From NCBI GenBank assembly GCA_028289545.1, contig JANQPG010000109.1:36513-100512 (forward strand): a stretch of DNA of 64,000 nucleotides, in the 5' to 3' direction. Positions 1-64,000 of this stretch are shown here, in pieces. Made by a program: the position numbers and the translations under genes. The DNA comes from Woeseiaceae bacterium. Lineage in GTDB: Bacteria > Pseudomonadota > Gammaproteobacteria > Steroidobacterales > Woeseiaceae. Under the pieces are notes generated by a model that saw only the letters and a program-made list of their open reading frames with translations, did no database searches and was not told the origin of the DNA. Numbering within the stretch: the first letter of the stretch is position 1; the number at the start of each line of letters is the position of its first letter.

Positions 1-834
1 GGCGGCACGGCCGTCACCAACAAGTTCCTTCTGGACTTCCTCGATGCATTGGACGTTGCCATTGCCCGTACCTGGCTGGCGGGAATCTTTGCGGCTGTCG
101 TGATCGGACTATCGAGAACTCCGTGCCCGGCACCCAGGGCGCAGAGCGTGCCTTTGATCGCCTACGCAATCTCGGTGTTTGTCCTCTGGCCGCTGCTGCT
201 CAGCGCAGGTCTCGCGCGCACATCCGCCAGTCATGCCGCCATCATCATGGCGTTCCTGCCGATCCTGACGATACTCGTATCATCCGTGGTTTCCGGAACT
301 CGCCCGAAGTGGAGGTGGTGGCTGGGGTCCGGTATTGCCATTGTTGCGGCCGTTTTGTTTCTGGTGGACACGACCGAGGGCGCGGGAGGCGCCGGGCGAA
401 GTTCACTCGCCGGGGATCTGATCGTGCTTGCGGGCTGCTTGTTTGCGGCCATCGGCTACGTGCTCGGCGGGCGTGTATCGAGCGACATCGGTACGAAAGC
501 CGCCACGTTGTGGGGCCTCATCGTCGGCATGCTGCTGGTCACACCGGTCGGCTTGTGGTCCAGCACCTACGCACCGCTGATAGCTCTACCAGCGATAGCC
601 TGGAGCCATCTCGCGTGGCTGTCGTTCCTGTCGTCTTTTGTAGCTTATCTGCTCTGGTATCACGCAAGCGCACTGATGGGTGTCAACCGGACCGGCACAA
701 TGCTGTTGTTGCTGCCGGCCGTGACCTTGCTGGGCGCCTATGTGTTCCTTGACGAACCGCTGTCCTTGCAGCTGATCGTTGGCTGCGCGGCTGTTGTCGT
801 CGGCACCGCTTACGCACACAAATACGCTGGCTGA
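1..834 (+). CDS. EamA/DMT-family transporter, 5'-truncated by the window edge
   Basis: ORF open from base 1 in frame (GGTAVTNKFLLDFLDALDVAIARTWLAG...); multiple TM segments; EamA-like pattern. Confidence 0.8.
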   Translation, partial: GGTAVTNKFLLDFLDALDVAIARTWLAGIFAAVVIGLSRTPCPAPRAQSVPLIAYAISVFVLWPLLLSAGLARTSASHAAIIMAFLPILTILVSSVVSGTRPKWRWWLGSGIAIVAAVLFLVDTTEGAGGAGRSSLAGDLIVLAGCLFAAIGYVLGGRVSSDIGTKAATLWGLIVGMLLVTPVGLWSSTYAPLIALPAIAWSHLAWLSFLSSFVAYLLWYHASALMGVNRTGTMLLLLPAVTLLGAYVFLDEPLSLQLIVGCAAVVVGTAYAHKYAG

Positions 835-915
835 GCGCTGCACAGGGTTTTCCGGAACGAAGATGGCGCCGCTCCCTTCCGGAAACGGCGCCATTCGAAG
901 AGCAGCGAGCAGACG

Positions 916-3036
916 TCAGAAATCGAACGTCATCGACAGGCGCGCGTTGAGCGGCTCACCGGTCGTGATGTTGTCGTTACTGTGTGCATCCGGGAAATAG
1001 TCTTCGTCGAGCAGGTTCTCGACGTTTAACTGGATGCGCACGGCGTCGCTCAAGGTGTAGAACACGGCCGCGTCGACCCGCGTGAAGCTCGGCACCTCGA
1101 CGGAGTTGTCCTCGCGGACGAAGAAACTGTCCTGATAGGTTGCACCCAGCGCAACGCCGAGCTTCTCGGAGATGCTGTACTGGTTCCAGATCGAGAACAT
1201 GTTCTCGGGCGTCTGCCGCGTGGCGTTGCCGTCGTCGCCGCTGCCGTCCTCGACCTGCACTTCTCCGTCGAGACTGGCGTAGCTCGTCGTCACCGACCAG
1301 TTCTCGGTGATGTTGCCGGTTAGCTGCAGCTCGAAGCCATTGGTTTCGGAGCCCGGGATGACAATAAGCTGGTCCTGGTCTTCCGGATCGATCGAGGTGT
1401 AGCTTTCGCGATCCAGGTTAAACACGGCGGCCGTGAGGCTCAGGTCCGGGCGCAGATCCCATTTGAAGCCGACTTCGGTGTTTTCGAAGAATTGCGGACG
1501 CGTGCTTGCGGTATCGAGGCTGAGAGTCAGGAACTGATCGCCGGAGCGCGGCAGGAACGTCTCGCTGTAGCTCGCGTAGAACGACACGTTTTCCCGAGGC
1601 TTGTAGATGAAACCAAGCCGCGGCGTCACTTCGCTGTCGTCGCGTTCAAAAGCGCCGTCGACGGCATCGCCGTCATTTTGCTCGATCGCATCGAAGACGT
1701 CGATGTCGAACTGATCGAAGCGGAGGCCAAGCACAACCTTGAACTGCTCGGTGAGATCGATTTGATCCTGAACATAGAACGACGCGAACTGCACGTCCGA
1801 TTTACGGTCCCGTACGAGGTCCGTGAAGCCAAAGGCTGGAATTGCCAGCGGGTCGCTAAACGGTATGAACAGCTGATCGTCACCGTTGGCATCGAATACA
1901 TTGTCGAGGCGTGCGTTTTCCGTGTCCTGATCGCCGAACTCCGCACCCAGCAGGAACGTATGCGCAAACGGTCCGGTTTCGAACGCCGCGACGAGGTTTG
2001 CCTGCACGATCAGGTTCTGCCGTTCGGTAGTATCCCGATAGCCGTCCAGTTCGACCTCGGGGAACAGGCCGTTGGTTACGACGACCTCTTCGCTTGCATA
2101 GAGGTTCTGGTACATCTTGTCGTAGTCCGCGTAGTGCGCGGTCACGTTGCCCCTCATGCTGTCCGAGAACTCATGCTCGAGGCGTGCCCGGAAAATGCTG
2201 GCTTCGAGCGTCGTCACGTTGGCCTCCGGCGAGCCGAAGAAAGTATCTTCAAAGCCCTCGAGCGGCACGTCGGGTCCGCCGTCGACGTTTTGTGACGGCA
2301 CGCCACGATCGACGACCCGATCGTCATCGACATACTCATAGGAAACGGTTGCCGTCGTGGACGGGCTAAACTCGAAGGTCATCGTGGGATTGATCGCAAA
2401 GCTATCGCCGTCGAAAAAGTCGCGATGGTTTTCGAGAGTCTGGTAGTAGGCGTTCAGCCGGAAGCCCGCACTTTCGCCAACGCCAAAATTCGAGTCTATA
2501 GACGTAACGGCGGATCCGAAGGAGTCCGCACCCAGGCTGAGCGACGTGAACTGCTGGCCAGTCATTGCCTTTTTCTGCACGCGATTGATGACGCCGCCGC
2601 CGCCGCCGCGACCAAACAACAGCGCGTTGGGGCCGCGCAGAATTTCGATCTGCTCGGCGTTGTACAGCGGCCGATAGTACTGCACGTCGTCGCGAACGCC
2701 GTCTATGAAGAAGTCTGCCGTGGTCTGGATTCCGCGAATGATAATGGCGTCGCGATGCCCCTCACCCTGGCTGATCGACAGTCCTGGCGTGTAGCGAAGT
2801 ACGTCGCCAAAATTCTGGAAAGCCTGATTCTTGATCTGCTCTTCCGTCAATATCGACAGACTCTGCGGAACGTCGAGAATTGGCGTCGGTGTCTTGACCG
2901 AGTTGATCTTGTCGATCGACAGGTAGCGGCCCTCGACGATGATTTCGTCGACGGTTTCGTCCTCATCGTTTGCGTGAGCGTGGATACCGGGAATGACGGC
3001 CAGCGCAATGGCTGCCGTCAGCTTGGGCAATGACAT
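916..3036 (-). CDS. TonB-dependent siderophore receptor
   Basis: Plug motif (VPQSLSILTEEQI, LRGPNALLFGRGGGGGVINRV), C-terminal LNVENLLDEDYF...ARLSMTFDF; start taken at MSLPKLTAAIALAVIPGIHAHA (signal peptide) rather than the longer ORF start at 3120. Confidence 0.93.
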   Translation of the reverse strand: MSLPKLTAAIALAVIPGIHAHANDEDETVDEIIVEGRYLSIDKINSVKTPTPILDVPQSLSILTEEQIKNQAFQNFGDVLRYTPGLSISQGEGHRDAIIIRGIQTTADFFIDGVRDDVQYYRPLYNAEQIEILRGPNALLFGRGGGGGVINRVQKKAMTGQQFTSLSLGADSFGSAVTSIDSNFGVGESAGFRLNAYYQTLENHRDFFDGDSFAINPTMTFEFSPSTTATVSYEYVDDDRVVDRGVPSQNVDGGPDVPLEGFEDTFFGSPEANVTTLEASIFRARLEHEFSDSMRGNVTAHYADYDKMYQNLYASEEVVVTNGLFPEVELDGYRDTTERQNLIVQANLVAAFETGPFAHTFLLGAEFGDQDTENARLDNVFDANGDDQLFIPFSDPLAIPAFGFTDLVRDRKSDVQFASFYVQDQIDLTEQFKVVLGLRFDQFDIDVFDAIEQNDGDAVDGAFERDDSEVTPRLGFIYKPRENVSFYASYSETFLPRSGDQFLTLSLDTASTRPQFFENTEVGFKWDLRPDLSLTAAVFNLDRESYTSIDPEDQDQLIVIPGSETNGFELQLTGNITENWSVTTSYASLDGEVQVEDGSGDDGNATRQTPENMFSIWNQYSISEKLGVALGATYQDSFFVREDNSVEVPSFTRVDAAVFYTLSDAVRIQLNVENLLDEDYFPDAHSNDNITTGEPLNARLSMTFDF

Positions 3037-3086
3037 GACTTGAGGAATCCGTTGTTTTTGGTGTGGTGAGGCGGCGAACACTAACG

Positions 3087-3107
3087 GAAATGATAATGAT
3101 TCGCAAT
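3087..3107. promoter_or_regulatory. Putative Fur box upstream of the TBDR
   Basis: Sequence gaaatgataatgattcgcaat matches GATAAT-repeat Fur-box pattern; lies about 50 bp upstream of the start codon. Confidence 0.65.
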
Positions 3108-3192
3108 ACGGGTTTTCCACTATACCCGACGGACAAACCCTCTAACGCACGCCCCGTAAGGCGTGTAAGGTTTGACCGGTGCGCTCAGCGCG

Positions 3193-3789
3193 TCAGGCGA
3201 CAGCCCTGCGCAGCACGAACCATTCGACAATAATCAGGTTGGGCACCCAGCACAGCCAGGCGATGGCGGGGTAGACCGCCGCGAACTCGTAGCCCGATGC
3301 AACCGAAATGAGTAGATAGAACCGCAGGGTGACCGCGGCAAGCGTCACGGCATAGCTTCTTGTCATCCAGGCCTGGTGCTCCGCGATACGGCGGCGGCGG
3401 ATGCTGACGAACGCCATTGCCGTCGTAGCCAGCCACACAATCGCCATCATTCCGAAACCGAACTTGGCCGCCGGACCTCCGGTTGCGGACACCGCCAACG
3501 ACAAGCTAGCCACTCCACCGATCGCGATGGCAATGACGTACACCTTGCCCAACAAACGGTGCAGCGACAGGTTGCGGCTTCGAAGGCGAGCCGACAGCTG
3601 GAACGGCCCGACAGCCAGAGCAATCGCGCCGCTAATCAGGTGCGCATAGGCCGACAACGTCGATTCGGCGAACAAAGCGGCGAGAAAGTCGTTGCGCAAG
3701 GAAGGCGCAGCGACGATTGCCAGTGCATAGGCCGAAACGGCCAGCGCAAGCAGGGTCATGGCGTACCACGCTACCGACTTCACTGTCAC
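3193..3789 (-). CDS. DUF2306-like membrane protein
   Basis: Four-TM pattern with HLISGAIALAVGPFQL...LHRLLGKVYV, typical of DUF2306. Confidence 0.75.
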   Translation of the reverse strand: MTVKSVAWYAMTLLALAVSAYALAIVAAPSLRNDFLAALFAESTLSAYAHLISGAIALAVGPFQLSARLRSRNLSLHRLLGKVYVIAIAIGGVASLSLAVSATGGPAAKFGFGMMAIVWLATTAMAFVSIRRRRIAEHQAWMTRSYAVTLAAVTLRFYLLISVASGYEFAAVYPAIAWLCWVPNLIIVEWFVLRRAVA

Positions 3790-3989
3790 CGCCTGCTCCT
3801 TCCCGGAAATAGTGTGGACCCTACCACGAGCTCATTACCGCTGCCGCCATATCAGGCGAATCGCAGGCACATCGATGCCAGCTCGTTCCACGGTTTGACG
3901 CGCCAACTACGGGGTTGTACGAATGTTCGCCGCCGGAGATCGGGTCTATAAGGGTAGTAGAGGATCACCCAGTGAATCGAAGACCCACC

Positions 3990-5093
3990 ATGACGCGGCG
4001 GCAGTTCAATCGGGCTATTTCGCTCGTTGCGATCGGTACGGCCGCGCCAGCCGGGTGCTCGAGTGACGGCTCCGGCACCACCTACGACGAACTGATGGCC
4101 AGTACATGGCGGCACGCCGACGGGCCCGTGGCGGAGGGTCCGGCCCTGCTCAGGGAACTCGTCCGCTACGCAACGCTGGCGGCCAACAGTCACAATACGC
4201 AGCCGTGGAAATTCGAGCTGCAAGGCACGGGCATAGTGATCCTTCCGGACTTCAGCAGAAGGTGTTCAGCCGTTGACCCGGACGACCACCACCTGTACGC
4301 GAGTCTTGGCTGCGCGGCGGAGAACATTGTGCTCGCCGCTCGCGCAAACGGACTCGAGGCACACGTTACGTTACCCGGGCCCGCCGCCGACAGCATTCGC
4401 ATCGATTTTGAACCGGCCAGTCCGGACGATTCGACGTTGTTTCAGGCCATTCCTCGACGCCAATGCACGCGCACCGCTTTTGACGGCAAGGCCGTCAAGC
4501 CTGCGGAACTCGCATTGCTCGAATCCGCCGCGCAGGATGACAACGTGTCCGTCCAGATGCTCACTGAGAAGACGGCAAAGGAAGAAGTCCTGGAGTTTGT
4601 GGTTGCCGGCAACAGCGCGCAGATGAACGACGAAGCCTTCGTTGAAGAATTGAAGGAATGGATCCGTTTCAACGAGGCTGCCGTTGTCAGACATCGCGAC
4701 GGATTGTTTTCGGCGTCGTCAGGCAATCCGACGTTTCCAACCTGGGTCGGCAATCTGGTCTTGAGGTTCGCCTTCACCGAGGACGGTGAGAATAAAAAGT
4801 ACAGCGACCACATCCGAAGCTCCGCCGGGATTATTGCCTTCGTGTCGTCCGCGAACGACAAGGACAACTGGATTCAGGTCGGCCGCGCCTATCAGCGCTT
4901 CGCACTGCAATCGACTGCGCTCGGCCTACGTCATGCCTTCATCAATCAAGCGGTTGAGGTTCCCGAGGTTCGCGCTCAGTTCGCGAGCTATCTGGGCATT
5001 GGCGACCGGCGCCCCGACCTGCTCGTCCGCTTTGGTTACGGCCCCGAGATGCCGCGCTCGGCGCGGCGCCCCGTCGAGGACGTGCTGATATAG
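3990..5093 (+). CDS. Acg-type nitroreductase-family protein, twin-arginine/lipoprotein signal
   Basis: MTRRQFNRAISLVAIGTAAPAGC leader; RYATLAANSHNTQPWKFEL motif; C-terminal RPDLLVRFGYGP. Confidence 0.8.
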   Translation: MTRRQFNRAISLVAIGTAAPAGCSSDGSGTTYDELMASTWRHADGPVAEGPALLRELVRYATLAANSHNTQPWKFELQGTGIVILPDFSRRCSAVDPDDHHLYASLGCAAENIVLAARANGLEAHVTLPGPAADSIRIDFEPASPDDSTLFQAIPRRQCTRTAFDGKAVKPAELALLESAAQDDNVSVQMLTEKTAKEEVLEFVVAGNSAQMNDEAFVEELKEWIRFNEAAVVRHRDGLFSASSGNPTFPTWVGNLVLRFAFTEDGENKKYSDHIRSSAGIIAFVSSANDKDNWIQVGRAYQRFALQSTALGLRHAFINQAVEVPEVRAQFASYLGIGDRRPDLLVRFGYGPEMPRSARRPVEDVLI

Positions 5094-5119
5094 CTATGCG
5101 CCGGTTGCGGCCCGGCAGT

Positions 5120-5959
5120 TTATCGTTTGTCGCGGTTACCCGGCCGCATGATCGCGATCATTAATCCGAGCGAGCCCAACGCGACGACGGCGAAGGCAAC
5201 AACAGGCCCGTAAATACTCGGGCCCCTGACCTCCGGGGCGCGCTCCCATAAACGGAGGATCGCTCCGCGCGTCGGGTCCAGTGCAAACGTGACGACACCT
5301 TCAGTCGCGTTGGTCATTTCCCGCGCACCTTCAGTGTGGCGGCTGCCGGGCTGGCGTTCCAGCTCCGCCGCGGCACCGTCTTCCGTCAGGTACAGGTAGC
5401 CCGCATTAGAGACGAGGTTGAACAGACCGACGCGCACGACGGTCTGCTTCGACTGTTCGCCGCTAGCGTTGGTCACGACGGCCTTGAAGCGCACGATCTT
5501 GCCCGACTCGACAATTTCGCTCTGCAGCACGTAGAACAGCTGATCGATATCGTGGATCGACGCCAGTGTAGCGGGATTGGCTATCTTCTCGCCAAGGCCA
5601 ATCAGAAACTCGGCACGTTCGGGAAACTGTAGACGGGTCAACGAGGAATCAAATCGACGCTCAGTATCCGTTACGGCGGTTTGCAACACGACATAGAACT
5701 CGCTCAGCCCACCCAGCCGTTCTTCGAGCGCGGCCATCGCCGCTTCGACCTGCGCATCCTGAGCCTCCAGCAGCTGCTCGAGTCTCGCCGTCTCGGCCTG
5801 TTCACGCGCCAGTTCACGGCGAGCCTCCTCCAGCAGTTGCTGTTGCTGACTTTCATCAAGACCGGAGAACTCTCCCTGCTGCCCGAGGCTTTGCGCCTCG
5901 GCGACGCAACACCCGAAGGCGAGCAGCAAAAACAGTATTGTGTGTATTCGACAATTCAT
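5120..5959 (-). CDS. Exported protein resembling the N-terminal region of long MotA/TolQ/ExbB-type TonB-system proteins, lacking the channel domain
   Basis: Signal peptide, coiled coil, VRVGLFNLVSNAGYLYLTEDGAAAELERQP..., FALDPTRGAILRL, single C-terminal TM then stop. Confidence 0.5.
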   Translation of the reverse strand: MNCRIHTILFLLLAFGCCVAEAQSLGQQGEFSGLDESQQQQLLEEARRELAREQAETARLEQLLEAQDAQVEAAMAALEERLGGLSEFYVVLQTAVTDTERRFDSSLTRLQFPERAEFLIGLGEKIANPATLASIHDIDQLFYVLQSEIVESGKIVRFKAVVTNASGEQSKQTVVRVGLFNLVSNAGYLYLTEDGAAAELERQPGSRHTEGAREMTNATEGVVTFALDPTRGAILRLWERAPEVRGPSIYGPVVAFAVVALGSLGLMIAIMRPGNRDKR

Positions 5960-6211
5960 TCGAACTAAGGGACCGTCATTCGACCTCGGCAAAGTGATCC
6001 CCATTGTACCCCCGGCCACCCTGCAAGCCGTCTTTTCCGTACGACTGCACAGAAGAATAACAGGACAACTCGTTGCGCTTTCATGACCGCCACCAGGGAC
6101 TGAGTCTGCTGTAGAACGAAGCGTTGCCAGGCGTAGGGTTAGTCAAGCAGGTATTGGTTAGTTCGAGTCGGTAGTCCCGCGGCTGATGGCACCCACTCCG
6201 CGTGTCGACTT

Positions 6212-7162
6212 CTAGTCATCAAAAGACGCCGTCGACTGGCGTTTTCGATTCACCTTGAGTCGCGTGACATCGGGACGAGAATAGTGCCCGACGACGTCCA
6301 GGTTATGGCGCGCTTCCAGCACCTCGCGATGATCGAGCTCGACAACGCGCAGCGAAGCCTTGCAGGTCTCTGGCTCAAGACGCCATTCGCCATCCGGGCC
6401 GGCCACGCAGGACCCTCCGTTCGCCAACCAACCTTCGGCACTGGAACGAAGCAGCTCGGCATGAGGCAGGTCATCGTCAATGTCGTCAGCGTGCATGAGA
6501 CCACTCACCGAAACGACAAACGAGCGCGACTCCCTGGCGATGAAGCGCGTAATGTCATGCGTGTTGCGGTCGCTGCCCGGCCATATCGCAACGTGCAGGT
6601 CTTCACCCTGCGCATAGAGAGCCGACCTTGTCAGCGGCAGCCAGTTTTCCCAGCAGTTCAGCCCACCGACCGTGAAGGCCCCGAGTTGATGAACACGGAG
6701 CCCGTGACCGTCGCCGATCGCCCAGACCAGGCGCTCTTCGTAGGTGGGCATCAGTTTCCGGTGCACGCTGCCGATTTCACCGTCTTTGCCAATGTAAACC
6801 ATCGAGCAATACAAGCTGTGTCCGCCCCGATCACCCGCCCTTTCGATCGTGCCGAGATAGATCGAAATACGATGAGTGGCCGCGGTCGAGCACAGCGCGT
6901 TCAGATCGCCGCGGTCGATCCGCACGGCCTCCTTGGCATAATGCGCATACAGCGCTTTTTGCAGATCGCTCTCGAAACGAGCGCCGTCGGTGCGTTCAAC
7001 CCAGAACGGGTAACCGGGCACCAGCGCCTCACCGAAAACCACCAGTTCGCAACCGGCCTCGGCAGCCGCGACAACCTGCTCCGCAACGCGGCTCAGTGTT
7101 GCGTCCCGCTTGAGCCACGCCGGCGCAATCTGCGCCAGACCTACGTTGATAGAGGTACTCAT
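6212..7162 (-). CDS. Nitrilase/carbon-nitrogen hydrolase
   Basis: Catalytic E-K-C: GEALVPGYPFW, HRKLMPTYEERLVW, GGLNCWENW. Confidence 0.93.
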   Translation of the reverse strand: MSTSINVGLAQIAPAWLKRDATLSRVAEQVVAAAEAGCELVVFGEALVPGYPFWVERTDGARFESDLQKALYAHYAKEAVRIDRGDLNALCSTAATHRISIYLGTIERAGDRGGHSLYCSMVYIGKDGEIGSVHRKLMPTYEERLVWAIGDGHGLRVHQLGAFTVGGLNCWENWLPLTRSALYAQGEDLHVAIWPGSDRNTHDITRFIARESRSFVVSVSGLMHADDIDDDLPHAELLRSSAEGWLANGGSCVAGPDGEWRLEPETCKASLRVVELDHREVLEARHNLDVVGHYSRPDVTRLKVNRKRQSTASFDD

Positions 7163-7227
7163 AGTGGCAAAGGGTAGCTCAACTGGCGTTTATCCGGAAA
7201 CCCAAATGCCTGCATATATACAGCGGA

Positions 7228-8058
7228 CTACTGATTAGGCCGAACTCTCAGCCAGCCTTCGATGGCGTTAACGCAAACGACATGGCTTGCGAAGAAATTC
7301 CGACCGATGTAGACGTCAATACCCTGTGGCTCAACAAACGGCAAGGCAACAAAATCAAGCGGTCCAAGATCGCTGCCGGCGACGCTGAATTGCTCGCTCA
7401 TGTAGATACCCCTGGCGCCATCCGCCGGGTCAAGCGGGAATCCGCGCTCCTCAGCGACATGTGCTTTGATAAACGAATGCGTAGCACCGGTATCCCAAAG
7501 AGCGGTCACAACGCCGTCGTCGACATTGGCTTCCGTAACGATCACGTTGTCCGGATGGCCAATGAGCGCAACCTCGACCCCGTCGCACCGGCTCGCGTCC
7601 AGCCCACGATTCTCCAGCAGCGTAATGGTCAGGTTGTCATAGTCATAAACAGCGACATACCTATTGAGGAAGTCCCTTCCAAGCGTCCCGTCAATCTTTG
7701 GAGTCCGATTCGCCAACTGTGGCGGCATTTGCCATTCATAGGCCGCGAGACTGGAGAACTCGTGTCCACCAATCTCGATCGAAGGAATTGCCAATGATCC
7801 GGATTCTTTCGTCGCACCATGGACATCCGTCGTGCTCACCGTTTCCGCTGATCTATCGAGGTTCAGATCGGCGACTGTTTCAGGCCTCAAGCCGAGTGAG
7901 TAGCCACCAGAATCGACGATCAATCGGACTTTGCGCTCTCCAATCACAGCGGTCGCGACGGGAGAGCCATACTGCATTTCGACCGGGATTAGAATCTCGC
8001 CGTGAGCGCAGGCCCACCAGCTGAGCAAGACTGCCAGAGGTACATGTTTCATCAACAA
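7228..8058 (-). CDS. Retropepsin-like aspartyl protease, exported
   Basis: Signal peptide; two aspartyl motifs LIVDSGG and LWDTGATHSFI. Confidence 0.8.
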   Translation of the reverse strand: MLMKHVPLAVLLSWWACAHGEILIPVEMQYGSPVATAVIGERKVRLIVDSGGYSLGLRPETVADLNLDRSAETVSTTDVHGATKESGSLAIPSIEIGGHEFSSLAAYEWQMPPQLANRTPKIDGTLGRDFLNRYVAVYDYDNLTITLLENRGLDASRCDGVEVALIGHPDNVIVTEANVDDGVVTALWDTGATHSFIKAHVAEERGFPLDPADGARGIYMSEQFSVAGSDLGPLDFVALPFVEPQGIDVYIGRNFFASHVVCVNAIEGWLRVRPNQ

Positions 8059-8246
8059 ACTCTCAGCTTCACGGCCGGCGAACTACTTTGTCCATTCGCC
8101 TTTGAATAAGGTCATATTGGTCATCCAGCGGCATATTCTATGCGATTCTTGGGAAAAGCAGCCGGCCGATTGTGAGATCTTCTGTTTTCCGGGCTAGAAT
8201 CGAAAAGGTCGCTCTTAGCATCTTCCGGAGAACCCTCTTGCCAGAA

Positions 8247-8741
8247 ATGATCCCGTTAGGCTGGTTTCACACCGTCATGGGTATCGCCGCTCTTGTCAGC
8301 GGCGCGGTTACGCTTTACCGATTCAAGGAGATCTCCTACCGTACCCGAACCGGGCTGATCTATCTGGCCGCTACTCTGGTGACGGCAGCGACCGCCTTGT
8401 TGATCTATCAACACGGTGGCTTTGGGATTGCACATTTCATGGCTGTGGCGGCCCTTGTTGCGCTGGCTGCGGGTGCGCTCGCGGAAGGTCCAGGGCTGTT
8501 CGGAAAGTGGTCACGGCAAATACAGGCAGTGAGTTACTCGGCGACTATCCTGTTTCACTGTCTACCAGCCGTCACCGATGGACTGCTGCGGCTTCCGGTC
8601 GGCAACCCGGTTCTGAGCTCAATCGATGATCCGATAATGAAGGCCAGTCACCTCGCTCTGTTGGTCCTGTTCCTCATCGGCGTGACTTTCCAGCTGAGAT
8701 GGATTAATCGGCAGCCGGCAATCGCGTCGACCGGTGACTGA
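8247..8741 (+). CDS. DUF2306-like membrane protein
   Basis: Four-TM protein from MIPLGWFHTVMGIAALVSGAVTL. Confidence 0.6.
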   Translation: MIPLGWFHTVMGIAALVSGAVTLYRFKEISYRTRTGLIYLAATLVTAATALLIYQHGGFGIAHFMAVAALVALAAGALAEGPGLFGKWSRQIQAVSYSATILFHCLPAVTDGLLRLPVGNPVLSSIDDPIMKASHLALLVLFLIGVTFQLRWINRQPAIASTGD

Positions 8742-8779
8742 GGGTTTAGCGGACATAAAGTGCAGGTATCGAAGGAGGA

Positions 8780-9469
8780 TTGCCCATGAAAGCTATGGTA
8801 ACGACCCTGGCATTACTGGTTTCTTTTTCATCGGTCACGTTCGCCGACACAATCGCCATTATCGGTACGGGACAGGTCGCAAAAGCGCTGGGCCCCGAGT
8901 TTGCGGCACAGGGCCATGACATCGTGTACGGGTCGCGAGACCCGGATAGTCAAAATGCAAAAGATATCGTCGCAATGACGCCGGGCAACGCCACGGCACA
9001 GCTGCCTAAAGACTCCGTTCGCGACGCAAGCATTGTGGTACTGGCCGTCCCCGGTGAACTTGTGGAGGAAATTGCGCGCGGTCTCGGCGACTTGTCGGGG
9101 AAGATCATTATCGATCCCACGAATGCTTTAGAAGGTGATTGGGAGACGGAGCTGAGCATGGGCGTGTCGACATCGAATGGACGCATCATTCAGGACGCGG
9201 CACCGGATGCGTTTGTCGTCAAAGCATTCAGCACCCTCAACTGGCGACAAATGGTCGAGCCCGGCGGCGACATCTCCATTCTCCTTGCCGGCGACAGCGA
9301 AGCAGCCAAGGCCAAGGTGTCGGAATTGGTCAGCGCCATGGATCTCCATCCGATCGACCTTGGCGACATCGACAACGCGCGCTGGATCGAAGGCATGACG
9401 ATTCTATGGCTGAACAATCGTATTTCGGGCCGGCCACATTTCGAGTTTCACTTGCGGGTGGTTGACTGA
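8780..9469 (+). CDS. NAD(P)-binding oxidoreductase (F420-dependent NADP reductase-like) with predicted signal peptide
   Basis: MKAMVTTLALLVSFSSVTFADT leader followed by IAIIGTGQVAKALGPEFAAQGHDIVYGSRDP Rossmann motif. Confidence 0.75.
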   Translation: MPMKAMVTTLALLVSFSSVTFADTIAIIGTGQVAKALGPEFAAQGHDIVYGSRDPDSQNAKDIVAMTPGNATAQLPKDSVRDASIVVLAVPGELVEEIARGLGDLSGKIIIDPTNALEGDWETELSMGVSTSNGRIIQDAAPDAFVVKAFSTLNWRQMVEPGGDISILLAGDSEAAKAKVSELVSAMDLHPIDLGDIDNARWIEGMTILWLNNRISGRPHFEFHLRVVD

Positions 9470-9543
9470 CGCCAGAGTATCGGGCCCTTTGATAGATAGC
9501 TGGACCAGACTGGCGCTCAGCGTAGAGGGCGAGAAATCAATCT

Positions 9544-10329
9544 CTAATCCGCAGCCGCTTGAGAACCCTGAATCATCGCAAACCGTCTTCGCGACGGGTC
9601 AAAGCAAACATCCTCGTTGTCGAATACTCGCTCGATCACGCCGTTGGAAATCAGTTCATCCGAGTCGCCAAACGATAGGCGGCCGTCGTGAACCACCCAC
9701 AGCTGGCCGGCCAGCTCGAGACTGAGTTCCAGGTCGTGGCTCGACAGCAGGACAACCTTGCCAAAGCTGCTGGCGTGTCGCCGCAACAGGGCCATTACCT
9801 CCACCCGGCCGGGAAGGTCCAGGAACGCCGTGATCTCATCCAGAACCATGACCTTCGAGGTTTGCGCAAGCGCACGGGCGATCATGACACGTTGCCGCTC
9901 GCCGTCGGACAGACTGTCAAACGGTTTAGGCGACAACTCATCGGCACCTGCGCGATGTGTTGCCTCGCGCACGATGTCCCGGTCTTCGCTGGTCAGCTGG
10001 CCGCGCCAATTCGTGTACGGCTGCCGGCCTAGTTCGATAACGTCGCGCGCCAGCAATCCGGGGCTCGATACGCGGTCAGTAGTGATTACGGATATCGCCT
10101 GAGCTCGTTCTTGCGCGCTCATCTCCGGTATCGAACGCCCCTCCAGGGCAGCAGCGCCGGAGATGGGCGGCTGCAAACCGCTGATGGTTCGCATCAGCGT
10201 CGATTTGCCCGCACCGTTTCGCCCGATCACACAGACGAAGTCGCCTCCGTGCAGGGTCAGCGATACGGGTTCGACAACAACGCCCCTGGTACCGTGATAA
10301 CCGGACGTCAGCGCCTTGAGTTCCAGCAT
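9544..10329 (-). CDS. ABC transporter ATPase (FecE/BtuD type)
   Basis: Walker A GRNGAGKST, signature LSDGERQRVMIARALAQ, Walker B VMVLDEITAFLD; start MLELKALTSG. Confidence 0.93.
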   Translation of the reverse strand: MLELKALTSGYHGTRGVVVEPVSLTLHGGDFVCVIGRNGAGKSTLMRTISGLQPPISGAAALEGRSIPEMSAQERAQAISVITTDRVSSPGLLARDVIELGRQPYTNWRGQLTSEDRDIVREATHRAGADELSPKPFDSLSDGERQRVMIARALAQTSKVMVLDEITAFLDLPGRVEVMALLRRHASSFGKVVLLSSHDLELSLELAGQLWVVHDGRLSFGDSDELISNGVIERVFDNEDVCFDPSRRRFAMIQGSQAAAD

Positions 10330-11390
10330 TACGTGTTTCCCTTCATCAGTGGGCTGAAGAGCAGCAGCACGATAACAACCGGAGCCCCAATGACCGCGAG
10401 AATCATATTGAGGTGGAGGAAGTGCTGTTCCCAGGGAAGATGCACAACGGCATCGGCTGCGATCGCCAGCAGACCGCCCGCCAGCGCCGCTAACGGTATG
10501 AGGGGAAGTATTAGCGAGGTCCGTGCGATCGCGCGCGCGAAGTGCGGAACGATGAGCCCGATAAAGGTGATCGGGCCGCAATAAGCAGTGACGGGCGCAA
10601 CGAGCAGCACCACCGCGGCAAGCGTCTGCCAGCGCAGTCGCTGGACGTTTGTGCCCAGGCTACGCGCGTACGCTTCGCCCAGCATGAGAGAACTCAAGCC
10701 TTTAGCGCTGGCAATCGCAATGACCAGGCCGACGACGATGGGTGGCAGCATGAAGGTCAGGTCACCGAAGGTTGTGGATGCGAAAGTGCCGTCATTCCAT
10801 CCTGAATAAACCCGGCCGCCGATGCGGTTCGCAAAATGTGTGACGATGCTGACCAGGCCCTGCACCGTAAAGCCGAGCATCAGGCCTACGACCAGCAGCG
10901 TGATAGTCCCCACACGGCGCGACAGCGTGACCATCATCGCCGCAAAAACGGCTACGCCGATTAGAGCCCCAGTGGTAAGGCCAACCCCCTGGAACGCCGT
11001 CAGAAATGAAATGGCGACGGGTCCCGCAAACGCCGCTGCCGTGACGATGAGCGCGACGCCAAGTTGGCCGCCTGCGAGCAGACCAAGGGACCATGCGTCC
11101 GCCATCGGATTGCGGAACAATGCCTGCATCAGTACTCCGGACACGCCGAGTGCTGCGCCCGCAATCAACCCGGTCACAACACGTGGCAGGCGTAGGTTCT
11201 GAATGATCTGTGTGGCAACAGGATCACTTGCCGGCGAATAAAACACCTCGAACACACGATCGAGACCCAGCACAACCTGGCCGTAAGACAGTGTGAACAG
11301 ACTGACAGCGGCAATTGCTACCGCAAACACCGCGATCGCGGCCACGCCGGACCGGGGCCTTTGCGAGACGGCTTCGGCTGTCTGGTTCAT
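10329..11390 (-). CDS. FecCD-family ABC permease
   Basis: NLRLPRVVTGLIAGAALGVSGVLMQALFRNPMADAWSLGL; FIGLIVPHFAR. Confidence 0.95.
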   Translation of the reverse strand: MNQTAEAVSQRPRSGVAAIAVFAVAIAAVSLFTLSYGQVVLGLDRVFEVFYSPASDPVATQIIQNLRLPRVVTGLIAGAALGVSGVLMQALFRNPMADAWSLGLLAGGQLGVALIVTAAAFAGPVAISFLTAFQGVGLTTGALIGVAVFAAMMVTLSRRVGTITLLVVGLMLGFTVQGLVSIVTHFANRIGGRVYSGWNDGTFASTTFGDLTFMLPPIVVGLVIAIASAKGLSSLMLGEAYARSLGTNVQRLRWQTLAAVVLLVAPVTAYCGPITFIGLIVPHFARAIARTSLILPLIPLAALAGGLLAIAADAVVHLPWEQHFLHLNMILAVIGAPVVIVLLLFSPLMKGNT

Positions 11391-12598
11391 GGGCGTACCG
11401 TCTGGGTGTCCGGGCGGTAGTACACAAACGGCTCGTCCCTGACATCCGGGTGCAGCATCCGCACCATGTCGCCCAGGATCAGGTCCGGGCGAATCAGTCC
11501 CCTTTCGTAGACATCGAACGCGTCAGCTTCCGGTTTGGACATGCCGTCGCCGGCAAACAAGCACCCTTCGCGCCAGGCCTTGAAGTGTTGCAGTACGCTC
11601 GTGTCGTTGAAAGCAACGGAATGTGTGTCGCGTATGATCCAGCAATCGATATCACGGCCCTTGTCGAGCAGCACTTCTGTGCCGACCCGGACAAAATCGT
11701 CGATGCGGACATCATCGGGCTCTGCCAGCACATTGATGCCACCCGCGTCCCTTAGGAACGCTCCGTCCGCGTTCCTCACGGTAACCATCCAGCGTCCGCT
11801 GCCCCCGTACCAGGAGCTAAGAACTTTGCGGCGCGGACGGTCCGCGACAAGCGCCTTTAGCGCGGCGACGTTGTCTGCCACCATTGTGACAAACTCGTCC
11901 GCCTCGTCCTCCTTGCCGGCCATCATGCCAATCAGTCGGACGTAATCGACGGGGCCCATGTAGGTGAGCTCGGCCTCGAAGAAGATCGGCACAACCGGCA
12001 AGCCCAGGTCCTTTATCCGCTCGTAATGCTCCGCATGGCCCAGGTCCCCCATTACCATCAGGAAAACGTCAGGTTCCGATGCAATCAGCGGATCGATATT
12101 TGGCGGAGAATGCCAGCCGTAGCCGACTTGAGCGAGTTCTCCCGACCTCGCTCGCTCGCGGATATCGTCGTTGTAGTTCTTGACGCCACCCACCGCAACC
12201 AAGCGATCCTCGATGCCCAGGGCCGTGCTAATCGCCTCCAGGAACCCGTAGTTGACCGCAATTCGCTCCACCGGCGTTCGAACAACGACGGCGTCCGCCA
12301 GGTCGCCGGTCAGAGGAGGCGGTTCCTGGGTTCTTGGAACCAGCACGATTCTGGCGGTTCTGTCGTCACCCTGTGCCGCGCCACCCCAGCTGACCAGAGG
12401 CGCACGCAGATCGATGATTCGGTAGCCGTCGCGCTCGTAGGCCTTGAAGGTCTCGGCGTGATCGATGACCAGAGGCGTCGCATCCTTTGGTACGTCGCTC
12501 TCCACGATATCCCCTTTGGATACCACACCATCGTTGCTGCATGCAGCGACGCAGAGTAGCGCGGCCGCCAACATAGTCGTTGTCGCTCTGGAGCGCAT
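11387..12598 (-). CDS. ABC transporter substrate-binding protein (FecB/BtuF-like)
   Basis: Lipoprotein leader LLCVAACS; overlaps the permease gene by 4 bp; periplasmic-binding fold motifs. Confidence 0.85.
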   Translation of the reverse strand: MRSRATTTMLAAALLCVAACSNDGVVSKGDIVESDVPKDATPLVIDHAETFKAYERDGYRIIDLRAPLVSWGGAAQGDDRTARIVLVPRTQEPPPLTGDLADAVVVRTPVERIAVNYGFLEAISTALGIEDRLVAVGGVKNYNDDIRERARSGELAQVGYGWHSPPNIDPLIASEPDVFLMVMGDLGHAEHYERIKDLGLPVVPIFFEAELTYMGPVDYVRLIGMMAGKEDEADEFVTMVADNVAALKALVADRPRRKVLSSWYGGSGRWMVTVRNADGAFLRDAGGINVLAEPDDVRIDDFVRVGTEVLLDKGRDIDCWIIRDTHSVAFNDTSVLQHFKAWREGCLFAGDGMSKPEADAFDVYERGLIRPDLILGDMVRMLHPDVRDEPFVYYRPDTQTVRP

Positions 12599-12620
12599 GA
12601 AAACCCCTCCTGTTCGGTAA

Positions 12621-12645
12621 CGGGGAAGCCTGTGCGGCTTCCCCG
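12621..12645. terminator. Intercistronic hairpin (10-bp perfect stem, 5-nt loop)
   Basis: cggggaagcc-tgtgc-ggcttccccg between the TBDR stop and the binding-protein start; no T-tract on the minus strand, so possibly an attenuator or RNA-stability element. Confidence 0.55.
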
Positions 12646-12688
12646 CTTTGTTGAATATCAGGTTGATCGTCGACTCAAAATCGTCAAC

Positions 12689-14998
12689 TCAGAATCGCCA
12701 GCGCAACGTCGCGCGTGCAAGCCTCGGCACGCCGGGCGACACATGCGTCACCGCTGTCCTCGATCCTCCAAAGAAGAAGAAATACTCATCGTCCAGCAGG
12801 TTCGTAATCGAAACATCGACCGTAAGGTTGTCGTTCGCCGGTAAAGCAAAGGTCGCCGAAGCCCCAAGCAGGTCGTAGCTACCCGTCTTAACCGAGTTGG
12901 ACAGATCCACGTAGTAGTCGTCGTACCACTCGTAGGTCATGCGGGCGGTGACCCAATTGGTCAGTTCGTGCTCCAACTCAACGTAGAACATGTGCTCGGG
13001 GACACCGGTCGGCGTCACGCCGGAGAAGTCCACGTCCGGCGCGCCGAAACTGCCGGCAATGATGAGTTCGTCCCATTCCGGATCCACGTAGGTGTACGTG
13101 AAAACGCCGCTGGTGCGTTCTGTCGGTCGGAACCGTAGCGCTGCCTCCAGCCCACGACTGGAGTACTTTTGGCCGGTTGTCGCCAGTGTCGGCGGCCCGG
13201 TCAGGTCCGGGTTCGACACAAAAATCCGGCGATCTGTCTGTTCGAGGTAGAAGACCGCTGTCTCCCATTCGACATGGCCATTGGCCGTGCGCCCCTTCCA
13301 GCCGAGCTCATAGCTGTCGATAGTTGTCGGCTTTTCTTCTCGTGCGTAGCGATCCGGCTCCCATTGCCATACCGGTCCGAAATTCGAGTTGAAGCCGCGA
13401 CCGTAGCTGCCGTAGAGGATGCCGTTGTCGTAGCTGTAACTCAGCGATGCTTTCGGCGTAACGGCATCGGCATCGCCCGTAGCCTGCTGGTCGACCGGTT
13501 GGGTGCCAATAACGCTGAAGTCGACGTCGCGATCGAACTCGTCGTAACGCAGCCCCAGGGTCAAGGTCCAGTTTTTGGTCAGCGCTATTTCATCCTGAAT
13601 GAATGCGCCGTAAAACGTGTTGGTTGTGTCACCAACCGTGCGCAGTTCGCCGCGGACAAAACACGTGTTGTCGGGCGTATCGTTAACAACCTCCCCCGTC
13701 GAGTAGTCGATCAGAATCGCGTAAAAGCGAAAACCGCATTCACCGGTAAAGAACGGATCGATTTCGCCGCTCCAGCGATCTTGCTCGTCGAGCTCCGTCC
13801 GTTCGCCGCTCAGGCCGGCTATGATCGAGTGACGGCCCGCTGTCCAGCTTGCGGTCGCTTCGCCGAACAAGACCTGTGCCTCATTCACTGACGCAAATCC
13901 GTTGACACCCATGATCGTGTTTTCAGGATCAAACTCGAAGAAGTCGTAGAAATTGAGAGAGGCGTCCGAATCGAATTGTCGTGCCTGGCCGGTGAACTGC
14001 AGCGTAAGTGATTCACTGACCCGATGTTCATACTTCACGGCACCAATCATTCCGTCGACGTCATTGTATGTAGGCAGCCAGCCGAGAAAGGTTTCTGCGC
14101 CGCCGCCGACGTCGACGATCGTCCCGTCCGCGAGCGTCGGAATCGCGCCCGGTACTTCAGCCTTGCGCTCGAAGTAAGTCAGGTACCCGTTCAGCGTGCC
14201 ACGATCGCCGACTGGAACCGTTCCCTTGAAAAAAATACTGGCCAATTCGCGTTGGCTGTGCTCTCTCCAACCTTCGAAATCTTCGTAGGTTGCGCTCAGC
14301 GAAATACCTGCGCCGCCGTCGAAGCTTCGATCCAGTTGCGCATCAAACCGCGTAAAACCCTCGTTGCCTACGCCTACCGCAACCTCCCCCCGATCTGAGG
14401 TGATCGACCGCGTTCGGTAATTGACGGCGCCGGCAATACCGCCGCGGCCGTACAGTGCCGATACCGGCCCGCGAACAATTTCTATCGTATCGATTGCAGC
14501 ATAGGGAACTTCATAGAGCAGGACCTCCTCGTCGGGGCCGACGAACGGTACGCCGTCGACCAGGGCGAGAAACGTGTCGTTGCCGTGATTTCCGGTAATA
14601 CCGCGAATCGCTATGAACGGAAATTCCTCATTGTCGCCTTCGTTACGACGAAAGAAGACGCCGGGCACGCCACGAAATTCGTCGGTGCCGACGACAAAGC
14701 CTTTCTTACGCAGCTCGGCGGTTGATTGGACCGTTATCGAAGCGGCGGTTTCTAGCAGCGGTTTTCCGCGGCGGGTAGCCGTAACCACTATTTCATCGAG
14801 TTCGGTCGCTTCAGCGGCATTCGACGATTGCGCGAGCGCAGCATCAAGCGGCAGCATCGCCGTAATGGCGGCGGCTGCGACGCCGCCAAACATTTGGCTG
14901 GAGTTTTTCACTTTTGGACTCCCAAGACAGGTGCATGGACCAGGCGGACCACTCCTCGAAAGGGTGTAGCCCGCCGTCGTATCGGTACGTCTTGGCAA
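12689..14998 (-). CDS. TonB-dependent receptor
   Basis: TonB box DEIVVTATRR; plug VRGPVSALYGRGGIAGAVNYRTR; C-terminal aromatic LRWRF. Exact start uncertain. Confidence 0.93.
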   Translation of the reverse strand: MPRRTDTTAGYTLSRSGPPGPCTCLGSPKVKNSSQMFGGVAAAAITAMLPLDAALAQSSNAAEATELDEIVVTATRRGKPLLETAASITVQSTAELRKKGFVVGTDEFRGVPGVFFRRNEGDNEEFPFIAIRGITGNHGNDTFLALVDGVPFVGPDEEVLLYEVPYAAIDTIEIVRGPVSALYGRGGIAGAVNYRTRSITSDRGEVAVGVGNEGFTRFDAQLDRSFDGGAGISLSATYEDFEGWREHSQRELASIFFKGTVPVGDRGTLNGYLTYFERKAEVPGAIPTLADGTIVDVGGGAETFLGWLPTYNDVDGMIGAVKYEHRVSESLTLQFTGQARQFDSDASLNFYDFFEFDPENTIMGVNGFASVNEAQVLFGEATASWTAGRHSIIAGLSGERTELDEQDRWSGEIDPFFTGECGFRFYAILIDYSTGEVVNDTPDNTCFVRGELRTVGDTTNTFYGAFIQDEIALTKNWTLTLGLRYDEFDRDVDFSVIGTQPVDQQATGDADAVTPKASLSYSYDNGILYGSYGRGFNSNFGPVWQWEPDRYAREEKPTTIDSYELGWKGRTANGHVEWETAVFYLEQTDRRIFVSNPDLTGPPTLATTGQKYSSRGLEAALRFRPTERTSGVFTYTYVDPEWDELIIAGSFGAPDVDFSGVTPTGVPEHMFYVELEHELTNWVTARMTYEWYDDYYVDLSNSVKTGSYDLLGASATFALPANDNLTVDVSITNLLDDEYFFFFGGSRTAVTHVSPGVPRLARATLRWRF

Positions 14999-15331
14999 TC
15001 AGGGGGAAGCGCGGGCGCTGAAGTGCGGAAACGGCTCAGTCGATACGACTGTGGCGCCGGCCGTTTCCGACAGCGCCGCCGGGCGGATGGAGCGAGTTCG
15101 CGCAGAGTCGGCAAGGACGGTATCGCCGGAATCCAGCTGCTGGCAGATCCCGCAAGCATGAGAGGAGTCGTCCAGTGCATGGTCGTGGCAGTGCTCGGCG
15201 ATCGCGAGTTGCGCCCACAAAAGCGCTACGAGAATCGCCGATACGACCGTAGATTCCGAGGGTCTTGATTTGTGGAAGCCCTTAGACAATTTCGCGGCGA
15301 CGATGATATTCGAGAGAGCACCCGGAGACAT
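14999..15331 (-). CDS. Small exported His/Cys-rich protein, DUF2946-like
   Basis: ALLWAQLAIAEHCHDHALDDSSHACGICQQ; directly upstream of the TBDR. Confidence 0.6.
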   Translation of the reverse strand: MSPGALSNIIVAAKLSKGFHKSRPSESTVVSAILVALLWAQLAIAEHCHDHALDDSSHACGICQQLDSGDTVLADSARTRSIRPAALSETAGATVVSTEPFPHFSARASP

Positions 15332-15334
15332 GAA

Positions 15335-15351
15335 TGTTACGTTATAACGTT
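15335..15351. promoter_or_regulatory. Zur-like operator (site 1)
   Basis: TGTTACGTTATAACGTT, containing the perfect 12-bp palindrome ACGTTATAACGT; 16/17 identical to the site at 28521-28537. Confidence 0.6.
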
Positions 15352-15525
15352 TTTGGTTGATAGATCTATTCGGGATATACGAGTCGGTCCACCGGCGGTC
15401 TGGCCACCCTCTGCCCCCTCGACTCAGACCGTCTATAATGCGCTCGCCGAACGGCGGGAGGCATCAATTCCCGCCTTCCCTTTGACTAGACGCGCATCAG
15501 CGCGGAAGGACACCTGGCAAATATC

Positions 15526-16665
15526 GTGGATATCAGCGACGGCTTTGACGCAGGCAATATCGAGGTTCTGGACCTCAACGACCCCAGCGCGATTCAGCTC
15601 CGCATTCGCAAGGACGAAGGCGAGGATCACTACCAGTGGTTCCACTTCCGCGTGACCGGCGCACGTGGCGTGGACCTGAAGCTCGCGATCGTCAACGCGG
15701 GTGAAGCCAGCTACACCAAAGGCTGGGAGAACTACCGCGCCTGCGTGAGCTACGATCGCAGGACCTGGCGACGGGTGAGTTCAACCCGCTACGAGGATGG
15801 AACGCTGACCATTGCGTACACGCCCGAACAGGACGCGGTCTGGTTTGCCTACTTTGCTCCTTACTCGATCGAGCGGCATCACGATCTCATCGCGCGCTGT
15901 CTGGAGTCGTCGCTGGTGCGGCACGAGCTGCTCGGCCGTACCCTCGACGGGCAGGATCTCGACCTGCTCCGCGTGACCGAGGCTGGCGGCGAGCCGACCG
16001 AGGGTAAGAAACAGTGCTGGATTTTCGCCCGTCAACACCCCGGCGAGAGCATGGCTGAACACCTCGTGGACGGGCTGCTCGCGCGCCTGCTCGATTCATC
16101 CGATCCCACGTCGCGCGCGCTGCTGAACAAGGCCGATTTCTGGATCGTGCCCAACATGAATCCCGACGGCAGCCGGCGTGGTCATCTCCGGAACAATGCG
16201 GCCGGCGCCAATCTGAACCGTGAGTGGCTCGAGCCGACGATGGCTCGCAGTCCCGAGGTCTACCTGGCCCGCCAGAAAATGCAGGCCACCGGCCTCGATT
16301 TTGCCCTCGACGTCCACGGCGACGAGGCCCTGCCCTACAACTTCATCGCGGGGCCCGAAGGTGTCGAATCGGTCACGGAAGAGACGCGCGCGCTGCAGGC
16401 CGAGTTCGAAGCCGAACTCGCAGCGGCGAACCCGGACTTTCAGACCGAACATGGCTACCCCAAGGCCGAGATGGGAAAGGCGAACATGACAATGGCGACC
16501 AACTGGCTCGCTGATCACTTTGGTGCGCTGGCAATGACGCTGGAGATGCCCTTCAAGGACAATGCAAACCTGCCCGACGCGGAGTTCGGCTGGTCACCCG
16601 CGCGCTGTGAGCGGCTCGGTGAAGGGATCCTGACTGCGCTCTTGGGTGTGGTCGACCGGCTCTAG
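15526..16665 (+). CDS. M14-family zinc carboxypeptidase (cytosolic carboxypeptidase-like)
   Basis: RQHPGESMAEHLVDGLL, IVPNMNPDGSRRGHLRNNAAGANLNREW, DVHGDE. Confidence 0.92.
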   Translation: MDISDGFDAGNIEVLDLNDPSAIQLRIRKDEGEDHYQWFHFRVTGARGVDLKLAIVNAGEASYTKGWENYRACVSYDRRTWRRVSSTRYEDGTLTIAYTPEQDAVWFAYFAPYSIERHHDLIARCLESSLVRHELLGRTLDGQDLDLLRVTEAGGEPTEGKKQCWIFARQHPGESMAEHLVDGLLARLLDSSDPTSRALLNKADFWIVPNMNPDGSRRGHLRNNAAGANLNREWLEPTMARSPEVYLARQKMQATGLDFALDVHGDEALPYNFIAGPEGVESVTEETRALQAEFEAELAAANPDFQTEHGYPKAEMGKANMTMATNWLADHFGALAMTLEMPFKDNANLPDAEFGWSPARCERLGEGILTALLGVVDRL

Positions 16666-16667
16666 CG

Positions 16668-17174
16668 GTGTTCCCCGACTCACAGAATGGGGTCGCAAAA
16701 AAGATAAGAGTCACCAAACGAAAAGGAGCGCCTTACGTGAATACGGTTGTACGAGTTTTTGCCTTGCTCGGTATCCTCACCCTGCCCATCGCCGCGGTTG
16801 CTAGTGAAGATTCGAGCGACCTCATCCAAATGGGTGCCTACGTTGCCGCGGACGACATGGCGGCGTCCGAAACCTTCTACAAAACGCTGTTCGACCGCGA
16901 CCCCATCATCAAGCTTGATAATTTCATCGCATTTGACGTCGCCGGCGGCATATTCGCCATCGCCAGGCGCAAAGTTTACGCTCCCGGCTCTGTTCCCGGC
17001 ACAGGCGCAGTCCCGTATATCCACTCGACGGACCTCGCGGCGGTTCAGGCTCGCATTAAGAGAGCCACCGGCAGGGACGCACCAGAGATCATCGTTGAGC
17101 CGGGTATTCTCCTTCTCAAGATCACCGATCCAAACGGCCAACTGGTCGAATTCTTCTCGCTGACAGGAAGCTAG
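16668..17174 (+). CDS. Exported VOC/glyoxalase-fold protein
   Basis: Signal peptide then AAYVAADDMAASETFYKTLF-type VOC start and ITDPNGQLVEFFSL end; true start probably the internal GTG near 16737. Confidence 0.7.
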   Translation: MFPDSQNGVAKKIRVTKRKGAPYVNTVVRVFALLGILTLPIAAVASEDSSDLIQMGAYVAADDMAASETFYKTLFDRDPIIKLDNFIAFDVAGGIFAIARRKVYAPGSVPGTGAVPYIHSTDLAAVQARIKRATGRDAPEIIVEPGILLLKITDPNGQLVEFFSLTGS

Positions 17175-17235
17175 GGTCTTTTCATGAAAGCTAGTGGGCC
17201 GCTATCTACCCTATCGGCCAGCGGCAGTCCCGCCA

Positions 17236-19518
17236 TCACTTCGCTCCTTCGTTGACCGTCGTGTCGTAGCGTACGCCGTCCGGAACCGGAACCGCCTGCT
17301 GTACGCTTACGCCGTAGCTGCCCTTTGTTCGACGACTCGCATCGACGGCAACAAAAGCCGTGTATGCGGACATCAGCTGGTATTCGAGTGCTGTATCGCG
17401 GATCGTCGCCGCGAGCTCGCCATACGGGTCCTGCTGCCAGGTCTGTTTGTCGGCGTAGTCTGCAATCTTGAGGCGTGCCCAGAGCTTGGCGAGGTTTGCA
17501 TCTCCATCCTGGCGCCCACTAACGACGAACTGCCGCGTCTCACCTCCCGCGAGCCCCGATACGCTCACCGAGTCCACAATCCCTTGGTAAGTACCTGTGA
17601 CGAACACCGGCCGACCGACGAACAGATCGGGCAGCGTCGAAGGATACATGGACGACACCTGCATTCTGCCCCAGTCGATCGCAAGATCGGTCATTGCGGG
17701 ATGGCTGATGCGCTCGAAGAATGCGTCCATGATCTTCTTTCCCGAGTCGTCGAGGCCGAGATAGGCGACGGCGCCGCGGCCTTCTTTGGCCATGCGCTCC
17801 ATCAGGAAGCGATTTACCGAGTTACCAACGCCGAAGCTGAATATGCGTGCGTCGCCAACCAGGTCGTGTACGGCGCCAATAACGTCGGTCTCGTTGCCTA
17901 TATAGCCGTCGGTGAGAAAGGTCACGAACCGCAGTCGCTCAGGATCGTGCGGAAACTGCAGGGCCGCGCGCACGCCTTCGATCATCATCGTGCCGCCGTC
18001 ACCCGACAGACGCTGCACATACTCGCGCGCTGCCGCAATATTCTTCCGCGTCGCCGGCAACGGCGCATCGCCAAGCTGACTGGCATTGGATGAAAAACGG
18101 ATGATCTGGAATGTGTCACCTGGCTCGAGATTGTCGAGTGCGGCGAGGATCGCAGCCTTCGCCTGTTGCATTGGCCTGCCTCGCATCGACCCGGAACAGT
18201 CGAGGACAAACACCATCTCCATCGGCCTGCGCTCCAGGTTGCCGAGCGTTTCCGGCGGGTAGAGCATCATCGAGAAGTAGCTCTGGCCTGTCCGCGAGTC
18301 CTCCCAAGTCATCAGGTTCGAACGAAGCTCACTACCCGCGACTTTGAAATCGAGTACGAAGTCGCGATTCGGAATCACGGCTTCGTCGGCCAGCGATACT
18401 TCGACGATGCTCTCCGACACGCGTTCGCTAACGATGTCGTGCGTCGCGCGCAGACCCTCGATTTCAACGCCGGCGTCGATACGGAGATCGATGCTGATGT
18501 CGTGGCCCGAGCGCTCCTTGGGATCAAGATAGGTAACTGTAGTGCCAGTAGCGCGGGGTGTTACCCCGCGCGGTAATGCCCGAACGGGGTCCTTGCTGCC
18601 AGGTGGATTGAAGCGCGGCCCGACAACGGTCGGAAACACGAACGAGTACCAGCCGTCGACATACGTCAGCGTGTGAAAATAGCGGATGTCGACATCGATA
18701 GCCTTGCCCGGCTCAAGGTTGGCCACCTTCTGCTGGAAGATGTTCGGCCTCTGTTGCAGAAGCAGGCTCGCCTGGTAACCCTGGCGACGGGCTTCGTTGT
18801 ATATCGCCTTAGCTTCTTCCTTCTCTCGCAGGATGCCGCGAATGCGTCGCTCACCGATGATCATGACGAACTCGCTGACCGCGGCTTTCTCGGGTAGCGG
18901 GAATACGTACACGGCCTCGATCTTGGTCGAATATGGATTGGAGAAACTCTGCCGCACGTTCACCGAACCGATGTAGCCGTCGACGCTTGCCGTCACGGCT
19001 GTATGTTCGAGCGGCAAGGGAACACGCACGGGCGGCAGCCCCGGACCGTCGCTAACCAACGTCAGCATCGAGCCCGTGCCGGGCCGGTCGTCGTCGACCG
19101 TCGTTTCATCGGAGCGCGCAATGACCCAGACTTCCTCGCCGGCGTTGACGCGAGACAAGGTCTGGTCGGTGCCCTGCTGCCTCTCGAGCCAGCGTTGTCG
19201 ATCACTCTCAAACCGTCTCGCCAGCATGGCGTGGCTGCGCGCACGGAGCTGCCTGAGCTCGGCATCTTCGCTTTGCTCGCGGAGCCGGGAACCTCTTGCT
19301 GCCGTAACAACAACCTCCTCTATCTGCATGTCGCCTTCGCGCGCCGCCCCTGAAGCCCGCCCGTCGCCCGTGGGAAGCGGCGTGCCCTGCGGTTCGGGCG
19401 AGGTTGCAGCGCCGGGCTCCCTTGAGGCGTCGTAGTAACCGGATGCACAGGCGACGATAGTCATCGACGCGATAGTCACGAGCACTATTTTTGCGTGCTT
19501 CCAATGCGTGGCTTTCAT
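17236..19518 (-). CDS. VIT- and vWA-domain protein
   Basis: VIT region (VNVRQSFSNPYSTKIEAVYVFPLPEKAAVSEFVM) and vWA MIDAS VFVLDCSGSMRGRPM. Confidence 0.9.
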   Translation of the reverse strand: MKATHWKHAKIVLVTIASMTIVACASGYYDASREPGAATSPEPQGTPLPTGDGRASGAAREGDMQIEEVVVTAARGSRLREQSEDAELRQLRARSHAMLARRFESDRQRWLERQQGTDQTLSRVNAGEEVWVIARSDETTVDDDRPGTGSMLTLVSDGPGLPPVRVPLPLEHTAVTASVDGYIGSVNVRQSFSNPYSTKIEAVYVFPLPEKAAVSEFVMIIGERRIRGILREKEEAKAIYNEARRQGYQASLLLQQRPNIFQQKVANLEPGKAIDVDIRYFHTLTYVDGWYSFVFPTVVGPRFNPPGSKDPVRALPRGVTPRATGTTVTYLDPKERSGHDISIDLRIDAGVEIEGLRATHDIVSERVSESIVEVSLADEAVIPNRDFVLDFKVAGSELRSNLMTWEDSRTGQSYFSMMLYPPETLGNLERRPMEMVFVLDCSGSMRGRPMQQAKAAILAALDNLEPGDTFQIIRFSSNASQLGDAPLPATRKNIAAAREYVQRLSGDGGTMMIEGVRAALQFPHDPERLRFVTFLTDGYIGNETDVIGAVHDLVGDARIFSFGVGNSVNRFLMERMAKEGRGAVAYLGLDDSGKKIMDAFFERISHPAMTDLAIDWGRMQVSSMYPSTLPDLFVGRPVFVTGTYQGIVDSVSVSGLAGGETRQFVVSGRQDGDANLAKLWARLKIADYADKQTWQQDPYGELAATIRDTALEYQLMSAYTAFVAVDASRRTKGSYGVSVQQAVPVPDGVRYDTTVNEGAK

Positions 19519-19943
19519 GTTGTACTCCTCGTTTCGGACTCCAGCGTGATCGTCGCATCCAGCGGACTGCCATCGCGGGTGGTTGCTGTCTTAAGTGTCA
19601 GTTCGAATTCAGGTTCGCCGTCGAGCATCAGGTGCAGTGTCGCAACACGCACACGGCCGCTCGGGAGGTTGGCCTCAAGCGAGAAGTCGGCGACGATGAC
19701 GCGCTCCGCGCGACCCGCTTCGATCGCGTCACGGTCGTAGTAAGGCACGTCGCCGAAAGCGACGGAATCGCCGTTCTCGACGCCGACAATTGTTGTTACG
19801 CCGTTAGCGTCCGCAAGTTCAAACTGCCAGGCGGCAACCGGTTCGTCCACGCTTAGGTACACGTCGACGGCAACAAAACGCGGCGCGGCATGACCGACGA
19901 CCGGCAGCAGGACAAAAAGAACAAGCAGCAGTCCACGCATCAC
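19515..19943 (-). CDS. Small exported cohesin-like protein
   Basis: Signal peptide; VAVDVYLSVDEPVAAWQFELADANGVTTIVGVENGD...YYDRDAI...LPSGRVRVATLHLML; 4-bp overlaps with both neighbours. Confidence 0.55.
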   Translation of the reverse strand: MMRGLLLVLFVLLPVVGHAAPRFVAVDVYLSVDEPVAAWQFELADANGVTTIVGVENGDSVAFGDVPYYDRDAIEAGRAERVIVADFSLEANLPSGRVRVATLHLMLDGEPEFELTLKTATTRDGSPLDATITLESETRSTT

Positions 19944-20326
19944 GAGTCGTCTCCGTTGAGGCTTACGATGCTGGCCGCGAATGCATCGAGATCGTCCTGC
20001 GTCAGCTCATGCCCGTCGCGCGCCAATGCGAGCACGTCGGCGATATCGACCTGCCCCGAGCCGTCTACGTCGGTAAAGAGGTCGCTGCGGGTCGGCGCGG
20101 GATCATAGTTCGAGATCGAGAGGACAATGCCGACCATCGCGACGGCCGCGACGGCTGCCCAGGCGCGGCGCCTGGGTGCCGGCTTGCGAGTCGAGAAGTG
20201 CTCTGCGGCCGTCGCCGCGAGCTCGCGATCGACGCGTCGTGTGATTACGTCGGCCGGTAGCTCCCGGCTCTTGAGCGCGGCAACGAGCTCGGCGGGCAAA
20301 TCGTCAATGTCGTCGTGGTCTGTCAT
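19940..20326 (-). CDS. Single-TM protein with cytoplasmic N-terminus and C-terminal dockerin-like segment (possible anti-sigma)
   Basis: TM AAVAAVAMVGIVLSI, then LFTDVDGSGQVDIADVLALAR (dockerin/EF-hand loop). Confidence 0.65.
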   Translation of the reverse strand: MTDHDDIDDLPAELVAALKSRELPADVITRRVDRELAATAAEHFSTRKPAPRRRAWAAVAAVAMVGIVLSISNYDPAPTRSDLFTDVDGSGQVDIADVLALARDGHELTQDDLDAFAASIVSLNGDDS

Positions 20327-20368
20327 TGCTGGTCCTCGGAGATGTAACGCGGCAGGCGCCCGAAAGGT

Positions 20369-20929
20369 TCATTTTTCGAAAAAATGCTTTGCTTTCGGTG
20401 AGTTACGCAGCTGGGTCACGGCGGCATTGAGGCGCGACTTGACTGTCCCAACCGGCAGATCGAGGGCGTCGGCAATATCGGCGATCGGCAGGTCGAGAAC
20501 GTAGCGCAGGGTAATGACCTCTCGGCGCTCCCGGGAGAGCTCGGTGATCAGTATGTCAATGTCGTCGCTTGAGTCGGGTGCGAGGAACGCCAGCTCATCG
20601 GGTTCCGTTGCATCATCGGGTCTCGTTCGCTGTGCCTTCCTGAGCTGTGAAATCGCGGCATTGCGTGCGATTGGATACAGGTAGCTCGTGAGCCTGGCTG
20701 TCAGCTTGAGCCCTTCACCGGGCGGCGGAAACTGCACGAGCAGGGTCGTAAACGTCTCTTGCAGTGCGTCGAGGGCGAGGGCGTGGTCATGGACGACGGC
20801 AAGCGCGACCCGCAACACGAAGGTCTTGTGCCGCGTGTACAAGACTTCGAAGGCGCGTTTTGCCGACGCGGCATCCGCCGTGTTGCAGAGTTCGACGAGT
20901 TCCAGGTCGCTGAGTCGCTCGTAGCGCAT
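20369..20929 (-). CDS. ECF-type RNA polymerase sigma factor
   Basis: Region 2 DALQETFTTLLVQF and region 4 LDLPIADIADALDLPVGTVKSRLNAAVTQLR; start at MRYERLSD. Confidence 0.9.
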   Translation of the reverse strand: MRYERLSDLELVELCNTADAASAKRAFEVLYTRHKTFVLRVALAVVHDHALALDALQETFTTLLVQFPPPGEGLKLTARLTSYLYPIARNAAISQLRKAQRTRPDDATEPDELAFLAPDSSDDIDILITELSRERREVITLRYVLDLPIADIADALDLPVGTVKSRLNAAVTQLRNSPKAKHFFEK

Positions 20930-21132
20930 AGACAGCAGTGTAGCTTGAGACCGATAACTATTCGCGTCACGGCCTTTGCCGGCCGCCACCCCCGGCAGAA
21001 ACTCCTATCTCACCTGCAAATTTAGAGTGACCTCTGGGAGGGCGTCCGCGGAAGAGCCGGTAGCCGCCTTGGGTCTGAAGCCATCATTGCACTCCAAACC
21101 CGGCGAACTGCTGTTTTTAGTCAGTCGCAGCT

Positions 21133-21438
21133 TCAACGAGCCAGCCTTCTTTGTGCGTTGTCTATGTCCCCGGCGATTTGATCGAGCGTTTTCTCGAAAT
21201 ACTCGGGGTGGTCCTCTTTTGATTCGGCCAGGCGGCGCGCAAGCAACTTCGAGTGTTCAAGAACGTTAACACCCGCGGAAACTTCTGCACCTAAAACTTC
21301 CGAGACAAGATCGAGCCCGAGATACTCCTGTGCCGCATGCTTGAACTCTGCAGTGCTCATAACTCTGCCCGGAATATCGATTCCGTATTTAGCAAGTTCG
21401 TCCGCCTGAACAAAAGACCGGCTTGCTTCACCTATCAA
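21133..21438 (-). CDS. Hypothetical protein
   Basis: 101-aa ORF with plausible composition; no recognised family. Confidence 0.35.
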   Translation of the reverse strand: MIGEASRSFVQADELAKYGIDIPGRVMSTAEFKHAAQEYLGLDLVSEVLGAEVSAGVNVLEHSKLLARRLAESKEDHPEYFEKTLDQIAGDIDNAQRRLAR

Positions 21439-21722
21439 GTTGTGCGGATCTCAGTGGCCTACTGGAAGACCCACCAAACTCAATGTACTTGCGATCTTTT
21501 CGATAAGGTTCAACTGACTTGCTCAGGCCGAAAACTTACGATTTGGGCGAACGTGGCGCGTCGGGCGGTTACCCTCCACCGCCGCCGGGTGGGTGATTTT
21601 ACGGCTCAATCTTGCCACCGATATTGTGAATTTCTTCGCGCGCCGGGACCTAGCATAACGGATACACGGAGACCGCATGGACAAACTGCTTGAAGCCGGA
21701 AGCGGACTCTCGATTCGGCAAA

Positions 21723-22577
21723 TTAGCGAGCCGGTGCCGAAGGTGTAAGTTTGGGGAGCGTCAGACTGTAGTGATAGCCATCCCGTTTCGGGTCGAGCTC
21801 GCTCAGTTCGGCACTCGATAGACTCTCGCACTGAACAGGCAGTGTCGTTGGACCGCATGTTCCATCGCGACAGCTCCAGCTGGCGCCGCCGCACGCTGTC
21901 ACGTTCAGGCTCGTCAGGGGTACATCGATCACGAGGCTCGCCGTCGGGCGCGGAGGTTCGACAGGCATACCGTCCGACAGCAACATGCCGGTGAAGGCCG
22001 TGACGCGGGCATGAAAGTTCCCGAGCAGGACCAAGACAGGTCCCTTGTCCAGAGCCGAGCCAAGATCGCCGATGCGGTCAGCCATGCCCTGGCGCCTGTC
22101 GCTGCCCTCGGAATAAAAGTCAACGTCGTCCACCGTCACGGCGTAAACCCTTCCACTTTGGGATCGGACTTCCCTGACCGCGTCAAGGAGAGCAAGCATA
22201 GCCATGCTGCGACGACCATCGCTCTCATCTTCGGGTATCTGCCAGAAATCCCCTGCAAGCAGATTGGCGACGGCGCGACGCGAGCCATCCGATCCCAAGA
22301 AGCTGTCGATTCGTTGCTGCTCCTGCCTTGGTATCTCAAGTGCAATGGTCACAGGTCCTTCAGCTGCAAGCCTTGCGAGTAGCGATGCAACCAGTCTTGG
22401 CGTCTCCCGGTTTCCGTGAAGCTCGCCGATAATCAGCAAAGATTGCCCATCGTAGACTTCCAAAACTCTATCTGTTGCGTCGCTGAGCCAGGTTTCGGGA
22501 CCTCCTTTCGGGGACGAAGCCGCGGAGTGCGGCGCGAGAAGGAAACTGCATGATGCTATGAGGATTATGAATCGCAT
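21723..22577 (-). CDS. ChaN/TIKI-like exported protein
   Basis: Signal peptide; LLIIGELHGNRETPRLVASLL, IALEIPRQEQQRID. Confidence 0.65.
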   Translation of the reverse strand: MRFIILIASCSFLLAPHSAASSPKGGPETWLSDATDRVLEVYDGQSLLIIGELHGNRETPRLVASLLARLAAEGPVTIALEIPRQEQQRIDSFLGSDGSRRAVANLLAGDFWQIPEDESDGRRSMAMLALLDAVREVRSQSGRVYAVTVDDVDFYSEGSDRRQGMADRIGDLGSALDKGPVLVLLGNFHARVTAFTGMLLSDGMPVEPPRPTASLVIDVPLTSLNVTACGGASWSCRDGTCGPTTLPVQCESLSSAELSELDPKRDGYHYSLTLPKLTPSAPAR

Positions 22578-22696
22578 CGTGACTCAGCAGAGCTTGTCTG
22601 CATTGGAAGCACTGGTTCAAGAGCCGAAATTATAGCTGCAACCTGGCCAGCGCCATGCTGTCGGAGGCGAACACCGGCCGCAGGTGGAACAACACA

Positions 22697-23530
22697 CTAT
22701 GAGCACTGCAGGACAAGCCAGACGTCGGAGAAGTCACATTTCGCGGCATCCTGTTCCTTGACCCAGAAGTACAGATAGCCCAGGTCACCCCACATCACTT
22801 CAAGGTCGTCGTCGGATGCGAACTGCAACAATAGTCGCCAGTCCTTTTTGCCCGCTGCAAGCCGCTTGCCTTCCTTGCTGCGATAACCGGTGCCGTCACC
22901 GCAATACACGCCATTCGATGCAAGCTGCGCCTCCAATTCCATACCGTCGCCTTGGACCGGCCTCGGGTATCCACCAACCTGGTGTTGGAGTTCCTCGTCA
23001 TCTTCCTCGACTGGGCCGTCAAAGTACCGGTCAACTTCCAGGTCGTTGAGGTCGATTCCCAGGTCTCCAAATCTCTCCATGTCGGGCAGGCTGTCGGTTG
23101 TCACCAACTCAACGAAAAACTGCGGCAGAACAGGACGTTTCGCCGTTTCTTGCTGGCCGATCTGGTCGACGTGAATAACGGACCACCCGCCCCGGTCCTT
23201 CGGATCAAACCCCCATGGCTGATTCTCCATGTCGTAGAAGAAAAGTAGTTTCCCGTGACCGGGCAACCAGGGGACAGCTTTTGTGGCTGCAATCTCTTCG
23301 AGATCGAGGGAGGCAAGAAACGCGAGGTCGTTCCCGTCTTTGGTCGGCCACTCCACATGCAGAGGCAGGTACGGGTCGCCGCCGAGGTAGGACTTTGTCT
23401 GAGCATCCGTCTTTTGCAACATGAGCGCGGGAATCGAATGCGATTTGACGTCGGCTAAAATCTCCTCGAAGGAACGCCCGGTGATCGCTTTTGATTCGCG
23501 GCGCCTGAGGAAGTCGAAAATCTTTGCCAC
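22697..23530 (-). CDS. DUF1963 (YwqG-like) protein
   Basis: SYLGGDPYLPLHVEWPTKDGNDLAFLASLDLEEIA...LLFFYDMENQPWGFDPKDRGGWSVIHVD. Confidence 0.8.
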   Translation of the reverse strand: MAKIFDFLRRRESKAITGRSFEEILADVKSHSIPALMLQKTDAQTKSYLGGDPYLPLHVEWPTKDGNDLAFLASLDLEEIAATKAVPWLPGHGKLLFFYDMENQPWGFDPKDRGGWSVIHVDQIGQQETAKRPVLPQFFVELVTTDSLPDMERFGDLGIDLNDLEVDRYFDGPVEEDDEELQHQVGGYPRPVQGDGMELEAQLASNGVYCGDGTGYRSKEGKRLAAGKKDWRLLLQFASDDDLEVMWGDLGYLYFWVKEQDAAKCDFSDVWLVLQCS

Positions 23531-23663
23531 GGAGAACTCCAGCTGAATTCATCAGAAGGAAAAGCGCTGAGTCGAGGGTTGGCGAGCGACAGACTTGGGT
23601 CGACGCCCAAGCTTCATTGTAACCCGGATGCAGCTGTTAAACGGCTGCTTGCAAGTTCACCCG

Positions 23664-24116
23664 TCACTCCTCGTACGGACAATGGTCCTGTGCTTCCTGT
23701 CGGCTCATGGATTTCGACGCCTCGAGCACACAACAGTCAAACGACTTGGTACGAACGGTGTGCAGCACATCGCCGGCCGGGGTGCGAACGGAGGCATAGT
23801 GTTCATGGCGCGCTTCCCACACCTTCTCGATGCCCGAGACCTGGCAAACCGCTTCGGTAACGGCGCCAAAGACAGTATCCGCAGTCAGCGCCTGTGACGC
23901 ATGCAGACTCGCATCGCTCGGCACATAGGTCACGATAACCTGGTTCTCGTACACGGTCAGGTCGTTCCATTCGAAGGATCCCGCTATCTTCGGCAGCTCG
24001 GCCTGCCGGGCCGCTACCCAGGCGTCGATCGATGCTGTCCGGTCGGATTCGCCTCCCGAACACGCCACTAGCGTGAGCATGACAAAAGGCACCAGGGTGC
24101 TCCAGAGTTTTTGCAT
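23664..24116 (-). CDS. Hypothetical lipoprotein
   Basis: MLTLVACSGG lipobox; small exported protein. Confidence 0.55.
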   Translation of the reverse strand: MQKLWSTLVPFVMLTLVACSGGESDRTASIDAWVAARQAELPKIAGSFEWNDLTVYENQVIVTYVPSDASLHASQALTADTVFGAVTEAVCQVSGIEKVWEARHEHYASVRTPAGDVLHTVRTKSFDCCVLEASKSMSRQEAQDHCPYEE

Positions 24117-24439
24117 GAGTCTCGTTCCTGTCTACGCCCCGAAGAAAAACGCTGCGCTTCAAGGGATACCATAGCGCAGTCTCTGCAGCGGATACCGTTG
24201 CCAGTGTCACAAAAGCGGTTCGTTACCAGGTGACAGAAGCCCGAGAGGGCTCGGCAGAGGTCCTTTGCGCCGGTAGAGAACTCCGTTCCAGTTCGAGAAA
24301 AGGGCCAGTAGGCTATGACCGCAGCCGGTCAGAAGCAGAAACTCTGTTCCGGCCTCTAGACTAAGGCCACCAGCGGTCGTTCGGCCCGGACTTCCAGGCT
24401 TGTAGTTTTTGTCAGAGTCTGGGGAGTAACCGTAAGTGG

Positions 24440-24679
24440 CTAGTCGCCCGAACCGGTTGAGACGTCCGTCGGTGACTCGGAAATTTCACCTGCAATATCG
24501 TCTATGGCCTCCAGGTTGGGATGTGGACGCCCATCCGAGTAGTGGCTGTACGCTTGGTTGCGCTCAATGAATTCATCATGAGACAGCTTGTCTCCGCGTT
24601 TTTGCCGCCTTCGCCAGGGAAACACGACAACGAGGATCGCTATCACAGCAAGCAAAACAAGGAAAATCCTCGGGTCCAT
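24440..24679 (-). CDS. Small single-TM hypothetical protein
   Basis: MDPRIFLVLLAVIAILVVVFPWRRRQKRGDKLSHDEFIERN. Confidence 0.5.
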   Translation of the reverse strand: MDPRIFLVLLAVIAILVVVFPWRRRQKRGDKLSHDEFIERNQAYSHYSDGRPHPNLEAIDDIAGEISESPTDVSTGSGD

Positions 24680-24844
24680 GTCGGTTGCCTCATCAAACTC
24701 GATGGCTTGACTGGGTAAGGCCTCGTGCCAGTGTAGTCCACCACCTGCCCTGTTTCATTTCTGTTTCTTTTCCTTTCACCCCGGTCGGTACTTGACGACG
24801 CGGTTCAATAAGCGTCAGGAATTGCGACAAAAAGAGCCACTCCA

Positions 24845-26260
24845 CTAGGTTCCACAGAACGTGCGGGTGACTCGCTCGCGAACCCTCGGTGCTTTAGCGT
24901 AGTCCGAGAGGTCCGGTTGTTCTGCGTACGGTTTTGCCAGCGCGGTATTCATATCGTTGAATACCGTGAGATCGCCTTCAACCGCTTCGGCAATCGCCTG
25001 CTCGACGCGGTGATTTCGCGGAATGAAGAGCGGATTTACCGAGTTCATGAAAGCCGAAATCTCGGCGGGTGTCTTGCCCTGGTCAGCCGTGCGCTGCCGC
25101 CATTTGGTCTCGAAGGGTCCGAACCGGCTGTCATCAATAGCGTCGACTCGTGACGCCAGTTCGCGAAAGCTCAGGGTATAGTCGAGCCCGTTGTCGTCTA
25201 GATACTTCAACCATTCGGCAATGATTCCGCTATCCGTTTCCTGAACGTCGTACAACCCCAGTTTTGGCCCCATCAGTGCAAGGTAGTGAGCCCCGTATCG
25301 ATCCGGGAAGCTGGCCAAGACCGCCTCAAGTTCATCTTTTTCGGCACCAATGGCGAGCAACGTAACGGCGAGACGGGCAAGATTCCATTGCGCAATGGCT
25401 GGCTGATTCGCGTACGCGTACCGACCATGGGTATCGATGGAACTGAACACCTTGTCGTACCGGAATTCATCCATGTACGCGGCGGGGCCGTAGTCGATGG
25501 TCTCACCGGAAATTGTCGTATTGTCGGTGTTCATGACGCCATGAATGAAACCAATCGACATCCAGTGTGCGATCAATTCGGCCTGACGTTCCGCTACACG
25601 CCGAAAAAACCCGACATACGGAGACTTCTCGTCCGCCACTTCCGGATAGTGACGGGCGATCGCGTAGTCGGCGAGCGTTCTGAGCGATTCCACGTCATTT
25701 TGTTCGGCAAAATACTCGAACGTGCCAACGCGCAGATGACTGGCGGCCACTCGCGTAAACACGGCTCCCGGCAAGGGAGACTCCCTGTAAACCGTTTCCC
25801 CGGTTCCAACGGCCGCAAGCGCCCTGGTGGTCGGTACGCCGAGATGATGCATCGCCTCACTCAGAATGTACTCGCGCAACACCGGGCCCAACCAGGACTT
25901 GCCGTCGCCTCCCCGCGAGAACGGCGTACGGCCAGAGCCTTTGAGCTGGATATCAAAGCGATTGCCAGCGTCGGTGACTATCTCGCCCAGCAAGGCAGCG
26001 CGACCATCGCCGAGCTGGGGCACGAAGTATCCGAACTGGTGGCCAGCATATGCCATGGAGATCGGTTGGCTTCCTTCCACCGCTACGGATCCGCTGAAAA
26101 CGCTGGCGAGCTGCGCCTCATCATAGCCCGACGCGGCAAGACCCAGCTCGAGCGCGAGCTCTTGATTCCAGGCAAGGAGAGCCGGTGCCGGCACCTCGTT
26201 GGGACTGACCGTTGCGTAGAACGCCTTGGGCAAGGCAGCGTAGCTGTTTTCGAAGTTCAT
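24845..26260 (-). CDS. selO: SelO family protein adenylyltransferase
   Basis: MNFENSYAALPKAFYATVSPNEVPAPALLAWN, GDGRAALLGEI, GRTPFSRGGDGK, GVMNTDN, C-terminal RTFCGT. Confidence 0.95.
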   Translation of the reverse strand: MNFENSYAALPKAFYATVSPNEVPAPALLAWNQELALELGLAASGYDEAQLASVFSGSVAVEGSQPISMAYAGHQFGYFVPQLGDGRAALLGEIVTDAGNRFDIQLKGSGRTPFSRGGDGKSWLGPVLREYILSEAMHHLGVPTTRALAAVGTGETVYRESPLPGAVFTRVAASHLRVGTFEYFAEQNDVESLRTLADYAIARHYPEVADEKSPYVGFFRRVAERQAELIAHWMSIGFIHGVMNTDNTTISGETIDYGPAAYMDEFRYDKVFSSIDTHGRYAYANQPAIAQWNLARLAVTLLAIGAEKDELEAVLASFPDRYGAHYLALMGPKLGLYDVQETDSGIIAEWLKYLDDNGLDYTLSFRELASRVDAIDDSRFGPFETKWRQRTADQGKTPAEISAFMNSVNPLFIPRNHRVEQAIAEAVEGDLTVFNDMNTALAKPYAEQPDLSDYAKAPRVRERVTRTFCGT

Positions 26261-26332
26261 ACTCGAGCCGATGGAATCAACTGTTTGGGTTCACCCGATC
26301 TGCGGTACGCCAACAATTTCTCCAGTTACTCA

Positions 26333-26728
26333 CTACGAGAATAGCCTGGGCAGCAGAATCAGTGCGATCATAACCAATCCAAAACCAACGGCCCAATTTA
26401 GCAAAGTGTCATACAGCTGCCTCGGGTTTTCCGACACCTCACTCGTAAGGCGATAGAACTCATCCACATCGACCCTATTCTCTACTTCATAGTTCGGGTC
26501 CAGAATGAGCTTCTCGGCTTCGGCCTCCTGTTCGTCGAGATACACCCACAAACTCGGTTCGGTCATCAAGAAAGGCGAGACCATCCTCGCAGTGTTTTCA
26601 CCCTTGATCACTGCGGGTATCCCGTTCGCCTCCAGCAAGTCTTTGAGCAAATGGAGATGAACTATGTCCGTACTCTTGGTTAAGAACTTCATGTGATGCT
26701 CTGGACTGGGATAGCCAGCCTTTGCCAA
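26333..26728 (-). CDS. DUF2007-domain membrane protein
   Basis: DIVHLHLLKDLLEANGIPAVIKGEN...LWVYLDEQEAEAEKLI, then one C-terminal TM. Confidence 0.75.
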   Translation of the reverse strand: MAKAGYPSPEHHMKFLTKSTDIVHLHLLKDLLEANGIPAVIKGENTARMVSPFLMTEPSLWVYLDEQEAEAEKLILDPNYEVENRVDVDEFYRLTSEVSENPRQLYDTLLNWAVGFGLVMIALILLPRLFS

Positions 26729-26810
26729 TGGATCTGGATACTGAGGATCCGCACAGAGTCAATACCCGCTCTTCATTGTAACTAGAAAGCAGCGATTTAG
26801 CCTGTGCAGT

Positions 26811-28163
26811 TCAGTCGCCAGCGTTTCTGATACTCACACTGCACACATCGTTTGGATTTTCCGTAAGACACTCGAAACCGATCGTCTTGGCTGATGGATC
26901 GTATTCAATGGGCTCTCCGGTGTACGGGTTCCTGTGTGTCGATGACCGGAGAACATTTTCTACACTGGACTCGTCGCTTTCTTCGATTTCGACCTGCAGC
27001 AGCACGAGGCTGACGCGCCCGTTGACGTCATGCATGCGACTTATGCGGTCCTGCGGCAGTTGCTGGGACGACAACCGCTTGAGAGCCAACTTGCCGCCCA
27101 GGTTATACAGCGGAGGAGGAAACAGGCGGAACTCGTAGGTCAGCCTGTCAAAACCTCGTTGTGCGTAGAATTCCTCTGCGGGAAGCGTAGCGCGAACCCG
27201 CAATGGTATCACCGCCCTGGCGTAGTACTCGTTGAGTGTTGCCCGTTCCTGGAAAAAGGGCCGCAATGCCCGGCCATCGTCGCCCAGAATGTCGATGACC
27301 GAAGTATTGTTGAGCGCCATAATCCGTAGCTCCGCGAGAAAGGATTCTCCAATATCCAGCTCGTCATCGGTCAATGGATACAGAGTATTCCGAATCGATT
27401 GCAATTCACTCTCACTCAGATCACGTAGCCTGATCAACGCTGACAAGAATTCCATGCTGTTTCGAAACCCAGCGAGTGCAACCATCTTGGCAATCATTGT
27501 CTGGCCATCGCGGAGCATAGTCCGCCAGAAACGCATATCGTCACCAACCTTGGCGATATAGTCCTCCACGGTGTCCTGCCGGTAGCTGATCGCCAGTCGC
27601 ATACGCGCAACCTGCATGAGCAATGCATAGGTCGGTATCAGCGTAGTTACATCGACCTCCTCGCTCTCGAGAAACCGAGGCGCCCGCAGGATCTCGTCGT
27701 AGCGTTTGAGAAGCACGAGCAGGCGAGGATTATCCGCGTTGAATTGCTCGAGTTCGTTTATGAGCGGTCCAGCGCAATCCACCGAAACGCGCGAATTGCA
27801 ATAGAGGCTTTGTATTTGCGTCCTCCAGTCGTCATCGTTACCCGACCGACCGAGCAGATCGTCCATTTCTTCCTCGGTTAGGGTGGCCTTCTCGCCCCGG
27901 CGATACCGCTCGCGCATCGTTTGAACAATCGCCTGACCAACAACTAGCTGATCCTTGTCGGCGGCGGCTGTAAAGCCATGAAGTAGCGGGAAGGCGTTGT
28001 CATTCATCGACACGGGATGCGGCGAGTCGGGGGAAGCCAGGTCCGGATGCAGCGTTTCGTCAAACCAGGATAGATTGATAAACAGGGTTACCGCGAGCAG
28101 AGCAGCTACAAGTAGCGACGCCCAAACTACTGATCTTCTGATGCTTCCTCGAATGCCCATCAA
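26811..28163 (-). CDS. Hypothetical membrane-anchored protein
   Basis: 450-aa ORF, N-terminal TM; no recognised family. Confidence 0.6.
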   Translation of the reverse strand: MMGIRGSIRRSVVWASLLVAALLAVTLFINLSWFDETLHPDLASPDSPHPVSMNDNAFPLLHGFTAAADKDQLVVGQAIVQTMRERYRRGEKATLTEEEMDDLLGRSGNDDDWRTQIQSLYCNSRVSVDCAGPLINELEQFNADNPRLLVLLKRYDEILRAPRFLESEEVDVTTLIPTYALLMQVARMRLAISYRQDTVEDYIAKVGDDMRFWRTMLRDGQTMIAKMVALAGFRNSMEFLSALIRLRDLSESELQSIRNTLYPLTDDELDIGESFLAELRIMALNNTSVIDILGDDGRALRPFFQERATLNEYYARAVIPLRVRATLPAEEFYAQRGFDRLTYEFRLFPPPLYNLGGKLALKRLSSQQLPQDRISRMHDVNGRVSLVLLQVEIEESDESSVENVLRSSTHRNPYTGEPIEYDPSAKTIGFECLTENPNDVCSVSIRNAGD

Positions 28164-28520
28164 GGATTCTCAATATGCCTGATTGATAAAGAGCCATTGT
28201 ATCCGGTAGCACTTGGCGTAATCGCGGGTTCCGGCAACTTGCCGGTCGACAACTTGGTTCGACCGACGGCGCCTGCAGCGAAGTACTGCCGGCACTCGGC
28301 CTCTAACCGACGTTACGCCGACGCCCCCTTTCGAGGCCATTGTCGCCTGTCGTTGATGGTTGTATTCGAAACGGTCCAGCAAAATCCCAGGATATCCGCC
28401 CTATAAGAATCGCCCTCAATCACCCGTTTTTACGCCAATAAGCTGTTGATGTTGATCGGTTGACACCCGCCGGCACTTTCACGGCGACTTCGGCGCCTCA
28501 AAAATACTCCAACACAGACT

Positions 28521-28537
28521 TGTTATGTTATAACGTT
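28521..28537. promoter_or_regulatory. Zur-like operator (site 2)
   Basis: TGTTATGTTATAACGTT, about 60 bp upstream of a TBDR start; one mismatch to the site at 15335-15351. Confidence 0.65.
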
Positions 28538-28599
28538 AGCCCTCGGCAGGCCGACTAGCAGTCGCCAATTCGGCAGGTCGATTACGTCAGGAGACCCTC

Positions 28600-30696
28600 A
28601 TGAACATCAAACTTTGTGCGCCACTGTTAGTGGGCGCATCATCCATCATCCTTTGGGCTAACACCGTTTCAGCGCAATCTACCGAAGCCGAGATCTCGGA
28701 GATTGACAACATTACGGTTACCGGCACACGGCGGGCTTATCAGGGGGATTTCGACCCCTTGGAAACGCCGCAAGCCGAGTTGAGGATCGATGCCGAGACC
28801 TTGCGCAACGCGGGCTCTATCGACCTCGTTCAAGCTCTGGATTTGTCGGCCTCCGTAGCCAGACAGAATAACTTCGGCGGTCTCTGGAACAGCTTCGCCA
28901 TTCGTGGTTTTGTCGGCGACGAAAACCTGCCGAGTAACTACCTGGTGAACGGCTTTAACGCCGGGCGCGGCTTTGGCGGCTCCAGGGACCTGTCCGGTAT
29001 CGAGTCTGTTGAAGTACTAAAAGGTCCTCGCGCCGCTTTGTACGGGCGAGGTGAGCCTGGCGGTACAGTGAACCTGGTCACCAAACGACCCACCTTTGAA
29101 ACCGCGGGAGAATTCAGCATCTCCGCAGGCAGCTTTAGCACTTACCGTGCTGATTTTGACTACACCACTCCGCTGTCCGATGCCGTCGCAATACGGTTTG
29201 TTGGCGCCTATGAGGATGCTGAAAGCTTCAGGGATACCGTGGAAACGGAAAAGCTGTTGTTTAGCCCGTCGATCGCCTGGCGAGTCAGTGATGAAAGCCT
29301 GTTTATCTATGAAATGGAATACAGTGATCAGGAGACACCTTTTGATCGCGGCGTGATCGCTATCAATGACGAGTTGGGCCTTATCCCTGAGAGTCGCTTC
29401 CTGGGTGAACCCAGTTACGGCCCGATAGAAACGGGCGTCCTCGGACATCAGGTGGAATTCCAGCATGATTTCAACGCCGACTGGAGCGCCCTGGTTGGTT
29501 TCAACTATCGCGAAACCGAACTCGACGGGCTTGCGTCAGAGAATGGTTTTGGCGCCCCGGACGTCGACGGCAACTTTGGCCGCTTTAGCCGTGACCGAGA
29601 CTACGATGCGACCTATCAGGTGTTTCGAGCGGAGTTGAGCGGCAGTTTCAACACGGGAGGAATTCAGCATCGCGTCATCGTCGGCCTCGATATCGATGAG
29701 TTCGAAAACGATCAGATTGCGTTTCGAGACAGGTCGACGGATCAGAGCATCAATATCTTTAACCCGGTCTACGGAAACTCGCCGGTATCCGGTCTTGCGC
29801 TGGCTCCGCAGATCGACAGAGTGGAAACGCAGGAATCCGTCGGCTTGTACGTTCAAAATCAGATCAGCATAACGGACAAGCTGGATATTCGACTGGGCGC
29901 CCGATTTGATGACTATGACCAGACGCTGAACAATCGCCTGTCAGGCAGCATTTCCGACTATTCTGAAACCCAGGTGAGCCCTCAATTTGGCGTGGTTTAC
30001 CAGGCGACGGATAACGTCTCTCTTTACGCGGTGTACGGCGAAAACTTCCGCCCTCTGTCTGGCGCGACGGATGAGAACGGTTTGGATCCCAATATCTCGG
30101 AGTCTACAGAAGTGGGAGTGAAGCTTGCGCTGAACGATGGTGCACTGACGGGAACGTTCGCGATTTTTGATCTTGAGCACTCAAATATTGCGACGTTTGA
30201 TGCCGACTTTAATCCCACAGCCGTCGGTGAAGCAGGAAGCCAGGGCTTTGAGTTGGACCTTGTAGGAAGCCTCACTGACACCTTGAGCCTGTGGTTTTCC
30301 TATGCCTACGTGGATGCTGAAACCAAGAACGACTATACGGATTTTATTTCCTTCAACTTCATTCCGGCCGGCTCGGATCTCCTGAACATCGCTGAACATC
30401 AGTTAAGCCTGCAACTCGCCCAGGAAACTCAACTGGCTGGCAGGGCATTGACTCTGATTGGAGGCTTGACGTATGTCGATGACAGGAGTGGAGAATTTGG
30501 TGACCCAACCTTCAGGCTGCCAAGCTACACCACGGTCCGAGTCGCCGCGAACTATGAAATATCGGACTCCTGGGGATTGCGTGCGGAAGTAAACAACCTG
30601 TTTGACGAGGAGTATTACACCAACTCCTATGCCGACGTTTGGGTACAACCGGGTACGCCGCAAAACTTCCGCGTGTCGGCAGACTTCCGATTCTAA
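28600..30696 (+). CDS. TonB-dependent receptor
   Basis: Signal peptide, DNITVTGTRRAY TonB box, LKGPRAALYGRGEPGGTVNLVTKRP, C-terminal FRVSADFRF. Confidence 0.94.
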   Translation: MNIKLCAPLLVGASSIILWANTVSAQSTEAEISEIDNITVTGTRRAYQGDFDPLETPQAELRIDAETLRNAGSIDLVQALDLSASVARQNNFGGLWNSFAIRGFVGDENLPSNYLVNGFNAGRGFGGSRDLSGIESVEVLKGPRAALYGRGEPGGTVNLVTKRPTFETAGEFSISAGSFSTYRADFDYTTPLSDAVAIRFVGAYEDAESFRDTVETEKLLFSPSIAWRVSDESLFIYEMEYSDQETPFDRGVIAINDELGLIPESRFLGEPSYGPIETGVLGHQVEFQHDFNADWSALVGFNYRETELDGLASENGFGAPDVDGNFGRFSRDRDYDATYQVFRAELSGSFNTGGIQHRVIVGLDIDEFENDQIAFRDRSTDQSINIFNPVYGNSPVSGLALAPQIDRVETQESVGLYVQNQISITDKLDIRLGARFDDYDQTLNNRLSGSISDYSETQVSPQFGVVYQATDNVSLYAVYGENFRPLSGATDENGLDPNISESTEVGVKLALNDGALTGTFAIFDLEHSNIATFDADFNPTAVGEAGSQGFELDLVGSLTDTLSLWFSYAYVDAETKNDYTDFISFNFIPAGSDLLNIAEHQLSLQLAQETQLAGRALTLIGGLTYVDDRSGEFGDPTFRLPSYTTVRVAANYEISDSWGLRAEVNNLFDEEYYTNSYADVWVQPGTPQNFRVSADFRF

Positions 30697-30710
30697 AGGA
30701 GGCTTCAAGA

Positions 30711-31457
30711 GTGAAAACGGATAGCTCTGCCAAACTGCAAGCCGATCAGCTGCACATCTACCGCTCGGGCAAGGAAGTCCTGAGCGGTATCTCCTTTACT
30801 GTGGAAGGCAGCGAAGTTTACGCGCTTCTCGGCGGTAACGGAGCGGGCAAGTCGACCACGCTGCTGAGTTTCCTCGGATTTCTGGCACCTTCGGGTGGCA
30901 GTCTCTCCGTTGACGGTGTGGACGTTGGCACTGATCTCAAAGCGGTGCGCGAAGCCATTGCCTACCTCCCGGAATCGGCATCTCTTTATGAACACCTGAA
31001 TGCGTATGAGAACCTCCGCTACTTTTTGCAGCTTGCGGGTGTGCCAGACGACAAGGCCGCGATCGAGGCCGCATTGGATCGCGTATCCCTCGATCCGGAA
31101 TCGAGAGGACGCAAGCTCAAGGACTATTCCAAAGGCATGCGTCAAAAAGTGGCTATCGCACTGGCTATTCTCAGAGACACCGACATCTTACTGCTTGACG
31201 AGCCAACTTCAGGGCTTGATCCCAATGCCATCGATGAGTTTCATGATCTGGTTCGCGGCCTTGCCGATTCCGGTAAAACCATTCTGATGGTGACACACGA
31301 TGTTTACGGTGCGTGTCAGGTCGCCGACCGGATTGGCCTGCTTCGCGGCGGCAAGCTTGTTGGGGAGTTCTCTGCCCCCGAAGGTGGCCGCATCGAGACC
31401 GAAACCGTTCATCGCGCTTTTTCAAATCGCACAACCAGGAAAGAGCAAGCAGCATGA
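30711..31457 (+). CDS. ABC-2-type transporter ATPase
   Basis: GTG start after AAAGGAGG; LGGNGAGKSTT, YSKGMRQKVAIALAIL, LLLDEPTSGLDP. Confidence 0.9.
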   Translation: MKTDSSAKLQADQLHIYRSGKEVLSGISFTVEGSEVYALLGGNGAGKSTTLLSFLGFLAPSGGSLSVDGVDVGTDLKAVREAIAYLPESASLYEHLNAYENLRYFLQLAGVPDDKAAIEAALDRVSLDPESRGRKLKDYSKGMRQKVAIALAILRDTDILLLDEPTSGLDPNAIDEFHDLVRGLADSGKTILMVTHDVYGACQVADRIGLLRGGKLVGEFSAPEGGRIETETVHRAFSNRTTRKEQAA

Positions 31458-32890
31458 GCGCCACACTGACAATCGCAAAGGAAGAGTGGCGCTACTGGCG
31501 GCGATCGAACCTCGCGCTTGCCGTGGTCGCGGTGTTCATCGTCATTCTGATTTCCGTCAGCTGGCTCACCGCCTTGCGCATGCACGCGGAATCTCACGAA
31601 CGCGCACACCATCAGGCCGATTCGGATCAAACCTTTCACTCCCAGCCTGATCGCCACCCGCACCGCATGGTCCACTATGGGCACTATGTCTTTCGGGCGC
31701 CCATGCCCCTGGCAGTGTTCGATCCGGGGCTGGATTCGGTCACGGGACAAACCCTGTTCCTCGAAGGCCACCGCCAGAATTCGGCCACCTTTTCTGCTTC
31801 CGGCAGCAGCGCTGATCTTGGCGGCCTGTCCTGGTTGACCCCGGCGTTGATTTACCAGGTATTTGCGCCCCTGCTGATTATTGTGCTCGGGCATGGTGCG
31901 GTCACGCGTGAGCGAGAGTCCAGAGCCCTTGCGCCCTTGCTGGCACAGGGGCTGACTGGCCGCACACTCCTCGCAGGCAAGATGCTGGCGCTGTTGCTAT
32001 TCGTTTTACTACTGTTGGTACCGCTCGTCGTAAGCGCCCTGATCTCGCTCGGCAGCGGCGAAAGCCTGCTTGCGGCTGCATCGCTCGTTGGCGTCTATCT
32101 TGTCTATTTGTCCGTCTGGGCCGGGCTCGCGTTGCTGATCTCTTCAATACTGCACAAGCGCTCGTCCGTTCTCGCAACGCTTGCGGCATGCTGGCTTGCT
32201 TTGACCCTCGTGCTACCGGCTGTCGCCGTCAACGTCTCGTCTTATACTGCGCCGCTTGCCGGAAAAATCGAAATGGAACTCACGATGCTGACCGAGGTTC
32301 GGGATCTGAGTGACGGGCACGATGTCGATGACTCCGTATACGATCGCGTGCATGCGAGCCTGCTCGAGGAGCATGGAGTAGATCGAGTGGAAGATCTGGA
32401 GGTCAACATACGCGGTGTTCTCGCGGGGATGGCCGAGGCAAAGCTGACCGAGACGCTGAACGTTTACGCCGAGCGGCGCATGGAAGCGGAGATGCGCCAG
32501 GCCGATCTGCTCGGAGGGTATGGCTGGCTCACCCCTGCGCTGGCCGTTGCGGTTGCGTCTCGCACACTATCCGGCACCGACCTTGATCACTATCACCGCT
32601 TCCTTCGGCAGGCTGAAGAGTTCAGATTCGGATTCGTACAGGGCCTGAACCGGGCGCATGCCGAAGAGCTTTCCTATATTGACGATATCAATCGCAGTCG
32701 CGATGAGGAATCCTGGATGCGCGCGCGCGTCGACGCATCGAACTGGCAGGTAGTTGATGAATTCCGCTACGAGCCTGCCGGCGCGTCCGTGCGACTGGCA
32801 AGCGCCGGCTCATCCATTTCGATGCTCATCGCCTGGCTGGCAGTCTTGTCCGGGATGCTGGTCTGGACCGGCGGGAGGCTGAAGCCTTGA
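31454..32890 (+). CDS. DUF3526-type ABC-2 permease with His-rich extracytoplasmic segment
   Basis: ATGA overlap with the ATPase gene; TM segments; RMHAESHERAHHQADSDQTFHSQPDRHPHRMVHYGHYVF. Confidence 0.8.
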   Translation: MSATLTIAKEEWRYWRRSNLALAVVAVFIVILISVSWLTALRMHAESHERAHHQADSDQTFHSQPDRHPHRMVHYGHYVFRAPMPLAVFDPGLDSVTGQTLFLEGHRQNSATFSASGSSADLGGLSWLTPALIYQVFAPLLIIVLGHGAVTRERESRALAPLLAQGLTGRTLLAGKMLALLLFVLLLLVPLVVSALISLGSGESLLAAASLVGVYLVYLSVWAGLALLISSILHKRSSVLATLAACWLALTLVLPAVAVNVSSYTAPLAGKIEMELTMLTEVRDLSDGHDVDDSVYDRVHASLLEEHGVDRVEDLEVNIRGVLAGMAEAKLTETLNVYAERRMEAEMRQADLLGGYGWLTPALAVAVASRTLSGTDLDHYHRFLRQAEEFRFGFVQGLNRAHAEELSYIDDINRSRDEESWMRARVDASNWQVVDEFRYEPAGASVRLASAGSSISMLIAWLAVLSGMLVWTGGRLKP

Positions 32891-34137
32891 GTACTTTTGG
32901 TGCGCTCAAACGCGAGACCCGGTTCATGCTGCGTGATCGCGCATTTGTGGTCTGGATGTTTGCCGTCCTCTGTTTCTCATCATTTGCTGTCTGGTCGGGT
33001 CTGGCCGAGGTACGGCAGCAGTACGAGAGCATTGCGTTTCTCATGGATGCTGATCAGCAAGACCGATCGGTTGAATTTTCCAAGCAAAGTGATTGGGGCA
33101 GCGCGGCCTACTACAGCTTCCACCTGACCTATGACCCGCCATCGGATTTCGCCTTCGCAGCCATGGGACAAAGGGATGCGTCCTCGTGGAAACACCGGCT
33201 GCGCATGCTGGCGCTGGAGGGGCAGATCTACGAGCACGACCCGGGCAATCCGGAACTTGCTCTGATAGGCCGCTTTGACTTCGCGTTTTTTGCGGCCTTT
33301 GTACTTCCGCTTATTCTCATTTTTCTTCTGCACGACCTGCAGGCGAGTGAACGCAGCGCCGGTCGTTTTGATTTGCTGGTCGCATCCGCCGGTAGCAGCG
33401 GATCACTGTGGTGGCGAAGAGCTTGTCTCAGGTCAGGCGGCGTTCTGCTTGCTACCCTCGTGCCGCTACTGATTGCCGGTATATTCAGTGGTACAACAGG
33501 CTCAACGCTGATTAGCGCCGTCGTTCTGGTGGTCGCTTACATCCTGTTCTGGACACTGGTATGCCTGTGGTTCGCGAGCTGGAGGCGTTCCGCGCCGGTG
33601 ATTCTCGCCAGCCTGATCGGCGTCTGGGTATTGCTTAGCACCGTCCTGCCCGCCGGCAGCCGAGTCATTATCGAAAGGATGGTGCCAATTCCTACAGGCG
33701 CGGAAATTCTTATGACCCAGCGCGAGGCAGTCAACGATGCCTGGGATCTGCCCGTCGAGAACACCATGGGGCCTTTCGTGGAACGCCATCCTGAATGGGC
33801 GGGTTACACCCATTCGGGAGAGGGATTCGATTGGGGATGGTATTACGCCTTCCAGCAGGTAGGCGATCAAACAGCTGAACATCTCTCCGAGGCCTACACT
33901 GCCGGACGAGTCGAGCGCGATCGGCTGGCTGGACTGTTTGCGTTAGCAGCGCCACCCGCTCTGCTGGAGCGACGGCTTCAGAATCTGGCTGGAACGGACA
34001 TGCGGTCTGTGCTTGCCTATGAAGGCAGAGTGCGCGCCTTTCATTCCGAGCTTCGCGATTTCTATTACCCCGGGCTTTTTCGCGGTGACCCGTTCGATCC
34101 CGGTCGGCTTTCCGATCTGCCGCAGTTTTCGCCTTGA
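32887..34137 (+). CDS. DUF3526-type ABC-2 permease
   Basis: TTG start overlapping the previous stop; same architecture (N-terminal TM, large extracytoplasmic loop, TM bundle). Confidence 0.78.
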   Translation: MSTFGALKRETRFMLRDRAFVVWMFAVLCFSSFAVWSGLAEVRQQYESIAFLMDADQQDRSVEFSKQSDWGSAAYYSFHLTYDPPSDFAFAAMGQRDASSWKHRLRMLALEGQIYEHDPGNPELALIGRFDFAFFAAFVLPLILIFLLHDLQASERSAGRFDLLVASAGSSGSLWWRRACLRSGGVLLATLVPLLIAGIFSGTTGSTLISAVVLVVAYILFWTLVCLWFASWRRSAPVILASLIGVWVLLSTVLPAGSRVIIERMVPIPTGAEILMTQREAVNDAWDLPVENTMGPFVERHPEWAGYTHSGEGFDWGWYYAFQQVGDQTAEHLSEAYTAGRVERDRLAGLFALAAPPALLERRLQNLAGTDMRSVLAYEGRVRAFHSELRDFYYPGLFRGDPFDPGRLSDLPQFSP

Positions 34138-34248
34138 GTTGCGGGAGACAAAAATACCGTCTCCGAATGTTCTGCTGGCGTGATGATTAGATAGGATGGG
34201 CCGGCACGGAGACCGGCTCGCATCCCTTCTATTGAATTGTTCGAAGCG

Positions 34249-34653
34249 TCAAAAGATGTGTGATCCGATAACGAGTATTGCAGCCCAGGATACGAGATAC
34301 GTAGGGGTTCGCAAGTACGGAACCCCGAGTGTATATACGATCGCGTGAGCTATCCGGGCCAGAAAGAAGATCTGCGCCCACCATACGATGGTTGGGTGCG
34401 TTTCGCTTGGCGCCAGATAACCCGCTGCCAAAACTACGGCAGCAAAGGCCGGTAGAGTTTCTACCATGTTTAGATGGGCGCGCTGAGACCGATGTGCCCA
34501 CACTGGCATCTCGGGCTGCTCTTTGGGGAAACCTTCCGGATAGTTGTTCAAAAACGTCGGGATGCCCCACGTAAATGCTCGCGCAAGTATGTACGGCGTC
34601 CACAACAAGATAGCGAGTATGCCGCTCAGCCCCAGGTAAAAGTAGGCGGTGTC
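34249..34653 (-). CDS. MAPEG-family membrane protein
   Basis: RSQRAHLNMVETLPAFAAVVLAAG...FFLARIAHAIVYTLGVPYLRT. Confidence 0.85.
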   Translation of the reverse strand, partial: DTAYFYLGLSGILAILLWTPYILARAFTWGIPTFLNNYPEGFPKEQPEMPVWAHRSQRAHLNMVETLPAFAAVVLAAGYLAPSETHPTIVWWAQIFFLARIAHAIVYTLGVPYLRTPTYLVSWAAILVIGSHIF

Positions 34654-34716
34654 CATTTCGATTCCTCTTGGTCGGGTTTGGCGGTGGCCTCTGAAGGCCA
34701 CCGCCAAATAGGCGTT

Positions 34717-35169
34717 CTAGAGCGAAGCCGGGTTCTTATCCTTGATCTTTGTCCAATTGCCATCCGCGGTCTTAATGCGGCCGGGCACGTCCTTGAGCCA
34801 CTCGTTTTGGATGCCTGCGTCAAGGTTTAGGTAGGTCTTACCGTCAATGACTCGGTAAACTTCAGGATCGCCGATAAACTTCTTGCCAACCGATACTCCG
34901 AATGCACAGTAGCCGTTGTAAGCGGGCACGTATTTGTCAGGGTTTGCTTTGAATATCTCCATGTTTTCTGCGCTGGAAAACTGATACGTCGCGCCATCGT
35001 ATGTAGCGACGAAGTTTCCGTTGCCGCGAAGCGGGCGCTTGTCGGTGTGGTAAGTAACCACGTCGTACCCTTGCACCGCCGGGGTACTGTGAGAATAGTC
35101 CGCAGCGATTGCGCCAGTAGAGAAGAACGCAGCCGCAATGGCTGCCGTCAGCAGTTGTTTGATTTTCAT
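34717..35169 (-). CDS. Exported YHS-domain protein
   Basis: AVQGYDVVTYHTD...ATYQFSSAENMEIFKANPDKYVPAYNGYCAFGVSVGKK. Confidence 0.88.
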   Translation of the reverse strand: MKIKQLLTAAIAAAFFSTGAIAADYSHSTPAVQGYDVVTYHTDKRPLRGNGNFVATYDGATYQFSSAENMEIFKANPDKYVPAYNGYCAFGVSVGKKFIGDPEVYRVIDGKTYLNLDAGIQNEWLKDVPGRIKTADGNWTKIKDKNPASL

Positions 35170-35442
35170 CAGTAGACTCCAAAGTAAATTACGATTTAGT
35201 TCGAGAAAGCATCACTTTCTAGACGCTAGAATCCCTGATGAATGAGCTACGATATATAATTCAGAAGCCCTATCTAATACTGTTTCGTCCAAACTTATTG
35301 GGTTTATTCTAATTCGTACAATCGAACTGCTAAATCGTATTTTTTTTTGTACGGCATGCGCCCGTGGTGCTTGTGCGCTTGGTAGTCTAGCGGCACGGCA
35401 TCTTGGGCATTGCCAACAAGTACTGTGCACGAGTGGAACTAG

Positions 35443-36375
35443 ATGGACGCTCTGACGGATATATTGAACACACTGAGGTTGTCGAGTTCGTTGTACTTCC
35501 GGACGGAACTGACCGCGCCATGGAGCATCGAGGTTCCGGCCAAACCGACGGTTGCGCGATTCCATATCGTGATTCGCGGCCAGTGTTGGTTGCAAGTAAA
35601 GGGGGACCACGGTCTTCACATGTCTAACGGGGATCTCGTTGTTATTCCTCACGGCGCGAGCCATATCATCGCTGACGCGCCGACCACTGAAGGAACCCCT
35701 TTGGCCGAAGTACTGACGGAAGCGGCCTATGAAGGAGAGGGTCCATTGGTGTATGGAGGCGGCGGTCCCGGGTGCTGTCTCGTTTGCGGTGAGCTTTCAT
35801 TCGATGACCTTGGTAACCACCCATTGCTTGTACACCTGCCTTCGAAGCTGTGTGTGACTGGAGACAGCAGCTACAACACACAGTGGTTGGACAGTGCGAT
35901 GGGATTCATTGCACATGAGGCCGCTAAGCTCGAACCTGGTGCTACTGCGATCATCGACCGACTGTCTGAGATAATCCTGATCCAGGTCATCCGGGCGACA
36001 CTGGCATCGACGTCGGAGCGCATTCCGTTCTTGTCTGTATTCGCCGACCCTCGAATCAATCGAGTGTTGTCTGCGATACACGCAAACCCCGCGGAAGATT
36101 GGAGCGTCGAACGCCTGGGTCGATTAGTGAATATGTCACGCTCTTCTTTTTCCAACCGTTTTACGGAGTTGGCAAATATGACGCCCCTGCAATATGTCAT
36201 TTTTGTTCGGTTGCAGAGAGCCAGCCGCCTATTGATCGAAACAAATACTTCTTTGATAAAAGTGGCTGAGCAGGTGGGTTACCAGTCGGAAGCGGCATTT
36301 AGCCAGGCCTACAAAAAGCAGTTTGGTATCAGGCCGGGTAAGTTTCGGCGCACGCACGGCCAGGTTGCGGTATAG
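35443..36375 (+). CDS. AraC-family regulator, cupin_6 type (paralog 1)
   Basis: MDALTDILNTLRLSSSLYFRTELTAPW; C-terminal AraC HTH VAEQVGYQSEAAFSQAYKKQFGIRPGKFR. Confidence 0.9.
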   Translation: MDALTDILNTLRLSSSLYFRTELTAPWSIEVPAKPTVARFHIVIRGQCWLQVKGDHGLHMSNGDLVVIPHGASHIIADAPTTEGTPLAEVLTEAAYEGEGPLVYGGGGPGCCLVCGELSFDDLGNHPLLVHLPSKLCVTGDSSYNTQWLDSAMGFIAHEAAKLEPGATAIIDRLSEIILIQVIRATLASTSERIPFLSVFADPRINRVLSAIHANPAEDWSVERLGRLVNMSRSSFSNRFTELANMTPLQYVIFVRLQRASRLLIETNTSLIKVAEQVGYQSEAAFSQAYKKQFGIRPGKFRRTHGQVAV

Positions 36376-36445
36376 AAACGATTCGTGGCTGACTGGTGTC
36401 ACAAAGGAGAATTCGTAGACGTTTTGGATGCGGTGCGCACCGGCT

Positions 36446-36868
36446 TTACGTCATCTCCCGCCAGTTCTTTACCGCCCTGTCAATTTGGTTCTTGTCCTCA
36501 TAGTGCGGCGGACCTTTGGCCCAGATGAGAAACGCCACAACCGCTTTTCGTTGGTCTTCGTTGCAAAGAAACTTGAAGTTCAGGTAGGAGTTCGACGGGT
36601 TCTTCGACCGCCCATACTCCGCCAGAGCGTTGACCGTGTAGAGAGCCACTAGCGAATCGTCATCGGGGTATTCGATGCAATACTGCATGAAGCACGGCAC
36701 AACGTTAAGCAGCGACTCCTGTTCAAGTAGCTCCATCGGGTCCTGTATCTCTCTGACCTGCTCATCGGAAAGTATTCGGTCCACAAGGACCTTCCGAAAC
36801 GCACCCGCAACTGTTTCGGCAATCGACACTGTTGATTGAACTCCTTTGGCTGAGATCCTGATTTTCAA
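36446..36868 (-). CDS. Hypothetical protein
   Basis: 140-aa ORF; no recognised family. Confidence 0.4.
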   Translation of the reverse strand: MKIRISAKGVQSTVSIAETVAGAFRKVLVDRILSDEQVREIQDPMELLEQESLLNVVPCFMQYCIEYPDDDSLVALYTVNALAEYGRSKNPSNSYLNFKFLCNEDQRKAVVAFLIWAKGPPHYEDKNQIDRAVKNWREMT

Positions 36869-37233
36869 TACCCCCGTCCGAGTTGCAAGGCTTCATTACA
36901 GCACCGACCAGGCAAAGGATCGTAACCCTCTGAAATCGTTTACTTAAACTACGACTCCGGAGGCTTGTTGGTCGAAACCTTGATCCTGAATCAAAGAGAA
37001 CGCATCTTCCTCGAAGTAAGCGGTTACGCCGATGCCGAATGGCAAATTGGGATCTTGTGGGAAGCTGATCCAGCAGGTTTCAAGCCGAGGGTCAGGTTGC
37101 ATCTATTTGGAAATCCGCTGATTTTCTGGGCCGGATCGAAGTACCGCTATCGTTGGATAGAAGAAACTGTGGCCTGATCCAAACCGTCGTCAAGATCCAG
37201 CATCAAAGCCGGAAGTAGCCCAGCTGGCGACAG

Positions 37234-37863
37234 TCAGAGGCTCTCAAGAATCTCGATAAACTTTGTTTTCAGTGCTATCGCCCTGCCCAGATTCTCTAAG
37301 CCAGCATTGGCGAACGCGCGGGCCTCACTGTTGTTGCCCAAATGCGCATGTATTCGCGCCATCGTCAGCGCAGCGCCAACCTCCGTTACTCCGCCAAATA
37401 CCTTGATGTAGTTGCCGAAGCGTATGTCGCTTAGCGCGATCATGTTCACCATTTTTTCAACCGTATCGAATCTCGAGAACTCAGGTTCGCCGATCGTCAA
37501 GTAGGTATCGATCAAGTGCGAAACCTTCTTCGATGGGGAGTTGAAAATGCCTGTGTACTTCCACCAGTAGTCGCTCCTGCGGCCGGGTGCCAAGCGGCGT
37601 CTGAACACACATTCAACTTCTTTCACGTTCTTGGGGTCTGGCAGCTGGTCCGCCCAGGTGACTGGCAGAAACGTCAGATGCAAGCCCAGATTGACTGCCG
37701 ACGACCCGCCATACTTATTCCCCTGAATGTTGATCGTGTTGATAACCTCGCCACGAATCCGACGGAAGTTGCTGCCACTGCCCTTGAATCCGAGCTCACG
37801 GAGTTTCGGCGCAAACTCGTCTCGGAGGAGACCGTAGAACACTTTTTTCGGGTCAGCAGTCAT
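37234..37863 (-). CDS. DUF4304-like protein
   Basis: MTADPKKVFYGLLRDEFAPKLRELGFKGSGSNFRRIRGEVINTINIQGNKYGGSSAVNLG; the longer ORF to 38316 overlaps the divergent trmH and is not likely the real start. Confidence 0.65.
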   Translation of the reverse strand: MTADPKKVFYGLLRDEFAPKLRELGFKGSGSNFRRIRGEVINTINIQGNKYGGSSAVNLGLHLTFLPVTWADQLPDPKNVKEVECVFRRRLAPGRRSDYWWKYTGIFNSPSKKVSHLIDTYLTIGEPEFSRFDTVEKMVNMIALSDIRFGNYIKVFGGVTEVGAALTMARIHAHLGNNSEARAFANAGLENLGRAIALKTKFIEILESL

Positions 37864-38088
37864 TGAGATTCGGGTGGCCAGAAAATGCCGCCTCTGGGTC
37901 AATAGCCGCCATTTTAACGCAACCCACCTGAATGGCCGGAGTTGGCCGTAAGCAGCCATCGCCTCAGCGTTGCTACGCAACATAAGCTGGGGCGCTGGGG
38001 CGACCACCGGCGAGCAACTGTGAAGCCGTACCGTCCGTAGGCCTGGCCCGCTGCTACGATATCCGCCCACGAGCGAAGAGGAACACCA

Positions 38089-38775
38089 ATGACCCGCGAT
38101 CGATCCGCAAATCACCAACGCGCTCTCGACGCCCGCCAGCCGGATCTTACGGTGTTGATGGACGCCGTGACCAAAACACACAACATCTCCGCGATCATCC
38201 GTGCGGCCGACGCTGTCGGAATTCAGCAGGTGCACACAACCTCGACAGCCGAGTTGGTGCGCCGTAGTCACATGGGCCAGGGCGGCGCGAAGCACTGGGT
38301 CGCGGTGACGACACACCGTTCGACCCGCGCCGCGCTCTCGGCGCTACGTGCCGATGGCTGGCGGCTCTTGGCTGCGTACGGTGGCGAAAAATCCCGCGAT
38401 TATCGCGACGTCGATTACACGCAAAAGATGGCGATCATGGTAGGGGGTGAGCACATTGGCCTGAGTGATGCTGCACGCGCCGAGGCCGACGAGCACATAG
38501 CCATTCCAATGCACGGTCACGGATCGGCGCTGACCGTATCAGTCGTCGTCGGTATCATTCTGTTCGAGGCTGAGCGACAGCGGCGCGCGGCAGGGTTGTA
38601 CGACCAATCGCGTATGACGCCCGAAGAACGTGCGCGTACGCTCTTCGAGTGGTCGTATCCCGACATCGCCGAACGTTACCGTACTCAGGGAAAGCCCTAT
38701 CCGGAACTTACAGCTGACGGCATGATCGCGGCGAATCCGCTGATCGATATATCGACCGTCAGCGACCAGGAGTGA
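38089..38775 (+). CDS. trmH: tRNA (guanosine-2'-O-)-methyltransferase, SpoU/TrmH family
   Basis: VTKTHNISAIIRAADAVGI, MVGGEHIGLSDAA, IPMHGHGSALTVSVVVGIILFEAERQRR. Confidence 0.92.
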   Translation: MTRDRSANHQRALDARQPDLTVLMDAVTKTHNISAIIRAADAVGIQQVHTTSTAELVRRSHMGQGGAKHWVAVTTHRSTRAALSALRADGWRLLAAYGGEKSRDYRDVDYTQKMAIMVGGEHIGLSDAARAEADEHIAIPMHGHGSALTVSVVVGIILFEAERQRRAAGLYDQSRMTPEERARTLFEWSYPDIAERYRTQGKPYPELTADGMIAANPLIDISTVSDQE

Positions 38776-39214
38776 CGCTGGGGCGATTCAGATTGAGAAA
38801 GAACACAAGCTCCGGATCGCCTGGGTCGAGGTTTTCAATTACGCCGCTGGGGACGTAGCCGAGGCTTGCGAGCAGCGACCGCATCGCCGCGTTTGATTCA
38901 TTGGTAGATGTAAACAGCTTCGGTGCTTTGCAGTGATTTGCAAGGGCTTGCATAAGGCTTCGCCCGACACTGCGTCGCCTTGCCGATTTAGCAACGTACA
39001 GCATCGAAATGAATCCATTGCCGAAGAACGAATAATCGAGTACGCCATAAGCGATTACGGTTCCGCTGCTGTCGGCCACAAGGCAGGTTGCCGAATCCAG
39101 AGACCTATCGATGAAGTCTACGCGTTCCTGTTCGCGTTGGGCTATCTCGTCAATCGCCAGGATAGCGTCGCGATCGGAGTGCTTGGCGTCACGAATTATG
39201 ATTGATTTCACCAC
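38759..39214 (-). CDS. GNAT-family N-acetyltransferase
   Basis: IIIRDAKHSDRDAILAI...ISMLYVAKSARRRSVGRSLMQALANH. Confidence 0.85.
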   Translation of the reverse strand: MVKSIIIRDAKHSDRDAILAIDEIAQREQERVDFIDRSLDSATCLVADSSGTVIAYGVLDYSFFGNGFISMLYVAKSARRRSVGRSLMQALANHCKAPKLFTSTNESNAAMRSLLASLGYVPSGVIENLDPGDPELVFFLNLNRPSVTPGR

Positions 39215-39240
39215 CGGTATTTGAGCGGTCGCATAGGAAA

Positions 39241-39762
39241 CTAGTCGTACCAGATGCCGAGAGCGCGGCAGCCAGGTGGCGTTTCGACACCCTGAACGCC
39301 ATCGGGTATTCCCTCAATAAACTCGTCGGGTTGAAATCGCTCACCCAGCCACTCAGTGACCTCCGCCGTGCTTGCTCCAGTAATGACCCAGATCGTATCA
39401 GTAGACGGCCATGCTTCAGGGTCCTCGTGCTGCTGCACTTGAACCAATACGTCACTGACTTCTGCAAACTCGCGTATCTGCTTGAACAAATCATAGAACT
39501 CTGAAGGGCTGGGCTGATCGGGATAGAAGTTGTACCCAATCGACCCGTAGTCATTATTGCCTTCAAAGAAAGTCTCGAGTGACACCAGGGGTCGGGGCAA
39601 ACTGAAATCGTTTATCTCGCCTATTGCAGCGAGGATCTTGCTACGGGGGTCCACGGATTCGGTCATTTCATTCCCACCAGGTTCCTTACAGCCCATCAAC
39701 ACAAGAGCGGCAATTATCCAGTGGAATCGCGTCATTTGAATAGCCGATCCAACGGTCGTCAT
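39241..39762 (-). CDS. Hypothetical lipoprotein
   Basis: IIAALVLMGCKEPGG lipobox. Confidence 0.5.
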   Translation of the reverse strand: MTTVGSAIQMTRFHWIIAALVLMGCKEPGGNEMTESVDPRSKILAAIGEINDFSLPRPLVSLETFFEGNNDYGSIGYNFYPDQPSPSEFYDLFKQIREFAEVSDVLVQVQQHEDPEAWPSTDTIWVITGASTAEVTEWLGERFQPDEFIEGIPDGVQGVETPPGCRALGIWYD

Positions 39763-39941
39763 CCGTTCAATCCTGCATCATAGCCTTACGTCCATCTAGA
39801 TGTTTGGCCCGATTCAACAGATCGGTCAGAAGCGGCCGTTCACTCCAATAGCCACCAGAAACTTCGTCCTGACCTTCTGGCTTCTCTCGTACTCCACACA
39901 TCACGTCCGAAGCGGTGAGACTGTGTCAGCTCCCTGTCTCA

Positions 39942-41483
39942 TCACTCTCGACTTTCGAGCCCAGTCGCCGGGGCTATGTTGGCATTCAGATTGAAGAAAT
40001 TGTGAGGGTCGAACTGAGACTTTATGGCACGCAACCTTGCGAGCGTCGCGGGATCGTAGGCATCCAGCACCCTCGTAGCAGGCTCCTTGCTGCCGATAAA
40101 GTTGACGTAGACGCCGCCGTTGGCGAGAACGCCCAGCGCCTCATGGAACTCATAGGCCCATGCCAGATGGCGGGCTTCGTGATCGCTCTGCGGCCACCGC
40201 GCTTGTATAACGTATGCGTATTTGTGGGCCCTATGCCCGAATGCAGCATCCGCTGGCCCAAACCGGGAGAACTCGCCTCCCAATCGAGCCACTTTGACAT
40301 CGCTGATCGGACTCGACGAGGAGTTGACGAACTTGGCGATCGTCTCTCGCACCTGGGAATCGTACGCCTCCAGATAGCCTCCCAGCCATTCGTTACAGAA
40401 GCCATTCCCCCAAGCACCGTCGAGTGCCGACTGCCATGCCGGATAGGCCCTCCGCTGCACGGAGTTCCCAATGGGTTGTACGATGTCGAGAAGTGGAGCT
40501 ATGACGCGCTGCCCCTCTGCATCGTCCCCCGTCCAGGTAACGGCCAACATCAGGACCGGTTTGCCGTGATGCTCCTTCGCAATCATTGGCGACCGCGGAG
40601 CCATTCGGTGAAGCATCCACACATTGAGATCGTCCGGTGCTGCATCGAGATAGTCATCCAGTTTCGACCCCACGTTATGAATCTGATCGAGCGGGAAGAA
40701 CACGAGTCCAGCCAGTACATGCTGCAATTCGTGCAGCTGAAAGCGCAGAGTGGTTGCCACGCCGAAGTTGCCCCCACCCCCGCGCAAGGCCCAAAGGAGC
40801 TCTTCGTTCTCATGCTGGTCCGCTCGAACAATCTCGCCACAAGGCAAAACCACTTCGGCTCCGATGAGGTTGTCGCACCCGGCGCCGAACTTTCGGTGCA
40901 GCCACCCGATACCCCCGCCCAGCGTGTAGCCCGCAATTCCCACCATGGAGACAATGGCGCCCGAAGTCGCAAGGCCGGCCTGATGGGTCAGCGCGTCGAA
41001 ACGTGCCCAGGTCATTCCCGCCTGCGCGGCAATGGTTTTGTCGCGACGACTCAAGTGTCCGTCCGCGAGTAGGGATAAATCCATCATGAGGCCCCCTTCG
41101 CTGACCGCGTAGCCGTTGTGGTTGTGTCCACCACCACGCACCGACAAAGAAACGCCGTTCTCGAAGGAAAACCGCACGATGTTGGCGACGTCTTTCGATG
41201 AACGAGGCTGCACGATTAGCCCGGGTCGTCTATCGATGCTCGCATTCCAAATGGCCCGACTGCCGTCGTAGGCCGGGTGAATTGGCCGGATGACTCCACC
41301 CGCGAGACCTTTCTCCAGGTGATCGATATCGCGAGACGACAGCGTCACCTCATCGCCCTTGTATCCGGAAAACGAGGAACCAGCCTGAGCTTGATCGCTC
41401 TCGGCGGCGATCAGCGCATGGCCCAGCGTACCGCCTGCCGCAACGGAAGCGACACCGTGACGAAGAAAGCTTCTTCTATTCAT
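39942..41483 (-). CDS. FAD-binding (PCMH/BBE) oxidoreductase with Tat signal
   Basis: MNRRSFLRHGVASVAAGG; VSLSVRGGGHNHNGYAVSEGGLMMDLS; C-terminal NFFNLNANI. Confidence 0.9.
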   Translation of the reverse strand: MNRRSFLRHGVASVAAGGTLGHALIAAESDQAQAGSSFSGYKGDEVTLSSRDIDHLEKGLAGGVIRPIHPAYDGSRAIWNASIDRRPGLIVQPRSSKDVANIVRFSFENGVSLSVRGGGHNHNGYAVSEGGLMMDLSLLADGHLSRRDKTIAAQAGMTWARFDALTHQAGLATSGAIVSMVGIAGYTLGGGIGWLHRKFGAGCDNLIGAEVVLPCGEIVRADQHENEELLWALRGGGGNFGVATTLRFQLHELQHVLAGLVFFPLDQIHNVGSKLDDYLDAAPDDLNVWMLHRMAPRSPMIAKEHHGKPVLMLAVTWTGDDAEGQRVIAPLLDIVQPIGNSVQRRAYPAWQSALDGAWGNGFCNEWLGGYLEAYDSQVRETIAKFVNSSSSPISDVKVARLGGEFSRFGPADAAFGHRAHKYAYVIQARWPQSDHEARHLAWAYEFHEALGVLANGGVYVNFIGSKEPATRVLDAYDPATLARLRAIKSQFDPHNFFNLNANIAPATGLESRE

Positions 41484-42150
41484 TTCCCGTCCCCAGCCAT
41501 GCTCTCTTGACGAAGCGCAAGTACGGCAGCGGCCCGCGCCAACCCATGGGAAAATCGACCTTGGCTTCATCATTGGAGACTGCCGGCGCAATGATGATGT
41601 CGTCCTCCGCCGACCAGCCGGCCGGCGTAGCGACCGGGTGCCTGTCCGTCAACTGAAGCGATTCGAGTAGCCGCAACAGCTCCAAAAAGCTCCGGCCAGA
41701 GGTCATGGGATACGTCAGCATCGCGCGGATAGTCTTGTCCGGCGCGATGAAGAATACCGACCGAACGGTCCTGTTTTCCGCAGCAGTCCGACCCTGGGCG
41801 CTCGCGCCCGTCGAAGCCGGCAACATACCGTAGAGCTTCGCGACTTCTAAGTGCTCATCGGCAATGATCGGAAACCGAACGCTCTGACCTGTCGCGATAC
41901 GAATGTCGGTGAGCCAGGCGCGGTGGTCAGCAACCGAGTCGACGCTCAGACCGATGAGTTTGCAGTTCCGCTTGAGAAACTCCTCGTGGAGACGTGCCGC
42001 CTCCCCCAACTCTGTGGTGCAAACGGGCGTAAAGTCTTTCGGGTGCGAGAACAGAAGACCCCACATATCGCCAAGCCAGCTGTGAAGGCAGATCGACCCC
42101 TCGGTTGTCTCAACTTCAGAATCTGGTGCTGTGTCACCAATCCTAAGCAT
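41476..42150 (-). CDS. 1-Cys peroxiredoxin (Prx6-like)
   Basis: LFSHPKDFTPVCTTELGEAARL. Confidence 0.9.
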   Translation of the reverse strand: MLRIGDTAPDSEVETTEGSICLHSWLGDMWGLLFSHPKDFTPVCTTELGEAARLHEEFLKRNCKLIGLSVDSVADHRAWLTDIRIATGQSVRFPIIADEHLEVAKLYGMLPASTGASAQGRTAAENRTVRSVFFIAPDKTIRAMLTYPMTSGRSFLELLRLLESLQLTDRHPVATPAGWSAEDDIIIAPAVSNDEAKVDFPMGWRGPLPYLRFVKRAWLGTGNE

Positions 42151-42217
42151 CGTTTTCTCTCCTCAAAAAAAAAGAAACGCGCCCAGCCATGGCCGCAGCC
42201 GCGAGGCGCGTGGTCCG

Positions 42218-42706
42218 TTATCGGATCCGGTCAGGTGGTAACGTGCACGTACCCATCATGTAAGGGGCAGGCGTTGTGAGCTCCTTGAGAAGGGTCTCAT
42301 CGGCAACCTCATCGTTCGGCGCGTTTCCGATCGTTAGTATGCTGATTCGATGGTCTCGGATATCAATCTTGACCTCCGCTCGACGAGGCGCTTTGAAAGC
42401 ACCGAAAAAGTCAGCGTCCCCGCCAGCTCCCGCGATGGACCCATCCAGCTGGCCTGTATTCTTCCCGTCGACAAAAATCCACGCCGTGCCCACGCTGTTG
42501 TAGTCCATACCGGCAACTCTGACGCGAACGGAAACCCGACGGCCCCAACGCGTAAACTCACAGAATCCGTAGCCCGCACCTCCGACAATCCGGGCAATTT
42601 CCATCTCGACCAGTGGACGACTCTTTGCCTCTGCCGGTAGTGACCAGAATGAGCCGACCACTACGAGAAGCCCAAGCGAATGAGCGAATACGTTCCTGAC
42701 TGACAT
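42218..42706 (-). CDS. Hypothetical exported protein
   Basis: Signal peptide MSVRNVFAHSLGLLVVVGSFWSLPAEA. Confidence 0.55.
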   Translation of the reverse strand: MSVRNVFAHSLGLLVVVGSFWSLPAEAKSRPLVEMEIARIVGGAGYGFCEFTRWGRRVSVRVRVAGMDYNSVGTAWIFVDGKNTGQLDGSIAGAGGDADFFGAFKAPRRAEVKIDIRDHRISILTIGNAPNDEVADETLLKELTTPAPYMMGTCTLPPDRIR

Positions 42707-42843
42707 AAGTTCCTCCGTGTTTTGCCAAGGCAATTTGGCTCTGTATGGATGAAGAGCAATGTAGCGGCACGAGGTATTCGCTTGAATGACCACGACTCCG
42801 GCGAATATGATCGAGACTCCGAATCTGCGTTCCGGCTGATTGA

Positions 42844-43818
42844 ATGGACGCGTTATCCGACATACTGCGACTGGTCAGACTCGCCGGCGGTGTCTATCTG
42901 CAAGCCGAGTTCACCGCGCCCTGGTGCCTTGAAGGAAAGTTGCGACCGCACCACATCGGCCCGATGCTTCACTCGTCCGAGCACGTGATCATCTATCACT
43001 ACATACTTGACGGTTCGGTGTGGCTGACCGCCGAAAGCCTTCCGCCAGAACGCTTCGAAGCCGGCCAGGTCATCATCATGCCGCACAACGATCTGCACAG
43101 GATTGGCAGCGACCTTGGTATCCGGCCGGGCTCCAAATCGGAGGTTGTGGAGACGCCCCACCGCCTGGGATTGACGAAACTGGAGTATGGAGGCGGAGGC
43201 GCGCCGACCAAGTTGATTTGCGGCTATCTCGGCTGCGATAAACTCGAGGCGAGCCCTCTGCTGTCGGCTTTGCCGCCGATGATCAGCTTCGACGCCCGGG
43301 AGGGCGAGGCCTCTGACTGGATTCGGACCTCCTTCCGTTTCGCGGCGGAAGAGGTGGCCAACGGAAAGCCGGGCGGCGACGCCATTTTGGCGCGGATATC
43401 GGAACTGTTATTCGTCGAAGCCGTTCGCCGCTACGCGGCCTCTCTTCCGAGCGACGAGATAGGCTGGCTTGCAGGGCTACGCGATACCCAACTGGCGAAG
43501 GCACTCGCGCTTATGCACGCAGACTGTGCTCATCCCTGGACAGTGGAAAAACTGGCGGGCGAGTGCGCCATGTCACGTTCCGCATTTGCAGACAAGTTTT
43601 CGCGCATCATGCGGGTAACGCCAATGCAGTATCTGAGGAACTGGCGTCTCCAGGTCGCGGACCAACGGCTGAGAGACGAGGACCTCACGATTGCCCAGGT
43701 TGCCGAAGGCATCGGATTTGGATCTGAGGCCGCTTTCAGCCGGGCCTACAAAAGACACTTCGGAACCGCACCAGCGACCCGCCGCAAGTCGATGGCGACA
43801 ATCGCGGACTCCGACTAG
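42844..43818 (+). CDS. AraC-family regulator, cupin_6 type (paralog 2)
   Basis: MDALSDILRLVRLAGGVYLQAEFTAPW; IAQVAEGIGFGSEAAFSRAYKRHFG. Confidence 0.92.
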   Translation: MDALSDILRLVRLAGGVYLQAEFTAPWCLEGKLRPHHIGPMLHSSEHVIIYHYILDGSVWLTAESLPPERFEAGQVIIMPHNDLHRIGSDLGIRPGSKSEVVETPHRLGLTKLEYGGGGAPTKLICGYLGCDKLEASPLLSALPPMISFDAREGEASDWIRTSFRFAAEEVANGKPGGDAILARISELLFVEAVRRYAASLPSDEIGWLAGLRDTQLAKALALMHADCAHPWTVEKLAGECAMSRSAFADKFSRIMRVTPMQYLRNWRLQVADQRLRDEDLTIAQVAEGIGFGSEAAFSRAYKRHFGTAPATRRKSMATIADSD

Positions 43819-43848
43819 GCGCGGAAGCTATAGAAGCGGTAGACAACA

Positions 43849-44487
43849 GTGCCTAACTCCCAAGAACGAATAATCAAGTACGCCATAAGCGATTACGGTT
43901 CCGCTGCTCTAGGCAACAAGGCAGGTTGCCGAATCCAGAGATCTATCGATGAAGTCTATGCGCTCTCGTTCACGTTGGGCTATCTCGTCAATTGCCAAGA
44001 TAGCGTCGCGATCGGACTGCTTAGGGACGCAAGGTTCTTTGTTGAAACGACACTAAGCGGATATCCTCAGGCTATGGTTGAACATGTCTACATGGTTTGG
44101 GACCTATACGACGGCGTTCGAAGCGGCATTGCTGACTACGAAGGGAACCCCCATTACTTCGAATCGATATACAGTGAGGACAGCGAGGAGCACACGGACG
44201 AATTCAGGCTCACCCCAGTCGATCAAAAGACACTGAAGCTGGCGCAAGAGCAATGGTCAATCTACAGGGATTGGGAGAAACGGTTTCACTCCGGGTTAGA
44301 GCCGAGCGAGACGCACCCGGGACACGGGGGCGTCGACGCGAGGTATGACCAGCTCGAGGCACGGGTGCAGTCATCCATCGAAGCTGGCCCTGTTACCAAA
44401 ACTGTCAGTGGCAGGTTTCGTGCTAAGGAAGAACAGCCAGATCTTCCTGTCGGTTGTTTGCGCGATATGGAAGTCGAGTGGCTCTAG
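43849..44487 (+). CDS. Hypothetical protein; the N-terminal third is antisense to the GNAT fragment, so the real start is doubtful
   Basis: Plausible native part begins around RFFVETTLSGYPQAMVEHVYMVWDLYDGV (after ~44025). Confidence 0.45.
   Translation: MPNSQERIIKYAISDYGSAALGNKAGCRIQRSIDEVYALSFTLGYLVNCQDSVAIGLLRDARFFVETTLSGYPQAMVEHVYMVWDLYDGVRSGIADYEGNPHYFESIYSEDSEEHTDEFRLTPVDQKTLKLAQEQWSIYRDWEKRFHSGLEPSETHPGHGGVDARYDQLEARVQSSIEAGPVTKTVSGRFRAKEEQPDLPVGCLRDMEVEWL
43862..44022 (-). pseudogene. Decayed internal fragment of a GNAT gene, paralogous to the intact GNAT at 38759-39214
   Basis: Hand alignment with 39024-39184: 161 bp, 13 mismatches, no gaps; in-frame TAG (complement of 43909-43911) in the GNAT frame. 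Confidence 0.85.
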
Positions 44488-44519
44488 CGTAGCTGCATGC
44501 CAACCGCTATCGTTAACCA

Positions 44520-44999
44520 ATGAACTCGAGAGATATTCGAGACGCCATACGCGATTTTCTCAGCCTGGTCGAATCCACTAGCGGGTCGACCGAAGACGCC
44601 GAGCGCCGGCTTGTGCCCGTTTTGGACCGGCTAGCGCTGGCACAGTCATTTGTTACCTTCACGTTTGACGAAACCGATTATCCAGACCCGCCAAACCGGA
44701 GCTACGACGACCTTCGCAAGCTGGTTTCCAAACGTTTTCCCAACTACGGCTACTACAATGTAGCGGAGCCAATTACTTCGGACATCGGTGAGGCTGGCGC
44801 TACTGTCAGCGACGCAATCGATGATCTTGCCGACATCGCTCACGACCTTTACGACGCTGAGTGGTACTGGACAAATACTAGCGAAGCGAACGCTCTGTTC
44901 CACCTGCAACAGAGCTACGAAACTCACTGGCGCAAGCATTTGAGAGAGTTTCAGGTATACCTCGATGCACTCGAGCTTGATAGAAGTCTTGCTGAATGA
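44520..44999 (+). CDS. Hypothetical protein
   Basis: 159-aa ORF, MNSRDIRDAIRDFLSLVESTSGSTED. Confidence 0.5.
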   Translation: MNSRDIRDAIRDFLSLVESTSGSTEDAERRLVPVLDRLALAQSFVTFTFDETDYPDPPNRSYDDLRKLVSKRFPNYGYYNVAEPITSDIGEAGATVSDAIDDLADIAHDLYDAEWYWTNTSEANALFHLQQSYETHWRKHLREFQVYLDALELDRSLAE

Positions 45000-45026
45000 G
45001 CCTCTTGCCTGAAACCGGTCAAGACA

Positions 45027-45605
45027 CTACGCCCCTGAGTCGATGCGAGGCCAATCCAGTCTCAAATCAATGACGATCAAGTCCCCGGCGGCGTTCTCAT
45101 CGATCACCGGTTCAGCCGCTGATGTTTCCTCGCTTCGGGCAACAGAGATTCCGATCCAGGGGTCCTCGCGAATCACCTGGTAGGTTTGTTGCCTTCCCCA
45201 TCGTTTATCTTGGCGAAACGAGCCTGGTCCTGAAATTATCTTCCCAACGATGTGATAGCTGACTCTCGGCGTGTCACCGCCGTAGATGTCGGTTGGGCGA
45301 GCCGGATCCACCCCAAGACGCAGGAGTTCAGAACTGAGGGTCTCAGGCAATACATCACACCAGCGGCTGCGCCAGCGCGTACACTCATCGCAATTGCATT
45401 CGAAAGCTGGTGTACCGTGCTGGCCCTGGACGCCCTTGGTCTCCTCAAGATGTACTGCGATGCGCCAATCGCAAATTGGTATTGTCGGGCGTCGAAGTCG
45501 GGGCATGGTTTTGAAATCCCTGTAGTCCAATTGAGCGCGGCGGATGAACTCAAGAGTTGCCTTGTCGTCGACCGCAGCCGGCTCCAGCGCGCGAGATACC
45601 GTCAC
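45027..45605 (-). CDS. Hypothetical protein
   Basis: 192-aa ORF with CNCDECTRWRSRWC cysteine cluster. Confidence 0.4.
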   Translation of the reverse strand: MTVSRALEPAAVDDKATLEFIRRAQLDYRDFKTMPRLRRPTIPICDWRIAVHLEETKGVQGQHGTPAFECNCDECTRWRSRWCDVLPETLSSELLRLGVDPARPTDIYGGDTPRVSYHIVGKIISGPGSFRQDKRWGRQQTYQVIREDPWIGISVARSEETSAAEPVIDENAAGDLIVIDLRLDWPRIDSGA

Positions 45606-45852
45606 TGTTGCCGGTTGGCCGGTAGGCTCGAGTAAGCCTTCACCAGGACAACCGCCCGACCTGCTTTCAGGTCACCGGAGCCCGTAATGACTTTTGGTTC
45701 CGGCTTGTTGCATTTGTCAGTCATGATCACATAGTACAGTCGGGCAGCTCAGGCGTGTAGGTGCTTAGAATCCAATCGTCCGGCATGTGATGGAAGACCT
45801 TGAAGAGGCCCTTGAGCAGCGTACAGTAGCGGGATGAAAGCCAGATGCCTGA

Positions 45853-46413
45853 TTGCGGTTGATGTCATTTGAAGACCTGATAAATAGCGAGTCCAAGAAA
45901 CTGCGGTCTCTCCACGACGAAATTTACAGGACCGTAACATTTCGTGACCGCAGTCCGTCTGCCAACGAGGAGTGGCGTCGGGCATGCGAGAGCTTTCATT
46001 CGTATGAATCTCAGCTCGACCCTTACCTTAAGCGGGTGTTTGACGATCCCGACTATAAGGATCAAGAGACCATCGAGTTCATCATCTCATTCCTGGAGAT
46101 TGACCCGAGGTTCTTTCGCTCTGGGTACATCAAGGAAGAAATGCTTCGCAAGATTGGCCGAGCCGAGCTGAACTCAAAGCAGACTGGTCGTCTTCGTGCA
46201 GTCCTACTTGACGCGGTTGAGCGGCGCGGCGGACGAGAATTTCGCAGGTACTGTCGGTTGGCTGGACAGATTTTCGATGACAAACTGGCGACTGAGCTTC
46301 GGCGTCACTCATCGGATAACGACTCGGTTGGTAGCAGGTCGAAGATGATGCTGCAATATGTCGAGCAAGCTGATCCCAATGAAGGGCGACGGAGAAGACC
46401 CTGCGTACGTTGA
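45853..46413 (+). CDS. Hypothetical protein
   Basis: 186-aa ORF; no recognised family. Confidence 0.45.
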   Translation: MRLMSFEDLINSESKKLRSLHDEIYRTVTFRDRSPSANEEWRRACESFHSYESQLDPYLKRVFDDPDYKDQETIEFIISFLEIDPRFFRSGYIKEEMLRKIGRAELNSKQTGRLRAVLLDAVERRGGREFRRYCRLAGQIFDDKLATELRRHSSDNDSVGSRSKMMLQYVEQADPNEGRRRRPCVR

Positions 46414-46717
46414 ACTTATCGCTCGTGGAGCAAGCATCTTGCCTGATTTGGTGGAGTGTGTTTCCGACGCAACTCCGATGCAAGATCCGCGGGACGCGCC
46501 ACCATACGATGGCACTGCAGTTGGTCATATCGCCTTTTGGACGATTGTCCGAATAGCGGAACTCGAGATCGAAGACTTTCTGCCCGAGGAGCACAGAGCA
46601 AGGTGGATTGATGAGGGCATTTACGCGTATTTTGCCTACGTTTCCAGCCCCGAGAATCGACTCACATTGCTGGCCACCGTTCAACAGCGGCTTGATTCAG
46701 AGGTCCTAAACCAGTGA
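46358..46717 (+). CDS. Hypothetical protein (overlaps the previous ORF)
   Basis: 119-aa ORF MSSKLIPMKGDGEDPAYVELIARGASILPDLVE. Confidence 0.4.
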   Translation: MSSKLIPMKGDGEDPAYVELIARGASILPDLVECVSDATPMQDPRDAPPYDGTAVGHIAFWTIVRIAELEIEDFLPEEHRARWIDEGIYAYFAYVSSPENRLTLLATVQQRLDSEVLNQ

Positions 46718-47244
46718 AAGCGCCTTCGAGAACAATGCCACCTTACAATCCCACCCCGATGCCCATTGCTGCTTGGCTGATTGTTGGCGTCGTAGCCGCG
46801 GGTGCGACCTACCTATTCTGGAAATACCCGCTATGGTTGCTGGTTTTCCCTGCATTCGCGCTTTTGTTCTGGGAAAGCAGTCGTCGAGACAAGCACCGAG
46901 TCGCCGAATTTCTGGCCGAACGCAAAGGCGAATCAATCTGCGACTTCGCTAGGGCGTTCGATACAAAAACCGTCGACACCTGGGTGATTCGGGCGGTCTA
47001 CGAGGAGATTCAAGCCCTGCTTGGCGACGCCTGGCGAGATGTACCAATTCGCGCCGACGACAACCTGATGAAAGACCTCGATTTGGACGACGAAGACATC
47101 GACATGAGTCTCATTGATGCAATTGCACAAAGGACAGGCCGGTCCCTCGACGATTACGAACAGAATTCGATGTACGGCAAGATCTATACCGCGCGAGATC
47201 TCGTGATGTTATTTAACGGGCAGCCCGACGCGCCGAGAAGATGA
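46714..47244 (+). CDS. Membrane protein with acyl-carrier/DUF1493-like C-terminus
   Basis: Two TM segments, then RADDNLMKDLDLDDEDIDMSLIDAIAQRTGRSL. Confidence 0.45.
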   Translation: MKAPSRTMPPYNPTPMPIAAWLIVGVVAAGATYLFWKYPLWLLVFPAFALLFWESSRRDKHRVAEFLAERKGESICDFARAFDTKTVDTWVIRAVYEEIQALLGDAWRDVPIRADDNLMKDLDLDDEDIDMSLIDAIAQRTGRSLDDYEQNSMYGKIYTARDLVMLFNGQPDAPRR

Positions 47245-47259
47245 TCAGCAATTGAATCG

Positions 47260-47577
47260 ATGTCTCAGCTAACAAAAGGCAAAGACCGCCGTTTGGTGTA
47301 CTTGGAGAACAAGTCCAGGGCGGGTGACCGTGGCGAGGCGCGAGTTGCTTGGGTCACACTCTCGAAGACAGGGCGCTCGATCTACTACCAAGGCAGGCGG
47401 TTTCAGCGACTCAAGGGTGGTGGAATATCTGGCAATTACTTTGATGTGGACACCGGCGATGAATACTGGATTTCAGGCGTGAAGAAGACCGGCACGAATC
47501 GCCATTGGGCTGGCGGTGGCGAGATTCAGATCGATGACGACGCTCGTGCTGAGTACGAGAACATCGTCTCAGATTGA
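47260..47577 (+). CDS. Hypothetical protein
   Basis: VAWVTLSKTGRSIYYQGRRFQRLKGGGISGNYFDVDTGDEYWISGVKKTGTNRHWAGGGEI. Confidence 0.55.
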   Translation: MSQLTKGKDRRLVYLENKSRAGDRGEARVAWVTLSKTGRSIYYQGRRFQRLKGGGISGNYFDVDTGDEYWISGVKKTGTNRHWAGGGEIQIDDDARAEYENIVSD

Positions 47578-47589
47578 ATCTCGTTTAAG

Positions 47590-47606
47590 TGGTGGTGATG
47601 GGTGGA
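47590..47606. repeat. Left attachment core (copy of tRNA-Met 3' end)
   Basis: TGGTGGTGATGGGTGGA. Confidence 0.82.
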
Positions 47607-47668
47607 TTGTACACCATTCACAGTTTCAGCCCTTAAGCCTTGCCACATAAGGGTTTCCGACCTAACGT

Positions 47669-47692
47669 GTGTACCATCAACGTGTACCATCA
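47669..47692. repeat. Tandem 13-bp-period arm-site-like repeats (left)
   Basis: GTGTACCATCA at 47669-47679 and 47682-47692. Confidence 0.65.
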
Positions 47693-47704
47693 GTCGGAAT
47701 CTGA

Positions 47705-49045
47705 ATGCCGCAGTATCTCAAGAAGCGACGTGGCCGTTACTACGTAAGGGTAGCTGTGCCGAGACACCTCTGGCCTGTGATGGGCAAGCGGGATGTTGTT
47801 CGCACGACTGGCACGAGTGATCTTGCCGAGGCGAAGAGACGACGCTTCGCGATCATCGCAGACATCCACGAAGAGATTCAGCGGGCGGAGAACTCTGACC
47901 CTGCGACGAAGACTTGGTTGGAGCAGCAGGCGGCAGCTATTCGCAAGTCCGTCGTGAACGGCGACTTGGATCAGCAAGCCGCCAGCGACATGATTGGCTA
48001 CCTTCGCGACAAGCACCTAAAGGCTCGCGGGATGTCGGAGGACGATGATCTCCCGGCCAACGAGGTGCAGCGCCTCGCATCTGTCACCCGGCTCGCCTTC
48101 GATGCTGACTTCTCTCCCCTGTCTGGCTTGATCGAGCAGTATCTCGACGAGAAACGTGCCGACCTCCGCCCGAGCACTGTAGCTGCCAAAGAACGCCTGC
48201 TGAATGCCTTCTCGCACTGGACAGGTGACGACATCGACATCAACGATGTGACCCGCAAGGTGACCGGCCAGTACGTCTCGCAGGTACTCGTGGGCAACGG
48301 CAAGAACGTGAAGACTAACCAAGATGCCATCACCGGCCTGTCTACATTCTTCAACTGGGCCATCCGGCGCGGCAGCTACGAGCACGCCAACCCTTGGACA
48401 GGTCTTGGCCAGACGCTCGGAACGTCGAAGCGCGGCTCCTCAAAGCGCCAGCCCCGCAGTTGGACCGACAAGGAACTCAAGAATCTGTTCGAGAAGGTCC
48501 CAGCTGGACCTCGCAACTATCTGCGGGAGATGTGCGCCCTCGCCCTGTATACAGGGGCGCGGCAGAACGAGTTGGCCAAGCTGGAAGTCACCGACATCGA
48601 CCTGAAAGCGCGCACCATCCACATCAGCGAGGCCAAGACTCAGTCATCGGTACGTGACATTCCGATTCACTCGAAGTTGCTGCCCGTGCTCAAGAAGCTC
48701 ATTGGCAAGAGAATTGAAGGGCAACTCTTCGATACCTTCAAGCCTGCTGGCCGTGACGGGAAACGAGGCCATGAGTTCAGCAAGCGGTTCAGCTACTGGC
48801 GTGACCAGACGTTTCCCGAGACGCTCTACGAAATCAACGAGCGCGGACACAAGCGGTCCGTGGTCAACTTCCACTCCTTCCGGCGCTGCTTTATCACTGC
48901 CTGCGAGATGGCAGGCATTCCCGAGCCGACGACGAAGCAGATTGTCGGACATACAAGGGACTCAATGAGTTACGGGACGTACTCGAAAGGCGTCGATATG
49001 AAACTGCTGCGGGACGCCATCGAGAAGCTGGACTTTGGCCTCTAA
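47705..49045 (+). CDS. Tyrosine recombinase/phage-type integrase (DUF6538-like N-terminus)
   Basis: MPQYLKKRRGRYYVRVAVPRHLW; ALALYTGARQNELAKLEVTDID; HSFRRCFITACEMAG; VGHTRDSMSYGTYSKG. Confidence 0.94.
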   Translation: MPQYLKKRRGRYYVRVAVPRHLWPVMGKRDVVRTTGTSDLAEAKRRRFAIIADIHEEIQRAENSDPATKTWLEQQAAAIRKSVVNGDLDQQAASDMIGYLRDKHLKARGMSEDDDLPANEVQRLASVTRLAFDADFSPLSGLIEQYLDEKRADLRPSTVAAKERLLNAFSHWTGDDIDINDVTRKVTGQYVSQVLVGNGKNVKTNQDAITGLSTFFNWAIRRGSYEHANPWTGLGQTLGTSKRGSSKRQPRSWTDKELKNLFEKVPAGPRNYLREMCALALYTGARQNELAKLEVTDIDLKARTIHISEAKTQSSVRDIPIHSKLLPVLKKLIGKRIEGQLFDTFKPAGRDGKRGHEFSKRFSYWRDQTFPETLYEINERGHKRSVVNFHSFRRCFITACEMAGIPEPTTKQIVGHTRDSMSYGTYSKGVDMKLLRDAIEKLDFGL

Positions 49046-49116
49046 GTTGACCTGCAGGACTGAGTTTCAGAGCGTGCTACCTTTAGGCTTGGTGAAAAGC
49101 GTTGGGAGGCCGACAA

Positions 49117-49352
49117 TGAAAAGTGACATCAGACGAGCTGAAAAAGGCGACAAGGCTGCGTATCTGAACATGGGTGCTTGGTACGACCCGGAGACAGATC
49201 AGATTCACCTGACGCTCCCCAACTCTCAGTGGTTCCACACAACGGTTAAAAACGATCCAGCGAGCAAACGCGGTCATCCGAACCTGTTCGGCAAGCTGGC
49301 GCGTGCGCTGAAAGAAGCTGGTGTCCCGGGTCCTGACGGACAGGATGATTGA
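49117..49352 (+). CDS. Small hypothetical protein
   Basis: MKSDIRRAEKGDKAAYLNMGAWYDPETDQIHLTLPNSQWFHTTV. Confidence 0.5.
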
Positions 49353-49782
49353 GCCAGAACGACGATCCGAAAAGCCAATGCCCATTTCGAGTTCTCCACT
49401 ACGCCTGATCAAGAACTCCGTCGAGTACTACCACAAAACTCGATGGGATGAGATTCCTCTATTCGTGCGTGGTATCTATGTGCTGTACAAGTTCAACTCA
49501 CGAACGGGTAGCTACGGTGTTGTGTACGTTGGCATGGCCGGAGCGGAGACCGCTGGTGTTCGAAGACGCATAATGTCCCACTACAAGAACAAAGGCAGTC
49601 AGTGGTCGCACTTCTCGGTGTACCAAGTCTGGGAAAACATTCGAGAGGATGAAGTTCGGGAGCTTGAAGGCCTCTTTCGGCACATCTACAGACACGACGC
49701 TCGGGCCAACAAGTTGAACAAGCAACGCGGGTTCAAGAAGCTAAACAGGCTTCGCAGCGAGACGTTCGAGGACTGGGCATAG
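49321..49782 (+). CDS. GIY-YIG-like nuclease-fold protein
   Basis: GIYVLYKFNSRTGSYGVVYVGMAGAETAGVRRRIMSHYKNKGSQWSHFSVYQV...ELEGLFRHIY. Confidence 0.6.
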   Translation: MSRVLTDRMIEPERRSEKPMPISSSPLRLIKNSVEYYHKTRWDEIPLFVRGIYVLYKFNSRTGSYGVVYVGMAGAETAGVRRRIMSHYKNKGSQWSHFSVYQVWENIREDEVRELEGLFRHIYRHDARANKLNKQRGFKKLNRLRSETFEDWA

Positions 49783-49784
49783 GT

Positions 49785-50288
49785 TCACCGCGCCGCATGC
49801 GCCTTGATGTACAGAGGGCACAACTCCGTAACAACGACTCCCTCCGCATCAAGAACTTTACTATGCTCGTGCCAATCGGTATCGACAGCGTTGTAAATGG
49901 TCGCTTCTTCCCCAGATGCCAATGCGACGGCAACGAACTTTCTGTCAGATCGGTCAAATCCGTCGTCCGCAAGACTTTTCGGACACTGGGCAAACGTCCC
50001 ATCAGCATCGCTCACCGAGTCTATGGTTACTCTAAGGCATCTTGTCGGCATGTACTGATGGTTAAAGACATACCTGTAGAACATGTCGCCAACGCCCGGC
50101 TCACCCGCAAACTGCAAGTAGCCTCTGTACTCTTGCAAGATTAGGCCGCCTTCATCCAAGCCAAATCTTTCACCCGACACAATCTCTTCGAGCTTTTCAA
50201 CGCAAGCGAGTTGGCAGTCGTCACCCGCATCAGGGTGATCACCGTTCGCCACAACCGCGACATTCGTATCGACGATACTCAGTGTCAT
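49785..50288 (-). CDS. PIN-domain-like protein
   Basis: MTLSIVDTNVAVVANG acidic start, E in LILQEYRGYL, FDRSDRKFVAVALASG, AVDTDW. Confidence 0.7.
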   Translation of the reverse strand: MTLSIVDTNVAVVANGDHPDAGDDCQLACVEKLEEIVSGERFGLDEGGLILQEYRGYLQFAGEPGVGDMFYRYVFNHQYMPTRCLRVTIDSVSDADGTFAQCPKSLADDGFDRSDRKFVAVALASGEEATIYNAVDTDWHEHSKVLDAEGVVVTELCPLYIKAHAAR

Positions 50289-51652
50289 GAACGCTTAGAC
50301 GTCCTTCGCCTCAGCGCTTCTTTCTCAATGGCGGTTATCTCGCCGAACTCATCACCAAAGAAATTCTCCGGCCAGTTTTCTATGTGACCGAAGAGATTCA
50401 GCTTCAAGTCTGACTTTTGTGATTGCCCTTGTCTGGTGCTACAGAAAAACAATGCGACATCTTCAGAGCTAATAACCTCTTCTGCAACGCGCCTTTGTAG
50501 ACGCCGCAGAAGATGCTCGCTGTGGCTTTCGACTATTACTTGGATACCACGGGTTTCGACTGCATTTATGATCAAGTCCGCGAGCGAAGATTGCACCGCA
50601 GGATGCAAGTGGATTTCTGGCTGCTCCAATAGCACGATTGACTTCTCCGGCACATAGTAGAGAAGAACCAGAGCAGGCAAGATCTGCGAAACACCAAACC
50701 CAACATCGGTGATGAGGACATCCGGAGAAAGTCGTTCCTTTCGAACTTGCAGTTTGTACAGATTCGAATGCTCGGCAAGTTCATCCACCGAGAAACTGTC
50801 AATCAGCCCCATCTCTTTCAGCCAGTAGGCGATGAACTCGTCAAAATCTTTGTATCTTCTCTTCTTGCCAAGGTTACGCCGCTCTCCGCTGCTCTTGGCG
50901 GCCAGCAACGCGTCTACGACGCGTTCGCCTCGCGGCCCAACGTCGACAGGGCGAGCCCCAGACCATGTGTATTCCCGCCTCGGATAGTCACGCAAGGGGC
51001 CCAAATAGTAGATGCTGTCAATAAGACTCTCGTATCCAATCTCAAACTCGCTCAAAAAACTGGTGTTCTGAAAGTAGGTTTGAACTTGGTCAGGAAAAGC
51101 ATATGACTTGACCGGCCCACCGGGAATGTCCCACGCACGGCCCTGAGTCCGTCTGAACTGAAATGCTTCGTTCTGGCCATCTGTTCTTAGAGAGTATGCG
51201 CTTGGCTTGCTTTCACGTCTTGTCAATGAAAATGTCTGACCACCGAACTTGTAAGCCAATCTGCGTGACTGCAATCGCTTGTTTCTCAGGCCTGCTGATG
51301 CGGACACTGACATTTCAGTGCCGGCGAACAGTATGTTTCGCGGGCTTGACGTGTCATAAATTGACAGTTCCTCCGGCAATAACCAACTCATGTTCCAGTC
51401 AAGTTCCAAATCATCGTTGTGCTGGAAAATGACGTCGTGAAATGAGCCCAAATTCGTATACGTCTTGTCAGAGCCGAAGCTGAGAGTGAGAGAACGGTCG
51501 ACGAGTTCCTTCGTTTGCTTCAACATCAATAGGAATTGAAGGAGAGAGCTTTTTCCAGAACTGTTGGGACCAAACAAGCCAGTGATTGGCGCAAGGTCCA
51601 GATCAAGCTTCCGCCATGACTTGAAGTTGTTTATTTCTACCTTGCGCAGCAT
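50285..51652 (-). CDS. AAA ATPase with DUF3696-like C-terminus
   Basis: MLRKVEINNFKSWRKLDLDLAPITGLFGPNSSGKSSLLQFLLMLKQT (Walker A), SIVLLEQPEIHLHPAVQ (Walker B), VIVESHSEHLLRRLQRR, C-terminal IENWPENFFGDEFGEITAIEKEALRRR. Confidence 0.9.
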   Translation of the reverse strand: MLRKVEINNFKSWRKLDLDLAPITGLFGPNSSGKSSLLQFLLMLKQTKELVDRSLTLSFGSDKTYTNLGSFHDVIFQHNDDLELDWNMSWLLPEELSIYDTSSPRNILFAGTEMSVSASAGLRNKRLQSRRLAYKFGGQTFSLTRRESKPSAYSLRTDGQNEAFQFRRTQGRAWDIPGGPVKSYAFPDQVQTYFQNTSFLSEFEIGYESLIDSIYYLGPLRDYPRREYTWSGARPVDVGPRGERVVDALLAAKSSGERRNLGKKRRYKDFDEFIAYWLKEMGLIDSFSVDELAEHSNLYKLQVRKERLSPDVLITDVGFGVSQILPALVLLYYVPEKSIVLLEQPEIHLHPAVQSSLADLIINAVETRGIQVIVESHSEHLLRRLQRRVAEEVISSEDVALFFCSTRQGQSQKSDLKLNLFGHIENWPENFFGDEFGEITAIEKEALRRRTSKRS

Positions 51653-51991
51653 GCCGAACCCACTGAGATTTACAAGAGATTGTCGGGCGAACCAAAATCT
51701 CATCCAACTGAAACTTAGGTGACAGCCCCTATCTTACAAGAACGGCCGCAACTCGGCGGCCAAATATCGACATTTCACGCAGTTTCTTGCAGTGCTTACA
51801 AAGCTTGACGGCAAGCTAAGCTCGTGACATGAATCTGACTTTAAAGATCACCATCCAGTCAATCGAAGAGTATCCTTAAGTCCTCGCCGTGCTGGATCAG
51901 GCGAGACAGGATGGGCGAATGTCTATCAAATGGGCAGCGAGGCTGTCTGCAGGCTCCTGAACCGCTATCGCAGAACACGAAATGGCGACAT

Positions 51992-52612
51992 TCACTTCAG
52001 CGCCGCAGCGGGCGAAATCACGTAGCCGTGCGGCAGTCCATCTTGCGACTTCATTTGAATTAGGTAGTAGTTCTCGTCGCCGAGTAAGCGAATTACGTGG
52101 ACTGTGAGCAGCTTCTCTACCTTCTTCATCCAAGTTGTAACGTTCGACTCGTAGTAGTGATAGTCGCGCTCAGAACCAAAAGGATTCTGAGCATGCATCA
52201 TCCCACCGCACTTCTTGTAAATTTTGGAAAAGTCGCTTTTTCGAAGGTAGCTATCATCCGGATGATCGATGATCTTCATATGATGATCGACGCCTTTCTG
52301 TTCGCTCCGTGAGTGTGTCGCAGGTTTCGGATAGAAGTCTGGATTTACCCGCTCAAGGTCCCGGAGAATTACGTCAGCACGAGAATGCCTTGCGAATGCC
52401 TCGTGGACTTTTCGGTACTCAGGTTCATTGGCAACCAATGAACCCATAGCGACGACTTCGAGTATCTTTCTTACCTGTAGAATGAGGCTCTCCACTCGAA
52501 CGAAATCTGGCATCACCTCCCTGCAAGGTCGTTGAAGCTGCGATACGGCAGTCGCCCGATGACGAATCTCCATCATCAAGTCGCAATAGAGTCGAAGGCT
52601 ATCAGGCTTCAT
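51992..52612 (-). CDS. Hypothetical protein
   Basis: 206-aa ORF MKPDSLRLYCDLMMEIRHRATAV. Confidence 0.55.
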   Translation of the reverse strand: MKPDSLRLYCDLMMEIRHRATAVSQLQRPCREVMPDFVRVESLILQVRKILEVVAMGSLVANEPEYRKVHEAFARHSRADVILRDLERVNPDFYPKPATHSRSEQKGVDHHMKIIDHPDDSYLRKSDFSKIYKKCGGMMHAQNPFGSERDYHYYESNVTTWMKKVEKLLTVHVIRLLGDENYYLIQMKSQDGLPHGYVISPAAALK

Positions 52613-53523
52613 GTGTTAGGCGGCTCTACTTCTATTTCTCGGTCTCCAACCTTCAGCGCAAGCTTCTGCTCGCCTGTACTATCTTCCGTAGCGACGAAAA
52701 GTGCATCCTTCCCCAGTACTCCGGGCTCGCCCCATGCGACGGTCACATCGTCCATTTTCGCCTGCTGAATGGAAAACTCTTCTACGGCAATCTCGCAGGG
52801 CCGTCGTATCTCCACGAACTCGACTTTTCGCAGTTCCTCCGGTGCCAACGACTTCAAGTAAAAAGACTGCTGGATCTCGCTCTTGGCTACATCCCAGTCT
52901 ACCGTGAAGTACTGGTGCACAGTGTCTCCATGACTAAAGAGATAGTCTCTCATCATCGTGGAATGAAGCAGCTTGTCCACAAGCTCTCCTGCCGTCGCTA
53001 TTATCTCTCCGTCTGCGTCATGGATGTAATTATCTCTACTGACTGCTACGCGCTCTGTCTCGGAGTCGTCGCCCATTGAGACAACGAGAACTACCTTCTC
53101 GGCGGAAACGGTGTACGTTTTCGCTCAAAGGCTGCTGTTCGCTCCCAGCAACGACACGTAGTCGGTAACTTCGATTTCGTCAAACGAGATTGTCTTTGTG
53201 TTGTAGCGCTTCGCCACTTTTCTTGCTTCCTTAGAGAAGCCGGACTTTGACGCCAGAATAAGCGCGTTGGTCGGAAGGCGGTCATGCTTAGCTGCCATTT
53301 GCTCAACCCAAGTGACATCGGCACGACGCCGATGGTCGCGGCATTCGATGCTCACAATAACCTGGTGACCACCCACCTCGCCGGTAATGCAGACGTCTAC
53401 TTCTCGCTCTGTGCCAGTGACCGAGTCTTGCAGCATCTTTGACTCCTCTACTACTGCACCTTCCGCGAGCGCCTTTTGGACTAAGTAGACGAGCTTTTGG
53501 AACTCGTTCGATCTCTTAGGCAT
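52609..53523 (-). pseudogene. PD-(D/E)XK (Mrr-like) nuclease gene interrupted by in-frame TGA at 53125-53127
   Basis: ORFs 53125-53523 and 52609-53076 share one frame; read-through gives ...LLGANSSL*AKTYTVSAEKVVLVVSMGDDSETE...; catalytic-like REVDVCITG...VIVSIECRD. Confidence 0.65.
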
Positions 53524-53675
53524 ATGCCTGCACCACTATCTTGTTCGATACCGGGCAGGACTTATTGGGCACAGCGCGCACGTCAGTTGAGAGTCCAGAT
53601 TGGATGCCATGCGCATAGCCTACCTACTATGCGGCGAGTTCGCAGGCAAACTTGCCTTTTTGGCAGGAGCTTGAC

Positions 53676-53873
53676 ATGAACTTACTAACTAAGAGACAGG
53701 CCGCAGAGTTTCTGGGGGTCAGCATGGCATTCTTGGAGAGGGACCGCTGAGCAGGCGCACAGGTGCCCTTTGTTAGAATTGGGAGCCGAACCGTGAGGTA
53801 CTTGAAGTCAGACCTTGATGACTACATCAAAAGGAATCGCGTAATGGGACGATCTGGCAGGAGTGAACCGTGA
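53676..53873 (+). pseudogene. AlpA/excisionase-like HTH protein interrupted by in-frame TGA at 53748-53750
   Basis: MNLLTKRQAAEFLGVSMAFLERDR*AGAQVPFVRIGSRTVRYLKSDLDDYIKRNRVMGRSGRSEP; missing from the ORF track because of the stop. Confidence 0.75.
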
Positions 53874-54799
53874 TTGATGGCAATTGGGAGATTCCAGAGG
53901 GGAAACCATACGCTGTCGCGTCGATCGAGTCGTGGACAGACTTTGTCGACTTGATCCAAACAAGCTTTCTTGATTGGCCTGAGTATATCTACCGGGGACA
54001 TCGCAACAATAGCTGGCCGTTGCGCTCCAAGTTCGACAGGTGGCTTGTCGATGCGAACAACAGGCTCAGCACATTTGATCCTCTCGCCGGCCTCGATGAA
54101 AGCGACACATCTCTCGTTGAGAGAAGGGCGAAGCCAGAGACGGTAGGAGACCGAGATGCATTACTGGCGCGGCAACTCAAACGGTTTGTAGACGCGTGCT
54201 GTGGTCGCCGTGGAGCCTCTCCGGCGCAGCTAAGTGCGGACGAGTGGTGGGCTTTAGGTCGGCATGTCGGACTCGACACACCCCTCCTCGATTGGACCAA
54301 GTCGCCATATGTCGCCTGCTACTTCGCAATGCAAGACCCTCGCGCACCCGATTCAGGGACAAGATATGTCTGGGTGTTTAGCCATCGCGGCGCCCATGAG
54401 CATTACATTGGCCAAGAAGAGAACGTGGACAAAAAAGAAGATGAACTGGAATCAGTTCAACTTCTGGACTTGCCGGTCGACGAAAACTCACGGTCGATTA
54501 GCCAGTCCGGGCTATTCACTCGCACTCCGGATGGCGAGGCTATTGAAGACTTCGTGGCACATCGACTGAAATTGGATGGGTACATGCCGGTCCTATTCAG
54601 AATCGACTTACCTGACAGTCTCCGAGAGGTTTGCTTGCGGAGTCTCGACTCAATGAACATCAACTCGTCGACGCTGTTTCCGGATCTTATTGGTGCTGCC
54701 GGGTTCTCGAACAGGGGGCTGGAGAAAGAGCTGACCAAGGTTTTCTGGGAGTTCGGCCCCGACTTCGTCAAGCGAATGCTCTTTGATGTGACGCACTGA
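53870..54799 (+). CDS. FRG-domain protein
   Basis: YIYRGHRNNSWPLRSKFDRW, WWALGRHVGLDTPLLDWTKSPYVACYFAM; GTG start. Confidence 0.85.
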   Translation: MIDGNWEIPEGKPYAVASIESWTDFVDLIQTSFLDWPEYIYRGHRNNSWPLRSKFDRWLVDANNRLSTFDPLAGLDESDTSLVERRAKPETVGDRDALLARQLKRFVDACCGRRGASPAQLSADEWWALGRHVGLDTPLLDWTKSPYVACYFAMQDPRAPDSGTRYVWVFSHRGAHEHYIGQEENVDKKEDELESVQLLDLPVDENSRSISQSGLFTRTPDGEAIEDFVAHRLKLDGYMPVLFRIDLPDSLREVCLRSLDSMNINSSTLFPDLIGAAGFSNRGLEKELTKVFWEFGPDFVKRMLFDVTH

Positions 54800-54813
54800 G
54801 GCGTCAGTCGACT

Positions 54814-55338
54814 ATGGGTCCAACCATCTACGAAATCGAGCAGATAGATAGCGGAGTCCTTGCTGTCATGGCCAAGCCCGTGGCAGGAGAATGGATAGAT
54901 GAGGAGTTCTCTGGGCTCTACGACGCAGGCATCCGTCAGGTAGTGTCGCTTCTGGAGGATCATGAGGCGTTCGAGTTGGGCCTCGCAGCCGAGGATGCGC
55001 TCTGCGAGAAGCATGGTCTCCATTTCATCTCCTTCCCAATCCCAGATCGAGGGTTACCCGCGAGCGTTCTTGATTTTTCGGCCCTTGCGAGGAGCATCTA
55101 TCACGAGACAGCAGGCGGCAAGAACTCCGTGATCCACTGCCGCGCTGGCATTGGTCGGACGGGTCTGCTCGCGGCAGGCGTGCTTTTGCATGCTGCGTTC
55201 GATGTCAACGAGGCTTTCGAGCACATCTCAAAGCGACGCGGAATCGAAGTACCCGACACAGAAGAGCAGCGGGAATGGTTGGCGTCCAACTTCGAGGAGA
55301 TCGTGAAGCGTGAAGAGCCACAAGGTTGGCATCTTTAG
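54814..55338 (+). CDS. Protein tyrosine/dual-specificity phosphatase-like protein
   Basis: P-loop VIHCRAGIGRTGLLAAGVLL. Confidence 0.88.
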   Translation: MGPTIYEIEQIDSGVLAVMAKPVAGEWIDEEFSGLYDAGIRQVVSLLEDHEAFELGLAAEDALCEKHGLHFISFPIPDRGLPASVLDFSALARSIYHETAGGKNSVIHCRAGIGRTGLLAAGVLLHAAFDVNEAFEHISKRRGIEVPDTEEQREWLASNFEEIVKREEPQGWHL

Positions 55339-55432
55339 ATGACCGATGAAACGAGCCCGGTAAACAAACTTCCCGATAACTCCTCGCTTCCTTTCAGCTC
55401 GCGCCACGCCTGACTCTCGGTGAACTGCGCGC

Positions 55433-55454
55433 TTTTCCCCTATCTGTAATGGAG
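55433..55454. repeat. 22-bp direct repeat, copy 1
   Basis: TTTTCCCCTATCTGTAATGGAG. Confidence 0.7.
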
Positions 55455-55956
55455 CCGCATCCGCGGCCCGGGGACCCCAAAATATTTGGTGCAAAAATCT
55501 GAGCACCTATCTCTACGTCTTACGCCCCGTTTTCCCCCGTACCCCCTGCGTCTACGCCACGCTGGACGGCCTACCCCCGTGCTCCTGCACGTGGTGCGCC
55601 CTAACCGCTACCGCCGACCAACCGCCTCCGAGCCGGGCTGGGACGATCTCTGTAATTGACACCACTTCAATAATGGCAGGGGTTTCAAGCCCATTTGTGT
55701 ACCATCAGGTACCACTCTGAGTGTATCTACCCGCACGGGTCAGCCCCGTGAGCCACGTCAGGCGACCAGGGAGCGGACAGGCCCAACCGCCAGTGAGCGG
55801 TACGCGCGCTTAGAGCCGTTCTCAGGCGGTATCTGCCAGAGGGCGTACAGGTGGGTACATACGAACGCGCCTGACCGCCCCACCGTATCTATTTTTTCGG
55901 TCCGAAAGACAGGGGGCCACCACAAGGGGGATGGAACCGAGGGACGTATCCAGTCT

Positions 55957-55978
55957 TTTTCCCCTATCTGTAGTGGAG
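55957..55978. repeat. 22-bp direct repeat, copy 2 (one mismatch), just upstream of the 55998 CDS
   Basis: TTTTCCCCTATCTGTAGTGGAG. Confidence 0.7.
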
Positions 55979-55997
55979 ACCATCCACGGAGGAACCG

Positions 55998-57020
55998 ATG
56001 AAAACTTTTGAACACCCGGAACGTGGTACCCGAAAGTGGTACCGGCGACGGGAGAAGCTGGCGCGGTATACGCGTGAGCTAAATGAGCTTGCCCCCATAG
56101 TGCGAGCACTCAAGGCCAGCGACACGCACGAGCTGCGGGACATTGCCCAAGATCAAGACACACTCGAACGTCTACTGGAGGCGAACGATGCATTGGCGTG
56201 GGTCTGGAAGACTCGGTACGACACACCGCAGTCCACCGAATGGCAGGCCAACAGCCCGCAGTCGAACGTTGAGCGATACTACTACTACGCGTGGAATGTC
56301 CGGCAGGGCTTCGGCGCGGAGGACGTACAACATTCGCAGAAGGCTGAGCTTAAGCGCGAGGTCTTCGGACCGAATACTCGTATACCCGGCCTGACTCGTG
56401 AAGAGGTCAACGCGATACTTCACGACCAAGAGACCCGAAAGCAGCAGGAAGACCGACAACCTGCTGACCCAAAGTTCATGGCCCGCTTGGAGGCGGGTGC
56501 CGTCGCCACTCAAGCATTCAACGAAGCGTACGCAGACTTGAGTAACAACGGGCCACTCCGCCAGAGAGTCCAGAAGGACATTGACGAGTTCGGGGATGGG
56601 TCAGGTAACAGTGATCTCGAAGCCTTCGATGGCTGCGCGCGAAATGCAACCCAGCTTGTTCGTGCGAGTCAGGTAGAAGATCGAAAAGGCCACAGCTACC
56701 GATCAAGCCGTCTGGCTGACCAGAGCGCTGGCTACCAGAGTGACGCGGAGTCAATCTGCCGCGGACTCGCCGGTCTCCCCAAGTCGCATGACGAGCACGT
56801 AGAGCAACTTCTGCCAGACCTTCTTAACAAGTGGACGTCGCTGATTGACTCAGGGCAGGTGAGCACCCGCAAGGAGGCACGTGATCACCTGTTTGGTCCG
56901 CCACCACCTCCGCCGACAAAGGAGGAGTTGTATGAGCGAGCGAAGGAGCGGTTGGCCGCGAAGGTCGAACTGATCGACCCCGCACAGCTAAACCTCAAGC
57001 TCCCCGAGGAGACAACCTAA
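55998..57020 (+). CDS. Hypothetical protein
   Basis: 340-aa ORF preceded by GGAGGAA; no recognised family. Confidence 0.6.
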   Translation: MKTFEHPERGTRKWYRRREKLARYTRELNELAPIVRALKASDTHELRDIAQDQDTLERLLEANDALAWVWKTRYDTPQSTEWQANSPQSNVERYYYYAWNVRQGFGAEDVQHSQKAELKREVFGPNTRIPGLTREEVNAILHDQETRKQQEDRQPADPKFMARLEAGAVATQAFNEAYADLSNNGPLRQRVQKDIDEFGDGSGNSDLEAFDGCARNATQLVRASQVEDRKGHSYRSSRLADQSAGYQSDAESICRGLAGLPKSHDEHVEQLLPDLLNKWTSLIDSGQVSTRKEARDHLFGPPPPPPTKEELYERAKERLAAKVELIDPAQLNLKLPEETT

Positions 57021-57274
57021 TGGCCAGCTTTGTCCGACGTACGAGTCATCTGGCAAGTCAGCAGGTGAAGTGCGACAAGGTAGGCCCACAGGGCGGCTCT
57101 CACGATGGCGTGGAAGTCATCTCTACGCGTAACGGTACAGCCTTCCGACTTGGACCACCTCTCTCCGGCAACTCCGCCTTTAGCAAGGAGCCGACTACAA
57201 ACGAAATCATGCGTGACTTGGAGCGCGACTTCGAGCACGTCCAACGAAAACTCAAGGAGACCCGAAATGGGTGA
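57020..57274 (+). CDS. Small hypothetical protein
   Basis: 84-aa ORF tightly coupled to both neighbours. Confidence 0.5.
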   Translation: MASFVRRTSHLASQQVKCDKVGPQGGSHDGVEVISTRNGTAFRLGPPLSGNSAFSKEPTTNEIMRDLERDFEHVQRKLKETRNG

Positions 57275-57635
57275 GACCCTACGACTCAATATGAACCCGG
57301 ATGGTTCACTGAACGACCCAGACGCCCCGAGCGTTCAGACCAAGGCAGACTACGACACTAACCCGGTAACGGGTGGCGCTCAGATCGGCCACGTGAGATT
57401 CCAAGTTGAGGAATCTGTACAACGAGTGCAGGTTGGCGGGGACCTCGCTGACCAGCAGAAGCATGACGACCTCATGGCTCGTACGAACGCGTACGACGCG
57501 GAGGTTCAACGGGTAGCTCATCTCGAAGCTGCTGGCCGTCCGGTCTCGCAAGCAACGCGTGAGCACTTGCTGCGCGAGTATCAAGACATCTACATCGGCT
57601 GGCGCGGTTTCGGTATCGACATCGAACAGTCGTAA
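57267..57635 (+). CDS. Hypothetical protein
   Basis: MGETLRLNMNPDGSLNDPDAPSVQTKADYDTNPVTGG; overlaps the upstream stop. Confidence 0.5.
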   Translation: MGETLRLNMNPDGSLNDPDAPSVQTKADYDTNPVTGGAQIGHVRFQVEESVQRVQVGGDLADQQKHDDLMARTNAYDAEVQRVAHLEAAGRPVSQATREHLLREYQDIYIGWRGFGIDIEQS

Positions 57636-57887
57636 CCCTATCGCGGGAATGGGACGTGGCATTCAGTCCGCCACGGCCCGCGACCCCGAGCCGCTGACCT
57701 CGCTTCTTCTCCTGAGGAAGGCGGCTAACCTTTTTCAACGCTCAGCCGCACCTGATCGGCTGACACCATTTCATCCACGTTCCTACTGTGTGGAACTCGC
57801 CACGCCCGCCCCGACTGATCCCCGGGGTGTGGCTGGCACCCCTTCTACACCGCACACTCGGAACACTTAGCAGTAGGAACCAACACA

Positions 57888-58325
57888 ATGACTTCATACA
57901 TCAACACGGTCAGAGATTCTGCCGTCGATGCCTGCATGCCCGCAGCGCGTCTCGGTGTCTTTATGGCCATCGCGAGGTCGGCCAACAGTTCGACCGGGAT
58001 AGCGTGGCCATCACAAGAGACCATCGGTGAGCGGGTTCAGCTATCTGTGCGCTCCGTTCGAACACACATTAAGCAACTGACAGAGGACGGGTGGATCATC
58101 CTCGTTCGCAAGGGCAAGGGTGGTGACGGACGCTCCGGTGTACCGAACACGTACAAGCTGGTGGTCCCTGAGATTCGCCCTGACGCACCTGAGAGGCCGA
58201 CTCAGCGAAAACGCGCAGCCGTCGTCCCGATGGCTCGCAGGCAACCTCCAAGTCCACCCGTGATCTCGCCCGGGGAGTCCGGCTTCAACATCGAAGAGGC
58301 CATGGATGCACACGAAGAATTCTGA
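57888..58325 (+). CDS. Winged-helix/HTH protein, possible replication or regulatory protein
   Basis: GIAWPSQETIGERVQLSVRSVRTHIKQLTEDGWIILVRKGKGGDGRSGVPNTYKL. Confidence 0.7.
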   Translation: MTSYINTVRDSAVDACMPAARLGVFMAIARSANSSTGIAWPSQETIGERVQLSVRSVRTHIKQLTEDGWIILVRKGKGGDGRSGVPNTYKLVVPEIRPDAPERPTQRKRAAVVPMARRQPPSPPVISPGESGFNIEEAMDAHEEF

Positions 58326-58466
58326 CCAAGCGGAAGCTGACTTCCGGTAGGTCGTGGGTGTCGGGAGGACCAAGCGGAAGCTGGCTTCCTGTTGGTCAAC
58401 GACTAAGCGGAAAAAAACGACCGACCAAGCGGCAATTTTCGACGACCAAGCGGAAGCTGGCTTCCG
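58324..58466. repeat. Iteron-like repeat cluster, five GA(C/T)(C/T)AAGCGG-type units
   Basis: Units start at 58324, 58368, 58401, 58423, 58444; three carry CGGAAG-CTGR-CTTCC palindromes. Confidence 0.75.
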
Positions 58467-58683
58467 CCTAACCCGTATAATCCGTTCTAACCCTATAAGT
58501 AGAACTGTAAGTTAGCTTGTAAGCTGACTGTTGAGTTGACCTTCAATGAGCAGGTAACAAAGGAACCCTTGATCTGGTGTCCCCGGACTCAGTCCGGCTT
58601 CAGTTCACTTCGAGTTCCACTTGTATCTGAAGGTGTGACTCGAAGTTGCCCTGAGACGCGGCGTCGCTGTAGCACGCGATCAA

Positions 58684-59199
58684 TCAAACTATGGGCACGT
58701 GCTCTGTCGGGAGTTTTTCATTCGCCATCACTTCTATGTCGAACCCGGAGAGCTTCATCACGGCTTTGTACGCATCGAGGATGGTCTCGTGGATCGACTC
58801 AAGGTCCTCCAGCATGACAGCGCAGCCATCCTCTGAGTTCCGCCGGTAGTTGTGTTGTCGATAGAACGAATGGACCAGCCGATTTCGCTCTCCAAGAGCC
58901 TTTGTCAGAAGCTCGTCAAGTTCGTCGAGAGAGTAGTCAGTGGTACCCAAAGATCGAATCAACTGCCCGAGAGTCTTCCTGTTCACGAGTTGAAGCAACT
59001 CCCAAGCCTTGTCGTGATCTGGGTTTTCAAAAAGACCCTTCTCAATCGCACCAGATCGAAAAAGGAGGGTCCCCAGCTCGGTTTCAAGTAGCTGCGCCGC
59101 CTCTGAAACAAAGCCGAACTTCCAATAGACATCTTCGATTGTCGTCATGAGGACCTGCTGAAAAACTGCATGCTGTTGAACAGACATACAGGATAGCAT
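58684..59199 (-). CDS. Hypothetical protein
   Basis: 171-aa ORF, FQQVLMTTIEDVYWKFGFVSEAAQLLE. Confidence 0.55.
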   Translation of the reverse strand: MLSCMSVQQHAVFQQVLMTTIEDVYWKFGFVSEAAQLLETELGTLLFRSGAIEKGLFENPDHDKAWELLQLVNRKTLGQLIRSLGTTDYSLDELDELLTKALGERNRLVHSFYRQHNYRRNSEDGCAVMLEDLESIHETILDAYKAVMKLSGFDIEVMANEKLPTEHVPIV

Positions 59200-59501
59200 T
59201 TCACCTACGGGAGTCTATTGCGTGTGGCTACTTGGGTAGGCCCATCTCAGCGTCGGTTCAACCCTACCGTCAGGATCAAGTAATGCAGGCTCAGCGAGCA
59301 ACTCCCCGACCTCCGCCACCGAGTAAGCCCGCTTCGCCTCCACTTCAATCAACCGCAGATCAGCTCCCGCACAAGTCTCGCGGATAAACTGATCGCGAGC
59401 TGCACGCTTCTCTGAACGAAGGCACCCGTCATGCAACCCAGTGATAGACTCATACGCTACGTACTCTTAGGTACTTGACAGGCAGGTGACAGCTTTTTCC
59501 G

Positions 59502-60470
59502 ATGTCGATTTTCGACCCCTTCAGTGGTGACAAGATAGAGCTTGCCATCACGATTCCCGTCGACGAAGACGGCTTCATGGGGCGCGAGTGCCCTGCCGAA
59601 GCGTGCGAAGGATACTTCAAGGTCAAACCCGACACTGGCCAAGTGGACGACGACCTCCCGCGCATTTGTCCATATTGTGGACACTCTGCTCCGAGTGATG
59701 AGTTTTTTACCAAGGAGCAAGTGGAGTATGCGAAATCAATTGCGTTCCGGGAGTTCACAAAGTCAGTTGATCGTAAACTGAAGAAGATGGAGTTTTCCCA
59801 CGAGCCAAAAGGCCTGTTCGGAATTGGCGTCAGCATGAAGGTCAAAAGCGGGCCTCTGCCACCGATCAGGACGTATCGCGAGAAGTCTCTTGAGACGCGG
59901 ACCGTATGTAGCGAATGTTCTCACGAGTACTCGGTTTTCGGATTGTTCGCGTACTGCCCGGACTGCTCCGCCCATAACTCTCTTCAAATCCTTCATAGGA
60001 ACCTAAACCTAACGCGGAAGCAGGTTGATCTGACGGAATCTATGGAAGATCCAGACCTGCGCACCCACATACTGGAAGACGCACTTGAGAACTGCGTGTC
60101 TGCCTTCGATTCGTTCGGTCGTGAAGCATGCCGCGTGCGGGACGGAAAATGCACGAAGCCCGGAAAGGCCTTGTCAGTCTCTTTTCAGAACCTCGGACGG
60201 GCGTCAACGAGAGTACGAGAACTTTTCGGCTTGGATATTGCCCTACTTGTTTCCGAAGACGACTGGCGTTTCGCAGAGATTGCGTTCATGCAACGGCACG
60301 TTTTGGCTCATCGCGCCGGAGTGATTGATCAGAAGTACATTGACGAGAGCAATGATTCAGCTTCGTTGTTAGGCCGCAAACTCAAGATCGAACCGAATGA
60401 TGTCAAGCGACTCACAGAGATACTTGATCGCTTAGGGAAAGAAGTGATCTTGAAGCTGCCGAACCCTTAG
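59502..60470 (+). CDS. Hypothetical zinc-ribbon-containing protein
   Basis: CPAEACEGYF...CPYCGHSA and CSECSHEYSVFGLFAYCPDCSAHN. Confidence 0.6.
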   Translation: MSIFDPFSGDKIELAITIPVDEDGFMGRECPAEACEGYFKVKPDTGQVDDDLPRICPYCGHSAPSDEFFTKEQVEYAKSIAFREFTKSVDRKLKKMEFSHEPKGLFGIGVSMKVKSGPLPPIRTYREKSLETRTVCSECSHEYSVFGLFAYCPDCSAHNSLQILHRNLNLTRKQVDLTESMEDPDLRTHILEDALENCVSAFDSFGREACRVRDGKCTKPGKALSVSFQNLGRASTRVRELFGLDIALLVSEDDWRFAEIAFMQRHVLAHRAGVIDQKYIDESNDSASLLGRKLKIEPNDVKRLTEILDRLGKEVILKLPNP

Positions 60471-60476
60471 AGAAAG

Positions 60477-61433
60477 TTACTTCTTCCAAGGCTGATACTC
60501 GGTTGTGGTAGTGCCGTCCTCGTTCTGGATCACCCGTATCGAATCACGGCCTTCAATGAAACAAGTTCGCGGATCCAAGTCGAGAATCGACCTCCTGCCC
60601 CGAAAGGCTGCAGCTGGCCATCCTCCCTCAAACGGCACGCCCAAACTCTGCCAAAGCATCGACACGTACGATGGCCCATCCTGTTCCTCCGACTCAAGAG
60701 AGGCCGAGAGAATTCCAATCAATCGCCCGTCGTCGTCGAACGCCGGGCCACCGCTCATTCCACCGAAGCTCGGGCACTGAACCTCAATCGTCGGCCAAGG
60801 TAGTAAAACCTTATCCCTACCCTGCGGAAACACCTGAGTAACTGTTCCGGTGCAGGCCAGGACCTGTCCCCGTATCTCCCAGCTGTCCGGCGACTCCGAA
60901 GTGAACTCCTCATCGGCAGCCCTGAAACCACTGATCATCACCTTCTCGCCGATCTCTGGAATTCGAGTCGTAATTACAGACAGCGGGAAAGTGTTATCTG
61001 GCGGCAGATCGCAGCAGTACTCAAGACCCAAAATTGTAAGGTCCGTGTCTGCCACAGTAGTCACTTTCCTTACGCGCCAGAATTGTGCCGAATGACGAGC
61101 AAGTCCGGTACACACCACGCTGTACCTATCGTCCATCAGCGCGGAAAGGTGAGGTTCTATTACATGAGTTGCGCATAGAGCAATTCCGGGCGCGATCAGC
61201 ACTGCCGAACCTTGCACTGCCATTTTCTCTGCGGTGCCAAACTGCATCATTAGCAACAATCCATCGAATGACTCCCAGTCTTGGAGCCAGACCGCATTCT
61301 CTTGGAAATCGTGGCCGACCAGCGCCGCCCGGAAGTGGAGCCCGTCCCCAATCGGAAGTGCCTTGCTCGCATCCTCGGTGACGACCGCGAAAGTTCTCTT
61401 GCCCGGTATGCGTTTCTTTTTGTCGTCAGCCAC
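60477..61433 (-). CDS. Trypsin-like serine protease
   Basis: ALCATHVIEP (His), VADTDLTILGLE (Asp), FGGMSGGPAFDDDGRLIGIL (Ser). Confidence 0.82.
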   Translation of the reverse strand: MADDKKKRIPGKRTFAVVTEDASKALPIGDGLHFRAALVGHDFQENAVWLQDWESFDGLLLMMQFGTAEKMAVQGSAVLIAPGIALCATHVIEPHLSALMDDRYSVVCTGLARHSAQFWRVRKVTTVADTDLTILGLEYCCDLPPDNTFPLSVITTRIPEIGEKVMISGFRAADEEFTSESPDSWEIRGQVLACTGTVTQVFPQGRDKVLLPWPTIEVQCPSFGGMSGGPAFDDDGRLIGILSASLESEEQDGPSYVSMLWQSLGVPFEGGWPAAAFRGRRSILDLDPRTCFIEGRDSIRVIQNEDGTTTTEYQPWKK

Positions 61434-61554
61434 GACAGGGTTCCAGTTTCGTAGAGATACTCAGTGTAAGTGCATAAGAGCAGACGAAGCGTGATTGGAG
61501 GTCAAACTCTGCAGGTTTAATCTGCGCGAAGTCGCACCAAGAACCGCAGTGAGC

Positions 61555-61578
61555 GTGTACCACTGACGTGTACCATCA
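61555..61578. repeat. Tandem 13-bp-period arm-site-like repeats (right)
   Basis: GTGTACCACTG at 61555 and GTGTACCATCA at 61568-61578. Confidence 0.65.
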
Positions 61579-61600
61579 AGGCCTTAACCAGAACGGAAGA

Positions 61601-61639
61601 AGCCCCAGAACTTATTGATTTACTTAAAGTTCTGAGGCT
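61601..61639. terminator. 13-bp inverted repeat (12/13), 13-nt loop, next to the tRNA-side attachment core
   Basis: AGCCCCAGAACTT...AAGTTCTGAGGCT. Confidence 0.5.
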
Positions 61640-61650
61640 ACTTCTGAAGC

Positions 61651-61727
61651 TGGTGGTGATGGGTGGAATTGAACCACCGACCTGCGGGTTATGAGTCCGC
61701 CGCTCTGACCATCTGAGCTACATCACC
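61651..61727 (-). tRNA. tRNA-Met (anticodon CAT), CCA encoded
   Basis: GGTGATGTAGCTCAGATGGTCAGAGCGGCGGACTCATAACCCGCAGGTCGGTGGTTCAATTCCACCCATCACCACCA folds as a cloverleaf; anticodon loop CTCATAA. A tRNA-Ile2 (lysidine) identity is not excluded. Confidence 0.92.
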
Positions 61728-61888
61728 TTTTTAAATCAGTACTTTAGGGCCCCAAGACGGCGATATCGCGAGGGCGCCGTCACCAGCCTCTTCGGACGCC
61801 GCCGAGTCACAAGGGCCGCGCATTTTAGCTGGCAGCCCCAGCCCGCGCAACAGTTCCAGAGCCTCACGCCGACCGACATTCCACCACC

Positions 61889-63169
61889 CTATTCCCGCTC
61901 CTCCAGGCGTTCGAATCGCGTTGTGGTCCCCCAGTTGTTAGCTCGCCCGAGCATCGTGTTGCCCTCCAGGCTCAGGATATCGGTGCTCCAGCGCGGATGT
62001 TCGTAGATGATCTGGACCTTGGAGCCGCGGATGCGCAGCGTGCCCGCGACAACCTCGTTATACGAGCACTGCTCTGCCGTCTGATCACACTCCGGACGTT
62101 CGAATTGCGAGTCCTCCTTCCGGAGCTTGCTTTCGACATTGACCTCCGCGCGAACCGGGTACGTGCCAAAAGACTCCCGCGGGCCTATCGACAAAACCCC
62201 ATTCTGGAAGCGCTCCTCGTTGACGGTTCTTTCGTAGCGGTCCGTGATCGACCATTCGCCAATCAGGTCGGCATCGTTCCCGCGCGCCAGCTCGTCCGAG
62301 CCCGAGAGGGCCAGCCGGGTCTCGTTGCTGTCCACGGTCTCGAGCAAGCGGTCGTAATCGAACTCCACTTCGATGTACACGCGGTTTTCTTCGGGGCCCG
62401 AACTGCGCTTGTAGCTCAGCGTATCGAGTTTCCCGCGCTGCTCGAACTCACTGCTACATCGCATCAGCCGATCGTTGCGCCAGGCCCCGTCGCCGGTGCT
62501 CGAGCAACCGCTCGACAGTTTCCGCTCTCCTATTGTCAAAGGTCCGCTTGTCCTAACCTGTTCTTTTAGCGCTGCACCGGAGACTTTCAGGGACACCATC
62601 GTAGGTTCGGTGAGTACCCACTCGCGCAGCGCGGTTATCTCCAGATCCCGTTCTACTGCATCATCGATGGCTGCCATCGCCTCGATCCTATCCAACCGCT
62701 CCCCGTAGACAGATTCAATGAAAGCCCAGTTGATCGACGGCGCGACTTCCCGATCGGGAATGACTGCTCTGAACACCAGGAAGGCCGCCGCCACGACGAC
62801 GAGTTGAACGGCACCTGCCGCATAGGCCCTGCTATTCGGCCTCCCCACCGTCTTCGATGGCCGAACGAGCAGATAGCTCAGCAGGAACGAGACGACCGCC
62901 GTCGCGAGGAACGACAACAACGCGAAGTAGACCAGCTTCTCCTGGTGCAGCATGGGCGGGCTGCCCAGTGCGAGAAGAACACCGTTTGGTATGTAGACGA
63001 CAACGATGCCACCGGGTGCGGCACTCGGCGCAAGACCTGCGGTCACCAGCGCCACGAAGCTAAACCGCCGGCCCCAGACACCCAGGCCGAAGTTCTTCAG
63101 CGCAGCCATGACCGGCCAGATGCACAGGCAGATCACGACGGCGGGCAAGAGATAGAATTGGAGTAACAC
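61889..63169 (-). CDS. Hypothetical membrane protein
   Basis: Four N-terminal TMs and a C-terminal soluble domain. Confidence 0.6.
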   Translation of the reverse strand: MLLQFYLLPAVVICLCIWPVMAALKNFGLGVWGRRFSFVALVTAGLAPSAAPGGIVVVYIPNGVLLALGSPPMLHQEKLVYFALLSFLATAVVSFLLSYLLVRPSKTVGRPNSRAYAAGAVQLVVVAAAFLVFRAVIPDREVAPSINWAFIESVYGERLDRIEAMAAIDDAVERDLEITALREWVLTEPTMVSLKVSGAALKEQVRTSGPLTIGERKLSSGCSSTGDGAWRNDRLMRCSSEFEQRGKLDTLSYKRSSGPEENRVYIEVEFDYDRLLETVDSNETRLALSGSDELARGNDADLIGEWSITDRYERTVNEERFQNGVLSIGPRESFGTYPVRAEVNVESKLRKEDSQFERPECDQTAEQCSYNEVVAGTLRIRGSKVQIIYEHPRWSTDILSLEGNTMLGRANNWGTTTRFERLEERE

Positions 63170-63346
63170 TGGTCGAGTCGTCCTCTGCTCCAGCGGTATC
63201 CCATACTATCGCAATACCCCCTGAGCCCATGCTGCATTCTGGGCATATCGGATTCGCGTCCGCTTCTCCCCGCTGGGCTGTCAAGTCTCCGTTGCCGCCC
63301 CAGACTCGCCTATAATGCGCGCATGATCGCCCGGGGAAGGCCGTAA

Positions 63347-63868
63347 ATGTTTGAGAACGCAGAGATTCCGCTCGAGGATCTGCCGCAGGCAGTGGACCTC
63401 GACTGGCAACCGCTGGACCGCGCCTATCGCTCGCGGCTGATTGTCGACCACCTCATTACGCTCGCGTTTCTCGTGGCCGGTCTGATTGCGATTATTCTGT
63501 TCGTCCCGGGTATCGATCTGCCGCGCATAGCCGCGCTGACCGGAGCCCTTGTCGTGATAGCCGCCATCATGATGGCCTGGCCGTTTATTGCCCTGCCCCG
63601 CATGGGTTACGTCATCCGCGACAAGGACATCGTGTACCGCAGCGGGGTGCTGTGGCGCAGCGTCACGGCCGTGCCGTTCAACCGCATCCAGCACGTCGAA
63701 ACCTCCAGTTCGCCGCTGGACCGGCGTTTTGGTCTCGCCACCCTGAAGCTATTTACGGCCGGCGGCGCCGGCGGGGACCTCAAGATCGACGGGCTGGCCG
63801 CCGAACAGGCCGAGCAAATGCGCGCGCTGGTCCTCGAGAAGACGGGAGCGAGTATTGAGTCCCGCTGA
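63347..63868 (+). CDS. Bacterial PH-domain (YdbS-like) membrane protein
   Basis: DRAYRSRLIVDHLITL; YVIRDKDIVYRSGVLWRSVTAVPFNRIQHVETSSSPLDRRFGLATLKLFTAGG. Confidence 0.88.
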   Translation: MFENAEIPLEDLPQAVDLDWQPLDRAYRSRLIVDHLITLAFLVAGLIAIILFVPGIDLPRIAALTGALVVIAAIMMAWPFIALPRMGYVIRDKDIVYRSGVLWRSVTAVPFNRIQHVETSSSPLDRRFGLATLKLFTAGGAGGDLKIDGLAAEQAEQMRALVLEKTGASIESR

Positions 63869-64000
63869 CGAGCCGCGCTGGCAGCGTACCTCGCCGCTGG
63901 CCATCCTGTTTTTCTTCGGCGGCATCATCAAGGCAATCATCAAGAACGCCGCGCAGGTCCTTGCGCCGACGGCGGCGTTTTTTGTCGCCTTCGGCGGCGA
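63855..64000 (+). CDS. YdbT-like PH-domain protein, truncated by the window end
   Basis: TTG start overlapping the previous stop: (M)SPADEPRWQRTSPLAILFFFGGIIKAIIKNAAQVLAPTAAFFVAFGG. Confidence 0.7.
   Translation, partial: MSPADEPRWQRTSPLAILFFFGGIIKAIIKNAAQVLAPTAAFFVAFGG

Follow-up and report, generated by a model that had tools for sequence, protein, structure and literature searches.

The closest described systems to the two operons analysed here are znuK-znuGHI of Caulobacter crescentus (CC1517-CC1520) and PA2911-PA2914 of Pseudomonas aeruginosa. In Caulobacter, Zur represses znuK, encoding a receptor, and znuGHI, encoding an ABC-2 ATPase and two permeases, through GATGTTATATCATAACAAT, as demonstrated by microarray, lacZ fusions and EMSA, and both ZnuK and ZnuL are required for growth under zinc starvation (Mazzon et al., PMC4176598). 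PA2911-2914 is also Zur-regulated, and its reported import substrate is a complex of pyochelin with cobalt (PMC11481552). In the literature searched, znuGHI was seldom mentioned and DUF3526 was unmentioned, while a search on zinc in Woeseia returned nothing relevant.

The window, i.e. the whole 64-kb stretch of DNA that was analysed, contained a rightward operon (28600-34137) with the Pfam order TBDR, ATPase, DUF3526, DUF3526. Identities are those to the homologues at the published Caulobacter site:

28600-30696, plus strand, TonB-dependent receptor (TBDR), ZnuK homologue (34% over the full length)
30639-31457, plus strand, ABC ATPase, ZnuG homologue (47%)
31313-32890, plus strand, ABC-2/DUF3526 permease, ZnuH homologue (33-40%); start probably near 31448, MSATLTIAKEEW
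32887-34137, plus strand, DUF3526 permease, ZnuI homologue (41%)

Within the order to which a Hyphomonas match belonged, two of the 299 genomes searched contained the published Caulobacter 19-mer. In both, homologues of the four rightward proteins stood on either side of it, with identities of 34% for the receptor (E 1.7e-103 or better), 47% for the ATPase and 33-41% for the permeases; the locus of these two genomes was equated with the Caulobacter operon on the basis of the site and the gene order. Judged from these alignments, each protein of the rightward operon has its homologue in Caulobacter znuK-znuGHI. Both share a receptor, an ABC-2 ATPase, two ABC-2/DUF3526 permeases and a GTTAT...ATAAC Zur site, which is predicted at the promoter of the rightward operon. 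However, in Caulobacter the receptor and ABC genes diverge around one site, whereas the four rightward genes are co-directional and led by the receptor gene, and the palindrome in the window, unlike the Caulobacter one, is even-centred (GTTATAAC).

The leftward operon resembled PA2911-PA2914 in architecture and regulation, as it combined a TBDR and a siderophore/B12-type ABC importer in one operon under predicted Zur control, but it started with a small Cys/His-rich ORF:

14999-15331, minus strand, small Cys/His-rich ORF of 110 aa, DUF2946-like by eye
12689-14998, minus strand, TonB-dependent receptor with plug and barrel (Pfam), with orthologues in three other genomes
11387-12598, minus strand, periplasmic binding protein, Peripla_BP_2 (Pfam)
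10329-11390, minus strand, FecCD permease (Pfam)
9544-10581, minus strand, FecE-type ABC ATPase (Pfam); real start probably near 10329, at the ATG of MLELKALTSGYH

The original prediction had placed two 17-mers, differing at one base, in front of these operons, the first directly upstream of the leftward cluster and the second some 60 bp before the rightward receptor, and had read their core as Zur-like. Its coordinates and the single difference were confirmed, and the measured positions agreed: operator 1 was followed after 3 bp by the ATG (15331) of the 110-aa leftward ORF, and operator 2 ended 62 bp before the TBDR ATG (28600). The DUF2946-like label of that first ORF was not borne out by Pfam, where it had no match, not even to DUF2946 at E 10, despite the look of its HCHDH...CxxC sequence. 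The features are:

15335-15351, TGTTACGTTATAACGTT on the plus strand, Zur operator 1, with the 12-bp core ACGTTATAACGT at 15339-15350
28521-28537, TGTTATGTTATAACGTT on the plus strand, Zur operator 2, with the 12-bp core ATGTTATAACGT at 28525-28536

The two 17-mers differed only by C/T at position 6. No third match was present in the window, even with up to three mismatches, and window shuffles gave a mean of 0.08 matches, with two matches in none of 100 shuffles. Both sites matched GTTAY-NNN-RTAAC and possessed the GTTA-N5-TAAC palindrome of proteobacterial Zur boxes (rule from PMC4176598), as had been expected from the core. The invariant part in this genome was the even-centred 12-bp palindrome AYGTTRTAACRT, which describes the operator best and occupies 15339-15350 and 28525-28536. 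A sigma-70 promoter scan at both operators detected no convincing promoter on the relevant strands.

The genome (5.07 Mb in 110 contigs; assembly labelled 100% complete) was then scanned for this palindrome, which had been derived by adding one-mismatch sites and aligning them. Exact matches to AYGTTRTAACRT occurred at 11 places, compared with 0.9 to 1.3 expected under Markov models of order 0-3 and none for the reversed-pattern control; as sites had been seen before the 12-mer was defined, this number by itself is somewhat generous, but gene context played no part in the choice, and all 11 sites adjoined metal-uptake or zinc-starvation genes. One match with a single mismatch (C66:103610) had no zinc context, and with up to two mismatches there was no enrichment (66 matches against 179 for the reversed control). 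An odd-centred model, GTTAYNNNRTAAC, was weak on its own (six places against five reversed), all six places carrying GTT or AAC in the middle, and was superseded by the even-centred 12-mer. The 11 sites were located as follows:

C2:98976, upstream of a zur/His-rich COG0523 GTPase/cysS/folE2 operon, with a divergent flavin oxidoreductase
C5, some 50 bp upstream of a ZigA-like COG0523 GTPase
C63, at MerC/ABC ATPase/His-rich MacB-FtsX permease, followed by a second zur-type gene
C63, at a TBDR/FecBCD cluster
C63, about 400 bp upstream of a His/Glu-rich ZnuD-like receptor
C66, at a TBDR accompanied by an ATPase and two DUF3526 permeases
C42 and C12, at lone receptors
C88, at the junction of a FecI-type sigma gene and a binding protein/FecCD cluster
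C46, the two window loci (leftward and rightward operons)

A motif match at zur had been sought as a check on the original prediction, and the site at C2:98976 provides it; together with the ZigA-like GTPase, it places the palindrome at zur and zinc-starvation promoters of the same genome. The seven further sites outside the window were all at metal-uptake-type loci. No non-zinc ribosomal protein paralogue was noticed next to any of the 11 sites. Including the window, the uptake classes comprised two TBDR-FecBCD clusters, two TBDR-DUF3526 clusters, three lone TBDRs and one sigma/FecBCD junction. The third DUF3526 pair of the genome (C48), which has no receptor, served as a negative control and carried no such site.

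Both window sites are very probably Zur operators, and the two operons can with high confidence be predicted to belong to one 11-site regulon that includes zur. We infer that the sites are bound by the organism's own Zur, that both operons respond to zinc and that both carry zinc, possibly as a chelate. A zinc-bound Zur dimer would sit on AYGTTRTAACRT and block transcription; under zinc shortage, Zur would be released and both operons expressed. The leftward operon would then supply an outer-membrane receptor together with an importer of the FecBCD type that takes up a metal-chelator complex, and the rightward operon a receptor and ABC-2 transporter of the ZnuK-ZnuGHI type. This zinc-starvation circuit is clean and broadly expected, and it is of modest novelty: a new, receptor-rich instance of an already known regulon. 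It yields a predicted Zur regulon that is nearly complete, in a gammaproteobacterium on which little work has been done, and in which one repressor would govern seven receptor genes or operons. It also gives DUF3526 ABC transporters a regulatory context.

Profile searches of this genome for ZnuA (PF01297) and ZIP (PF02535) returned no hit, positive controls being detected in other genomes. If the assembly is complete, zinc must therefore enter by routes other than ZnuA or ZIP, and the Zur-controlled ABC systems would be the obvious candidates. A receptor-dominated predicted Zur regulon without ZnuA or ZIP is an unusual point, as is the presence of two Zur paralogues.

The conservation of the operator was further examined at 77 orthologous loci of the rightward operon, spanning gamma-, alpha- and betaproteobacteria plus a handful of others. 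At 20 of the 77, the receptor promoter carried a site that scored more than 14 bits and exceeded every control window at that locus. A scan restricted to receptor promoters had wrongly suggested that Alteromonadales orthologues lacked the site. Alteromonadales-type loci have the gene order ABC-DUF3526-DUF3526-TBDR, which puts the receptor last, and their operator stands in front of the ABC gene, whose promoter exceeded 14 bits in 11 of 20 loci. Pseudoalteromonas possessed related, weaker sites (TGATATAGTATAACAT) at the ABC start. As the site is found at the ABC start where the gene order is inverted, the operator follows the operon promoter and not the receptor gene. In an 85%-identical orthologue from another genus the intergenic sequence had changed while TTGTTATGATATAACATTG was kept, and two Hyphomonas-type genomes each contained the strict 12-mer exactly once, at a rightward-type operon.

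A further unusual point is one 18-member betaproteobacterial clade (100% SH-aLRT support), nine loci of which had GCGAAnnCGTTATCATT-type sequences, around -90 to -170, in place of the operator. These look like Fur boxes of the AATGATAAnnnATTCGCATT form and are treated as a lead. In a scan with the E. coli Fur consensus they were not clearly separated from controls, so the box is named only Fur-like, after the recurring form GCGAAnnCGTTATCATT. On the midpoint-rooted tree, a single Zur-to-Fur-like change in the rightward operon family is the simplest reading. Such a change makes the cargo of ZnuGHI a question that is testable across two lineages.

Concerning the cargo, the original prediction of two uptake systems under one regulator, with zinc rather than iron, was strongly supported as far as regulation goes. 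The transported zinc is only likely, because PA2911-2914, which shares the architecture of the leftward operon, reportedly imports pyochelin-cobalt while being Zur-regulated (PMC11481552). By the same example, Zur may control both operons while their cargo is another, zinc-sparing metal or metal-chelator complex, for instance cobalt, or a chelator may be exported or recycled by the ABC-2 part; this has a substantial chance of being correct, though one short of even. It would agree with PA4063-4066, a Zur-regulated MacB exporter (PMC11481552), and with one of the DUF3526 permeases, which matches ABC-2 families and not binding-protein-dependent importers; the Fur-type switch in one clade further suggests that the cargo metal is not fixed. 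Against it stands the need for ZnuK and ZnuL in zinc-starved Caulobacter (PMC4176598). A broader proposal, which we regard as less probable than not, is that the ZnuK-ZnuGHI-type cassette handles chelators without a fixed metal, with Zur control ancestral and one Fur-type rewiring in a betaproteobacterial clade, such cassettes and FecBCD systems providing all of the zinc in genomes that, like this one, lack ZnuA and ZIP. The C63 locus with the MacB-FtsX permease would be comparable to P. aeruginosa PA4063-PA4066 and Vibrio cholerae ZrgABC, in which a MacB/FtsX-type transporter also stands beside a Zur site, but it differs in its MerC family first gene, the long His/Asp repeat of its permease and the second zur that follows.

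Four FUR-family genes were identified by NCBIfam: Fur (C63), an Irr-like protein (C34) and two Zur-type proteins (C2 and C63), so that Zur is encoded in the genome. The Zur-type proteins had Zur as best NCBIfam match (117 and 103 bits), both below the equivalog cut-off, and are named by best match and context; the closest PDB entries for both were 7dh7 and E. coli Zur 4mtd. In the C2 protein, the counterpart of the 4mtd stretch PPTVYRALDFL was conserved, as were the C-terminal Cys pairs. It is rather improbable that the C63 protein, and not the C2 one, regulates the sites, or that the two divide them: both zur-like genes are close to a site and the C63 protein is Zur-like throughout, but it reads PLTAYRHLDFL in place of PPTVYRALDFL, and the C2 protein resembles characterised Zur proteins more closely and is encoded immediately behind a site.

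That the sites are instead Fur boxes, and both operons iron-siderophore uptake systems, is very improbable. TBDR/FecBCD clusters are usually iron systems, and a Fur-like box is found in one betaproteobacterial clade of the rightward operon. However, the genome encodes a separate, clear Fur, the 12-mer occurs at the zinc-starvation genes of the zur/folE2 operon and the ZigA-like GTPase, and a different, Fur-like box, correctly anticipated for the leftward 916-3036 TBDR, is present in the window:

3086-3110, strand not assigned, Fur-like box upstream of the leftward 916-3036 TBDR, in contrast to and outside the Zur set

This box matched the E. coli Fur consensus at 14 of 19 positions, tied best in the window. 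As the 916-3036 receptor has this distinct box, Zur-type and Fur-like boxes coexist in the window.

The likeness of the two sites is almost certainly not due to chance, for although short AT-rich palindromes are common and relaxed matches were not enriched, no shuffle of the window gave two matches, the genome scan already contradicts chance with 11 sites of one functional class where about one was expected, and the sites are conserved in other genera.

For the leftward receptor, three orthologues were detected within the order, and their promoters carried a strong site at -77, a weak site (GTTATGCTATCAC) and no site, respectively. ORFs similar to the small Cys/His-rich ORF precede the orthologous TBDRs, being kept at two of the three loci, and comparison with them indicates that its translation may in fact begin at an internal TTG near 15289.

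Two Zur paralogues are encoded in the genome, each with a predicted Zur site nearby, and they differ from one another in the residues aligned with the E. coli Zur stretch PPTVYRALDFL (PPTVYRALDFL vs PLTAYRHLDFL). The genes concerned, at loci L011 (contig C2) and L012 (contig C63), are as follows.

L011:8440-8946, Zur paralogue, close to a predicted Zur site
L011:9088-10632, flavin-dependent oxidoreductase of ~514 aa, transcribed divergently to the zur operon
L012:6798-7325, Zur paralogue, close to a predicted Zur site
L012:8226-9812, MacB/FtsX-type permease, adjoining MerC and zur

The predicted site at L011 lies between the zur operon and the oxidoreductase gene, which may be zinc-regulated and whose product had no match beyond a distant, ArsO-like one. 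The permease contains a long, almost regular His/Asp-rich repeat, HDHGADDDHGHDHDAHEHDEHDQD.

On contig C88 (L045:4045-5921), a perfect copy of the 12-mer separates a FecI-type sigma gene from a binding-protein/FecCD cluster, which suggests that this sigma factor-linked uptake system is under Zur control. Another copy, with one mismatch (GTTACGTTATTAC; L044:4611, C66:103610), had no recognised zinc-type gene among its neighbours. Although the predicted Zur regulon is large, neither ZnuA nor a ZIP family protein was found in this genome.

Among the betaproteobacterial loci carrying the receptor/ABC/DUF3526 operon (L108-L142), one clade possessed a Fur-like box, GCGAAnnCGTTATCATT, in place of the Zur box.
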